Translations under genes and position numbers: made by a program | NCBI RefSeq assembly: GCF_910592395.1 | Contig: NC_088321.1 | Location: 3,722,001 to 3,786,000 of the forward strand | Direction of reading: 5' to 3' | DNA length: 64,000 nt | Source of the DNA: Lineus longissimus | Taxonomy: Eukaryota > Nemertea > Pilidiophora > Heteronemertea > Lineidae | The notes under the pieces: generated by a model | Databases searched by the model: none | Told to the model about the DNA's origin: nothing | What the model saw: the letters and a program-made list of their open reading frames with translations, nothing else | Shown here: in pieces, positions 1-64,000 of the stretch | Layout of the letters: the number at the start of each line of letters is the position of its first letter | How positions within the stretch are numbered: position 1 is the first letter of the stretch

Positions 1-3000
1 CATGAGCCATTGACCATTCACGCAAGTAGATTTATTCACACCGGCGCCACTGAAGTGCGGGTGTGGGACATCATGTATTTCAAAATCGTCTGCTAGGACA
101 TACAGGACAACGTCGGCGGAGACAGTTGTGACATTTCATTGCAGACAAAGAAAACGTCATCTTCTTCTCGATTTACGTAACTTCAAAAAAGTCAGTTTTA
201 TCACTACTAAATCCAGATCCAGTCACGTGATTTCTAGTAACTGCCAAACTCGACCCAGTGCCAGAACTGTGAAGCAATGATGTAGGTCACGTGGTCAGAG
301 TGCAGGAGTTCCCTTACCGCCTGGCTATCCGATTTAGCATCTACCGTTCCGGAACGACATCAGCGCCTCCAGTGTCAAGATAATAAATTTGCCATCCTTG
401 ATTTTGGCGCCAAACGAATAAAAAAAACGCGTTAAAACAATTAAGAATATATCAGCTACAAAAATTCGTTATTAACTAACTGCTGAAGAAACATACACAA
501 ATATCTAGGCCAGCAGGTGGAAAATTCAATTATTATTTCACCACAAAGAGCTGCTTCTGTCCGCAGATATGAGACAGCTACCGGGGCGGGGACTATTTCT
601 TATGGGGCCTTATTGTTCAGCGTCTCCAAGGATTTTTCCCCCCAATGTACTGACTAAAACCTGTCACTTTCAGAGAACGGGGTTGGGGCTTTGGGGGTCT
701 CATCCCCCAATGTACTGGCTAAATATGTCAGAAGGACGGGGTTTGGGGGGCTCCCCCGTGTCAATCAGTTGTGGGAGTTGACTAGAGCTTGCTCTTTACA
801 TATTATAGGCCTAAAACATGCCCACCAATGCAGATTGAAGTCGGACCTCTCGGCTCTGGCTGTTGGGGCGCAGGACCCCGCCGCGAAGACCGATCAGCCG
901 GTTGCGGCTGACGGGGAAAAGGTCACATAATTTAGGAGGAGAGACGATAACGACGAGGATGGATTTCTCTAATTTCTACTTTTTTTCGGACTTTTAAATA
1001 TGGCATTTTGGCAGATCGTTGTGGATAGGGAGGAGGCTAGTATTGGATGAGCGGAAAGAGTGGATATCGTATATTCTGGAGATATTGACGTCGTGTAGAG
1101 ACATCGTTTTGTAGGGAGCATAAACGGACGTTTTTGTGCAGTGTTTGCCGTCACTATTTTCTCCCGCCGTGGCTCATGAAGGGAGGCCTCCCACCCGCGA
1201 TTATTTAGATCGTTCTATTCCACGGCCGTTAGACATTTCAATGTGCCTTAACAATTTATTTGATCACATGACTCCTGTGGAATCTCCGATCTGATTGGTT
1301 GATCTGCAAACATGACGCCTTCGTGGTAATTTGCATGATTTATGAAGTAATTTCCCTTGACCAACTTTGAACGCGTCGATTATGATAATAAAAGGGAGGG
1401 ACCCAAATCAGAAGTGAATAATAATTAGGTCATGTGCCAGGAATGGTTACTGCGTAATCAATTTTTTGGGTACTTCGTCAACTGGCGGAGAAATTTGCTG
1501 ATGCGCCAAATCCCGTGCGAGTTTCTTCGATATTTCGCCGGAAAATCAGTTTAAAACAGGTAAGATCGGTTCATATGCCAAGAATTCGTACATGGTAACG
1601 AAGAACCCATATCGAGGGACTCTTATGAACCAAGAATAGAAACTAGCAAGTCTTTATAAACGTAAACAGAATGATGAAAAGGGAAAATTATATGGTAATT
1701 TCTCATCTTGGTGGTGTATGCTACAATGTGGAACCAACTACACGGCTCGTCGATGGTGTAGCAGGAGATTTGCTTGACCAACTTTGAAAATCGCGAGCCC
1801 GGGTCTCCTGGTCGTATTCCTTATTATATACCAAGCCACTTTGGTTACTCAACCCGCCGTTGGCGCGGTGGTCGGCAGGCTATTCATAGTAACAAGACCG
1901 AGGGATTTCTCCACAAGTAAAAATTACCTAGCTAACGGCCGTGATTCCAATACGGAGAACGTGAGTAACATTTTATTCATTGATTTATTTGGAGGCCGAT
2001 GAGATCTTTGTGAACTTTGTTCGTGTACATATGTTGTCGTATTCGGAATCGTGTATATTCGTATTATTCTAAACCACGTGAATGGATTCTGGAAGGATCT
2101 ATTCAATCGTATCGTAAATGTGGAGCTCGCCAAGCCAGGATCGACAGCAAGTGGACTCGTAGAGAATTGAAGAAACCAGGCTGTGGTAAGTTTGTGACAT
2201 TTTAGTACGTTATAGATACAGTCCTCACATCGCCTTATTGTATGGGAGGTCAATTATAGCTGCGCCCAAAAAACTTGCCGCTGGCTGCATTGGGTACGGG
2301 GTGAGTTTTGATCAATCAATCATGCTTTCTGCCAGCTGTAGGGTAATACCGGAAGATGTTGGCTAGAACACCGACCAACCGGCGAAGTAATTATAAAAAT
2401 GAAAAAAGTGAAGGAACCTTTTTTGCCTGGGTGAGAAAACTTCGTAAAAATTATATACTTTCGATTGTCGGATGATCTATTTCCGGACATTGTCATTTCT
2501 CCGCTCTCGTCATAACCCCCCTCCTCCTGCAGGCGAGTCCAGCCCTTCTGATGACCAGACAAAAAATGCCATGAACTTCAGTGACCTGGGTGACCGTTTT
2601 TTAGCTGGTCGCAAATTGCGTTGTACTGGGGCACGTCATCGTGGGGGGGTTCGGGAAGAAGTTTTGATGCAGTTCAGCCGACAAGAACGATCAGGGAAAT
2701 AGAAACATACAAGTACCAGTCGTAGCGATCACATCAGATCGCCGTTATACTCATGTGATCCATCCGTACTGTAAACCCCTTACTTTACACAGGGTTTTTT
2801 TTCGCAGAATTTGCAAACAGCCTATATTCGCGAAAATAAAAATCGCGAAAAAAGTTTTAGATTCGAAAAACTGATCGAAATTTCAAAATCAACAAAAAAA
2901 TAAAAGTCGTGGATATTTTTTTCAGAAATGTTGGCTGATTGGAAAAATAAAAAAGCAGGAACATTTGTCTGTTGACAGTGTGCTGGTTGCTGCAACTCTC

Positions 3001-4720
3001 TCACGCAAATGACTCACTACAACACTGAAATGCGAATAATATACTTTATTCTTTTTTTCTATTTATGATTTACCACCACCTTCGTATTCTACTTTTTGTT
3101 ATAGATATGCACCACCAACATTGTAGCATTCATTCAATATAATACCATGTTCAAAATATAATAATATGCAGCAAACGACCTATTTCGTCCAATCAAAAGC
3201 GTGTACAGAGAATCACCGTATGTGTCATTTTGCTTCTTTGTGATATTTTCAACTGCTACTTTTTTACAATTGATTGCCGCGGCCAATATGGCATGTTTCA
3301 CTTTATTTTACACCATCAGCATACAACAATCGTTGAGGTGATATAAAGATAACTTCCTTCATTATTACTTGCGAGCAAAAATCACAAGTAGGACTACTGA
3401 TGTTCTTACATTGTTTAAGGGCTTCATGATATACAATGTAGCTCTTTTCTGGAAGCACAGGAGGAACAGTGCATGAAGCTGCAGCCAGCTGACAGCGTCA
3501 TTGCTCTGTTGCGCTCAGCAGAGTGAAAAATACATTGTCCATGTTGGCCACGGCATTCTACACTAAAGGGAGTAGACAGTATTGGGATGACAGTCTGAAC
3601 AATCTCACCATTTGGGCAACCAAGGAGTGAAGGACAGAAATTCTATACCAAGCCAACCAATTTGATAGAGCAAGGTGGCCTTCTGGCTATATACGAGGAC
3701 GGTTCAATAAGTTTTAACAATGGGGCATTCATTTCAAAAGGGGTTATCACAGACTTTGGAAAACACATTTGCTCAAATGATGCAACTGTCTTAAGCGCAT
3801 CTAAAAATTATCCCCATACTCCTACAATAACTGGAACTGCAGCTTATTTAGCAGAGGTTGGGTGCAGCCTTTGAATTCTGAAAATCGAAAAGTTTGAAAA
3901 ACCCTCATAAAATATATTGATTCCGTTATTTTTCAAAAGCCAATATTTGCATCAGTGAGTAGAAACAAGCATTTATAAAATGTGTAAATATCGGTCACGT
4001 GGGCTAACCAGATGTACCATTGTTATTCAATATAAATAATATTGATGACACGTTTGCAATGTGGTGAATTCTGGTCGAATTTTTCAAATACGTCAATCAT
4101 CAGTCTTTAATTACATTTGATCAGCCTCAATCATGCTGGTCGAATGCGTGTTAAGCATTAAGTAAAAGCATCCAGATTCACTTTATAGTTGTAACAAGTG
4201 GCTTTTGATTCCCAGTTATTTTTAATATCTAATGTTTCATTTAAGTGTTAAATTTGGTGAAATTCTGCTAAAAAAACTCGGTCACAAACAGGTAGTTTAT
4301 ACAAGCCCCCTTGTATGAATTGTGCTAGGGACGAAGAGCCAGGAGTAAGTAAGTGCTCTGGTATGTTGATTAGTAATGCCTAAAGGAAAATATGGTGGTG
4401 ACTTTTAAATACTGAAAATTTTCATAACAAGTTTGTCAAAAATGCACCACCTGTTTTTAGTCAGAATTCAATTGCCACTCAAGGGTCAACACATAGCGAT
4501 AAAACATCAACATTTATGTGAAAGTGGCCACAATATGCAGTGATTTCAGCATGATGCAGGCCCTGGTTTCGCCTCGGCGGCAAAAAGTTATATCAAGTTT
4601 TTTAAAAACTTCTTGATCCGCCCTCGTAATACATTGAATAATACCTTGGTCCATGTGACATACAAGTAGAGAAGAAAATGTCCGTATTACAAAAGTTGAT
4701 GATTGTAGTTATACCTAAAA
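1..4720. other. window start, no supported gene
   Basis: Contains a short imperfect ~60-bp direct repeat at about 620-765 (CCCCCAATGTACTGACTAAA / CCCCCAATGTACTGGCTAAA). Several splice-like sites occur (CAG|GTAAGA near 1559, GAAC|GTGAGT near 1960, GTG|GTAAGT near 2186), but no set of exons gives a recognisable protein. A 70-aa frame at 3662-3874 lacks motifs. Confidence 0.4.
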
Positions 4721-6205
4721 AAATGAAACGGCCAGGGGCCATTGTGCTCACCGTATAGATATTTGGTGCTTTGGAATTAATCCAGGTTAAGAATCATTGT
4801 ACATGTTTAGTATACAAGTCAAACCAAAGTCGGTATGACGTGATGTATCGTTGCTTGGAGTAAGTACCATAAGAATATCATCAAAAACAAGTCACTAATA
4901 AACGAGATATTGCACTTTTTACTTATTTTAGTTTTTGCCTTCTGGTGGCCAAGTTGAGTACCAGATCAGATTCGAAATTCGGTGTCCGAGGTTACATGAC
5001 GTAGGGAGTCAGGTGTACCAAATTTCAAGTTCATAGCTTTAGTGGTTAAGAAACGTGCCATAGTTACAATCAAACGACCAATTTACGCCATTTGACCTCC
5101 GTGACCTTGAAAAGCAGGTCAGATTAAAAACTCATATGATACGCGATATATCCTTGCTAGGAGAACCTACCATAAAAATGTTATTGAAAACGAATCACTA
5201 ATAAGCGAGATATCACACTTTCTAGGTTTTCACTTTTGGCCCCCTGGTGGCCAAGTCAAGAATCAGACCGGACTGAAATTCAGGGTCAGAGGTCAGCTGA
5301 CCTAGGGGGTACTTTGTACAAAGCCTCAAGTTCATGGCCTTTGGGGTTAACAAACGTTCCGCAGTTACGCTCAAATGGCCAATTTACACGATTTGACCTC
5401 TGTGACCTTGACAAGCAGGTCAAATCAAAAACCCGTATCATATGTGATGCATCCTTGCTAAGAGTATCTACCATAAAATTTTTACCAAAAACTAATCAGT
5501 AATAAGCGAGATATGGCACTATTCAAATTTTTGGTTTTGGCCCCCTGGTGGCCAAGTTAAGAATCAGACCAGACCGAAAATCAGTGTCACATGTCATCTG
5601 ACCTAGGGGGTCATGTGTACCAAGTTTAAAGTTCATAGCTTTAGTGGTTAAGAAACGTGCCATATTTACACACAAACGGCCAATTCACACCATTTGACCT
5701 CTGTGACCTTGAAAAGTACGCCACATCGACCTGATTTTTTGTCAACATGTAGAGCTACGTAACAGGTGTCTACATACCCAATTTAAAGACTATAGATAAA
5801 TAATAAATTATATAGGACAAACTATAGGACAAATAAAGACAAAGTGTGCCACTATCGGTGAAATTTTAGAGTTTGACCTCTGTGACCTTGAAAAGTAGGT
5901 CAAATCAAAAACCCGTATGATATGTGATGTATCCTTGCTAGGGGTACTCACCATGCAAATTTTAGCAAAAACAAATCAGTAATAAACGATTTATCGCACT
6001 TTTTAAGGTTTTGGTTTTTAGCTCCCTGGTGGCCAGGTGAAGAATCAGACCGGACCGAAATTCGCTGCCAAAAGTCATGTGACCTAGGTCATAATGTGTA
6101 CAAAGTTTCAAGTTCATAGCACAAGCGGTTAAGAAACGTGCCACACAGGATACGGACGACGGGCACATGGCTATCGTCTAGACTCCCCTGACGGTGAGCC
6201 AAAAA
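4721..6205 (-). repeat. old relative of the 1.13-kb hairpin-ended element
   Basis: Starts ATGAAACGGCCAGGGGCCAT TGTGCTCACC, the reverse complement of the other copies' right end. It then carries four or five diverged ~300-bp units, each with TTTGACCTCTGTGACCTTGA and CCCCCTGGTGGCCAAG. It ends in a decayed hairpin region (GACGGTGAGCCAAAAA, about 6190-6206). More internal units and more substitutions than the copies at 36 and 61 kb, so it is older. Confidence 0.7.
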
Positions 6206-6545
6206 GGGCTGTGCGGGTGGTCACTTGCCAGAATTCGTCTACCAACTAATCCGTGTTTTACCAAGACCGTTTACTGACAGATTGACAATTAGACAATCAG
6301 AAGCGAAAGCAATTCTGACAAGAGAATCCTCACACTGCCGCTGAGATAATTTATTGCCAAAAGGCGGCATCATTTACCGGTCAAATACACCAAAAAAACT
6401 CCAGCCCATGTCAACTTCATCCACAAAAGTTAGTTAATTTGATTTGATTTGATTCAATTTAATTTCATATAAATTATGAGCAACGATACAGACATATTGT
6501 ATCGGTAACTATTGCAGCCACGCTTTGGTAATAACGTCCTCATTG

Positions 6546-6551
6546 CTTTTA
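6546..6551. repeat. left target-site duplication CTTTTA
   Basis: The six bases CTTTTA directly abut the left terminus and recur exactly at 21033-21038 beyond the right terminus. A 6-bp exact match at precisely the TIR boundaries fits transposase-made duplication. Confidence 0.85.
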
Positions 6552-6598
6552 TACGGCAGCAGATTAGTGCCATAAAAAATAAAAAAAATAAAATATTA
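6552..6598 (+). repeat. left terminal inverted repeat, outer domain
   Basis: It starts TACGGCAGCAGATTAG and runs on through GTGCCAT, then an A/T-rich stretch ending in AAATATTAT before the 21-bp array. It matches the reverse complement of 20994-21032 except for a short extra A/T-rich insertion on this side. Confidence 0.88.
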
Positions 6599-7144
6599 TC
6601 TCGTTATTACGCGATCTTTTCTCGTTATTACGCGATGTTATCTCGTTATTACGCGATCTTTTCTCGTTATTACGCGATGTTATCTCGTTATTACGCGATC
6701 TTTTCTCGTTATTACGCGATGTTATCTCGTTATTACGCGATCTTTTCTCGTTATTACGCGATCTTTTCTCGTTATTACGAGGTCTTTTCTCGTTATTACG
6801 AGATCTTTTCTCGTTATTACGCGAAGTTATCTCGTTATTACGAGATCTTTTCTCGTTATTACGAGATCTTTTCTCGTTATTACGAGATCTTTTCTCGTTA
6901 TTACGCGAAGTTATCTCGTTATTACGAGATCTTTTCTCGTTATTACGAGATCTTTTCTCGTTATTACGCGATCTTTTCTCGTTATTACGCGATGTTATCT
7001 CGTTATTACGAGATCTTTTCTCGTTATTACGAGATCTTTTCTCGTTATTACGAGATCTTTTCTCGTTATTACGAGATCTTTTCTCGTTATTACGAGATGT
7101 TATCTCGTTATTACGAGATCTTTTCTCATTATTACGAGATGCGA
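6599..7144 (+). repeat. left 21-bp subterminal tandem array (26 units)
   Basis: Twenty-six units with exact 21-bp spacing and no length change. The core is TCTCGTTATTACGMGA (M = A or C), followed by TCTTT or TGTTA/AGTTA, so two linker types occur. Each core holds the imperfect palindrome CTCGT-TATT-ACGAG. Because 21 is divisible by 3, the array is an open frame (repeating SRYYAIF/SRYYEIF), but that is a by-product of the period and not evidence of a protein. Inference: iterated binding sites for the transposase or a host factor near the transposon end. Confidence 0.95.
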
Positions 7145-7235
7145 AAGTGCACGCAACATCGAGGATTAAAGCTCAGGATCAAGCGCGGGAAAGGTCCGTA
7201 CTTTATAGACCTATATACCATCTTCGTGTCCTAAC

Positions 7236-8048
7236 ATGCCTAATATGAGGGAACTTCTTGTACGGTTCTATTTCAATCTTGGACTGAACAATGGTGAAAT
7301 TCTTGCTGCACTAGCCGGTAACCATGACATTACCATAAGCAAACGTACGTTGCATCGTGTGTTACGTGTACTTGGACTGTACCGTAGGAAAAACAAGTCT
7401 GATTTACGCGAGGTAGCAGCATACATCGAAGCATTGCTACAACAAGGCGGGGACATCCATGGATACAGGTGGATGCATCTACGATGTGTGCAGCGCGGTT
7501 ATGTTGTTTCTCTGGAGGAAGTTCGGCTCCTTTTGAAAATACTTGATCCAGTTGGTGTACGATTACGCTCTAGCAGAAGGATGATTCGCAGGGAATACTT
7601 TTCACGAGGCCCAAATTTTGTATGGCATTTTGATTCATATGACAAGTTGAAACGGTACGGTCTTTGTATCAATGGGTGTATAGATGGCTTCTCTCGAAAC
7701 ATAATTTGGCTGGAAGTTTATTCTACCAGCAGTGACCCACGAGTTATTGCCGGGTACTATATGGAAACAGTTGAATCAAGACACGGTTGCCCAGTAAAGG
7801 CACGTGCTGACATGGGAACTGAAAATGGACACGTTGCACACATGCAAACATTCCTTGCAGGAGAGAACAGTTTTTACTACGGTAAAAGTTGTCATAATCA
7901 GAGAATCGAATCATGGTGGGGTATCCTAAGACGCCAGAGTGCTGAGAATTGGATCCTAATGCTGCGACAAATGAAAGAGGATGGATGTTTCTCTGGTGAC
8001 TTTCTTGATACATCGTTGGTTCAGTTCTGTTTCATGAATGTCTTACAG
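7236..8048 (+). CDS. DDE integrase/transposase, exon 1
   Basis: Encodes residues 1-271 of a 379-aa integrase-fold transposase that would cut and join the transposon ends in the nucleus. Residues about 1-50 look like an N-terminal helix-turn-helix (RFYFNLGLNNGEI, then ISKRTLHRVLRVLGLYRRK). The catalytic core follows: D133 in WHFDSYDKL, D192 in RADMGTENG and E225 in NQRIESWWG, with 32 residues between D192 and E225. The family is recognisable from the blocks YRWMHLRCVQRG, RGPNFVWH and INGCIDGFSR, which are common in fish and marine invertebrate rve proteins. The ATG at 7236 directly precedes the conserved N-terminus; a second ATG at 7245 is possible. TATA-like text (TTTATAGACCTATATA) lies about 20-35 bp upstream. 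The exon ends at CAG|GTAAGT in phase 0. No stop or frameshift is present. Confidence 0.93.
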
Positions 8049-8745
8049 GTAAGTTGCACTTAATGAACTCCAAGTCATCTTCATTGTTTGATTACTAGTA
8101 TGCGAAACTAGGCGGCGTTTATCTGTTAGTACACTGGCCGGCAGATAAATGCCGCCAAAATGATCTGACATCTTGCCTGGACCTCGGTCATCCACAGTTT
8201 TAGTATTCACAGTTATTCTAAACACAGGAAATGTATGCCCACACGTTGAGTTAAATCCCCCAAATCGAACGGCTTCCCGGTAAGAAAAATGCCCATCCCG
8301 CTTCAGAGGCTGAAGAACCCTTATTTCTAACAAGAGTGTATATATTCAACGTGGGAGCAACCCCTTTTCATCTGTTAATATCGATAGTGAAAGGGACTAC
8401 TTTCAGACTATGTCGCAGTATAAGTTGGCCTACGAAATGCGGGTGCGCATGCATAGCCTATACTAGTTTTGGGACAACATGCGATATTACGATCATATAC
8501 AAGGGCTGAAGAAAAAAAATGTCCAGTGTCACCCGAGGACTGTACTGCAGTCATACATTTGAGAAGGATGCAAAATCTTTAAAATCCTGATCCCGATAGG
8601 TTAATTGTGTAGAGAACGATTAGAGCAGGGCCTAGGCTCTGACCGTACCATCAGCAACAAAATTCCGACATAGTCCGATGAAAAACGACTGAGAGGCTCA
8701 GCCAACAAAGAACTAATCAGCTAATAGATTTGCATTTCCTTTCAG

Positions 8746-9072
8746 GACGAGTTAGACGAGGTCGTTCATTTGTGGAATACACACATTATCTCTCGGAAAA
8801 GGAACAATAATGCTCCAAGTGGAAGACCAGTTGTTATGTATTCTGTACCCCACTTATACAATGCCAGAGACCTCCTCATCCCGGTTGGAAATGCTGAAAT
8901 CACGGTTTGTAAAAGTGAGTGCAGATTTCGAGGACATTATCCGTGTGACAGAGATGTCTTTGACTTATGCGTCTTGTACATGGATATCAATGGTTGGCTT
9001 CCTCCAGTGAGTCGTTACGAAGCTGTCGATCTATATACTAATCTGAGGAATTGCATTCTGGCCGACCTCTAA
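8746..9072 (+). CDS. DDE integrase/transposase, exon 2
   Basis: Joins exon 1 in phase 0 after a 697-bp intron (donor GTAAGT at 8049, acceptor TTTCCTTTCAG ending at 8745) and adds 108 residues plus TAA. The join reads FMNVLQ-DELDEVVHLWNTH, followed by the family's C-terminal region (GRPVVMYSVPHLYNARD, then a helical tail ending NCILADL). Family members usually read through this segment, which supports the splice. With it the protein is full length at about 379 aa. No polyadenylation signal was found close downstream. Confidence 0.88.
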   Translation, partial: DELDEVVHLWNTHIISRKRNNNAPSGRPVVMYSVPHLYNARDLLIPVGNAEITVCKSECRFRGHYPCDRDVFDLCVLYMDINGWLPPVSRYEAVDLYTNLRNCILADL

Positions 9073-10582
9073 GGAATACACCAAAGACTCCTGTTTTGTG
9101 CATCACTTGAAGTGAATTGTCTAATATGATCTGTGATGAATTTATGGTAAATTTCCTCCACCCTCTTCACTATCAAGCTGCCAGCATAGCCAGTAGCTTT
9201 CCTAGTTGCCTCAGTGCAGTGTTCAATACTGTAGAATTTTTCATCAAAATTTATGGTTCAAAATTATGTTAAACACCTCTCCCTTTAAAACTGTTCTCCT
9301 ATCAGCCCCTGTTTTCCACCTTCCCTCCTTCTTGTCAAGAACCCCCTTTTCAAGACAACATTCATGTAAGTGTCCTTTTTTATTATCTACTATTTGTGTT
9401 TAATTACCCAACCGGAATCCTTCCTGCTCTTGTTTATCTTGTCTGAGATTGTGTCAAGCAAACCATTTTCATATCCTGCGCCACCCGTGTTATGAACTTC
9501 CAGTAGAAAACCAGTTCCAATGTTGGCACCATTGGCTAAATTTGGACATTTCGTATTTCGCGCACTTCTTCCCCTTTGAGGTGCTATTCGTAATGCTAAA
9601 CTTGTGTCTACGTACATCGTTACACTGTGTACATTTGTACACCTAGTTTAATACTATCATGTCTGACCTGTTCAAGAGGTGAAGTCGGGGTTTTAGAACA
9701 GAATCTAAATTGTTTATATTGCCAGATGAAGTTATTGCCTGTCTGAACAATAGCCCTTCGGGAAAAGTTAAATAACTCTAAATCTGTACATACGAATAGA
9801 TTGTGCTCTCGGGATTATAAAGATGAATATCCAACATGTTTAAGGATATAATCATATCCTTTGCGGTTTTTATGGGTGCTGGTGTATTTCGGTGGCCTTT
9901 CGGGCACATGCCCTTTTGTTTTCATGATTGTCGTGAAATCACATAAATTAGCGTCGGACCGCCAAAGTATAGACCATGTCTTATGCAAAGTTAATTTTCA
10001 CAAATTCTGTACATTCAATCTTCATCAAAATTCGTCAACTTAATCCCGAGTATTTCAGCCTTCCTGTGATGTATTCCATTCTTATGCGGTTTGGCGGTGG
10101 CCGGACGGCGTAGGATGAATTTCTTGTGTGTTTCGTAAAGGGCTAATGCATTACGGCATTTGTGCAAGACGGCTGTGAGTGGTGTGCGGCAAAAGCCATA
10201 TCTCCTTGTAAAGTAAAACCGCAGCAATTTTGACTTTGAATAACTGTTGTATATCGTTAGAAGAAGAAGTCCTCCAATTTATACATTGATTCTATGTACA
10301 GTTTTCTCTCAGTATCGATGTTTGTGTGAGGTAAAATCGGTATAAAGCATGTGTGCCTGTAAGGAAATACCTTAGGAGCCGTCGCGTCCTGGAGGGGGTG
10401 TCTCCTCACTTAAGTCAAAACCGCACGAATTTGGTACACAGAAAGTTTTTGTAAATAGTTTTATCAGCTTCTTTAGCGGTAAAGGCCGAGTTTGTATGAA
10501 ATAGATATTTTGCGGTTTTTGTGATGCCCGAGTTATGGAGTGAGATTTGTGAAGATTTGAGGCAAAAGGTTCATCTTTTTCC
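9073..10582. other. transposon interior, no supported gene
   Basis: AT-rich sequence after the integrase. The only pattern seen is a loose recurrence of TTTGCGGTTTTTATG-like and CACAAATTC-like words around 9855, 10085 and 10500, suggesting degenerate repeats spaced a few hundred bases apart. Short open frames on both strands lack motifs. Confidence 0.5.
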
Positions 10583-10651
10583 GTCACGTGACGCATTTTA
10601 CGGTCGGTGATTGGCCGCTGCACGACGTCGAAAACTATATATTAAGACGTC
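10583..10651 (+). promoter_or_regulatory. promoter-like cluster: E-box, CCAAT, TATA
   Basis: In order: the palindrome GTCACGTGAC (10583-10592), an inverted CCAAT box (ATTGG, 10610-10614), GACGTC (10624-10629), TATATATTAA (10636-10645) and a second GACGTC (10646-10651). Spacing suits a compact RNA polymerase II promoter starting near 10670 on the plus strand. No convincing coding region follows, so it might drive a noncoding or unrecognised spliced transcript, or be a relic LTR promoter. Confidence 0.4.
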
Positions 10652-12682
10652 GCCTTTCGTGTTTAAGGCAGTCTAGATCGTGCGGTCCTATCGACAACAC
10701 TGACTCCAACCTAAGGTACGATCCCGGTCCCGGGCCCAGTCCTCACCCCTCAGGGTGGCGGCTGCCGCTCTTGCGGCCCTTTGACAATTCCATCCGTCAC
10801 TGAATCCGATCAGACTCACTCCATCTACGGGACACTCCTTGCTCACCATTAGAACTTTCGGACTTATTCCGTAGTCTAAGCATTACTTAGCTATCACCAC
10901 GGCGTGCTTCTCGTGGTCACTTCCGAGCGGTGCGCGCTTCCAGCGCAGGACTCCGGGGCGCGCTCCTAGCGCCCGTTCCTCTGTGCGTGCTCCAGCGACC
11001 GGCGCGCAGTGTGATATTTGAAAGATGATATGTTGAATGTTATAGTCTCAATGTACGCTCCTAGCGTAAAGTTTAATTCTCTGTACATAAAATTGAGCGA
11101 ATTGTTTGATAATGTTGCGCCGATCTGGTGCGGAAATTGTAAATATAGTTAGCGTAACAGCATGAATGTTGGCGGACCAGCCTTTATTTCATGAACGAAT
11201 TATACACTTTATTTTACCTGATGACTTTGTTGGCCATTATTCAACGAACCCCACGTATTGTAGCAACGCCCATTCGGGTATTTTGGTCTGTGCGAGGACA
11301 GGTCATTTTGAGAAATCTATCATGTCATCGAGGATGCTCTTTCACGGGGTATGTGCGACGGCTAGATCATTAGAGTCAGTTTCCATGACGCTCTCGAACC
11401 AGGTACCATCCGCCTTAGGCCATCCATGGCGCACCACCATATCCGTCATTCCAATGCCAAGGCCCGACCGGGCGTGTCCCCGCAGATCATACGCCCTTGA
11501 GTGTCCTCGTTTGACAATGATATATTTCGATTATCTAACGTATAAAATAAGAATGCCAGACATGGAACCCCTATTTGTTATACTCGACATGCATAGCCAG
11601 ACGTGCTGTCATGCGGCTCTGGAGACAATGTCGTCTCTGATCATATTTTCGGTGTGCGTATGCACTATAAGTTGCCATTAGACGGGATGACCCCCTTATC
11701 ATCTGTCTCCATGTATCGCAACCAGTTTCCATGGTTTGCACTAGCCACGACAGTTTACGCCAGCCGTTAAGACCAGAGTTAGGACTTGCTATGACGACCA
11801 GCTTCAATGGTAGTAGTAAGACACGACGTCCATCCCGCGACGTCCCAGTCGACCGGCCTTCGGCGATCTCTATTGAGTGTGCACCTTGTCTCCGTACGCA
11901 CACCGACGAAAGGCTATTACCTACATGTCACCCTGAAGAGACAACCTATCCTTGCCTGAGACAGGGACCGGAGGCCCAGTTCGTTGATTATTATCGTGTA
12001 TGCGCGTTGTGCTGACATTAGCCGCCTAAGATTTGCCAACGTCCTGCCAGACCGAACTGCGTAACCCTGGACAACCATGTCCGACATTGCCACTGGGAGT
12101 CAAGTTACGTCACGCATGTGCATACTACGATATTATCTTCTGTCTGGAATCCCGGGGCCTGTCTCTCTATCTCGATGCGAAAACAACCATGTCTGGACAG
12201 TCTTAATGTAAATATCGGCGGTGTTATAGACCGATATGGACGACGCCTGGTTGTGACATTGTCTCGTGACGATGACTGACCGTCCAAACCTACGCACAGA
12301 CAGTTATTAAAAAAAAATAGACCGAGATTCGCTACAATACACATGATTCGCTTTACATTATGTACATTGTTCAGTACATTCTACATTTTGCTATGCTTTG
12401 AGTGATTCAGATCTACGATCTTTGGAAGTTTGTTTACATTCATGTAAGTTTGGAACAAGATTTTGGATAGTAATCATTAATATCTTTTAAATTCGTGATC
12501 ACGATTGATGTGAGTATGAATAATTGATTAGGGCAAGAATTAGACGGAGACAGTGTGGATAAACGAGGTACATGTATTTGGACCAGATTTGCAAGTTGTC
12601 ACTGCATCAGTTTCTACCGGTTCAATTTGGCGATGTGCCAGTATGAGTAGTGAGGATGTTGTGCAAATTTGTATCAAACCAG
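10652..12682. other. CpG-richer transposon interior, no recognised gene
   Basis: Locally richer in G+C and CpG than its surroundings. Between about 10900 and 11070 a short motif recurs (GCGCGCTTCCAGCGC, GCGCGCTCCTAGCGC, GTGCGTGCTCCAGCG, GTACGCTCCTAGCG). Open frames of 171 aa (plus, 11166-11681) and 110 aa (minus, 11571-11903) overlap each other and show no domain, so neither is called. Candidates are an LTR remnant, a noncoding transcript, or spliced exons I cannot resolve. Confidence 0.4.
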
Positions 12683-13874
12683 GCGCGGATCCAAGGGGGG
12701 GGGGCACAGCCGGCCCATGCCCCCTCTATTTCTGAAAAAATCTTTGAAATTGACCATGAAATTATTAGTCGTGGTTCCACCTATCCCAAATTGGTGGGTT
12801 TTTGAAACCCGTGTCTAACCCGTGTTTGAAATAAGCCCACCTTGCGTTTACACCTATTTTCTCCATTTCATTAGCACTAAACCCGGTGTAACATCTGTGG
12901 TTGTTCCCCATGTGTCAGTGTTTCCAAACAATAGGCAGCTAGAGAGACCACGACTTTTCAATAGGGGGGATACACAGAAAAACTTGTCAATCTATTTTTG
13001 AGCGTTCCCAAACAATGAGGGGAAACACTCACACACGGGAAACACTCACATATATTACACCTACCGGCAAGAGAGGTCGCGCTTGCGGCTTCGCGGTACT
13101 TGATTTCAGAACAAGTACCAACAAGTTACCAATGAATTCCAGGAAAAACAGCACAACCCTTGTCTATGAAAGGATTTGTACAAAGTGTGAACTTAGAAGT
13201 ATTGGAAATGAGTTCAATTTCATTTTTAAATGCCCAGCGATTGAACATTTACGTAGAGAGTTTGAGGAAGCTAAGTATGCTAAGCACCCTGATGACCGAG
13301 GTTTGACTAGTTTATTCAATTCAAAGAAGAAGCAAAATGATTTTGCTAGCCAAATTCATCTCAGCAGGATTAAAAGAGTATGCCCTCCTTCCTAATGTTA
13401 TGTAACTAAGTGTTGGTATCTTTAATACCATGTCATTGTTGTTTGTTAGAAATGTTACTTATTTTTGTAATTGAATTTTATATCCTTATAATCAAACCCT
13501 TTATGTACTGTCAACGACAATTAGAATGTAAATTATATCTTATCTAATTCGTAAGTTCTCCTGTGTTTTTTTATGTATGCAATCAGCAAGCCGAGCTTAT
13601 TGTGGTTCCACCAATCTGAAAGGCGGGTCTATTTTAGCCCCGGCAAGCTTGCCGGGTCTAATGGACACGGGGTTTTCAAACACGGGTTTATTAGACACGG
13701 CAATAAATATGTGTACGCACAAGAACCCCGGGTTTTTGGTGGATTTGGAATAGGTGGAACCACGACTATTGACTTCAAAAGGATTTCTTTGCAATTGACC
13801 AGGACATTTCAATACGAAGTACATGTATCATGTGTGCCCCCTCTTTTCTCAGCGCATGGATCCGCCCCTGCAAA
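12683..13874. repeat. composite inverted-repeat element around a LINE remnant
   Basis: The outer ends are inverted relatives: GGCGCGGATCCAAGG plus a G-run and GGCAC at 12683-12709, and GTGTGCCCCCTC...GGATCCGCCCCTG at 13838-13873. Nested inside are copies of TAGTCGTGGTTCCACCTAT at about 12763 and, inverted, ending near 13766. The right-hand inner copy (13597-13766) looks like a MITE with GTGGTTCCACC at both ends. A LINE remnant sits between. Best read as several small elements inserted into one another. Confidence 0.5.
13092..13395 (+). pseudogene. LINE ORF2 C-terminal remnant
   Basis: The plus-strand frame reads FRTSTNKLPMNSRKN, then RICTKCELRSIGNEFNFIFKCP, ending at a stop. This is the cysteine-rich C-terminal motif of non-LTR retrotransposon polyproteins (C-x2-C, then N in place of the usual H, then C), with the typical EFxFxFxCP text. 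Only about 100 residues remain and no reverse transcriptase domain is attached, so it is a 5'-truncated fossil. Confidence 0.65.
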
Positions 13875-14204
13875 CCGTCATAATTCAAATGGGATTTACC
13901 TACAAGGTGTCATACATGTGTCCTGTGATTGTTTATCAGTCTATGTAACCTCATGATATATGAGGGAACGATGGTCCTTTTGTAGAGACTGTTGTCACAT
14001 GTTGATTATAAATCTACCAGCAAATTAGACGACTCTCAAAATTAATCATTGAATTTATTTGAATAAACAAATCGTTTTTGAATTACATCTTGGAGTAATA
14101 ACCTAAGACATCGTTATGTTATTGCACAATATTGCACACACTTCTTTTAAGAAGACAAAGATAAATCTACACGATGTTACCATCATCATTGACTATTTTG
14201 CTAC

Positions 14205-14300
14205 ATGTATAGTTCATTCAGAAGTCGTTGTCATTGAGTTACATGTAGATTCCAAAACCACGGCAACACTGACTTTCTGAATGAACTATCGTACATAATT
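14205..14300. repeat. short MITE-like hairpin
   Basis: TATAGTTCATTCAGAA near 14208 is answered by TTCTGAATGAACTATCG near 14275, giving a roughly 90-bp hairpin with ends ATAGTTCATTCAGAA. No coding content. Confidence 0.5.
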
Positions 14301-14419
14301 GAACACATTGCTAAGTTCTCAATAAAGAGCAACGAACAGAGATGTGATAAGATATTATCAACTGGCCGCGGATTATACTAGAATTATACAATGTACTGGC
14401 CTACCCCATCTTAATGCAC

Positions 14420-15285
14420 ATGTCGATTATCTGCCCGCCGAATTCTACAACATTTCAATTAATAACAATAATGGTAGTATCAAATATACGCAACAAGTCG
14501 ACTACACATACCCACCGATTTCGAAAAGCTCAAATCAAAACACTCATCATCACCTTTCCAGTAAAAACCGAACAAAAACAGAAAGACGGAATTTAAAGTC
14601 GACTACCTGCCGATTTGGACAACTTAGTATAATATACGATTATAGAGAAAATGCTTACAAAAAATAAAAAGTCGACATCATCCAAAACGCTCATCATTAT
14701 CATTCCAGTAAAAACTTTACAAAACAGAATGATAAATGAATAGTCGACTATTTACCTGTCGATTTGGACAACTTCGCTATATGCACTATTGTACGGTTAA
14801 TATGCATACATCATTAACTTGACGTACATTAGAAAAATGTTTGACACAAAATAGCAAGTCTTCTACCCGCCGATTTCAACAACATCAAAAACGCACATCA
14901 TTACTATTTCAGTAACCTTACAATGTACATAAAACTAACGAAAGAGGATGATAAAATTAATAACTACCCATCGAATTCGACAACTTCGTATTATGCACAC
15001 AACACGATTATTGTGAAAATGCTTACAAAAAATAACAAATCGTCTACCCGCCGATTTCAACATCATCAAAAACACACATCATTACTTTTTCAGTAAAAAA
15101 AACTAACAACTAACTTAAACAGAATGATGAAATTAATGACTACCGGTCGATTTCGAAAACTTCGTATTAGGCACACACATCATTGACAGTAAAAAAGTCA
15201 GCTTACACAAAACAAATAATATCGTCATAATCTCAATGCACGCGTCATTACCATTTCAGGGAACCACATCTCCAGAAGAAAGTTA
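14420..15285. repeat. degenerate ~150-bp tandem repeat
   Basis: Recurring blocks TACCCGCCGATTTCAACA, ACATCATTAC(C)ATTTCAGTAA, and ACTTCGTATTATGCACAC appear in the same order four to five times at roughly 150-bp spacing with substitutions and small indels. It lies just downstream of the SAM-HECT stop codon (minus strand) and has no coding potential. Confidence 0.6.
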
Positions 15286-15389
15286 TGACAAGGAATGATA
15301 AAATGTCTAAAAACACTACCGATCGCAAAAAATAGGGGGCATGAGATTAGCGTTCTTGCGACAGTTTAGAGCAAGTTTGGTAGAATCGG

Positions 15390-17459
15390 CTATACAAAGT
15401 CCATTACCCACACGTTGCTATTCAGCATCTCCAAAAATTCATTACGGAATTCTGGATAGCTATTGTAGTCAACGGGGAGTTCAAGAAGACCAGAACAGGT
15501 ATGTGCAACGGGGCGGCGGGCGAGCCCAGCTAAGACAGAAAATGATACCTCTATTTTCTCGGTACAAATGATATCGGATCCAGTAACAAACCTTAGGAAT
15601 TGGCGCAAATGCTCGTCCCCCATATCTTTCACCAGTTTCGTCAGGAACTTTGATACATCCCTTTGAGCATTTGTCATATTCTCCGGGAATGATATAAGTT
15701 TATTAACTTTTTTTGCGGTTGGCCTTGCTCTCTGGTAGATATCATCAAGCTTACATATTCTCAGATTTCCCCTTATTTCTTCACGCCAACAATCGATGAC
15801 GAACATTGGTTCTTGAAGAAGTTCTTTCTCCGCTAGTTCCATCATGGTTGGCCGAAGGTTCTTTTCACTTGGTACTCTCCGGACTTTGTGATCATCATAC
15901 ATATCAACGAGATCATCGGTATCAACTGACTCGAAGTTCGCTAGTGCTTTTTCGACACTTTCCCTTTCAGATGATGGCAGGAACCTTAGGTAGTCGTTCA
16001 ACAGGCTCTCTTCTTCCTCAGGTTTTAGCGACTGCGAAAGCACCTGCTTCATAAATGTGGGTGCTAGCTGAATCGGAAAGTACCCAACGGCTTCATATCC
16101 CACCATCAAGATCCTGGCGATAGCCTTCCACTTGGAATGATCAAAATCATGGCGCAAAAAGGGTACCTTGCAGCTAGTGCCCATGGTGCATGTTTTATAA
16201 AACTCTTCCCAGAATTCTGATACTGTGTCTCGTAAGACCCCGCCCATGTCAGCCGCAGCTTCGATATCACCATTAGGCAACAGTCGCCTTACATAAAGTT
16301 CCCCCACTTGACCCAGGTCCGGATCTTTGACGAATGCTTCTACGAGATCTTCCAAGGTAAAGCCTCGTCTGATCAACAACTGGTCAGCACGTGTCGGGCT
16401 GAAAATCGGAACCTCAGGTCGTGGGTGTATATCAGGCACATGTAATAAATCTGGAAGGAAGTCTGGCATGTCTGGCGATGTTATTGTAGATGGCAATGTG
16501 GTGACGAATGAAGCCCTGGGTACAGCGCTACTGGTTGTAATTGGCTGGTAGGGCACTGTGACACTGTCATCAACTGAATATTCGAAAGACCCCAGTGGAC
16601 TGACTGAACCTAGCGCTGAGCCCAGTGCAGCTGAAGCCTTGGGTACAGCACTACTGGTCGGGGTGCTATGCAGAGAGGCGTGTGGTAAAGTGACTGAAAG
16701 GGTATCGTCAATATCACCGAATGGGCCAAACTGAACCTCTAAATCTTGCTCATCGTTAGGTATAACTACATTAGCTGCCACATTTGGCGGGTACTCTAAC
16801 AGATCATATTTTCTGACGGAGTCACTAGATTTTTCATCCTTCATTTCCTTAGAATTATCTACAATATGACAAGTAGCAAGGTAAAATCGCATCATTGGTA
16901 ATTTAGTTTTTTCATACAACTGTCCGACGGTGTCGGAGGAGTCCAATTCATTTTCCTTGAAGTCAATTATGGAAAACTGATATTCTTCTTCCCTTCCTTG
17001 CGCCGATTTACCTCCCGGAAAGAAAAGGGCTTTGGCAATGCTGAGAAGGTCAGCAGACGTCATACATTTGTCTACACGGACCTTTCTCGTTCCGCCACCG
17101 CATCTGGAGCGTACCTGCTTTAGGATACCTGCATCAGAAACTCGATTCAGCCAACCAATCTCAACAAACCGCATGTTTTTTTTTGCATTAGAATTGCCAA
17201 ATGTATGCATGGATGACAGTTTTACCCTGGTTGTTTTTTCGCCAGCTTGATCGTCCGCTTCCATATCGGCGTCATCATGACCTCTCTTTAATTTCAGCTT
17301 TTTCCTTAGTCTATCTAACATATTTCCCTTCCGGGACTCCTTTCCTTCACTGGCTATCAGTCGACGACAGTAGTTGGTCACCGCTAAACGATCACCGTAG
17401 AATTCGACGTACTCCTTCAGGTCCGCATCTGTCATCAGTAAAATGACTTGATGATCAAT
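15390..17459 (-). CDS. SAM-HECT ubiquitin-ligase-like protein, exon 2
   Basis: Encodes residues 25-713. It continues the SAM-like domain begun in exon 1 (IDHQVILLMTDADLKEYVEFYGD), then a Lys/Arg-rich linker (RLRKKLKLKRG), a region with a TRKVRVDK strand, and a Ser/Pro-rich low-complexity stretch (about 270-370). A divergent HECT domain fills about 380-713. HECT landmarks: DMGGVLRDTVSEFWEEF resembling the DAGG-REFF block, LRQFLRFVTGSDII, and the C-lobe AHTCSGLLELP, with the predicted catalytic Cys at 679, 34 residues before the end. Known: HECT enzymes take ubiquitin onto this Cys. G2E3-like proteins of this kind occur in many copies in fish and invertebrates. The acceptor is TTTTGGCATTTCAG at 17460. 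The frame is fully open. Convergent with the integrase; likely transposon cargo. Confidence 0.85.
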   Translation of the reverse strand: MDHQVILLMTDADLKEYVEFYGDRLAVTNYCRRLIASEGKESRKGNMLDRLRKKLKLKRGHDDADMEADDQAGEKTTRVKLSSMHTFGNSNAKKNMRFVEIGWLNRVSDAGILKQVRSRCGGGTRKVRVDKCMTSADLLSIAKALFFPGGKSAQGREEEYQFSIIDFKENELDSSDTVGQLYEKTKLPMMRFYLATCHIVDNSKEMKDEKSSDSVRKYDLLEYPPNVAANVVIPNDEQDLEVQFGPFGDIDDTLSVTLPHASLHSTPTSSAVPKASAALGSALGSVSPLGSFEYSVDDSVTVPYQPITTSSAVPRASFVTTLPSTITSPDMPDFLPDLLHVPDIHPRPEVPIFSPTRADQLLIRRGFTLEDLVEAFVKDPDLGQVGELYVRRLLPNGDIEAAADMGGVLRDTVSEFWEEFYKTCTMGTSCKVPFLRHDFDHSKWKAIARILMVGYEAVGYFPIQLAPTFMKQVLSQSLKPEEEESLLNDYLRFLPSSERESVEKALANFESVDTDDLVDMYDDHKVRRVPSEKNLRPTMMELAEKELLQEPMFVIDCWREEIRGNLRICKLDDIYQRARPTAKKVNKLISFPENMTNAQRDVSKFLTKLVKDMGDEHLRQFLRFVTGSDIICTEKIEVSFSVLAGLARRPVAHTCSGLLELPVDYNSYPEFRNEFLEMLNSNVWVMDFV

Positions 17460-18016
17460 CTGAAATGCCAAAAATACATAAACCATTGATTTTATCTGGG
17501 ACAGGTTGAACGCTTTACTGTACGTGTGCGAGAAGGTGTTGTAGCGAGCAAATAAAATTTATATATGCAAATTATGCATTGTAGACCGCGTCATATTTCC
17601 CGTTTGGTGCAATCGGCTAAGGGGTCATTCACAACTTTCTAAATGTTCACAAGACTCACATCTTTGAATAGTACGCTGGGGAGGGGTGTAAGGGCTGTGA
17701 CGTGTCTTGAACTGACTTCATATATTAGTGAGGTTAAGATCATAACGGGAACGACAACGTTAACGGGAATGACGCCACAAACTTATTGAAATGCATCATA
17801 ATTAAAGGGGCACAGTATTAGATTCAAAGTCAAGGACGCGTAATTACAATATTGGTCAGACCCTCAGCTTGAATGAATACCAATCTGATGGTGTTGTCCA
17901 TTTTCTGGTCTATCAGACAATCGCCTCGCTTCAAGTCTCCATGAAACGCGTCACGCTGAAAGCGAGAATCCTCCTGACCTGTTATTCATGATAAGAATGA
18001 GACGATCGCTTCTTAC

Positions 18017-18088
18017 CTTATCTTCCCTAAATTTGACCACCACATTCTGCAGGCCCCGCCCATTTAGGAACTCTTCCAGTCCATCCAT
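18017..18088 (-). CDS. SAM-HECT protein, exon 1
   Basis: Twenty-four codons from the first ATG: MDGLEEFLNGRGL, then QNVVVKFREDK, then donor GTAAGA. It joins exon 2 in phase 0 after a 557-bp intron. The joined text (L-x2-FL-x3-GL..., KFxEDKID, LLMTDADLKE, GDRLAV) is a recognisable SAM-type helical domain split by the intron. That it only becomes complete when joined is strong support for this small exon, which is too short to call alone. Confidence 0.8.
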
Positions 18089-18835
18089 ATCTAAAAGTAT
18101 TAATTCGGTCAAAATTATTTTCGCTAAGCGCCTAGTTTCGGTTAGCGACCAGCAGTCAGGTCATGAAATAGGTTTTAGTGAGGGCAAGGCCAATTTGCAA
18201 CTTTTTCTTCAGTGGGACACTTTTCTAATACATTTAGAATAGAAAAACTGGCCTTGAACAAAGCAAAGGGAATTTGAGGAGTAGGGCACCAAGGCAAGTA
18301 GGTGGGCATCAAAGGCCACTGGCCTCATGGCCTTCGTTTATTTCATGCCCTGTGACTACATGTACATCCAACTGCATGTAAGGGAAGGAAAAACCAAAAG
18401 CGACTCAGTATTTGATCCAAAATCGTGAGCCAAGGGGGTATAACCTGTGGGCTTATGATGAAATGCGAAATAAACCAGTGGCGAAATGACAACAGGATAT
18501 TTTTTTTGTCCGATTCCTGTCGGACCGATTCCGTGCAAGCCGCGAGAAAAAAGGACATGGTCACTCCGATTCCATGCAGGCCGCGAGAAAAAACTGTACT
18601 GAAAGATTCCGGGCTCATTTTTTGCACTATTGAGAACTGATTAATGGACTAGAGGTAAAGGGTGATAAATAAATTTTTAATGGGGCTTTACATTGACCTC
18701 AAACCTTTGGATTTGGCTTTGGAGCACGGAACTTGCCATGTAAGGAGGGCCCCTTTCAGTTGCCCCTGGCTCATAACCCACCCAAAATCCTTGTCTAATG
18801 CCTTAATATGTCTGTGTCATGCCATGCATCTCGGG
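18089..18835. other. upstream region of SAM-HECT gene
   Basis: No coding evidence. It contains two copies of a GATTCCRTGCARGCCGCGAGAAAA motif near 18525 and 18570. GGCTTATGATGAAATGCGAAATAAACCAG near 18450 recurs inverted near 19600-19660. Any promoter of the SAM-HECT gene should lie here, but I see no clear TATA box. Confidence 0.4.
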
Positions 18836-19014
18836 CCGGTGTGACAGTGGATGTAGTCACCCTGGAGCCATAGTCCGGGTAGCATTGTATATGACGGATT
18901 AAGCCGCACGATCTATTATACCAGTATTATACCACTAACCCTAACCAAACCTTTGACAATGCGGGCCTATTGTCACCCGGACTATCAACACTAGGACTAC
19001 TATCCCTGTCGCAC
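18836..19014 (+). repeat. foldback MITE, copy 1
   Basis: It starts CCGGTGTGACAGTGGATGTAG and ends GACTACTATCCCTGTCGCAC, so its own ends are inverted. It also contains CATAGTCCGGG / CCCGGACTAT. The reverse complement matches 19296-19466 closely. The internal CTAACCCTAACC is part of the repeat, not a telomere. Confidence 0.65.
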
Positions 19015-19295
19015 CTGCTCCACGTGCTTTTGTTGTGATGGACTTAAAAATTTTACAGCTAAACATTTGTACTGGGGAAGAGGGGTTTTGAAGGCTAAAT
19101 GGCTGGCGTTCGCGGGGGGGGGGGCTGGGGGAGGGGGTTGAGTAGGGCTGTTGGGATGTTCTTTGATTGCATTCGTGAAAATCACTTGCACTTTTTGCAT
19201 TACGATAAATAAACTATATATATATATAAATATCTTGTCATAGGCCTACTAAATTGGGGCCACGGCAGTGGCGGCATGCAGTGAGGGACCTAGAC

Positions 19296-19466
19296 CGGTG
19301 TGACGGGGATAGTAGTCCTAGGGCTGTTAGTCCGTGTAACAATAGTCCGCATTGCTAAATGTTTTGGTTAGGGTTAGCGGTACAATAGAGCATGCTGCTT
19401 AATTGGTCAAATACAATGCTACCGGACTATGACTCCGGGGGGACTATATCCGCTGTCACACCGGTA
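19296..19466 (-). repeat. foldback MITE, copy 2 (inverted)
   Basis: Ends are ACCGGTGTGACGGGGATAG and CGCTGTCACACCGGT. It is the same element as copy 1 in the opposite orientation about 280 bp away, so the pair could also form a long cruciform. Confidence 0.65.
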
Positions 19467-20342
19467 TCTCCCGCGAAGATATCTACCGGTATGTTGAATT
19501 GCTCGGGTATTTCCGACAAAGCTCGGAATGCTGGATTGAGGGAGTCACCGGTGGTATTGTAGGGGATCCAATTTAAGGTCATTCGTTTGGTCATTTCGCT
19601 ATTTCACCATTTCGCTGGTTTATTTCGCATTTCGCATTTCATCATAAGCCACCTGTGTACAACTTGCTCAAATACCATCTTATAGGCCTATATAGTTAAT
19701 ACTTTCCACTGAAACTTCGTCGACATTAGCAGAATTTCAAAGATGTTGGGGTGGTTCCAGGACAAGCAGAAGTCGGCTGATTTGGCCTAATAGAATCCAT
19801 GAACATGATGTACAAAAGCTATCGTTTTTACGACACACTGCGCACCCCGGATAATTCTAGAACAACCCCCCCCCTTCACGCACACGCACCCAATTCCCCA
19901 TGGTGGGAACAACTCAATCCCCTTAGTCGCCCTCTGGCGTGAGGGTTTTGGGGGAAATAACTCGTCGGGGAGGGGGTGGGTGCAATGGTCCGGGGGATTG
20001 TCAAGGGGATATTGACTCCCACCCTTCTATCATAACAAAGGCTCTTGCCATGTGCCGCTTCTTTGCCCGCCTACAGCAAACCACTACCGGGAATAACCGT
20101 TGAAAAACCTAAGACAATGCGTGTATTCAGTACACTGGTCAGCATTAGGCCTATACTGAATGGAAATGCCATGATGCAATACACTGCCTGCAGCAACATC
20201 GAAGCCGCTGTTTCGCCTGACCCTTGCCAAGACCATGCAGCCGTAAAGGGCAATGGGTCTTTAGAAGATGTAACGGCATAAAGCTAAACTTACCTAACTT
20301 GCTAACTTGCCCACTCTCCCTGATGCGTGCACGTGTTTATTC
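19467..20342. other. transposon interior right part, no gene
   Basis: No supported coding region. Includes an inverted relative of the GAAATGCGAAATAAACCAG motif (about 19590-19660) and short C- and G-runs around 19866 and 19970. Confidence 0.45.
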
Positions 20343-20993
20343 CAATATCGCGTAATAACGAGAAAAGATTTCGTAATAACGAGATAACATCTCGTAATAA
20401 CGAGAAAAGATCGCGTAATAACGAGAAAAGATCTCGTAATAACGCGATAACATCTCGTAAAAACGAGAAAAGATCTCGTAATAACGAGAAAAGATCTCGT
20501 AATAACGAGATAACATCTCGTAATAACGAGAAAAGATCTCGTAATAACGAGATAACATCTCGTAATAACGAGAAAAGATCGTGTAATAACGAGAAAAGAT
20601 CTCGTAATAACGAGATAACATCTCGTAATAACGAGAAAAGATCGCGTAATAACGAGAAAAGATCTCGTAATAACGCGATAACATCTCGTAATAACGAGAA
20701 AAGATCGCGTAATAACGAGAAAAGATCTCGTAATAACGAGAAAAGATCGCATAATAACGAGAAAAGATCTCGTAATAACGAGATAACATCTCGTAATAAC
20801 GAGAAAAGATCGCGTAATAACGAGAAAAGATCTCGTAATAACGCGATAACATCTCGTAATAACGAGAAAAGATCTCGTAATAACGAGAAAAGATCTCGTA
20901 ATAACGAGATAACATCTCGTAATAACGAGAAAAGATCTCGTAATAACGAGATAACATCTCGTAATAACGAGAAAAGATCTCGTAATAACGAGA
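20343..20993 (-). repeat. right 21-bp subterminal tandem array (31 units)
   Basis: Thirty-one units at exact 21-bp spacing, inverted relative to the left array: CGTAATAACGAGA followed by AAAGATCTCG- or TAACATCTCG-type linkers, the same two types as on the left. Single-base variants (GTGTAATAACG, CATAATAACG, CGTAAAAACG) mark older units. Long open frames on both strands reflect only the 21-bp period. The longer array here than at the left end suggests copy number drifts by unequal exchange or slippage. Confidence 0.95.
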
Positions 20994-21032
20994 TAATATT
21001 TTATTTTTTTATGGCACTAATCTGCTGCCGTA
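20994..21032 (-). repeat. right terminal inverted repeat, outer domain
   Basis: The reverse complement reads TACGGCAGCAGATTAG, then GTGCCAT, A/T-rich sequence and AAATATTAT up to the array. The first 22 bases match the left end perfectly. Confidence 0.88.
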
Positions 21033-21038
21033 CTTTTA
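21033..21038. repeat. right target-site duplication CTTTTA
   Basis: Exact repeat of 6546-6551, directly abutting the right terminus. Confidence 0.85.
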
Positions 21039-21093
21039 CGCACTCAACGTCTATAAGGTTACATTTAGCAGAAATGGATGTATATATCCATTG

Positions 21094-22839
21094 AAAAAGT
21101 ACATGCTTCTCTCTAGAGCACGAGAAATCATTCTCACAATCCCTATTTGTATAACAATATTACACGCTTCTTAGAGTATACAATTAACACATTGGCCCAA
21201 TATGTATCAAAATACGTGACGCAGTATACAGCGAAATTAACATTATGTCACAAGTATCTTGTTTAGCAGGATGCAATTGGAAATACATATACGTAACTGA
21301 TTAGCATCAATTCGTTTCCCATCAAACTGTCAAATGTTGAGCTGGTGAGATCTTTGCACTACCATCTTGCTCGTGAACTACAACGGAGATTTATGAAAAT
21401 AACTTTTAACTCAAAATCGCCTTTCCTGGTCAATGGGTTGTTATGCTGTCCTGCGTCATGTATTAGTTACATGTTCTAGAGTACAAAAAGACATACTGTC
21501 CACATAGTTCAAGCATAAAAATCCTAAGATTCTAGAATATAATTAACACACTGGCCCATATGCATTGAATTGTACTCATCGTAGAATTCCATTTTCCACC
21601 AATAGTCTTATGGTTTGCGGACTTTTGCTTCTGGTTCAGAGCAACATTTCATTAAAGTGTTCCTTTTGTGAAACGTTCCTCTAAACACAAGGGGATTTTA
21701 AAATCAAACCGTATAAACACTTATATAAAAAGTTTCTAGAGGAAAGAAGGATACCGACATCTGAATAGTCTTATGAGTGAGGTTTCGCTATCCCGTTACA
21801 CTGAAAACGGTCCTCGTTCCCGTTCTCATTATCGGAAATATCAAAAAAGATTTCCTATTCCCCGTATAAAAATGCATGCATGCATTCACAACCAAGATTT
21901 CGGCCTGTTTTATCATCAGCCCTCTTGGTTTACAAACCAACCTTTCTGGATGTTATTCTTAATCACGGTTCGGCAACTGGGTACCAAGGCCTGGTGGACG
22001 AAATCCGGTTTTGAGATCGAGAAAACCAGCTCAGAAATTGATGGAAGTTATTCGCATCAGTCGATCAATCTCGGTTGATCGGTTCATGGAACGAGATAGC
22101 AAAAACTCACTATACTGTTGACTTCAGAGGAACGTTTTACAAGTGATCTTATCTGTGTAAAACTTTGCTCTCCGCTAGAATAAGCCGCGCCGAACAATGT
22201 ATAGGTGCAAGCTTCGAGAGCATAGAAATGGAATACCATTCATACAACGGCCCTAATGCATCAAGATAATAATAAGTTTCTCTAGAGTACAAATAGAAAT
22301 ACAATTCACACAATGCAAGCAAAACATTACGTTTCTATGATACAATACGCATCAGAATATGTGACGCAGCCAGTAAAACATTGCATGTCGATTACCAGGT
22401 GAATTTTTGGATACAAATGCACTTGAAAATGGGAACTGCATTACTCAGCATGAATTATTCTCCCATAAAATTATCAATTTTCAAACAAAGACGTCTTCAC
22501 GTGACACTGAATCTCACGAAATGGAGTTTTCAAAAATAAACTGCAACCCAACTTGTTTTCTGTTCACTTTGACTCGTTTTACTGTCTGGGTCACAAGTTT
22601 GTCGAGTTCAAAAATAAAGCACGCACTGATTGAGCCTAAATATCAAGCTTCACAAGCATATATAAGAAAAACATCTCTCCCATTGTCCATTCCGTATGCC
22701 TAACATATGAAGCTTCACAAGCATACATAAGAAATACATCTCTCCCATTGTCCATTATGTATGCCTAAAATATCAAGCTTCACAAGCATGTATAAGAAAT
22801 ACATATTTCCCATTGTCCATTCTGTATGCCTTAAACATC
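21094..22839 (+). repeat. 1.75-kb tandem duplication, copy 1
   Basis: Starts AAAAAGTACATGCTTCTCTC, and the same text recurs 1,746 bp later. Similarity to copy 2 is high along most of the length. It contains a 101-aa open frame (21773-22078, starting MSEVSLSRYTENG) that is conserved at its start in copy 2 but then diverges through indels, so it is not called a gene. The distal part has a 60-70-bp repeat (ATATCAAGCTTCACAAGCAT) related to the array that follows copy 2. Confidence 0.85.
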
Positions 22840-24420
22840 AAAAAGTACATGCTTCTCTCTAGAGCACGAGAAATCATTCTCACAATCCCTATTTGTATAA
22901 CAATATTACACGCTTCTAAAGAGTATACAATTCACACATTGGCCCAATATGTATCAAAATACGTGACGCAGTATACAGCAAAATTAACATAATGTCACAA
23001 GTATCTTGTTTAGCAGGATGCAATTGGAAATATATGTACGTAACTGATTAGCATCAATTCGTTTCCCATCAAATTGTCAAATGTTAAGCTGGTGAGATCT
23101 TTGCACTACCATCTTGGTCGTGAACTACAACGGAGATTTATGAACAGAACTTTTAACTCAAAATCGCCTTTCCTGGTCAATGTGTTGTTATGCTGTCCTG
23201 CGTCATGTATTAGTTACATGTTCTAGAGTACAAAAAGACATACTGTCCACATAGTTCAAGCATAAAAATCCTAAGATTCTAGAATATAATTAACACAATG
23301 GCCCATATGCATTGAATTGTACTCATCGTAGAATTCCATTTTCCACCAATAGTCTTATGGTTTGCGGACTTTTGCTTCTGGTTCAGAGCAACATTTCATT
23401 AAAGTGTTCCTTTTGTGAAACGTTCCTCTAAACACAAGGAGATTTTAAAATCAAACCGTATAAACACTTATATAAAAAGTTTCTAGAGGAAAGAAGGATA
23501 CCGACATCTGAATAGTCTTATGAGTGAGGTTTCGCTATCCCGTTACACCGAAAACGGTCCTCGTTCCCGTTCTCATTATCGGAAATATCAAAAACGGTTT
23601 CCTATTCCCCGTATAGAAATGCATGCAGGCATTCACAACCAAGATTTCGGCCTGTTTTATCATCAGCCCTCTTGGTTAACAAACCAACCTTTGTGTTGTT
23701 TCTCGCCAGTTTATCGCGTAAAAGAATGTATACCGCACAAATTTCTGGATGCTATTCTGAATCACGGTTCGGCAACTGGGTACCAAGGCCTGGTTGACAA
23801 AATCCGGTTTTGAGATCAAGAAAACCAGCTCAGAAATTGATGAAGTCATTCGCATCAGTCGATCAATCTCGGTTGATCGGTTCTTGGAACGGGACAGCAA
23901 AAACTCACTATTACTGTTGACTTCAGAGGAACGTTTTACAAGTGATCTTATCTGTGTAAAACTTTGCTCTCCGCTAGAATAAGCCGCGCCGAACAATGTA
24001 TAGGTGCAAGCTTCGAGAGCACAGAAATGGAATACCATTCATACAACGGCCCTAATGCATCAAGATAATAATAAGTTTCTCTAGAGTACAAATAGAAATA
24101 CAATTCACACAATGCAAGCAAAACATTACGTTTCTATGATACAATACGCATCAGAATATGTGACGCAGCCAGTAAAACATTGCATGTCGATTACCAGGTG
24201 AATTTTTGGATACAAATGCACTTGAAAATGGGAACTGCATTACTCAGCATGAATTATTCTCCCCAAAAATTATCAATTTTCAAACAAAGACGTCTTCACG
24301 TCACTCTGAATCTCACGAAATGGAGTTTTCAAAAAGAAACTGCAACCAAAAATTTGTTTTCTATTCGCTTTGACTCGTTTTACTGTCTGGGTCACACACT
24401 GATTAGGCCTAAAATATCAA
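22840..24420 (+). repeat. 1.75-kb tandem duplication, copy 2
   Basis: Direct repeat of the preceding unit. Differences include an insertion of roughly 60 bp near 23697-23755 (text with TTTATCGCGTAAAAG) and a deletion near the end. The level of substitution indicates a fairly recent duplication. Confidence 0.85.
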
Positions 24421-25105
24421 GCTTCACGAGCGTATAAGAAATACAGTTCTATCATTGTTAATACCGTATGCCTAAAACATCAAGCTTGACGACCATTCAC
24501 GATCATAAGAAATACAGTTCTATCATTGTTAATACCGTATGCCTAAAATATCAAGCTTGACGTCCATTCACGATCATAAGAAATACAGTTCTATCATTGT
24601 TAATACCGTATGCCTAAAATATCAAGCTTGACGACTATTCACGATCATAAGAAATACAGTTCTATCATTGTTGATACCGTATGCCTAAAATATCAAGCTT
24701 AACGTCCATTCACGATCATAAGAAATACAGTTCTATCATTGTTAATACCGTATGCCTAAAATATCAAGCTTGACGACTATTCACGATCATAAGAAGTACA
24801 GTTCTATCATTGTTGATACCGTATGCCTAAAATATCAAGCTTAGCGTCCATTCACGATCATAAGAAATACAGTTCTATCATTGTTAATACCGTATGCCTA
24901 AAACATCAAGCTTGACGTCCATTCACGATCATAAGAAATACAGTTCTCTCGTGGCCCATACTTTCATGACCTTGTGCCTTAAACATCAAGCCTCTCGAGC
25001 ATACATATAAGAAATACAGTTCTGTCATTGTCTATAACTAATATCTAAAATATCAAGCTTATATAAGAAATACAGTTTGCTCATTGCTGATACCGTATGC
25101 CTAAA
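24404..25105 (+). repeat. 71-bp satellite-like array
   Basis: Unit CGATCATAAGAAATACAG, then TTCTATCATTGTTAATACCG, then TATGCCTAAAATATCAAGCT and TGACGTCCATTCA. It repeats at 71-bp spacing from 24501 through 24927, with diverged units at both edges. AAGCTT occurs in each unit. Noncoding. Confidence 0.85.
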
Positions 25106-26711
25106 GTACATTATGCTTCTAGAGTATATGAAATATGATGCAGTACAATACATACAACACTGCTGATACAATATGAATGGGTTAGGGCAGGTTTCAACTA
25201 TCTGTTTCGTGTGGTGCAGCAGTCAATGCACACTCCTCACCCGACACTTGGTTAACATCTAAACATGATTTTGTTTGTAAGGATTCGACATTATCATGAC
25301 CAAGGATAACATACTGTTTGCAACAAAATCCTCTGTTCTCTAATCCCGCGATGGCAGGGTTCGTCGCTAGATTACCCATGTGAATCACTACAACCAGTGC
25401 GCGACGTCAATATTGATAACTCAAACAACTCGGAGGGACCAATAGTAATCATGCTGAAATATACAGCGATATGATACTCATTTTTTCATTTGCGAAGCAA
25501 TGCTAAAATCGGACCTTGAAATGTCTCAGGCAGAGTCGGGCAATATTTTGGAGGGTCATTTCACAACATTTCGTTGGTCGCCAGAACATTGAAATGCCAT
25601 AGATACGATCGACAGAAATCGAAACACGTATAGTTTCAATCGGTCTGCGTTATCGACGATTTGATGCCTAGAAATAGTCGGTAGAAATGTTCTCGAGGAA
25701 TCGACGTCAATTCTAAAATTTCGGCGTCAATTCGACGTTGATCTGGCGCTGATTCCTGACCTGGGATGGAACATAGAAGCTCACAATGACCACTGCACCA
25801 CGGAAACAACCATTTTGCCAAAGTTCGTAAAATGGAACAATTCTTTGGCTTCAATAAAACAAACACAGTTGAAAATACGCATAGTGTAATCTTGAAAAAC
25901 TGGGAAACATTTAACATGTCGTTATCATTTTGGGATATTGAATTACCGCTGGAATAGGCTGCACAAAACTCATGAAAACCATCACATCACCCTATCTGAT
26001 GTTTTCAACTTTAAAATACACTACGAACTTTATTTAAAAGGAAGTCCTTGTGACTTGTACACAAAAATAATTTCGAGGAAAAATATCTTTAAAATCGTAG
26101 CCCTTTCTCCCTTTTCTCCACATTCTAGTCGCCTACACTTGCCAGAGCACGTCTCATAATGTTTAATAGTATTACACTGGAGTATGAATAGAAATTCAAT
26201 ATAACTTAAGTTTCTTGGATACAAAAAGAAATCAAATTCAGCTTTGACAAATAATGATACTGTAGCTGTACAATATGGCCTGGCTCTTTATTTTTGCGAA
26301 TTCGGATGTAATCTCGTTTAATTCTAAGTGAAACTAAAAATTTGCAAAAATTTATTTTTATCGGAAAAACTGATATAAAATCGTCTACTCTTCTGCCAAA
26401 AAGTCCCCGAAAAACAAGTTCTTAGTTTTTCATTTCGTGAATCGCAAAAATATAGAGGCAAGCACATTTACAGGTTTACAATCTGCGTTAAAACATTAGA
26501 CCCAGTGCGTCTATATGCTACAGTTATTACATTACAATTCGCCTCTTTCTGATCTGCGCGCACCTCTCGAGGCGGAGCTCTCTTTTGGGGAAACTAGCCG
26601 ACTTATATAGCGTTTGATGTATCCGAATTATGAGCCCTAATCTTGTAACATCCATTAGCATGTTTGAAACATAATATGGAACAAATTACCTTCTTTGTTT
26701 GTCTCGTTATG
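25106..26711. other. no supported gene
   Basis: Short open frames only, none with a recognisable motif. A TTCTAGAGTATATGAAAT relative of the upstream duplicated unit occurs near 25112, so the edge of that repeat family probably extends here. Confidence 0.4.
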
Positions 26712-27182
26712 CACTGTCGGCAGAAGATATACCTGTATTTCCACTGTCGGCAGAAGAGATACCTGTATTTCCACTGTCGGCAGAAGAGATACCTGTATTT
26801 CCACTGTCGGCTGAAGCGATACCTGTATTTCCACTGTCGGCTGAAGAGATACCTGTATTTCCACTGTCGGCAGAAGAGATACCTGCAATTCCACTGTCGG
26901 CAGCAGTTATCAGTACTTCCACTGTCGGCTAAAGAGATGCTTGCATTTTAACTGTCGGCTAAAGAAAGACCAGCATTTCCACTGTCGGCTGAAGAGATAA
27001 CTTAAGTTTCACTGTCGGCTTATAGAGGAACCAGCTTTTCCGCTGGCGACTGAAGAGATACCTTCATTTCCACTGTAGGCTGAAGGGGTACCTGTTTTTC
27101 CACTGGCGGCTGACGAGGTACCTGCTTTTCCACTGTCGGCCTAAGAGAGACGGACATTTCCACTGTCGTCTGAAGTGATACC
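26712..27182 (+). repeat. 30-bp minisatellite (about 16 units)
   Basis: Unit CACTGTCGGCAGAAGAGATA followed by CCTGTATTTC, regular at the start and diverging toward the right end, with one single-base length change. The period is divisible by 3, so several frames stay open on both strands and read as 10-aa repeats. With no start, flanking or splice support they are not called proteins. Confidence 0.9.
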
Positions 27183-27790
27183 AGCGACTGAAACGCAAAG
27201 CAAGTAAACATCATACCAGTTTGTATTGTCTATGGTTTTAAAGAATGGAGAAGCACGATTCACTCATAAATACTTAACAAAATCAAGAGGATAACCCGTA
27301 TAATGGAATTAGATATTAATTTGATAACGAAATAATTTCCAATTTGGGGACGGAGATTTCAGCGTGAATGTTGTAATGTTGAGGCAACTGTGTAAAGGAT
27401 GCTGAAAGTCTACATTTGATGGACAATTGAAAAGAAAATACTTTAATATTTGTTAACAAGGGCTTCAGGGCCACGTCAAAACAGAGTATACAGAGTCAGC
27501 AGCCGATATCGGTAACATAATAAATATGGGAAATCCCCACCATCTCAGGGCAGTTATATTTAAAGGTTACCACCCTTCGTCAGTGCTGCAAAATCCGCGT
27601 CGAGTGCGAAATATACAACGTTTACCTAAATATGGTGAAATATGAAGGCTATCCATAGTGGCCTACTGGACTTTGCGCAAAGAAAGCAACCAACGTAACG
27701 GTCCCTAGGTATTGTTATTTTCCTTAGACAATACACAGCCTGGTCATCCTAGGGTCGTGCTTACATGGGAAGTTATCATTGCAAAAGAAG

Positions 27791-28020
27791 GCCAAACGCA
27801 AGCTTGAGTCAAGCAGCATACATGTCGAGCAAGTCGAGCACATACAAGCCATGACACAGAACACATTAGGTTTTATAAAATGGATTGGCAGGCGAATTAG
27901 CGAAGGCATACATTTTTAGTTGCAGGTGATTCACTGCCAGTTAAAGGGACTATTATTTTGTCACATTAGATACAGTTTGGAATATGAATGTAGCCAAGTT
28001 CATGGGGATGGATAGGTGAC
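27791..28020 (+). repeat. 230-bp perfect tandem duplication, unit 1
   Basis: GCCAAACGCAAGCTTGAGTC to GGATAGGTGAC is followed by an apparently identical second unit. Confidence 0.92.
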
Positions 28021-28250
28021 GCCAAACGCAAGCTTGAGTCAAGCAGCATACATGTCGAGCAAGTCGAGCACATACAAGCCATGACACAGAACACATTAGG
28101 TTTTATAAAATGGATTGGCAGGCGAATTAGCGAAGGCATACATTTTTAGTTGCAGGTGATTCACTGCCAGTTAAAGGGACTATTATTTTGTCACATTAGA
28201 TACAGTTTGGAATATGAATGTAGCCAAGTTCATGGGGATGGATAGGTGAC
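28021..28250 (+). repeat. 230-bp perfect tandem duplication, unit 2
   Basis: No difference from unit 1 was seen by eye. The identity means either a very recent duplication or an assembly artefact. Confidence 0.92.
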
Positions 28251-28994
28251 GCCAGCATCTAACCGAGCATATATTTGCCTTGGCCATAGAGGGCGCTACC
28301 AGTGCAAATCACTGGCAATTAAAGGGACTAGCATATGACATAAGGGTAGTTTGGAATATCAATTTCGCCTGGTTCATGGGGATCGATAGGAGGCGCCAGC
28401 ATCTAACTAAGCATACATTTGCCGCTATGATCATGAATAGAGGGGCTAACGTGCAAATCACTGGGACTATTATCTTGCGACATGGGGATGGATAGCTGGC
28501 GCCAGCGTGGCAGATGGACCACACCAAAGAGTACATCTCAAGATAAACCATAACCGAAGCACTACACTGTCCACTGGAGGTATTCTGTGGCCGTGTTAGC
28601 CCCTGGTTTAATTTACTAGGAACAGAACCTGAAGCGGTCAAATATAATGGTCGCTCCCCAATTAGGCTTGTTGCGTTGCGTTGCTTTCTTTGCGCAAAGT
28701 CCAGTAAGCCTTTCATCAAAAGCAAAATGGCCAAGCGTGAGATGTTATGTCTGGTACTCTCATCAGTGAGTGAAAGTCGATTCATTAGCGACAGTGAACA
28801 TGGCCAGGCTTGGAGATTTGGGAATTCACGACAATACAGTGCAGTGCAGACCATTTATTTACTCAAGAAAAATCTAATTTAGAAAATGTAAAAACAGCAC
28901 ATAACAGCTCATCTGCGGCAATGTGATACATATTATATTCAACATTTACGATATTACCATGCACTAGGGAGGAAAGAAAGGAAAGAATTCGAAT

Positions 28995-29075
28995 TATGTC
29001 AAGCGTATTTTATTAAAATAGGTATAATTAGCGTATTTTATCAAAATACGCAAAATAGAACTTCTTGACATGATT
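28995..29075. repeat. small palindromic repeat
   Basis: ATGTCAAGCGTATTTTATT near 28996 and CTTGACAT near 29066 are inverted ends. Inside, GCGTATTTTATCAAAATACGC forms a near-perfect hairpin. Confidence 0.45.
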
Positions 29076-30503
29076 ATTCTGGTTCTTTTCTCCTTTTCCG
29101 CTCTTTCAATCGGCGTCGCCTAGCGGTCTCGGGTATCCAAAACGACTCATTTTAAGCTTTGGAGAACTTTTGTTTTGTAAAATTTGGATGAAATTTGAAG
29201 CAACCTAACGTATATGCTATGTTGTATGTGTAAAGTGTGTAGTAAATATCTAACTGTCACTGGCTCATCTATTGTGAATCTCAATTCAATGAGTTACTAT
29301 AGAGTACAAAATGAAATATAATGATTCATTAGCCCAGCGCATGATCCATACAAAACCTCCAGAAAGCCCTCCACTGGTCGCAGTGGTTGATAGGGTGAGG
29401 GACGAGGCCGGTCCACTTCGTCCGGACTGTAAGTATATTATGCTCGGGTTGCTCAGGAATGGCTCACTGGGGCAGATCTCTTTGCTTTTGCTTTCGGCAT
29501 GGTCCAGCTGTGTTTCCAACAGTTGAAATGGCTGAAACCTCGTGTGTAGATGAATATAACGGTAAGTGACTGCATCCTCTCTTCCACCAGGTCTGCTGAC
29601 TGAGCATGCACAGAGGGTAAAACCGTCGTGGCGCACTGAATAACCACAGGTAGCTCATAAGTTTTATTTTTGATTAATTCCTTTCCGTAACAAAAACAAG
29701 AAGAATTCACACCAAGGAGTCCAAAATATACCACCGAACACTTACAACTCATTGACCGATTTAAAGGGAAAAGGTACTAGCCAATATGCATCGTAGTCAG
29801 GCGGGGGGGGGGGGGGGGGCAAGAGGCATGTATAGGCCAAAGGAGACAAGGGGGTAATAGATAGTGGCCAAGCGTAGGTGTAAAAAGTAGTATGATGATT
29901 ATGACTTATAGTGCGACATGAAACCAAGGTAATGGTTCAGTTAAATTGTTGCATCAACTTTTGTTCAGTAATTCTCTTTTGTGTAGTGTCAGTATTATAA
30001 AGTGATCCCTTCAGAACAGAGACTTTCATGTCATCAAGAGAAGGCCCAGGTTTATTTGAATGTCCACCGATAGGAAGAAGTGTTTTTGCGCCTGATGGAT
30101 TGTGTATGAGCACAATGACCAAATGGGGGTTTAGGCCAAATGGAGTGGGAATGAGGCCTGTTTAATCGGTCTGAGCCCTATATCCAAAATGTGAGGGATC
30201 TGGAATGCACAGATGGCTATATTGTACAAAAATTTTTTTTTGGAATATATCCACCATCAAGAGAAAAGGTAAAAAAATCTGAAAATATTGCATGCCGACC
30301 ACCAGTTATTGCTTTGTAATTGTAATTCACGTCATTCCCGCCAGTGCCCACAGCTGTTCGGATATATTCTGTGGTCACTTGTGTTCGGCATTTGTGGTCA
30401 ATTGCAACCCGGGCAATGGGCCTATCTATGATTGATTGACCATGAAAGCCGAAAACGGCATTGAAATAAATATTTGAAAAGAGAACACCTGCGCGACGAA
30501 ATG

Positions 30504-32360
30504 AATTAAATCTGCATGTAAATCAGGGGTTGAGAGTATGGGACCGAACATCCCACGAAAACGAGAGGCATTTTCAGTCAAAGCGACGCATTTTCTGTCG
30601 TCCGCTAACGAAAACAAAATAAATTTGAAGTTTATCCCCTTCGACCAGAAAAGAGCTCCAGGAATGATGGGACCCCACATCCCGGAAAGGACCAAACATC
30701 CAAGCAATGGCAGACGAAAATCATTTTGATAAGTTTTTTTTTGTATTAGTCCTTCATACAAGGTCATAGTCGTCTTAGAGAACGTTAGTCACAAAACTGG
30801 CACCATCAAGCAAAGCATTACTCATTGAGCAATATGATAATGCCAATTATGTTACGTATATACATCGCAGAAATCGGGAATTTCAATAGTTTTCTCGGCC
30901 TCCAAATCTTTTATCGAGGGTATATATTCAAGTGTGACGAACAGCGATCCTAATTTATTTGACGTAGTCAAAACGATTACTTAGACGCTATCTTTCCGAA
31001 TTGTCCAGTGCATCACACTCAGTAGCCCTGCTGGCACGGCATGATATTTTACCAGTCTATTTTTTAATTCATTTTTTCACATCAATTATTATTTTACCCA
31101 TTTTTATTTCAAATTGTTCAGTTTGGCTATGATCTTTTTTATAAAAGTGCACTGGATTATTTTGAAATCGAAAAAATAATTACCATCTTAATCGAAAATA
31201 CTGTCAAATGGACTCTCCAAGCAGCTAGGTAGGCAAGATAAAGTTATCCAAACATGAAGTCATCAAAACTAATCACGCTTCTCTTGTAAGGGGGATGTAT
31301 TTAGTGGTGAATCAAAATGACCTTGTGGCGCCCTTACTATAAGTCACCAAAAAGATGGCTAATTTAACCTCCCATCTCCTGCCTATTGTCCCCTTAAACC
31401 CAGGGGGAGTCCAGTCCAGCGATATAGATAATAAGAAATCCATTGGCAATACAGGCGCAGAGAGCAGATGGTTTTACCAATGAATTTGTTGATTCATCTA
31501 TTCATGAAATTAAAGAGATCTTTTCGGACAGTTTCTAAAGTTATGATGACCAAACTGTTCTAAAAAGTGCCTAAAATGCGTTTTAGTATAATTCTGCTAA
31601 TAGCCCCCGAAAATGATAAGAATAGACATGGATGAAGTTTGAAACAAGAGCATTAAGGAGCCTATTAACTAAAAGGCTAGGGGTTTTTTTGGGGGGGGGG
31701 GGGACGTCACATTACATTCGATTTATCTAAAAATGAAAATAGATTGGTCAGGATAGACTTGAACCCATGACTTTGGAATCACTGTTGGCAGTGTGAACGC
31801 CTAGGCAAACGAGTAACTTCGTCAGAAGGTCATCACAAGTCGTCATTAAACAGCATTAGTTGACATAATTTCGCTGTTCGTCACACTTGAATACCCTCGA
31901 TATACATTTTTGAGGCCGACCATCGGGAATGGGCACATCAGATTACATCATATAACCCATTCTCAAAAGCAATTTCGGGCGGATCTTATCCACATAAATG
32001 GGTAATCCCACAACCCACCATAGGCTAGCCTGCCCATCGGGAATGGGCACATTAGATTACCCACGATGGGTACATCATATAACCCATTCTCATAAGCATT
32101 TTCGGGCGGATATTACCCATCGGTTTTTACAGTGAATGCTTGGATGTTAAATCCGCAGATTCCGGGATATTTTGTCCCATTCCGGGATGTGCGGTCTCAT
32201 CATTCCTGGAGCTCTTTGCTGTTCGAAGGGGATAAAACTTCAAATTTATTTTCTTTCCGTTAGCAGACGACAGAAAAATGCCTCTCTTCGACTGAAAAAG
32301 CCTCGTTTTTTGTGGAATGTTCGGTCCCAACCCCCAACCCCTGTAAATGGCGTTAATTAA
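30504..32360. mobile_element. 1.86-kb foldback element
   Basis: Long imperfect inverted arms. At 30504-30700, AATCAGGGGTTGAGAGTATGGG and ACCGAACATCCCAC match the reverse complement of 32140-32360 (GTTCGGTCCCAACCCC...). An inner pair, TCGAGGGTATATATTCAAGT and GTGACGAACAGCGA (about 30914-30950), matches inverted text at about 31868-31905. No transposase is visible. A short tandem block with CATCGGGAATGGGCACAT and TTTCGGGCGGAT lies at 31920-32115. The plus-strand frame at 30538 and the minus-strand frame at 32330 encode similar peptides only because they are the two arms. Confidence 0.7.
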
Positions 32361-32457
32361 GCATTATTTCAGAGGACTGCCACTTATCAGAAGAGCTTGC
32401 AGTATGTGAACCCCAAACTTAAAGTTGTACCCCAGATCATAGGCATTGCAAAGTTCG

Positions 32458-33163
32458 TTCCAGGCGCAGGTTTGACGTCCGCTTCACACGTGTATTTTTG
32501 GGTGTGTACACTCAAGGGACAAAAGGGACAAATCGACTGCTTTGCGCCGTTATGACCCTGTTTTTTTCCAAAATTGAAAATTACATTAAATCTCATGGCA
32601 GTAAGCTTATGTGCCAGAAAAAAATTCCCTCCGAGTATAAGGGGCGCGAACTTGGCGAAGTACAAGTACAACCACTGCAGGAAGAGGTAATCAGCTGGAT
32701 TCCACTTCTTTTTCGTTAAACTAAGCTCTCACTTAATCCATCAGATGCCAGTGCCAGGTGTGACACACAAGGCATCACCCCCAGATGCATGCTGAGACCA
32801 AACTACTGCAACCAGATACACAAACCTTCCAATTTGTATCGAGGCAGAGTCCTAAGAGAGCTTTCTTATTAGTTTCGATACCAGTAGGCTGCTTCACATT
32901 TGATACCACCTAGATTCAGCAAACGGTCAAAAATCAGGCAAAAATATTCAAGTGTTTTGCAAAGTTTGCGCCCAATATACTCCGAGGGAAAGATTCCCAG
33001 GCACATATAAGCTATTATAGACAATTAATGTACTTTTAAATTTTAGAAAAAAAAATCCAGGATCAAAACGGCGCAAAGCGGTCTATTTGTCCGCTGAATG
33101 GATAACACCCAAAAATGTATGTGTAAAGTGGGACGTCAAACCAGGACCTGGTGTGATCAACAG
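32458..33163. mobile_element. 0.7-kb foldback element
   Basis: Arms of about 200 bp: 32458-32665 (CCAGGCGCAGGTTTGACGTC ... CTTTGCGCCGTT ... TCCCTCCGAGTATAAGGGGC) and 32955-33163 in inverse orientation (GCCCAATATACTCCGAGGGA ... AACGGCGCAAAGCGG ... GACGTCAAACCAGGACCTGG). The ends align as CCAGGxxCxGGTTTGACGTC. No coding region. Confidence 0.75.
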
Positions 33164-33785
33164 GGAATCTGAGACGAAATCAGGGAAACTGAGACTATTT
33201 AGAACTCAGTGAATGAACTCGTGCCGTTTTTTTTCGCCGTCGCGGCCCGCGGCGCGGTTTTGGTGTGAACGACCTGCCCTGAGAAAGAGGTTGCTTGTTC
33301 GAGGATTTCACATGATATTTATTTATGATGATGTCATAGAAATAGGCTGCAGACTGAGCCCCAGTCCTCTTTTTTCTATCCATCCTCTCATTCCTCTTCC
33401 GATTATTTCAACATGGCCGCGATGTCAGTGGATGTACCAATATTTCGCTATCTGGAGAATTGCCGGCAACCAAAAGATTATCACTTGTAAATATCATAAA
33501 CAACATCACTCGAATGGAAAGTTGGGCTAGTGTCTTATAAGAATGTAATCGGCAAGGTTTGTGCATCATCGAAAGTCTTCTGACCTAATTTTACACCATG
33601 GGCCGATAGCGACTGCGACTGATTTTTCAAGCGGGGGGGGATAACATTATTCAATTGTTACAAAATATTGCATGCATACTGGTTCAGGAAAAATCAATCT
33701 CTGCCTCTCTACAGAACATACATCATCCTTCCTCCACTCAAAATACTTCAGCACACCATGATAGAACCGCAGCAGTGATCCCTGC

Positions 33786-34119
33786 TTATACCCGTTTTAG
33801 AGTTTTCCTGACTTCAGTCGCTTTGTCTATGTCATTAGGATTGTACTTGTAATTCTTACCGTGTGAGACGACCGAATAAGTTTCAACATGATAGTGTAAC
33901 TTACGCAACTTATCTTCGAGAAGGTCATCGGCAGATGCTCGATCTTTAGGGACCAAAATGAAGGTCTTCTTGAGGAAATCTTTCACATCACCAGGAACAT
34001 TTTCAGCAACGGGAGGAGCCTCACCATTTCCAATCCTAAACATCAGATTTCCTGCATTTATAGACTCACTCCATGGACGAGTTCCCTTGGCCATTTCCAA
34101 CACAACACAGCCAACGCTC
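33786..34119 (-). CDS. kinase gene exon G (last; C-lobe and tail)
   Basis: Acceptor TATCCACAG, then G completing the Trp codon of DIW, then SVGCVVLEMAKGTRPW (helix F and G region), FLKKTFILVPKDRASADDLL (helix I, with the conserved Arg of the C-lobe) and a 40-residue basic tail to TAA. The DFLxKTFxxxPKDRxSAxxLL pattern is typical of MAP3K-like kinases. No AATAAA was recognised just downstream. Confidence 0.9.
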
Positions 34120-34243
34120 CTGTGGATAGGATACACACTTGATTTAGCATCGGGTGAATTATAACACCATACATAAAATTTAAAAGGCGATCATGTTGCT
34201 GCCGTGTGGCTATGGCAGAGTTTTGTCTATGAGGAAGATCAGT

Positions 34244-34335
34244 GGCGTAGTGGTTAGAGCACCGGGCTCATAATCAGGAGATCGTGGGTCAACCTCGTTT
34301 ACCCGAGGTCATTTCGTGCTCCTATACATGCTTCC
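34244..34335 (+). repeat. tRNA-derived SINE head
   Basis: GTGGCGTAGTGGTTAGAGCA (A box) and CGGGCTCATAATCAGG (anticodon arm with CAT, tRNA-Met-like), followed by a damaged B box (GTGGGTCAACCTC). The T-arm and acceptor stem do not pair, so this is a SINE relic and not a functional tRNA. Confidence 0.55.
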
Positions 34336-35149
34336 CAAAATTGGTGGCTTGCATTGGAACTAACTTTTTCCCCCTTGTCCGTCATTAAAGGCATTCAAGT
34401 GTGTTGGTCAACCATGTCTATCTCCTTTGTCCCTCCACCATAAGGCCTAGTTTCCCCTTATGACATCACTATTTCGGACACTCAGCGCCCCATTTCTGGA
34501 AAGGTGTATAGTCACTTGCACTGCACCTGGTATCATGTTGAGTTAAAACATATTTGATTGGTCAAAGAATAACGTTTGACATGCAAATAAGATGTAAATA
34601 ATGATTTGACACTTGGCATATTCATGGCATATTGAATCGTTGAAAAGGGCGACTTATCAGTCTACATAACCATTTACCCTAATGCGATCACAAATCATAT
34701 GACGGCATAATAGAACTTCATGGGCACGGATAATATGAGCTAATGCTGATATAAAAAATCAATTTCCTCTACAAAAAAATTGCGTCATTTAGTCGGGCCA
34801 TGCGGGAACTCCAAGCAAAAAGAACCGAAGAAGGTGCACGTGTCACAAATGCCAAATCGGGCGAGCACTGTGAAAATATTATTTCGAAATCCCTTTTGAT
34901 CATTTATTTTCATATCTAAGTATAAGGCTTCTTTATCTGTATTCACCTTGAGATAATTGCTCAATTTTACAATTATTTGGCCGGCTGCAAACAGTTTTAG
35001 TCATGATGAAACAGTGCTGACAGGTAGGGCCCGAATAGATCAGATCAGAGGTTAGACATGCTACGTCACCCACAGATTCTGGCGATGACGCGACATGTGT
35101 CGTATAGGTGTTTCCAGGGAATACGGTGAAACCCTTTTGAATGCTAATC

Positions 35150-35375
35150 AATTAGACCCCAGATGTAGAGGTTGGTCGTGGGGTCGATTCTCGGAAGGGT
35201 CACCGCTGTTTCGTCTTTGTGTCCATGAGCAAGGCATTTTAACCTACTTGCTTCTCGCCACCCTAGAGTAAATGGGTACCTAGCTTGCAGAGATGGCAAA
35301 CTATGAATCTTAGTCCTGAGCGCTGTAAAGCTGCAGCTCGGACCTGTGATACTCCAACAGAGTAGAGCTTGAATC
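35150..35375 (+). repeat. SINE-like repeat
   Basis: GTGGGGTCGATTCTCGGAAG resembles a B box plus downstream arm. It is followed by GTCTTTGTGTCCATGAGCAA GGCATTTTAACC and AAATGGGTACCTAGC, a text block common in tRNA-derived SINEs of marine deuterostomes. The 5' head is not preserved. Confidence 0.5.
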
Positions 35376-35440
35376 ATGAATGTGAACCAGCGGACAGTCA
35401 TGACAGTGCCCACATGTATGACCATAGCGGGGCTTGTGGT

Positions 35441-35620
35441 ATTAGCTCACCTCTCTGAGAGGTGAGCTAAGAATAGCAAAATTTCGTTTTGAACAAGGGG
35501 GTGGGTGAGCTTTTGCTATGGCGAAGTGTCTGTTGTCGGGGCACATTTCGTAAACACTGGGACTCTATTAACTTGAACATTGGTAAATTTATCAATTAAC
35601 CCTTTTGCAGAGGGAATTGT
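35441..35620 (+). repeat. fragment of 'aggtgagct' hairpin-ended repeat
   Basis: Begins TTAGCTCACCTCTCTGAGAG GTGAGCTAA, a hairpin like that opening the 1.13-kb copies, and shares GGCACATTTCGTAAAC and the following ACTTGAACATTGG style text. Only the hairpin end remains. Confidence 0.6.
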
Positions 35621-35799
35621 CCTATAATCTTTACATTCATCATGATCTTGACAGCCGTGTTTTGTCTATTGAAAACCATAACTGTATACTGGAAATTCGA
35701 TATACCTATTTCTAAGGCCTATGCAATGCCTACACAACAAATAAAGTTAAAGTTATGAATAGAAAAAGAGAGAATTCAAATAATATTAAAAAAAAACAT

Positions 35800-35915
35800 T
35801 GTGTACCTTTTTTACGTATTTATGCCATTTTGTGTACCTTTTTTCCCAGTACCTTTTTTCCGGTACCTTTACTTCCGGTACTTTTATTTCCTGTACTTTT
35901 ATTTCCCGGTACTTT
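35800..35915 (+). repeat. TACTTTTATTTCCGG short tandem repeat
   Basis: About eight copies of a 14-20-bp unit (GTACCTTTTTTCC / GGTACTTTTATTTCC). The 1.13-kb element is inserted into this array, which resumes at 37049 with CAGTACCTTTTTCCTGTACC. Confidence 0.65.
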
Positions 35916-37048
35916 TTAGCTCACCTCTTAGCAGAGGTGAGCTTATCCCATACCGTGGCGTCCGTCGTCCGTCGTCGTCGTCGTCGTCGTCGTCGTCCGT
36001 CGTCGTCCGTCGTCCGTTAGCAGGGCACGTTTCGTAACTGTTAGAGCTATTGAGTTGAAACTTGGTACACATGTACCCTTATGTAATGACACCTTGGAGA
36101 CCAAGTTTCGGTCCGATTCGTTTCATGGTTTGGCCACCAGGGGGCCAAACGTTAAAAGTGAAAATATGCAATATCTCCCTTAATAGTAGTCGGGAAATTT
36201 TGAAAAAAATATGGTAGGTACTTCTAGCAAAGGTGCATCATATATCCTCCGGGTTTTTGATTTGACCTCCTTTTCAAGGTCACAGAGGTCAAATGGTGTA
36301 AATTGGCCATTAGGATGTAACGATGGCACGTTTCTAAACTGCAATGACTATTGATACCAAATTTGGTACACATTTACCCCTTAGTCAGGTGATCTCAGGG
36401 ACCGAAGTTTGGTCCAATATGATTCACCACTTGACCACCAGGTGGCAAAATCCAAAAACCTTAAAAATGTGATTATTCCTTAACTTCTTGCCCGATTGCC
36501 ACCAATTTGATATCATGGGTACATCTAACCACCATACAGTATATGTCACACAGGTTTTTAATTTGACCTTCTTGTCAAGGTCACAGAGGTCAAATGGCGT
36601 AAATTCGCCGTCAGGCCGTAACTATGGCACGTTTCTTAACTGCAATGACTATTGATCACAAATTAAGTACACATGTACCCCTTGGTCAGGTGATCTCAGG
36701 TACCGAAGTTTGGTGTGATCTGATTTGCCGTTTGGCCTCCAGGGAGGGGGCCAAATCCTAAATTCTTCAAAATGCCATTATTTCTAGTAATGACTTGCCC
36801 GATTGGCACCAATTTTATATCATAGGTACATCTAATTCTAACAACCATTCAATGTGTCACCCGGGTCTTCTTTGATTTGACCTGCTTTTCAAGGTCACAT
36901 AGGTCGAATGTACTGTAAATGGGCCATTTTGGGGAAATTGTAATTGCTTGGACCTACATCAAACCTAACACTACATGACACAATACCATGCTCTTTATCC
37001 ATCTTTCCTCCACATGAGGTGAGCACAATGGCCCTGGCCATTTCATTT
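35916..37048 (+). mobile_element. 1.13-kb hairpin-ended element, copy 1
   Basis: Opens with the hairpin AGCTCACCTCTTAGCAGAGG TGAGCT, then a (CGT)n stretch, then three ~300-bp units each carrying TTTCAAGGTCACAGAGGTCA-like text, and ends GGCCCTGGCCATTTCATTT. Nearly identical to 60478-61607. No coding capacity. The terminal hairpin and GAGCTAA (minus strand) recall a Helitron 3' end, but the other end lacks the expected TC, so the class is left open. Confidence 0.8.
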
Positions 37049-39290
37049 CAGTACCTTTTTCCTGTACCTTTATTACCAAGATTCAGTCAACAGACACCCC
37101 TTCAATTCAGAAAGGATAAATTATGTGGTGATTATGTGGGAGATATCAGTGAGCGTAAGTGTTTTGCTTTGAATTATGATGCTGTAGAAATGTGTAAGTG
37201 CTGTAAATAGTTATGAGCTCAGTCTATCATTAAAACTTATTAATTAGATATGAAGTCTTAGCCCTCTGTTTCTTAGTTCCTTGGTCCATTAGAATAAGAT
37301 TGGTGTCAGATCAGTGGTGACATCGTACTTGACGAACTAGTTAATTTCGTCAATATTTGGATGCCCAGGGTTGTGACATTTATTGTCTTTGTTTCTTTAA
37401 TGGTGACGCTTTACCGCTCGACCCCGTTTTACGCTACAGTAGAAATAAGCGTAATTGGTAGCCTAAATTAGGCGTAGGGCTACAAAACCTCATCCACTTA
37501 TTCATAGAGCTACATCAATACAAACATATCAACGGAAGTGTTGCTATCATCAGCAAACCCACATCGAGTACCATAGAAAAGGAAATATTCCGTTGTTGAA
37601 TCTGCCTGGGCTTTCAATTTTTTTTCTGTCGTCTTCTAAGCGCTTTGGTAACCATAGTGACAGGTCCTTACTGACACTGTCCGAATCCCCACACCCACGG
37701 TGGTCAACGTACACGATTAATTCAGTGCGAAGCAATGATCTATCACTTTTCTCGAGCAGACGAAAATTTGGTACCAACTCTGCACAATCCACTCCGTTTC
37801 GCGCCTTAGAAACTACCGTCATTGTGAGAATAAGTCCATTTTTAAGTGTTCCACCCACACAACGTTCTTGCGTAATTTGAAATAGGCGAATTATTACCTC
37901 ATAGCCGCGATTCCCTTGGTGAAACATGTAACTGTCCACTAGAAATCATCCCTGCAATCGAAGTTCGATAATATCTGACTGTGGACTATTCGAAGGACCA
38001 CGCTATATATGTCTGCTACGCTGTGTGTTGCAAATAGGTATTTCATTTCCTATCATTTAATAGGATGATATTGGAATATCAAACTGGCACATCACATCAA
38101 GACGTATCCGGATGAACACCGACAAACATACGGATGCACGACCTTTCGGGTGCACGGATTAACAATACTAAAACACGTGAAATATCGTTATAGGGCACAC
38201 TTCAAACGTAGGTTTCCCGTTTTAGACGACGGTATATGCGATTTGTAGAAAGTCGTTTTTCATGGTGTATCAGTCTACTAAAAGGTCTATCTTTTGCAGT
38301 ACCGTATAGTGTCGTTTAAATCAGCCAGTATTCCTTGAACCTTACAAGTGTTTTGGGGTTCTCGAAACGTATTTCCGCCTTCAAGGGACCCTCCCTTTAA
38401 TCTTGGTGATGACCCGGGTGCAGCAGCGAGGCTTCTCTACTTGAGTCAATTGCTATGTGGTAAGCATGCTGCCATTTAATCACACCCTTTTGGTTACCTT
38501 ACGTCATCAAGAGGCAGAATGTATTGAAAACCACTGGTCATACCAGGATGATTTATATTATTGGAGCTAAAATGTTGACCAGAGGCAGAGGCAGAGCCGA
38601 GGTTTTGGCCAAAAATTTCAGCTCCGCCATCTCAATTTTTGGTGAGACAATCAACGCCGACAGTGAGGTATCAATTTTTATTCTAAAATATGTCAAATTC
38701 AACAACGGTTTTAGATAACAGCGTGGTTTTGGATGGTTTTTGAGAGCTTTCACATTTTGCACCAACCCAAGCGGTACCGCTGAATTCAAAACGAGACTTC
38801 GTTTGCGCATAGTGCATTTACACTGTAAAGTGCGGTTCGTTCTAAATCCGGGTATCTTAGAATTCGCTACTATACTTCCCAGACAATATTTCGACGTCCC
38901 CTAGTTTCTTTTCCATCCAACCATGCCAACAGTTAATTGATGAAGACACTTGACCGAAAATCTATTATTTCAGTATAACTCGTCACTGACACCCTGCAGA
39001 AGGTTATAGATTACATCATTTAAAATGATATTTGCATTTGAAATATCATTATATACAAGATGGCTGCCACGGCGGTTGTTTCGATTAGCCTGCTATGATA
39101 AAAAGCTGTTTATCTTGGAAACACCTTGTCTCCTATTGACTGGATGATGAGGAGACATACGTCGTACATTATAGAAAAGTGAGGTCTAGGTGTTGTTCTT
39201 TTGAAGGAGGTTCCATTCCTACTTCTTTGGAGAAATAGTGAGGGAAGTGTTTTCCCTGAGTGTGAACAGGACTTACATACATGTACATTG
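37049..39290. other. kinase intron sequence, mostly unassigned
   Basis: Apart from the possible exon above, it contains one copy (about 38795-38875) of the GCATAGTGCATTTACACTGT AAAGTGCGGTT repeat also found near 45755 and 46105. Nothing else is supported. Confidence 0.4.
37672..37880 (-). CDS. possible isolated exon, unknown protein
   Basis: Within a 129-aa minus-strand frame (37550-37939), the stretch ERCVGGTLKNGLILTMTVVS, then KARNGVDCAEL, SDRSLLRTELIVYVDHRGCG looks like an extracellular beta-rich domain by composition and Cys placement. An acceptor-like TTACGCAAG and a donor-like CA|GTAAGG flank it. I do not recognise the family. It lies inside a kinase-gene intron, so it may be a transposed or processed fragment. 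Confidence 0.25.
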
Positions 39291-39493
39291 TATATACTAT
39301 ATATGCGTGTGTGCATGTGACACGAAAAGAACAACAGTAGTCACCATAGCCGAAATTCCGTTCCGCTCTAATGGCTTCGAAAACAATAACCGATCACTTT
39401 TCCGGGACCACAGAAACACCGAGATAATCTGGTGAAAAGTGTAAAGGAAAACAGCGTTCCCCACAGGAGGGATTAGGAAGCCCTGAACTGAAA

Positions 39494-40780
39494 ATGACAC
39501 GAAGAGAGGGAGATCATGTTGACAAGCACGTCGAATCGGGGGAACCAGAACGCGCCGAGAATGATGCTGGGTCTTCTGGGAAACAACTAGATACCGCCCC
39601 ACAGGAGGGAGATACTGGCCTACCAATTATCGATGATCCTGTATTGGCATACATTGTATTTGGACAGCAAACGGGTACGAATGATAATGTACGGAAAGCA
39701 GTGGTTGGTTATTACTCCGCTAGTCAGATTCGTGTTGCGAAAAATAAGTTATGGGGAGCGAAACCTAATCTGTGTGATATAATAGGTGACTTGCAAGTGC
39801 GCAAGTCATCTTCTGCGAGGCCGGAGGAGGAGGCGAATACTAGTGATATCATTGCCGCACTGAGAAAGCTTGACAAAGTGAATAAAATGCCGAGAATCGT
39901 GATTTCGGCAACTAGGCTTGCGGAGATTCCACGATCCCCACCTGAGGAACTGAACAATATATCGTTGGCTGATAGATCATATAGTTTAGAACACAAAATG
40001 ATTCAGATACAAGAGATGGTAGAAAAGTGTTCACATGACATGAGAGAATTAAAAGCAAATGCCGATAACAAACCACACAAATCATATGCCGAAACATTGA
40101 AGCATAAAGGTACTGACACTGACGATGAGGAGAGTGGTGCGATGCGTAGGCCGACTGTTGAGCCGGCTCGGTGTGAATCGATATGGGGCGATACCCAGAC
40201 TATACGTAATACCGAAAGCGGAGTCACTGGCCAGATGACTTTCAACAGTATATATAGTTCGAAATCAGGATCTATGAGTAGGGGGCGGGGTTCTAGAGGT
40301 GCGCGTGGCCACGGGCGCACTAATCCGCCTATGCCCCAAAACGTATTAAGATTGAGGGGAAGTTGCCGGTCCCTGAGTGAAACGAGTGCGGATGATTCTG
40401 ATGAGGAATATCGAGTATCCAGTTATGAACAGAAAAAGTTGAAAAGGAGAGAGAAATCACGACAGAAGGTGATCACAGGCATATCAGCTGCGAATTGTGG
40501 TTTCAAAGGTGCTTCTGAACCCAACAGGGACTTGTTTATTTTTCGGCTTGACCCTTCGACCGAGAAAGAGGACCTTATGAAACATCTCGCTGATAACAAG
40601 ATTGAAATCAGGGGATTACAGCTAGTGTCGCATGCCAATGCTAAGTTTAGATCGTTCCGACTAACTGTAGCGAAGTTCGAATTCAGCAGATTATTTGACG
40701 ACGCATTATGGCCTGAAGGCGTACGTGTAAGGAAGTACAATGTCCCTCCGAAAAAGGAGGATGAAAACACCGAGGACTAA
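39494..40780 (+). CDS. LINE ORF1 protein (428 aa)
   Basis: Fully open from ATG to TAA. The N-terminal half is acidic and polar. The middle has a Gly/Arg-rich stretch (SRGRGSRGARGHGRT, about 260-275) likely to bind RNA, then a basic segment (KKLKRREKSRQK). The C-terminal domain (RDLFIFRLDPSTEKEDLMKH onward) resembles the RRM-like fold of LINE ORF1 proteins. Expected role: nucleic-acid chaperone in the retrotransposition particle. No CCHC zinc knuckle seen. ORF2 starts about 75 bp downstream. Confidence 0.75.
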   Translation: MTRREGDHVDKHVESGEPERAENDAGSSGKQLDTAPQEGDTGLPIIDDPVLAYIVFGQQTGTNDNVRKAVVGYYSASQIRVAKNKLWGAKPNLCDIIGDLQVRKSSSARPEEEANTSDIIAALRKLDKVNKMPRIVISATRLAEIPRSPPEELNNISLADRSYSLEHKMIQIQEMVEKCSHDMRELKANADNKPHKSYAETLKHKGTDTDDEESGAMRRPTVEPARCESIWGDTQTIRNTESGVTGQMTFNSIYSSKSGSMSRGRGSRGARGHGRTNPPMPQNVLRLRGSCRSLSETSADDSDEEYRVSSYEQKKLKRREKSRQKVITGISAANCGFKGASEPNRDLFIFRLDPSTEKEDLMKHLADNKIEIRGLQLVSHANAKFRSFRLTVAKFEFSRLFDDALWPEGVRVRKYNVPPKKEDENTED

Positions 40781-40854
40781 TCATGATATATTTGTTTCCA
40801 AAGAGTAGTGATAGAACAATCACCAGTACCCAACTCTTTCTTGTTAGTTGTATG

Positions 40855-43790
40855 ATTATGGGCTTGCTGAACTTTACGTCGTACAATAGCAATGGACTCG
40901 GATCAGGGCGAGTTGAACACATGTGTGAACTGAACGCATGCACTGACTCTTTATTACTGCAAGAACATTGGCAGTTTGAAGAACAATTACAAAAACTTAG
41001 AGGTGAATTGGGTATCAATATGAACATTCATGGTGTTACTGGTATGAACGTTGAGCAATTGCTGGTTGGCCGGCCGCACGGAGGCGTGGCGATTGCCTGG
41101 GACAAAAGAATGGAAGCGGTTGTTACACCTATACAATGGGTTTCGAAACGTGTATGTGCTATTGAGGTTAAAAGTTTGAAATTAGAAAACAAAGTTATAT
41201 ATTGTTAAATGTGTACATGCCGACCTATTGGGGAGGCCACCAGAACCTTATAGAATTTAACGGCGTTCTGCAAGAAATCTCTGCGATACTTGCAGCTGCA
41301 AATACCCCGGATATTATAATTGGTGGTGACTGGAACACAGATTTTAGTAGAGCTGATTCAGCACATACCCGAGCTCTCTTAAAATTTATGGAAGAGAAGA
41401 GTTTACTTTGTGGAAAGACACATACTGCTTGTGACGTAGATTACACATATGAGAGCAACATAACTGGTTACAGATCACTTATCGATCATTTTCTGGTATC
41501 GGAGAGGATTTTTAATAGAATAAAAAAATACAGTGCCCTGAACAAAGCAGACAACCTCTTTTACCACTCCAGTTTACAATTGGTTGGTGAAGTAAATAAT
41601 CAAACTGATAAAAAGTCCGATATCAATGATAGAAAGGCGGTAAAAACCCAGTTATGGGACAGTGTCGCTCAAGACGACATTGTGAGGTATCAGGAAGTAT
41701 TAACAGCCAAATTAGGCGAAATAAATGTTCCCTTTCATGCACTTAAGTGTAATAATTACTCGCGTACGAACCACACTGGGGATATAGAAAAATTCCACGA
41801 TGATATAGTATCGGCATGCGTTAGGGCAGGTGATGAAACCATACCTTTTAGTAATAAGAGTACCTTTCGCGGTAGAGCAGGTTGGGACGAAGAAATCAGT
41901 GAGCAAAAGAGACGGGCTCAGTTTTGGCATGAGTTATGGAAGGAAAATGGGAGACCAAGAAATGGTTACGTCGCAGACATACGTCGCCACACTAGGGCAC
42001 AATATCATTTAGCAGTAAAACGGGTAAAAAAGAATCAAGATAAGGTAGCTGCAGAAAAATTGGCAAACTCAACTAGGGGTAAGAGTGGTAAGGAATTCTG
42101 GACAGATGTAAAGAAAATAAAAGGTACAGGTCGTGTGACACCTAATACTATGGACGGTGTTGAGGGGAGTGAGGCGATATGTCAAGTTTTTGCAAATAAA
42201 TTCAGTAGGTTATACAACTCAGTTCCGTATGAAGTTGATGAAATGCATGAGTTGAAAATGAGTCTAAATGATAGTATTTTACAAAATTGCTGAGTTGGTC
42301 AATGCCAAAATGATCATCGAGTTAATGTGCAGGAAGTCATTCAGGGGGTGAAACAGCTTCAAGCGGGAAAGAAAGACAGTATTTCAGACATTAGATCTGA
42401 TCATTTTATAAATGGTGGTCCTAAACTTTATACGTATATATCGTTTCTGCTTAGTTCGATGATCTCACATGGTTACTGTCCTACCAATTTTACAAGGTCT
42501 AAGGTAATACCGATACCTAAAAATAATAGGAAGTCTTTATGTTCATCAGAGAATTATAGAGGTATTTCTCTGAGCAGCATTATTGGCAAGATTCTCGATA
42601 ACATCCTATTAAAGAAGTACAATTCTATTTTATCTACATCTGACTCCCAGTTTGGTTTTAAGGCTGGGATGTCAACGGCTACATGCAGCACTGTTGTGAA
42701 TGAGGTTATAGAATATTACAATAGCTGCAAAACTGCAGTCTACTGTGTTATGCTTGATGCAAGTCGGGCCATCTATTGTGTTCATTTCATTAAATTATTT
42801 AGGGTATTGATGAAGAAAGGCCTGTGCCCTTTAATTGCACGACTTCTGGCCAATTTATATACAAATCAGATCATGCAAGTACAGTGGGGTGAGGTTTTAT
42901 CGATGGAATTCTCAGTTAGGAATGGTGTAAAACAAGGGGGTGTATTATCGCCAGTATTGTTCGGTATATATCTTGACGAACTTTTAGATAAATTGGGTAA
43001 ATCTGGGGTTTGCTGCCACATTGGCAGCATATTCTTTGGCGCCTTTTTCTATGCAGATGATGTCATCATTTTAGCGCCGTCATTAATCGGGCTTAGGAAA
43101 ATGTTGAAGGTTGCAAGTGAGTTCTCGCTTGAGTATATGATTTCTTTCACTGCGTTGAAAAGCAAATTTCTTGTATTTGGGTGTAATGATCCTCCACCCG
43201 AGGTGGTTTTTCAAGGTAATGCAATCAGAGTATCCCAAGAGAAAATTAATTTAGGGATACTTCTGGGTCATGACGTACGACGTAGGCGGATACAACTATG
43301 TATAAATGATCTTTATAAACGCACAAAAATGTTAATGTCTCAGTTTAGATTTGCCAACTACAGCACAAGATATAGACTATTTAAAACCTTCTGTATGTCC
43401 CTATATGGATAGCAACTATTAGACATGTCAAAACCGTATATGGAAGACCTCTTACCGTACACATAATGAGCTATTATCAGATATCATTCAAGATTGCTGT
43501 ATTCAAAAACAATTGGAAAAGAGAATGGTGAAATTCGTAAGTGGCTTGTTTGTTGTAAAAAACAAGTACACTCGGAAATGTATCCAGTTGATAGTTTCAG
43601 GCAGCAGTTCACCACTAGGGAAAACGTTTACCTACATTATTCATAAATATAATTGGAATAGGTACAATTTGGCACTTTTAGGATATATGTTAGATGAGGT
43701 TTATAAATTGCCAGGTCAAACGAGGGTGGGATGTCAAATTAGGGAGCTTTTAGAAATAAGGGATTAGGGGAGCAACTTTTTGTCGTCTAC
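40855..43790 (+). pseudogene. LINE ORF2: endonuclease-reverse transcriptase, broken
   Basis: Order: APE-type endonuclease (SYNSNG, LLLQEHW, NVYMPTYWGG, IIGGDWNTDF, SLIDHFLVS), a linker, then reverse transcriptase (SKVIPIPKNN, NYRGISLSSIIGK, QFGFKAGMSTATC, LDASRA, RNGVKQGGVLSPVLFGIY, FYADDVIIL). The catalytic YADD is kept, but the block usually reading SKAFDRVHYIKLF is altered to SRAIYCVHFIKLF. Breaks: a frameshift near 41196-41203, in-frame stops at 42291-42293 and 43410-43412, and a further frame change before 43513. It cannot make a working enzyme. Confidence 0.88.
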
Positions 43791-44002
43791 TAAAATAAAA
43801 ATACTTCTAGACTTTTTGTGTACAATGTAAGTGTGAATACTTTGATTGATTTTGCTATAAGACTTGTAATACTAGGAGAGGTCATTGTGTAGAAAGTTAT
43901 GACGAGAAATTGGTTGTTCTTTTGTTGGCACCCGCACAAAATGTTCATGCACGTTCACAATCTTTCTGTACTTATAGTACGAATAAACATATATATATAT
44001 TT

Positions 44003-45027
44003 GGTAGAATATTGCTAGATAAATTGGACTCGATCAGTTTTGAAAGAGGTAGATGATCCTCATGCATGCGTTCACTTTTGTGCTTTACCAATAGATCACC
44101 GTGCACCAATATAGGTAGACCTGCCTACGCTTTCCTTAGTTCAGATTCTGGAGCTGATACATCATAGACTGGAGGCTTGATCGACAATTAGTGTTACAGT
44201 GCGGCATGCGCACATACTTAGGATGCACAGTGTAAATCATAGAGGCTGTAAGTCAATGAAAACAATTCATATTTCGAACATTTGTGAAAAGTAAGTCTAC
44301 AAATCTACGAATTTTCTACGTTAAAGACGTGAATTCGGTTCATTCGTGAAGAATGGTCTCACGTGGTGTGTTCACTGATATTCGCTCTCCAATATAGACT
44401 GGAAAATATGTAATCAAAATGTCCTTAAAGAACGAGGAATTTACATAAAGTGTGCGATATTGCAATCCCAGCGTACACTAGATTTTATTCGGAAGGTGAT
44501 AGAACATTGCTAAGCAGGGAATGAATCGTGTACGTTGTCCAAAGTGGCACTGGTGACTGTAGTGCACAAGTGGTCGAAGTGACAAAAAACTCACAAATAC
44601 CAGTAGTTCGCATCGTGTCAACACCGTACTCGCGTTAGAAAAAAATCCCATCGTTAATTTCTATTTGCTAACGGTTTGGTATAGGTTTCAACACTAAAAA
44701 TAATGGCCTCTAATTTGATAAACATGATATCATATCATAATTTTACTCGAATGTAAAACGACCATCTTTTACTACTAATCCTTGTTTGAAGAAATACTAG
44801 GAAAACAATGCAAAAAATTACTTTTGCTAATATTCATTTCAGCACAATTATAGTGATGCCCAGTCACCAACAAGGATTAAGTTAAAGGTAAAACAATGGC
44901 CAGTGACATGTTCCCATCAAGTTTAATGTACCCATGCGAAGTGCATACACAGAGAACAGTGGGGATGCAATAAAATTGCAACTAATTAGGAAAAGCAAAT
45001 AAACGCAGTGCATTATTTTAGTCTTAC
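44003..45027. other. kinase intron sequence, nothing identified
   Basis: AT-rich, no open frame with motifs and no clear repeat by eye. Confidence 0.4.
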
Positions 45028-45223
45028 CAGATATCTGTCTTTAAGCCATATCCCTTTTTCTCGTCGTCCTCACCCCTTGTTGCCTCCGGTGACATGTACT
45101 GAACTGTTCCTTTACCAGCTGTTGTTGCTCCATGGGTCAGAAGACTGGCTTCGAGCTTCCTCGAGATTCCGAAGTCCGCCAGTTTGATAATGGGGTCGTC
45201 GAGGCTCAAAAGGACGTTGGCAG
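45028..45223 (-). CDS. kinase gene exon F (catalytic Asn, DFG, activation loop)
   Basis: Acceptor CATTTTACTCAG, then CT completing the Pro codon, then ANVLLSLDD, IKLADFGISRKLEASL, GTVQYMSPEATRG and GYGLKTDI, ending at TG|GTAAGA. It supplies the second metal-binding motif (DFG) and the activation segment with Thr/Ser sites (LTHGATTAGKGT) ahead of SPE, where upstream kinases or autophosphorylation would act. Phase 2 in, phase 2 out; joins exon G exactly. Confidence 0.92.
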
Positions 45224-45574
45224 CTGAGTAAAATGATAATTGTTATTGCGTTGCTGCAAACAGGTGTACATGTAAGTGCAGAAATGATTTAGGATAGAAG
45301 ACAATTATTATTAAACCCAGCTCGTCAATGTTGTAAGACTGGCTGTTACCCATCATGACTGTGATTAGAATGAGATCACAGAAATATAAAATTAGTATTT
45401 TTGACGATAACACAAAAATATCTGATTATTCAGAAAAAAAAGATAACTGCCTGTCATCTAAAGTTGTTTATGTAAGAGATGGAAGCGCTGAAAGTATCTA
45501 AGATGCCTGATATAGGATTAATTAATAAACATCTAGCACGGTGACTATGGTATGTTTTACAAAGCCCTCAATCA

Positions 45575-46172
45575 AGTAGGACGTGCCAAAAATGTATGTA
45601 TAAAAAAAACCGTCTCCATGAGCCGGCATGCAATTTCAATCACTTGATCGTTTATAACCGACCCCATTATTACTGCTAACTTCGGATTGGTTTAAGGAAT
45701 TGATACTGAACTTGAGGCATTGATTGTCTCATCAAAACCAACGCGGCTTCGTTGGTGCATAGTGCATTTACACTGTAAAGTGCGGTTCATTCTAAACCCA
45801 GGTGTTTTGGAATATCGTTCTGATTACACATAAATTAAGTACACCTATAGGACGTGCCGAAAATATCCGTATCAAAAACATCGTCATGAGCCGGCATGCG
45901 ATTTCAATCACTTGTTCACTGCACAGTTTTGACTAATGAGACGTTATAGGTGACATACTACGCGTTTATAACCAACCTCATATTATTGCTAACCTCGGAG
46001 TGCTTTTAGGAATTGATACCGAACTGGAGGCATTAGGTGTCTCACCAAAACCGCAAGGGTAGAGCTAAACTGTAGACCAAGACCGACGAGGCTTCGTTGG
46101 CGCCTAGTGCATTTACACTATAAAGTGTGGTTCATTCTAAATCCAGGTGTTTTAGAATATCGTTCTAATGAC
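45575..46172 (+). repeat. ~300-bp tandem duplication, diverged
   Basis: Two units share TAGGACGTGCC, ATGAGCCGGCATGC, ATTTCAATCACTTG, AGGAATTGATAC, GCTTCGTTGG and TGCATTTACACTRTAAAGTG followed by GTTTTRGAATATCGTTCT. The second unit carries extra insertions. The 3' part also occurs alone near 38800. Confidence 0.65.
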
Positions 46173-47301
46173 GCATCAATTATCCTCATCGCTCCCAAAT
46201 ATCCATAAGTAACGTTGTTTAGTACTTAAAGTGGTTACGGTCAAAGTATACTGTACGAAACGCATGGCCATCATTCTATGCTATCTGGTTTACTATTACA
46301 ATTATCAAAAATACATAAAATAAAATAACTATAGAAAAATGTACTGTTTTCTGTTGTCGTAGTGAATTTTTTACGAGTAATACAATGGCCTTCCTGCCCA
46401 ACAAATGCATCAGCAAATTTTACGCGGGTTTCTGATTGGAACCCTGTTGAAGGCCCTTGCTTGTCGACATTTTCATTTGGCTGAACCCATAGCAAACTGA
46501 TCTGCGCGACACTTTTAAACAGGAAATGGGGAAGGATATGGAGAAGGTACATTTTCTCAGGCTGTGAAAATGTAAAGAAGTAGGCTAACGCGCTAAGGTG
46601 CAAAATGCCTTTTAAAGTATTTACTTGTGAATCATAAGTCAAACGTCGCTTAGATATATGGATCACGTTACTAGCTAAATCTGCAATAAAACAATCAACC
46701 GAAGCTCGCCGGGGTGCCATAACAATACATCGCTTTCCACGGCAGGAGTTGACTACTTTTCGAGGCTCCGATGATCATTATGAGTCGACGTCGGCTGATC
46801 GATCACAAGACAGCTGCTTTCTATCAACTCTCTGACTTACAACCAGCAAATTGATCGCCTATCGTCCTATATTGCACTTGCAACATTGTCGCTAAACATC
46901 AATAATGCCTGCAACTCTACGAGTAGGCCCATCGTCATTTCCCGGCGTGTCATGGTAGATTTTGTTACCGCAAGTATTAAAAGCCTGTGTCATTATCATC
47001 AGTTTATTACTTTAGCACGACATCAAGCATCCAATTCGGTAGAGGGGCAACTCGGGACAAGGTTTGGCGACGTATTCACTCTAAAAAATATGACGTCGAC
47101 ATATTGAAAACTCACACGGTGATTGCAACGAGGTCGGGCCTCTGCAAAAAAGTTTTTCTTGATATGATGTTACATTTCATTATAGTCATGCGTTGTTTTC
47201 TTTTTTTATCGTATTTATTTAGCTCATCAAGTTGATAAAGAATATTAGTAGCTGATTTTAATGTTTAACTAGCCTTTTTGAAAAAGTGTTTCGAATCAAG
47301 C
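46173..47301. other. kinase intron sequence, no supported gene
   Basis: A 149-aa minus-strand ATG frame (46271-46720) has no domain, no paralogue in the window and no splice partner, so it is not called. Confidence 0.4.
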
Positions 47302-47305
47302 TTAA

Positions 47306-48428
47306 CTCTTTCAGCTCGCAGACCGTATACGGTAGGGCATGCTTGATCTCAAAGCCGTGGACCGTATACACGTTCGCAGTTTAAAACTCTCGCTGTAATT
47401 TTTGCGTCACCAGCGGGCTAGCTATCGGGGCTTCGGGAAAGAACTGCCAGATTGCTTTCGCTCCGAGTCCAATCATTTGTAGATTCGTCAGTTGATCGTA
47501 GATGGCACTCTGAGCTGTGATCTATCGTCTGCGCTGAGAACTCCGATTTTGCAAGAATGGGGTAAAATCAAATCAAATCAAATCACATCACTGCTGTAGG
47601 TAAAAGCTAGAGACCTCTATTAGCCAGCATGTACATTCTGTGTACATTTTAATGAATATAGGTTGGTGAAAAAAGTACACCAAGGGTGTTTTAATTCCCA
47701 CCAAATTTTATATGTGTTATGAAGAGGCTTTTATCGAAATAATAGTAAAAATTCAAAACATTCCGATACCGATTGCCTGAGAAAAATTGATTTGTGTACA
47801 GCATTGCCATCAAATCGTCACTCGCGGACTGATATGGGCCTATTAGAATACACAAGTTCTAAACTGGCTAGTGAGACAATATTTCCTTAAATTAATTATC
47901 AAAAAGTATATCCCTGTTATGGCCTGGCTCTGTAGATTAAGAATCCACGAAAGATTGAAGAATAAATCCACTTTCACCCATCACAGTCATGTATTTACCA
48001 CAGCTTCACAGTTCAGTACGGACTATGACTGTCAGTGCCACACTTCCGCCTGTGGATAAATACATGTCTCTGCTACATTTTATTTGTGTGTCTATATATG
48101 CCCTTACAGACAGTTCTGGTGTATCAGTTATGCATCTTAGTGGATTTTGGAACTTTCATCAAATTTTGTTTGTGTACATATATTCTTGCCAATTCTTCGG
48201 AAAATTCTGAAGGACAAAAAGACTGATATTTATTGTGGGTTACTAAAATTTGTGTGTGATTGACTTTATGGATATGTTTATGAAAAGAAGAAGGAAGGAG
48301 CTACACAGTGACACCAAGTTTGCTGATATAGGCTGAATGCTTTTTTTCTTTCTTAAAACTGTCTCTTTCAGTAAAAACGCTAGAGTTTTCAGATTAACGC
48401 TTGCAAAAAGGGATACGGGCTGAAAGAG
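47306..48428. mobile_element. 1.12-kb piggyBac-like MITE
   Basis: TTAA (47302-47305) followed by CTCTTTCAGC, and at the other end GCTGAAAGAG followed by TTAA (48429-48432): a perfect 10-bp terminal inverted repeat with TTAA target duplications, the hallmark of piggyBac-type insertion. No transposase frame inside, so it is non-autonomous. It sits in a kinase-gene intron. Confidence 0.75.
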
Positions 48429-48842
48429 TTAAAAGAAATAGTTTTGGCGCCAATGACGTCAGCAATGGCGGATTTGCACTGCAGTTAAAGCCGATTCTTG
48501 TAGAGAATTGATTCTTGTAGAGAATCGACTCAAAGTTGCGAGTAGACATCGGCACAAACAGATTGAATAAATCATTTTCATTAACTTTTCATTAAATTTT
48601 TTTTTCAATGCTCGATGCCTTTTTCTGGCGAATATAGTGGTAGTAGCTGCAATCCATGAATTTGATTATGTTCAAATCATTTACAAGATTAACTGCAGGG
48701 GCACGCATTTAAACATTCGCACTTGTAAAACCTTGGAACTCCATATGTCATGTTCACGGATTAAGACATTTAAAGAGATGTTAACGATATTGACCGATCT
48801 GATTTTTATATTATCAACCTGATCATGTTTTGGCCTACTTAC

Positions 48843-48969
48843 GTTTGATATCCCGATGGGCTATGTGCTTCTCATGGAGGAACTTAACGCCACAGAGGAT
48901 CTGATGCGTGTAGTGCCTTAGGTCATCTTCAGGAAGAGGTGTTTTTTTAATCTTCCCTGCCAAAGATCC
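48843..48969 (-). CDS. kinase gene exon E (hinge to catalytic loop)
   Basis: Encodes GSLAGKIKKTPLPEDDLRHY, then THQILCGVKFLHEKHIAHRDIK, plus the first base of the next Pro codon; the donor is GTAAGT. Helix E and the HRD catalytic loop are intact (Asp238 of the joined product is the proton acceptor, and the Lys two residues on marks a Ser/Thr kinase). Too short and too spliced to be seen as a long frame. Found by extending from neighbouring exons. Confidence 0.9.
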
Positions 48970-49211
48970 CTATCGAACAATCAATCAATCGTTAAGTATA
49001 TGGTAGTTGCTAAATTCATCCGCAACGTGTTTTGACATTTTGAAGATCATTATTTAGTAAAGAACATCACACCAGGCTGACCATTGCCTTCAAATTAATG
49101 AGCTACCCAGACTCGTATGTGGGTTCGGGAATGTGGCACTGTTCAAAACGGACCAGAGACTATATATCGGGCACACAACTAATTCCATTGTTTGTAGTAA
49201 TTGGATCTTAC

Positions 49212-49352
49212 CCCGGTCATATATTCCATTCCAATGTAAAACTTGCCGGATCCCACATCAGTATGCTCAAAGAAATATCGAACGATATTGGGATGGTCGA
49301 ATCGACTGAGCTCGCGCATTATTCTCACCTCAACCTCAAAGGCTTTATCTTC
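49212..49352 (-). CDS. kinase gene exon D (helix C to beta5)
   Basis: Acceptor TTTCATTTTGCAG, then EDKAFEVEVRIMRELSRF, DHPNIVRYFFEHT, GKFYIGMEYMTG, then GTAAGA; phase 0 on both sides. It carries the helix-C Glu that pairs with Lys140, the HPNIV motif and the gatekeeper/hinge text MEYMTG, which continues directly into GSLAG of the next exon as in MAP3K-type kinases. Confidence 0.9.
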
Positions 49353-49548
49353 CTGCAAAATGAAATTTGTTTATAACAATTATTAACTAACGATTTCTGT
49401 CACAGAAACATGCGACCATGACCACATGTGGCAAAGTTAACTTTCGTGAGCTCTCGGTTGCCATCATAGGTCAACCTCTCCATCCGGGAACTACTTGATT
49501 AGCGATTAAAATTTGTTGCACCATAGACCCTAGTAATACCCTTACAGG

Positions 49549-49616
49549 CGCAGGTGGCAGAGCGTCGGTGTTATGATCAAGAGGTTGTGGGTTTGATTCC
49601 CGGCTGAGTCGCCACA
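49549..49616 (+). repeat. tRNA-derived SINE head
   Basis: CGCAGGTGGCAGAGCG (A box TGGCAGAGCG) and GTGGGTTTGATTCCCGG (good B box). The acceptor stem does not pair, so it is a SINE or pseudo-tRNA. Confidence 0.45.
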
Positions 49617-52600
49617 TAGAAACTTCCTACTGGTCAAGTTCGATTGAGCGTTATATAGTGGCTTCTTTTTGAAACCCATAAGGTTGCAAATGTAAACAAT
49701 TTCATAATAGACATACAGTTCGCTAAATCCTTTTCCAATTTTAAATTATCAACTCTATAAATACGACAGTGGTGTGTAGTCAGCACTCCAGTAAAATGTT
49801 CAACTCACGACATATCGCGCGATGTTGTTCAAACGTGGTCAATGTGACATCGTGATGCAAAGGCTTCGTTCAATTCTGATATGAACGATGGCGCAAGGCT
49901 CGCCTGTGTTTCTGCCATTATCGTTTACATGAGTAAAAGCTCCAGCCTCGCCCAAAGACATTGTGCCTCCGCCAATTCCTGACGCAGGGTTGGATTGTAG
50001 CTACTTTTGACCGGAGCGATGGTCGACCACCCAAATATCGCGAGACCTCGCAGGGAGGCGCGTAGTTTTACCAGGCTGGGAAAGCTCATTTCGTCGCATG
50101 AACTTTGTTGATTTTGTAAAATTATGTAAATGTCTAATTCAATATACATGTATTTCTGCTTTTCTGGTTTGTAAACTAAATATGAAAAATTCAAATCTAT
50201 TGTTGAAACATTGGGATCGAACCGAAAAATAGGGCCAATGTAGTGAAAACTAAGGTCAGTTGTTGTCGCAATCAAAATACATTTAGCTCCCTCTGTTGGA
50301 CTACGATGGTCCCTATTGTATGGTACATGGATAGACTACGGGACACCTAACAGGAAAAAAATTCAACGGAGTGCAAAACGTGCTTAACACAACAGATGAT
50401 TATTTGTTTGATGCATTTGCATAAGAAATTGGGACAGTGTTTCTCCGATACCTAGATATCTCTGTCAGGTGTGGGGAAATAAAGGCTTTAGTGGAGCGAT
50501 AAGTTCCTACGGGGTTACAGGACAGTATGGGACAATACGGAGCAGGCTATAATATAACTGTTATTTTAACGGTAATGCGAGCTGCTAAATAATTCGTTAT
50601 GAGACATGTAGATGCCTCTTAGCGTGTTTTATTTGTTTATGACTGACACTGCAAAGCCGCGATTAATCATAAAAAAATGATATTTTAATCTATCATGATC
50701 TCCAACCCCCCCGCCAAAAAAAAAATTTTAAGCCCTCAATTTTTAAATGAAATTAATTGAAAGTCACCCAACGGTTAAAACAGCAACTTGTAGAAGGCAG
50801 GTTCCTTGCACAGTCTACCCTTTACAGGACCTACTAAGGTTGTCCCCGAGGATACCCCAAAGATTCCATCCAAGGACTTTTCCCATACTTCTGGTTGTCA
50901 GCTTAACCCCTAAGAGGTTTTATTTTACCCTTTCTTGTATAATTAATCGGAAAAATAAATAAGTGTCATGAAAGTTGGTTCCGCGGATAGTTCTGTGTAT
51001 TTATTATTTTCAGATTGAGATTTGCTTTTTTTCTCTATAAGGATACAATATGGAGTTATCATCATTATTGACTAAAAAATATTGCAGGGTGAAAATATAA
51101 CTGATACAGATCTATCACCACTTCTTTTCAAATCTCGAAAATAGTGAGAAATCTTCGTCACGTGCCACCATACTCGAATGAAGCTGACTACATGGCCCAA
51201 GTAAACAATCTAGGGTTTAAAAACCACCATCAGCCTACCTTACCAAATCAAAGTAACAGTTACAGTTTTAGCAGGTTATCTATCAATCTGTCATAATAGC
51301 ATTATGCTACAAACGCTCGGTCTCAGCAAGGTAAAAATTCGGTCACCCGTTAATTTTCCTATCATGCTAAAATCGCCTCGAAAATGTTTGCATGTTTAAT
51401 GTTTGTAACTACAAGTAATAGATGAAACAAGGCCAGCCTGTTAGCAGAATCTTATCTTGATATTTAGTTCTGGTTCTGGTTGGTTAATTCGCAGTCCTCC
51501 AGAGAGGAGTTTAGCCCAAATGATGGGTATTCAAGCCCTGCGAGAATGGCTATATCAAATATGAAAGAGAAAACAGCCAACAAGTTCGCTCCTTAGTAAA
51601 TTTACTAAAACAATTCACCAGCCTGCGTCGAACTGGTAGCATGGACAATAAGACATAATATGCAATTTATTTTGAAGTAAATAATTCGGCGAGATACTCG
51701 GTGATGCACGCATAAAGTCAAAGCACATTTTTCAATCTGTTCGCTCTATCCACAGGACCAACAGGTGTTTTTTTTCTCTGCAAATTACACCATATTGATA
51801 TTCTTTTTTTAGGAATGACCATTTTAGAGGTAACACCGGCATTTTTGAAATCTGCAAAACGACATAGTATTTTTGTCATGTCAGTCTAAAATAAGCCTTG
51901 AACTAATCACAATGTCTTTAAGATCTTAAATCTCCTCGGTTTGTTCCATTGTACATGTTGAATTGGATGCAGCCAGTACTTCCTTGGCCGTTTCGGCAGA
52001 ACATGGCTAACATTTCTCAATCGTCTTTTTTTTCTAAGTTTCGATCTTGCCCATGGCTCGCTGTTCTCTCGACTCGGCTTGTTAGAACTAACATTGTCAG
52101 TGTATTTTTATTTCAGTTACAATTCTGCCAAAGTTACAGGGAAGCAAGGTGAACTCATGGTCATGGTCGTCGGTCCATGCATCGCATTGATCAGTGAAAA
52201 GATACCCTTAATAAAATGTCTGAGCCATAACGCGAGCCTTTTCTGAATCGTATTTAGTTTTAAACTACCTAGCTTTTCTATTTGGAGAAACAATGGCCGT
52301 GATGGCAGACGAGTTATGTGTGCAAACCTCCAAAGTTCAACTAAAAGGGTCTAGCTTGCCTCACAAAAACTGTTTTGTAAATTCGTTATCAAAAACATTG
52401 CAATGATTCAGTCGCGCATTAAAGAAGCCGCTTCCAGGATGTTCATGAAGTGGAAGAAAGCTACAAGTGACTTTACTCAAAGTAGGTCAATACAAAGTAA
52501 AATGTAGAGGTCAATTCGAAATACGAATGTATGTTTCTCTTTTCAACGACAGAATACACTTGCACTCCCTTTACACTTAACCTAATCGCACTAAGGCTCA

Positions 52601-52626
52601 AAGTGATTATCTGACGTTGAACTAAC
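49617..52626. other. kinase intron sequence, nothing identified
   Basis: About 3 kb between exons D and C. Only short motif-free frames and A- and T-runs are visible. Confidence 0.4.
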
Positions 52627-52784
52627 CTTGGTTGTTTCATTTGGGTGGGATTTTAGTTCCTTGACCGCGATCTGTTCATCGGTATTGTTATGTTGGTACA
52701 AGTGAACTATGCCGAAACCACCTCCACCGAGGACACCGTTATTTATCTGTTGATAATCCGAAAAGCTTCGCTCCTCCTTTGTGT
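52627..52784 (-). CDS. kinase gene exon C (glycine-rich loop, catalytic Lys)
   Basis: Acceptor TTTTTACAG, then AC completing Asp99, then TKEERSFSDYQQINNGV, LGGGGFGIVHLYQ, TDEQIAVKELKSHPNETTK, ending at GTTAGT. The GGGGFG nucleotide-binding loop and the AVK lysine (Lys140) define kinase beta strands 1-3. The exon fits frame only if the small exon B is included. Confidence 0.9.
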
Positions 52785-53202
52785 CTGTAAAAATATCATA
52801 AAAGTCATGTGAAGTAAAAAAAAAATCAAAGTAGCAGCATATTTTAAAATTTCGCCATATTATACATCAAATATTCATGAACGGAATTCATTACTCAATT
52901 GGTCAATCAAAACAAAATTTCCAAGTAAAAAAAAGCAAATCATTTAAAATTAATTTCATGTGTATCAAGTGAAGTCTATGTGACACGGAAATGGACCTCC
53001 ATGGTTATGCCATCAAAGGGTTTCAAAATCGATGCGTGCTGGACTGAATACGTATTGTAAGCAATCTACTCTTCAACGACAGAGGCGCGACATTTTTTTT
53101 CCCAAACGACACATCCTTGGTCCAAGCATAATTTCCATTTGGACTAATAACGATTTCTACCAAAAAGTTAACAAAGAATGTAGAGAGACTGCATAAAAAA
53201 AG

Positions 53203-53277
53203 TGCGTAAGGCGAGATTCGATCCAGTGATCTTCGGGATGCTAAACAAACTGCTCTACCCTCTGCGGCAGCTGCCAA
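53203..53277 (-). repeat. tRNA-like SINE relic
   Basis: The minus strand reads AGAGGGTAGAGCAGTTTG (A box) and CACTGGATCGAATCTCGCC (B box), with tRNA-like spacing between the two. Stems are imperfect, so it is taken as a SINE relic. Confidence 0.45.
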
Positions 53278-53482
53278 CCATAGAAAATTTGTCCATACTA
53301 TAGCAGTATACAGATCCTTATTCTGAGTCAATTTACGAAACGATTATACGCGCGGCACCCTCTTTATAGAAGAAGAGCTAGGGGAACTATGAATATTATG
53401 ATAACAATTGCAATGGATATGTCGTTTGGAAAAAAAAAGCGCGACCAGGGCACATCACTGGGTATTGCCTGCAATACGTATA

Positions 53483-53660
53483 CAGTAGAACCTCTCTATT
53501 AAAGACACCCTCGGGACTAACAAGTGCTGTCTTTAATAGAGAGGTGTCCTGATTAAAGAGGTCAAATTGAATGGAAACACACAATTTGGGACCAAAAGTA
53601 GTGTCCTTAATAGAGAGGGTGTCCTTAATAGAGAGGTGGCCACTACGGGAGGTTCTACTG
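53483..53660. mobile_element. 178-bp pogo/Tigger-like MITE
   Basis: Ends CAGTAGAACCTC and GAGGTTCTACTG are perfectly inverted and flanked by TA on both sides, the Tc1/mariner target duplication. The inside holds repeated CTTTAATAGAGAGGTGTCC text. It lies in the intron between kinase exons B and C. Confidence 0.8.
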
Positions 53661-53866
53661 TAGTGATCACGTCAAACCAGCCGACGTTTTAGCCCTGCTA
53701 CAGTAACCCTTCATAAAAATTGTAAAAACAAGTTCGAGAAAACGATAAAACTAAAATTATTCACCATTGCTGTTTGTGCTGATGAGATCGACACTCCTTA
53801 ATTATAAACAAGTGAATGAAAAAAAAACCTACTGCCCGTAGAAGTCTCTTTTTGGGATTCACATAC

Positions 53867-53997
53867 CGTATGCGTCCAAAATGGCATCTTCTGTTTTCTT
53901 TATTTCATCTATCACGTGGCTCACATCAAATGTGTTACAAAAATATATCAGCCACATATGTAGGCATCTGTAATCGGCAATCTCTATTTTACCACTT
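53867..53997 (-). CDS. kinase gene exon B (death-effector-like helices)
   Basis: Acceptor CCTTTTCAG, then A completing Arg55, then 43 codons (SGKIEIADYRCLHMWLIY, FCNTFDVSHVIDEIKKTED) and a final G before GTATGT. It is required: without it exons A and C are out of phase, and with it both joins are exact. Together with exon A it reads like DED helices 4-6 (LWxxLxxxGxI ... Lxx...D). Confidence 0.8.
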
Positions 53998-54146
53998 CTG
54001 AAAAGGAAATAAAAGTACTTGTAATGTGAAAACTGATGCAGGTATTGTCAGATGTCACCGCTATTAAAACCATGCATGAGCAGGTCACCTTATCATTTGC
54101 TCTTGGACACAGCAATGATAGGTTCACATAGTGCACACTGCCACGA

Positions 54147-54528
54147 ATTAATGCAAGTATCAATTCGTGTCTTGTACCCCCCCTCCTCAAGGGTACGACA
54201 CCTTATCACCCTATAACGACATCTTAAGGCTCAAGCATCACCCTTTTTTCACCAATGCTACTTTTTCTTTCGTCAAGACATCACCATCAACAATATATCA
54301 GTTGTCACCATCATATAAAGTAACCGGACTAATTTTACTGGGTAAGGCTGTATGTTCGACAAGACATCGACACATTAGCATCCTTATTCTTTCCAGCTTC
54401 GCCAAATTTTCACTAAAGGAAAAATAAATACTACTCAAGCATCGGCAAAGATTAGTGGTGATAGCTTAACTACCCTTGAGGAGGGGGGGGGGGGGGGGGG
54501 TACAAGAAACGAATTGATACTTGCATAA
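54147..54528. repeat. 380-bp foldback element with poly-G
   Basis: AATGCAAGTATCAATTCGTG ... CCCCCCTCCTCAAGGGTA at the left is inverted at the right (TACCCTTGAGGAGG + G-run + GTACAAGAAACGAATTGATA). Ends read TTATGCAAGTATC. No coding region. Confidence 0.7.
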
Positions 54529-54844
54529 GGAACTATGCCGGAGTAGAGGGTACCTGGATGAGTCATCACTCCAACTTTGGATTTTAAAACATTCCAAGGT
54601 ATTTGTAATTTATATTTTGCGCGATAAAAGCCAGGATTAATTGATGCGCTTTTTGACAACATGCAAGATCAAATGGTGGAAATGTTGACCTCGCCTCTCA
54701 AGTGTAAAAATGACTATAAAATGATGACTATTGAAATGATGACTTTGACTGCATGTCCCTGGTTCAATTTTTGTCAAACCATACGATGTCCAAGAAAAAT
54801 TTAAATAGCTATTTTCTTACATTTATCTCGTGCTTTTAACCTAC

Positions 54845-55008
54845 CTCTTTAAGATATTCCAAAGGTCAGTGATCGTACTGGCAGTTTTTGTCTCCAGACC
54901 AATCACGTCAGTGAGCGCCTCATCAAAATCTAGCTGTTGATATTGGTTGTCATCAATGGAAGCACTAAGGTAGATACAAAGGGCTTCGTCCTTCTTTGTC
55001 TCTTCATC
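54845..55008 (-). CDS. kinase gene exon A (most upstream exon found)
   Basis: Acceptor ...CTACATGTATAG, then DEETKKDEALCIYLSASIDD, NQYQQLDFDEALTDVIG, TASTITDLWNILK and AG before GTAGGT. The ALCIYLSASIDD...DLWNILK pattern fits helices 1-4 of a death-effector fold. There is no in-frame ATG, so an upstream exon with the start must exist. The in-frame TAG inside the donor is removed by splicing. Confidence 0.75.
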
Positions 55009-55725
55009 CTATACATGTAGTAGAGAGGAGAAACTAAAAAATAGGCCTGGATATAAGGTTTATCAAAATAATTCATGCAAGAGACAAGCATCCAGCGCAG
55101 ACATGGAGGGAATGGGGCCTCACACCTGGCTAGGGTGGATGCCAAGTGGATTCAATTTGGTTGCCTTTGCTCCCTTTTACGTTCATGTAAGACTAAGTAT
55201 GTACATGATATAAGAGGTGCTGGTTGAATAAGTCCCTGTTATACGGAAAAAGTTGTTGTGGTGAAATTGAGGCTCAAGGTTGGAGGCGAAAACGAGGCTC
55301 AAGGATGGCAGTCATACAATTTTAGAGCTCCGGGTTTATGAGTATTCTATGACGCAAATACGGACGAAAAGTACAAGAACGTAACGTGATCGAGGTGAAG
55401 AAACTAGTTGGAGTGAAGATTTTAGTAAACCGTTGAAGCAGTTTGAGAAGTGGAAATATCTTTTGACAAGCCAGAGAAGTTCAGAATTGAGCCCCTCCCA
55501 AGTTAGCCACGCGGTTGTGTTGCATGGCTGCAGTGAATGCACGCCGGTCCGTGCACTGCACTGGCGAACCTGTTCCACTTAGACTTTGTGCATTACAACC
55601 GATAAAGTTGGAGTGGTCTGCCGGAGAATTCAGTTCCGGGTCAGTAGCATAGTTTTCACTCTGTTTGTACAGCTTGCTGGCCGGGGAAGCACAGATTATT
55701 TTTCACCCTAACCAACCGCACCTTA
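55009..55725. other. upstream of kinase exon A, no exon found
   Basis: I searched for a minus-strand first exon with ATG and phase-0 donor and did not see a convincing one. Text such as AGACAAGCATCCAGCGCAGA and GAGGGAATGGGGCCTCACAC looks like dispersed repeat. Confidence 0.35.
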
Positions 55726-57375
55726 TTATGCCCCCGCTAAAGTGGGGGCATTATGTTCTTAGGTGGTTTCCGGCCGCCGCCGCCGCGTCCGCCGCCGCCG
55801 CGTCCGCGTCCGCCGCACTGAATTCCAGACTATAACTCAAGAACCCCTTGCTCGGCTGACTTGAAATTTTTAGGGGGTGTAGGCCTAGTGTGTCAAAGGG
55901 TCCCTATTGTTTTTTGGCGCGTTCCAAAATCCAATATGGCCGCCAGCCGCCATCTTAGATTTTCGCATTCCGCTCGTTTACTAAAAACCCGAGGTCCAAC
56001 AGTCTTCAAACTTTTGTGGTGTGATGGTCTATGGTAGGGGAGGTTCCCTATCGATTTTGGGCCCGACCCGAAATCAAAGATGGCCGCCAGCCACCATCTT
56101 AGATTTTTGCATTCCGCTCGTTAACTGGAGAACCGGAGATCCAACAGTCTTCAAACTTTTGTGGCGTAATGGTCTATGGTAGGGGAGGTTCCCTATCGAT
56201 TTTGGGCCCGATCCGAAATCAAAGATGGCCGCCAGCCACCATCTTAGATTTTCGCATTCCGCTCGTTTACTGGAGAACCGGAGGTCCAACAGTCTTCAAA
56301 CTTTTGTGGCGTAATGGTCTATGGTAGGGGAGGTTCCCTATCGATTTTGGGCTCGACCCGAAATCAAAGATGGTCGCCAGCCACTGTCTTAGATTTTGAC
56401 ATTCCGCTCGTTAACTGGAGAACCAGAGGTCCAACAGTTTTCAAACTTTTGTGGTGTAATGGTCTATGGTAGGGGAGGTTCCCTATCGATTTTGGGCCAG
56501 ACCCGAAATCAAAGATGGCCACCAGGTCCCCGACTTGGTGATTTGTATTCCGCCCCGTAAATTAAGAACCGAGTGAGTGACAGACCTAAAACTTATGTGG
56601 TGTTATTACCTAGTGTAGGGGAGGTTCCCTATCCATTTTGGGCCCGATCTGAAATCCAAGATGGCTGCCAGGCCCGACTTGGTTTTTCGCATTCCGACCT
56701 GTAACTCAAGAACCAAGTGAGTGACAGACCTGAAACTTATGTGGTGTGATGAGGTTGTGTAGGGGAGGTTCCCTGTCGATTTTGGGCCTGACCCAAAATT
56801 CAATATGGCTGCCAGCAGCCAACTTAGATTTTGGTATTCCGATTGTTAACTGAAGAACTAGAGGTTTGACACACTTCAAACTTTTGTGGTGCAATGGTCA
56901 TTCAGGGGATGCTCTCTATCAATTTTGGGCGTGTTCCAAAATCCAATATGGCTGCCAGCAGCCAACTTAATAGATTTTGGTATTCCGATTGTTAACTGAA
57001 GAACTAGAGGTTTGACACACTTCAAACTTTTGTGGTGTAATGTTCTTCAGTAGGGGAGTTTCTCTATCGATTTTGGCGCATTCCAGAATCCAAAATGGCC
57101 TCCAGCCGCCATCTTAGATTTTTGCTGAGATGAGATAAGATAAGAGATGAAATAAATAGCCACGCAGTTGCTATTCATTGATATCCGAGCATTGGATATT
57201 CTGTGACAGACATCAGGAGATGAGATAAATAGCCTGACAGTTGTTATTCATTAGCATGTAAGCAATGGATATTCTGTGACTGATTCTAGCAGATTGCACT
57301 AGCTACCCGGCAGTGACTAGTCTTTAACTTCCTGAGTACCAGATATTCTGTGACTGATTCCAGGCGATCGCATAA
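55726..57375 (+). mobile_element. 1.65-kb hairpin-ended element, copy A
   Basis: Opens with the hairpin TTATGCCCCCGCTAAAGTGG GGGCATTATG, then CCGCCGCCGCG-rich text, then about eight ~165-bp units (CCGCCATCTTAGATTTTCGC, AACAGTCTTCAAACTTTTGT, GGGGAGGTTCCCTATCGATT), then a GATATTCTGTGACTGA-repeat tail ending GCGATCGCATAA. Noncoding. Confidence 0.85.
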
Positions 57376-58941
57376 TTATGCCCCCGCTAAAGTGGGGGCA
57401 TTATGTTCTTAGGTGGTTTCGGCCGCCGCCGCGTCCGCCACATCCGCCGCACTTAATTCCAGACTATTACTCAAGAACCCCTTGCTTGGCGGACTTGAAA
57501 TTTTTAGGGGGTGTAGGCCTAGTGTGTCAAAGGGTCCCTATTGTTTTTTTTTGGCGCGTTCCAAAATCCAATATGGCCGCCAGCCGCCATCTTAGATTTT
57601 CGCATTCCGCTCTTTTACTAGAGAACCAGAGGTCCAACAGTCTTCAAACTTTTGTGGTGTGATGGTCTATGGTAGGGGAGGTTCCCTATCGATTTTGGGC
57701 CCGACCCGAAATCAAAGATGGCCGCCAGCCACCATCTTAGATTTTCGCATTCTGCTCGTTAACTGGAGAACCGGAGGTCCAACAGTCTTCAAACTTTTGT
57801 GGCGTAATGGTCTATGGTAGGGGAGGTTCCCTATCGATTTTGGGCCCGACCCGAAATCAAAGATGGCCGCCAGCAACCATCTTAGATTTTCGCATTCCGC
57901 TCGTTAACTGGAGAACCGAAGGTCCAACAGTCTTCAAACTTTTGTGGCGTAATGGTCTATGGTAGGAGAGGTTCCCTATCGATTTTGGGCCAGACCCGAA
58001 ATCAAAGATGGCCGCCAGCCACCATCTTAGATTTTGGCATTCCGCTCCTTAACTGGAGAACCAGAGGTCCAACAGTCTTCAAACTTTTGTGGTGTAATGG
58101 TCTATGGTAGGGGAGGTTCCCTATCGATTTTGGTCCAGACCCGAAATCAAAGATGGCCACCAGGTCCCCGACTTGGTGAATTGTATTCCGCCCCGTAAAT
58201 TAAGAACCGAGTGAGTGACAGACCTGAAACTTATGTGGTGTTATTACCTAGTGTAGGGGAGGTTCCCTATCCATTTTGGGCCCGATCTGAAATCCAAGAT
58301 GGCTGCAAGGCCCGACTTGGTTTTTCGCATTCCGACCTGTAACTCAAGAACCAAGTGAGTGACAGACCTGAAACTTATGTGGTGTGATGAGGTTGTGTAG
58401 GGGAGATTTCCTGTTGATTTTGGGCCTGACCCAAAATTCAGTATGGCTGCCAGCAGCCAACTTAGATTTTGGTATTCCGATTGTTAACTGAAGAACTAGA
58501 GGTTTGACACACTTCAAACTTTTGTGGTGTAATGGTCTTCAGTAGGGGAGTTTCTCTATCGATTTTGGGCGCATTCCAGAATCCAAAATGGCCTTCAGCC
58601 GCCATCTTAGATTTTTGCTGAGATGAGATAAGATAAGAGATGAGATAAATAGCCACTCAGTTGCTATTCATTGATATCCGAGCATTGGATATTCTGTGAC
58701 AGACATCAGGAGATGAGATAAATAGCTAGGCAATTCCTATTCATTGATATCCGAGCATTGGATATTCTGTGACTGACACCAGGAGAAGGGATAAATAGCC
58801 TGACAGTTGTTATTCATTAGCATGTAAGCAATGGATATTCTGTGACTGATTCTAGCAGATTGCACTAGCTACCCGGCAGTGACTAGTCTTTAACTTCCTG
58901 AGTACCAGATATTCTGTGACTGATTCCAGGCGATCGCATAA
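57376..58941 (+). mobile_element. 1.57-kb hairpin-ended element, copy B
   Basis: Same structure as copy A, starting directly at the base after copy A's GCGATCGCATAA, and ending in the same GCGATCGCATAA at 58941. The two copies differ in the number of internal units and in an extra tail unit. Confidence 0.85.
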
Positions 58942-59465
58942 TTGATGCTGTTCCAGTAACAGGGTCAACAGCTTGCCCACTGATCTTCTGTGTAAATTTC
59001 TAGCAGGCAATCGCCTTGGAAACGGCAAAAACTTAAAAGATCAAGGAGATGACAACGGCGAAAATAGTATAGACCACGCTTCACCTCTGTAGTGAGTAAA
59101 TGGGAAAACCAACCTCTGCTGTTCACGTGCATGTCTATTGTCAGACCAACTAGCCCAGTCAACAGCCATATTATTGTGGATGTTATTTGAGAGCCTCCAC
59201 AAAATTTCATAAACAGCCACAGAGAAGATATTATCGTATTTATGTGCTTATAAGCGCACTGCGCTTATATTCGAGGTGCGCTTATAGCCACAATTTCATA
59301 TTTATAGGCTAAATAACGCGCGTAATGAACATATTAACACACCGAACACACCAGAGCGGGGGCATACATTCGCAATTTGCCCCAATTGCGTTATATATTT
59401 CTAGTTTTGTTGAGTGGTGCTATGCTCGTGTAGCATTTTAAGTGTCACTCTAGCATTAGTCGAGT
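58942..59465. other. no supported gene
   Basis: An 81-aa minus frame (58965-59210) has no motif. ATTTATGTGCTTATAAGCGC and related GCGCTTATA text around 59240-59290 is a short palindromic repeat. Confidence 0.35.
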
Positions 59466-60477
59466 ATTCAGTTAATTAGTTTTGAATTTAATGTTTTCGT
59501 TAGCTTACCAGTTACGAGCCGTTTTAAAATTTGAAATATTAATCTTGTTTCTCGTTGGCTCACCAGTTAAATGTTTAGCTGAGCGTCTTCTTGAATCGAA
59601 TAGTCGGTCTTTTTGGTCAAGGTTAAATAAAACGAAAGGTAAAACATCGAGTTTTGCAAATATTGTAGACGGTAAGACAGACAAGGGTAATATTGCTGAT
59701 ATATTTGCTGAGAAATACAACACATTATTAACGAGTGTATCATATCGTGAGTAGGATATGACGGCCCTCCTCGATGACATTGAATCGCAAATAGTTAATT
59801 AACACCATCATGTTCCGTGTGGACATGATGATCATGTGGTCACTTTAGGTGAAATCCATAAGGCAATTGGACTACTTAAGAAGGGTAAACATAGAGGTAA
59901 CCATAAGATCTATACGGACCATTTAATTCATAGTAGTGACAAGTTCAAAGAATGTCTAGCGAAAGTATTCACAGCTATGTTAACCTATGCATATGTACCT
60001 CAGGGTTTAAAGAATCGACCAAATTTCCTGTTCCGAAAGATAAAAAGAAAATCGCTGAACGACTCTGACAATAATAGAGGGATTACTCTCAGCAGTATTG
60101 TAGGAAGGTGTTAGATCACATTTTTATGTCAAAAAACGAAAATATTTTCTCATCTTGTGACTTACAATTCGGGTTTAAGAAGTAAATGTCCACTACTAAA
60201 TGCACTTTTGTCATTAAGGAGACGATTTAATACTATAGAAACAAAGAGACTGGTGTTTATTCCATGTTTTAAGATGCTAGTAAGGCATTTGACAGAGTGA
60301 ATTATATTAAATTATTCAAGTTATTACTGAAAAAAGGTTGTTGTCCGATCGTAGCTAGGTTCCTTGCTATCATGTATACAGACCAAAGAGTTAATGTAAC
60401 ATGGAACGGTCACAGAAGTAGAAATTTTGGAGTGCGAAATGGTGTTAAGAAGGGGGGCGTCCTTTCTCCTATACTTT
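59466..60477 (+). pseudogene. second LINE, ORF2 fragment 5' of insertion
   Basis: Protein-level relative of the LINE at 39-44 kb. It runs from the end of the linker (RSFWSRLNKTKGK, DIFAEKYNTLLTSV) through RT blocks (NRGITLSSIVG, VNYIKLFKLLLKKGCCPIV, RNGVKKGGVLSPILF), with several stops and frame changes. The endonuclease half and ORF1 are missing. It stops exactly in the LSPILF block where the 1.13-kb element is inserted. Confidence 0.82.
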
Positions 60478-61607
60478 TTAGCTCACCTCTTAGCAGAGGT
60501 GAGCTTATCCCATACCGTGGCGTCCGTCGTCCGTCGTCGTCGTCGTCGTCGTCGTCCGTCGTCGTCCGTCGTCCGTTAGCAGGGCACGTTTCGTAACTGT
60601 TGGAGCTATTGAGTTGAAACTTGGTACACATGTACCCTTATGTAATGACACCTAGGAGACCAAGTTTCGGTCCGATTCGTTTCATGGTTTGGCCACCAGG
60701 GGGCCAAACGTTAAAAGTGAAAATATGCAATATCTCCCTTAATAGTAGTCGGGAAATTTTGAAAAAAATATGGTAGGTACTTCTAGCAAAGGTGCATCAT
60801 ATATCCTCCGGGTTTTTGATTTGACCTCCTTTTCAAGGTCACAGAGGTCAAATGGTGTAAATTGGCCGTTAGGATGTAACGATGGCACGTTTCTAAACTG
60901 CAATGACTATTGATACCAAATTTGATACACATTTACCCCTTAGTCAGGTGATCTCAGGGACCAAAGTTTGGTCCAATATGATTCACCACTTGACCACCAG
61001 GGGGCAAAATCCAAAAACCTTAAAAATGTGATTATTCCTTAACTTCTTGCCCGATTGCCACCAATTTGATATCATGGGTACATCTAACCACCATACAGTA
61101 TATGTCACACAGGTTTTTAATTTGACCTTCTTGTCAAGGTCACAGAGGTCAAATGGCATAAATTTGCCGTCAGGCCGTAACTATGGCACGTTTCTTAACT
61201 CCAATGACTATTGATCACAAATTAAGTACACATGTACCCCTTGGTCAGGTGATCTCAGGTACCGAAGTTTGGTGCGATCTGATTTGCCGTTTGGCCTCCA
61301 GGGAGGGGGCCAAATCCTAAATTCTTCAAAATGCCATTATTCCTAGTAATGACTTGCCCGATTGGCACCAATTTTATATCATAGGTACATCTAATTCTAA
61401 CAACCATTCAATGTGTCACCCGGGTCTTCTTTGATTTGACCTACTTTTCAAGGTCACAGAGGTCGAATGTACTGTAAATTGGCCATTTTGGGGAAATTGT
61501 AATTGCTTGGACCTACATCAAACCTAACACTACATGACACAATACCATGCTCTTTATCCATCTTTCCTCCACATGAGGTGAGCACAATGGCCCTGGCCAT
61601 TTCATTT
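60478..61607 (+). mobile_element. 1.13-kb hairpin-ended element, copy 2 (inside LINE RT)
   Basis: Near-identical to 35916-37048, with the same hairpin, the (CGT)n tract shorter by a few units, three ~300-bp units and the same GGCCCTGGCCATTTCATTT end. The LINE reading frame resumes right after it, so both boundaries are exact to within a few T residues. Confidence 0.9.
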
Positions 61608-62220
61608 GTATTTACACTGACGAATTATTATCAAGGCTAAAATATTCCGGTTACAGTTGCTATATAGGAAATATGTTCATGGGAGTACTTGCATACGTCG
61701 ATGATGTAGTCATATTGTCCCCGACTAGGCATGGGATGCGTAAGCTCTTACAGATATGTTCGGCATTCTCAGTTGAATGTCAGGTCATTTTTAATCCCAC
61801 AAAAAGTCAACTTGTGTATCCCCCCCCCCCATTTGTATGGGCGGATCAAGTGATTAAAATGTAATACTATGGGCCACTCATCTTGGTCACATTATTGGTG
61901 AAGATGATGACGTCAGAAACCTTGTTAATGCCGTTAATGTATTATATTTGTGAGTAAATATTTTGGTTGCTCAATTTGGTCATTGCTATTCAGCAACAAA
62001 ATATAAGTTATTCAAGTCTTTCGCAATGGCACAATATGGATGTGTAATCTGGAACTTTACCCCTGGAAAAATAGAAAGATTCTGCGTTGCCTGGCGGAAA
62101 TGTGTAAGAAAATTATTTAACATTCCTTATATGACACACTCTAATTTGCTCCGAAATATTTGTGAAGACTTGCCCCCAAGACCTACAACATCATGTACGC
62201 TTTTTAAAATGTATTTTTAG
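61608..62220 (+). pseudogene. second LINE, ORF2 fragment 3' of insertion
   Basis: Resumes with IYTDELLSRLKYSGYSC, then LAYVDDVVILSPT (RT catalytic block, YVDD where the other LINE has YADD), YKLFKSFAMAQYGCVIWNF and WRKCVRKLFNIPYMTHSNLL. Frame breaks occur near 61860 and 61950. It ends where another repeat starts at 62219. Confidence 0.82.
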
Positions 62221-62345
62221 CTCGAGCTTGTCAAATAAGCTGCTCAGTGGCGTTCATCTGTCCGTCCGTCGGTCCGGACGTCCGTCCGTTAAACCCATGG
62301 TGCACATTTTGTAACCGTAAGACCTAGAGACTTCAATTTTGCATT
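62219..62345 (+). repeat. fragment of a related hairpin-ended repeat
   Basis: AGCTCGAGCTTGTCAAATAA GCTGC followed by GTCCGTCCGTCGGTCCGGAC and CATTTTGTAACCGTAAGACC, the same plan as the 1.13-kb element (hairpin, CCGT-rich tract, 'gtaaccgt...' text) but a different subfamily. It abuts the truncated LINE. Confidence 0.5.
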
Positions 62346-64000
62346 TCTGGATACTTCTGGTCAAACTCTACTTTCAAAACATAATCTGTCGCCATTCGAC
62401 CTACTTCCTGCGAGTGAGAGCGCATGAAGGAAACTGGCCTATATCGGCCTAAGAGCAGCAGAATTAGTGGAAATATGCTCTAATATTAAGATAAAATTCT
62501 TGAAAAACTATTTTATTGAGAAAAAGTTCAAAATTTTAACAGGAGAGGGCGCTACCTGCCTTTTAATTATTTCTGCCGATTCAAATTCCCGCCCGATGAC
62601 GTTAGCCATCAATGAAGTCTCCTATTTGCCAGTTCTCAAAACATGGCAGCTACACAACAAAGCAGCAGTAGCTCCAGGAATAAATCACTGTTCACTTCAG
62701 CTTCGTAATCGATTGTACCCCCACTTTATTGTGTGGTGTTCCTATTCAATCAACGATGTAAGGCCTTATTATGTTGGTTTTAATTGAGAAGGTGCATTAT
62801 AAGCGGCCTGCGAAATACCGACAAAATGGCGGCATGTTGTTTACGCCATGTGCAATAATCTTGGAGCTCAATGAGTACTCAGCTCGATGACGATGGCCCG
62901 CTACGCCTACGGGCTGGTACTACGGTCGTACCGTGGGAAGGAACCCAATTTTCTGCTTAAAAAGTAGTCTGGTAGGCGATATTATCACTAGTTCGTTTCA
63001 GTGTTAGTCATAAGGTCTTTAGGGACTACTTTCACAAATTAGTTCTTGAAAATTTGGCCACATTTCTGTGAAAACGATATCGGAAGTGCATGCTCTGCTC
63101 GCGATGACATCGCCGATGTATTTTGAAGTGGAGAATTCCCACAGTATGTGCAGTGAATCGGCATGATTCTGTTCGCCTATTAAGTTTTAGTTCTACAATT
63201 CTTTCATGAGTAAAAAGTAGACATTCTAAGCAATACAATAATGTCACTCCCATAAAAATTGATTGGAAATTGAGGGAGTACGGCATTCTGTTCGGCAACT
63301 GGCAGCGCTGAAAAAAATACATTGCATACTGTACAATACCAAATGGCACATTTTAAAAAGCGCTCATTGGACATCGTAGGGAATCACCAGAAATGACGTC
63401 ATCGCTGGTCTAAATAGAAAACTACGGTGGCGCAGTAGAGCGCAAGAAAAGGTTTAGCATTAACTTCGTCATGCAAGCTTCAGCAATAAAACGATTTCTC
63501 ATGAATGATTTACTTGATCATCATCAGCTTGTTTTCCCCTGATAGATAAAAAAATGATTTACAATTTCCATCAAAGTTTTCTATTTTGTGTACAGTCACA
63601 TGTTATTTAACTGGCAAGGAGCCAAGCAGTTTTGAATATTTGCGGGAAAATACTTCGTACTTGTAAACAAGGCTATGACAATGAGTATGCTCATTCAGGG
63701 CATTAACTTCATGTTACGGTAAATATTTTCATACGATGATTTCACCCGAATTATGATCAGGATTGAGGAATAAACAGTGGCATAATTATGTCAACCAAAA
63801 ACATTGGTACCGTAGTGAACGCAAAAGGATATCAAATACCATGGAGCATGCCATTTTCATGCATAATGAACTAAACACCGGGAAGATATTAATGATATCA
63901 ACTCAGCTGAGCGCCAGGCCCTTGGACCTCTTGTTGTTATAGCAAGGAGCACTAATCCTTTGCTAAGAATGAGCGGTAAGCTTGCCTTTAGCGGAAGCAA
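62346..64000. other. window end, no supported gene
   Basis: Open frames at 62467-62787 (plus, 106 aa) and 63032-63349 (minus, 105 aa) have no motifs or splice support. AT-rich with scattered short repeats. Confidence 0.4.

Follow-up and report, generated by a model that had tools for sequence, protein, structure and literature searches.

IS3EU/GingerRoot transposons are characterized by TA..TA termini, a target-site duplication (TSD) that is usually 6 bp and a DDE transposase that resembles those of IS3/IS481 and lacks an HHCC domain (PMC10045372). Fungal IS3EU elements that carry alpha-kinase and TET/JBP genes have TAYGG..CCRTA ends, terminal inverted repeats (TIRs) of more than 30 bp and a 6-bp TSD (PMC12730594). 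Styx of Zymoseptoria has four coding sequences, two of which are found only in Zymoseptoria (PMC10853768). Helitrons encode VTD or OTU deubiquitinases (PMC9741609). A further paper deals with coelacanth insertions (PMC4255032).

We analyzed a 64,000-nucleotide stretch of the Lineus longissimus genome (the window), in which an earlier note had described a 14.5-kb IS3EU transposon. Like the IS3EU/GingerRoot elements, the element in the window has TA..TA termini, a 6-bp TSD, an IS3/IS481-related transposase and no HHCC domain. It differs from them in bearing a SAM-HECT ubiquitin ligase gene and long subterminal arrays of 21-bp units; the text of PMC10045372 uses neither the word HECT nor the word ubiquitin. 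With the fungal elements it shares the ends, the long TIRs, the 6-bp TSD and a second gene that is oriented oppositely to the transposase gene. However, the fungal elements carry a kinase and a DNA dioxygenase, whereas the second gene here encodes a ubiquitin ligase in an animal genome. Neither word occurs in the text of PMC12730594. As in Styx, an IS3EU-related transposase lies inside a multi-gene element (PMC10853768). Compared with Helitrons, which also are DNA transposons with a gene for a ubiquitin-system enzyme, the activity differs (removal of ubiquitin there, a ligase here), as does the element (rolling-circle there, DDE here) (PMC9741609). Among the matches listed in our literature search, titles and abstract openings held no description of a HECT gene in IS3EU.

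By its termini, duplication length and transposase, the element fits the IS3EU type, and the assignment that the earlier note had made agrees with every testable trait. We consider it very probable that the element is an IS3EU-type transposon with a core gene pair, a convergent DDE integrase and SAM-HECT ligase. An IS3EU element with a core HECT gene is a new variant of IS3EU.

The transposon body extends from 6552 to 21032 (14,481 bp) and is flanked by the duplication CTTTTA at 6546..6551 and 21033..21038. The left outer inverted end, TACGGCAGCAGATTAGTGCCAT, lies at 6552..6573 (+ strand) and the right one at 21011..21032 (- strand). These ends (TACGG...CCGTA) match perfectly over the outermost 22 bp, after which an 8-nt A/T indel separates them. 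The long terminal repeat covers 590 nt, with 91% identity overall between both ends. The left subterminal array (6595..7140, + strand) consists of 26 units of 21 bp with the near-palindromic core CTCGTTATTACG, and the right array (20347..20997, - strand) of 31 units of 21 bp. The two arrays face each other, as had been claimed. Within the window, the core CTCGTTATTACG does not occur outside the element. Foldback-type elements also have long inverted ends built of tandem units, but their transposases and TSD lengths differ from those of the element described here.

Another element of 3,105 bp is nested at 9230..12334 with its own duplication, CAATAC, at 9224-9229 and 12335-12340. The site is uninterrupted in two sibling copies, C4 and C11, and the insertion is partly present in a third, C2. 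A small insertion of 179 bp (12885..13063) is absent at this place from the C11 copy and lies elsewhere in the C4 copy. Upstream of the HECT gene, two inverted copies of a MITE-like sequence of ~180 bp, 79% alike, occupy 18836..19464. The nested insertion rules out that the whole 14.5 kb is the element's own sequence. Since the 3,105 bp are absent from two siblings, the element's own length is probably ~11.2-11.4 kb; the 14.5 kb claimed earlier is correct only as a span. Among 18 distinct ORF pieces, a set limited to the longer ones and to parts of the element other than that upstream of the HECT gene, none had a Pfam match to a Polinton/Maverick protein-primed DNA polymerase or to capsid genes.

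We counted 98 exact instances of the 22-bp end in the 391-Mb genome, of which 45 were forward and 53 reverse, versus 0 for a backwards-read control pattern. We fetched 39 adjacent forward/reverse end pairs. The 6-bp flanks are identical in 28 of these and match at 5 or more of 6 positions in 30, versus identity in 2 of 1,482 cross-pairings between different pairs. Two of the loci, L022 and L046, are a single insertion in duplicated DNA, so the perfect duplications represent 27 distinct insertions. This count took only ends with an exact partner nearby. For 17 single ends we retrieved ~5 kb of inward sequence; in this stretch 11 had a partner with 1-3 mismatches and 6 had none. The search used the end sequence itself and thus covers only in part the question of copies that end elsewhere than 6552/21032; the duplications abut the ends in the 28 pairs, and the long copies start and stop there. 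The exact ends, their inversion and the TSD proposed in the earlier note are thus confirmed.

Four long copies (the window copy, C2, C4 and C11) have the ends, the gene order and the integrase and HECT pair in common, with ~96-99% sequence identity in most shared blocks. All four have target duplications, which are 6 bp in the window, C11 and C4 copies (in C4 after a 9-bp repeat of the end) and 7 bp in C2. Most end pairs are short (32/39, 359-1516 bp), and the fetched loci of this family contain no integrase or HECT gene besides the long copies. The short pairs, together with the nested elements that a long copy does hold, could suggest that these are the ends of a MITE-type family and that other elements brought the genes. 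The agreement among the four long copies argues against such a nest. In addition, sequence that borders the start of the integrase (window 7167-7226 and further) persists in several shorter copies, as expected of internal deletion derivatives. We regard a chance nest as extremely improbable.

Over nine segments, the window copy differs from its three siblings by 0.25-2.2%, which supports an apparently recent insertion. Of the "recent or ongoing mobility" suggested earlier, this supports the first part only.

The integrase gene is intact and of the DDE type. Its two exons lie on the + strand at 7245..8048 (alternative start 7236; 268-aa exon product; splice donor GTAAGT) and 8746..9072 (stop included; acceptor TTTCAG). 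The integrase noted earlier is indeed full-length, though split by a predicted intron at 8049-8745. The catalytic residues D130, D189 and E222 in the exon 1 product are invariant across 23 sequences, and Pfam matched this product to the integrase core PF24764 (E 8.6e-26). The matches to the NCBIfam models IS3 (E 4.1e-4) and IS481 (E 7.4e-4) are both far below the curated cut-offs. As read from the sequence, a single Cys precedes the first catalytic D, hence there is no HHCC zinc domain. The exon 2 product resembles, by eye, the C-termini of homologues and is 98-99% identical in amino acids in the three other long copies. The integrase had no match in a PDB sequence search. Single-sequence and profile scans of viral contigs found no relative of the integrase or of the HECT protein. 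One integrase match was found in genome contigs, with 47% identity in its best segment; the contig measures 3.8 kb and belongs to a MAG whose title names a sponge symbiont.

The SAM-HECT gene is also intact in the window copy and lies tail-to-tail with the integrase gene on the - strand. Exon 1 (18017..18088) encodes 24 aa, MDGLEEFLNGRGLQNVVVKFREDK, and ends in the donor GTAAGA; this exon and the splice sites are retained in all four long copies. Exon 2 (15390..17459, stop included) encodes 689 aa that comprise the second half of SAM, a central domain, a linker and HECT. Pfam matched exon 2 to PF00632 (E 6.2e-9), and the match of SAM_1 to the spliced N-terminus was sub-threshold (E 0.021, 15.6 bits versus a cut-off of 23). 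The catalytic Cys, C655 in RRPVAHTC, lies in the C-lobe and is invariant across 39 sequences. HECT homologues were sought among the 7,995 candidates with most words in common. Matches to PDB sequences were weak, the best at E 0.022. In a structure search, residues 354-687 of the predicted structure matched the bilobal HECT ligase fold; this search barely covered the part before residue 353, which includes the central domain.

HECT pieces on the same strand were merged into one locus when they lay within 6 kb of each other, and we counted all 37 resulting loci of SAM-HECT type. A related integrase lies within 20 kb of 28 of them, where chance would give ~1% per locus, and nine have no integrase in this range. 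The two genes are convergent at 27 of the 28 linked loci. The sole exception, C13:10468068, lies beside a 34% integrase fragment. Three loci (C28:26810, C3:10603950 and C3:11035257, the last one among the linked) show only 23% identity and may be host genes. Conversely, no HECT gene was detected near 9 of the 30 close integrases. The integrases were classed from 54 of 144 pieces, chosen by eye as spanning ~150 aa or more. Each search scored the best candidates only, so the genome counts of both genes are lower bounds. The linkage counts do not represent independent events, since the loci within a family are copies.

The earlier description of a "large cargo transposon" is right that a second gene is present. 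However, the three further long copies with the pair and the linkage at 28 of 37 loci rule out chance cargo. Because the pair recurs across the genome, the HECT ligase appears to be a regular functional component of the transposon. The size, too, is partly due to the nested insertion, and a relative that bears both genes is only 6.8 kb.

For the four long copies, we pooled the coding changes by hand and compared the two genes. The integrase has 13 nonsynonymous to 16 synonymous changes, a ratio of ~0.2 that indicates purifying selection. The HECT gene has 56 nonsynonymous to 15 synonymous changes, a ratio near 1 with no sign of recent purifying selection, and it is broken in three of the four copies. 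This near-neutral pattern is what a captured host gene with no role in the life of the element would show. It agrees no less with a trans-acting or dispensable role than with an essential one. A neutral passenger would also not be expected to have a convergent integrase neighbor at 27 of 37 loci. Moreover, in a second family the HECT protein is only ~35% identical to that of the window family and retains the catalytic Cys, although a passenger would decay over such a distance. This explanation is strongly disfavored, and we give it very little probability.

The second family has the same architecture, including 21-bp arrays, and its integrase is 54% identical to that of the window family. The target duplication measures 6 bp in one of its copies and 5 bp in a second. 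In the sequence retrieved for its C8 copy, we did not find the left end. The array units of the two families are not alike beyond chance: at the best rotation 8 of 21 positions match, which was equaled by 1,998 of 2,000 shuffles. Thus the 21-bp period is kept and the unit sequence is not.

The role of the arrays is less clear-cut. The number of units per end ranges from 0 to 31. The C15 copy (887 bp) has a perfect TSD and zero units at one end, and the L039 copy (362 bp) bears just one unit at one of its ends. The arrays may therefore be not strictly needed, or may have been lost later, and they could have expanded simply through slippage. These variations are compatible with unimportant satellite expansions, the integrase binding the outer 22 bp only. 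Against this, at least one unit is present at both ends in 37 of the 39 pairs, and the second family keeps the period while the similarity of its units is within chance. We consider unimportant arrays unlikely. We favor instead that the integrase would bind the terminal 22 bp plus, with many copies together, the 21-bp near-palindromic units. These units would all lie on one face of the DNA because they are spaced two helical turns apart. The integrase would then pair both ends, excise the element and insert it, in a presumed cut-and-paste reaction that cuts and joins the TACGG ends at a stagger of 6 bp.

The HECT protein would load ubiquitin on its conserved cysteine and pass it to a target, picked via the SAM and central domains. 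The most likely target would be a host silencing or restricting factor, or else a repair factor. That the ligase acts on a host target we propose only tentatively, as a possibility just short of an even chance. It could instead ubiquitinate the integrase and so limit copy number or time transposition, without acting on host defense. Self-limitation is common among transposons and one element encodes both proteins, and our data are compatible with a self target and a host target alike. Yet among the families F1, F2 and F3, HECT identity is 33-34% versus 52-54% for the integrase, and a changing host target fits this greater divergence as well or better. Self-regulation seems rather unlikely to us.

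For a host-directed ligase, we tentatively propose an animal IS3EU clade with an obligate SAM-HECT protein that would disable a silencing or restriction factor of the host. Many genes named "uncharacterized HECT domain" in fish, mollusc, echinoderm, hemichordate and beetle genomes would then be transposon genes and not host genes, a proposal in which our confidence stays a little below even. It predicts that the large "HECT domain" families in animal annotations need to be checked for linked IS3EU integrases and TACGG ends before they are taken for host genes. The intact gene pair in the window is a ready test object. If true, a cut-and-paste lineage that encodes a ligase would be the counterpart to the known deubiquitinases of Helitrons, and the ubiquitin system would be indicated as a meeting place of hosts and transposons.

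The transposon in the window occupies 6552-21032 (14,481 bp) and is bounded on both sides by a CTTTTA duplication, in agreement with the exact ends described in the earlier note. The matching 22-base outer ends were identical at both termini, with an 8-nt A/T indel directly inward. Further inward lie the oppositely oriented 21-bp arrays, also as described, with the unit TCTCGTTATTACGAGATCTTT (26 units on the left, 31 on the right). The unit core is a near-palindrome, matching at 14 of 16 positions. Elsewhere in the 64-kb window there was no further occurrence of the end strings or core string tried.

The 14.5-kb size held for the total span only. A nested insertion at 9230-12334 is flanked by CAATAC, and its site is uninterrupted in the family copies on contigs C4 and C11. 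A 179-bp piece (12885-13063) varies in position among copies. We infer from these two pieces an own length of ~11.2-11.4 kb, the rest being later insertion. As parts of the nested insertion were present at 99% in the C2 copy, the element appears to have been copied or moved when already enlarged. In the HECT intron, the copies at C4:13972672 and C11:7818571 have a common extra insertion of ~1.5 kb, which the window and C2 copies lack.

Other repeats were also observed in the window. Two copies of a 1.14-kb block, each containing a 301-bp tandem unit, lie at 35910-37048 and 60472-61607 (98.5% identity), and an inverted, ~70% alike version at 4838-6162 adjoins the transposon; these blocks resemble a repeat family whose members contain tandem units. 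Starting 56 bp right of the transposon's target duplication is a direct tandem duplication of 1.75 kb (21094-24625, 90%) that includes 65- and 71-bp satellites. By eye, 39428-43412 is a LINE-type element in which a long first ORF is accompanied by an endonuclease-like ORF and one for a reverse transcriptase; the last has many relatives with PF00078. A large array of 145-bp units with 73-bp units, itself duplicated (94%), covers 55725-58948.

The integrase gene lies on the plus strand, with predicted splicing of exon 1 (7245-8048) to exon 2 (8746-9072). It matched the Pfam integrase core PF24764 (E 8.6e-26), and matches to IS3 and IS481 models were weak, under the NCBIfam cut-offs. The predicted core structure matches retroviral integrases, and the three catalytic residues were invariant in an alignment of 23 sequences. 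Among 120 listed of 1,019 homologues, the named ones were animals (fish, molluscs, echinoderms, beetles, Xenopus). The HECT gene, on the minus strand, has predicted exons at 18088-18017 and 17459-15390. Pfam HECT was matched over the profile's last third (E 6.2e-9), and the predicted HECT fold spans residues 354-687 with both lobes. A sub-threshold match suggests a SAM domain. The catalytic Cys was invariant in 39 sequences. Of 90 homologues, the named ones came from animals (fish, a frog, Ptychodera, molluscs, a sea cucumber, beetles).

A genome search for the element's ends, proposed in the earlier note, found 98 exact copies of the 22-bp end and 0 of its reversed control (391 Mb, 30 contigs). 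Perfect 6-bp target-site duplications flanked 28/39 adjacent end pairs (two of the 28 being a single insertion inside duplicated DNA), and 30/39 matched at 5 or 6 of 6 positions. Flanks cross-paired between different end pairs matched in 2/1,482. Pair lengths were 359-575 bp (n=14), 887-1,516 bp (n=18), 4-5 kb (n=3) and 13.5-18.3 kb (n=4). Derivatives as short as 359 bp retained array units at both ends.

All four long copies retain the gene order and the splice sites, with integrases 94-100% and HECT proteins mostly 92-100% identical in amino acids (damaged parts 73-87%). Their duplications are CTTTTA (window), TTATTC (C11), CTACCTC (7 bp, C2) and TTTTTA (C4, beyond a 9-bp end repeat). The window copy differs from its siblings by 0.25-2.2% in nine segments compared, and it alone has both genes lesion-free. 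The unbroken integrase of the earlier note was upheld; that of the C2 copy is likewise open. In fetched copies the distance from the terminus to the first array unit is ~38 or ~47 nt. The four long copies have the longer spacer at the integrase side and the shorter one at the HECT side, which makes their ends non-equivalent.

The pairing of integrase and HECT genes recurs across this genome. Protein searches gave 37 HECT loci (from 67 pieces) and 109 integrase loci (from 144). An integrase lay within 20 kb of 28/37 HECT loci, against ~0.011 expected per locus, and was convergent in 27 of the 28. The other nine (C11:5827314, C11:10814196, C12:5377800, C13:15165827, C20:9189854, C28:26810, C3:10603950, C3:14375991 and C5:17168106) were mostly partial or distant matches. 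Among 54 integrase pieces spanning ~150 aa or more, 21/30 with at least 50% identity had a HECT neighbour versus 1/24 below 50% (Fisher p 7e-7, only descriptive since loci of one family are copies). Within the distant class (mostly 42-46% identical, many open; C9:11352519, C1:17646356, C12:4556146, C20:8090917, C7:13064233 and others), C8:12683724 was the only locus at which a HECT gene turned up within 20 kb. This class may have another partner gene.

A second family carries the same pair, convergent in both copies (C4, C8), with HECT 34% and integrase 54% identical to the first; the catalytic Cys and DDE residues are retained. Its C4 copy (C4:16238681-16245494, 6,814 bp) has ends TACGGCGGCC[C/T]GG followed by an A-rich spacer; a different 21-bp unit forms the arrays at each end, and the duplication, GCAAC, is 5 bp long. 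A deletion derivative on C11 (4,186 bp) has a 6-bp duplication, GAAACA. The array units of the two families showed no likeness beyond chance, but both families have a period of 21 bp, equal to two turns of B-DNA. Beside family-2-like integrases at L071 (C11:10159543), C16:6570879, C16:10920004 and C15:8306418, only the C-terminal HECT half was matched. Because L071 bears a perfect 6-bp duplication, this shortened form has probably multiplied.

In the literature, IS3EU elements have TA..TA termini and 6-bp duplications (PMC10045372), fungal IS3EU elements have TAYGG..CCRTA ends and an alpha-kinase gene opposite to the transposase, and TET/JBP too (PMC12730594), and deubiquitinases are carried by transposons (PMC9741609). 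None of the literature matches listed placed a HECT gene in IS3EU; Repbase entries and most subscription papers fell outside this scope, and prior records may exist.

The copies show flanking 6-bp duplications, common ends, short derivatives with such ends and two conserved genes. The integrase would bind the terminal 22 bp plus phased array units, so pairing the two ends. For the ligase, our first choice is that it would act against a host factor; as a second choice, it might serve self-regulation of the element. Recent HECT changes among the long copies are near-neutral. They argue against each copy being under strong selection, a point to be balanced against the deep conservation.
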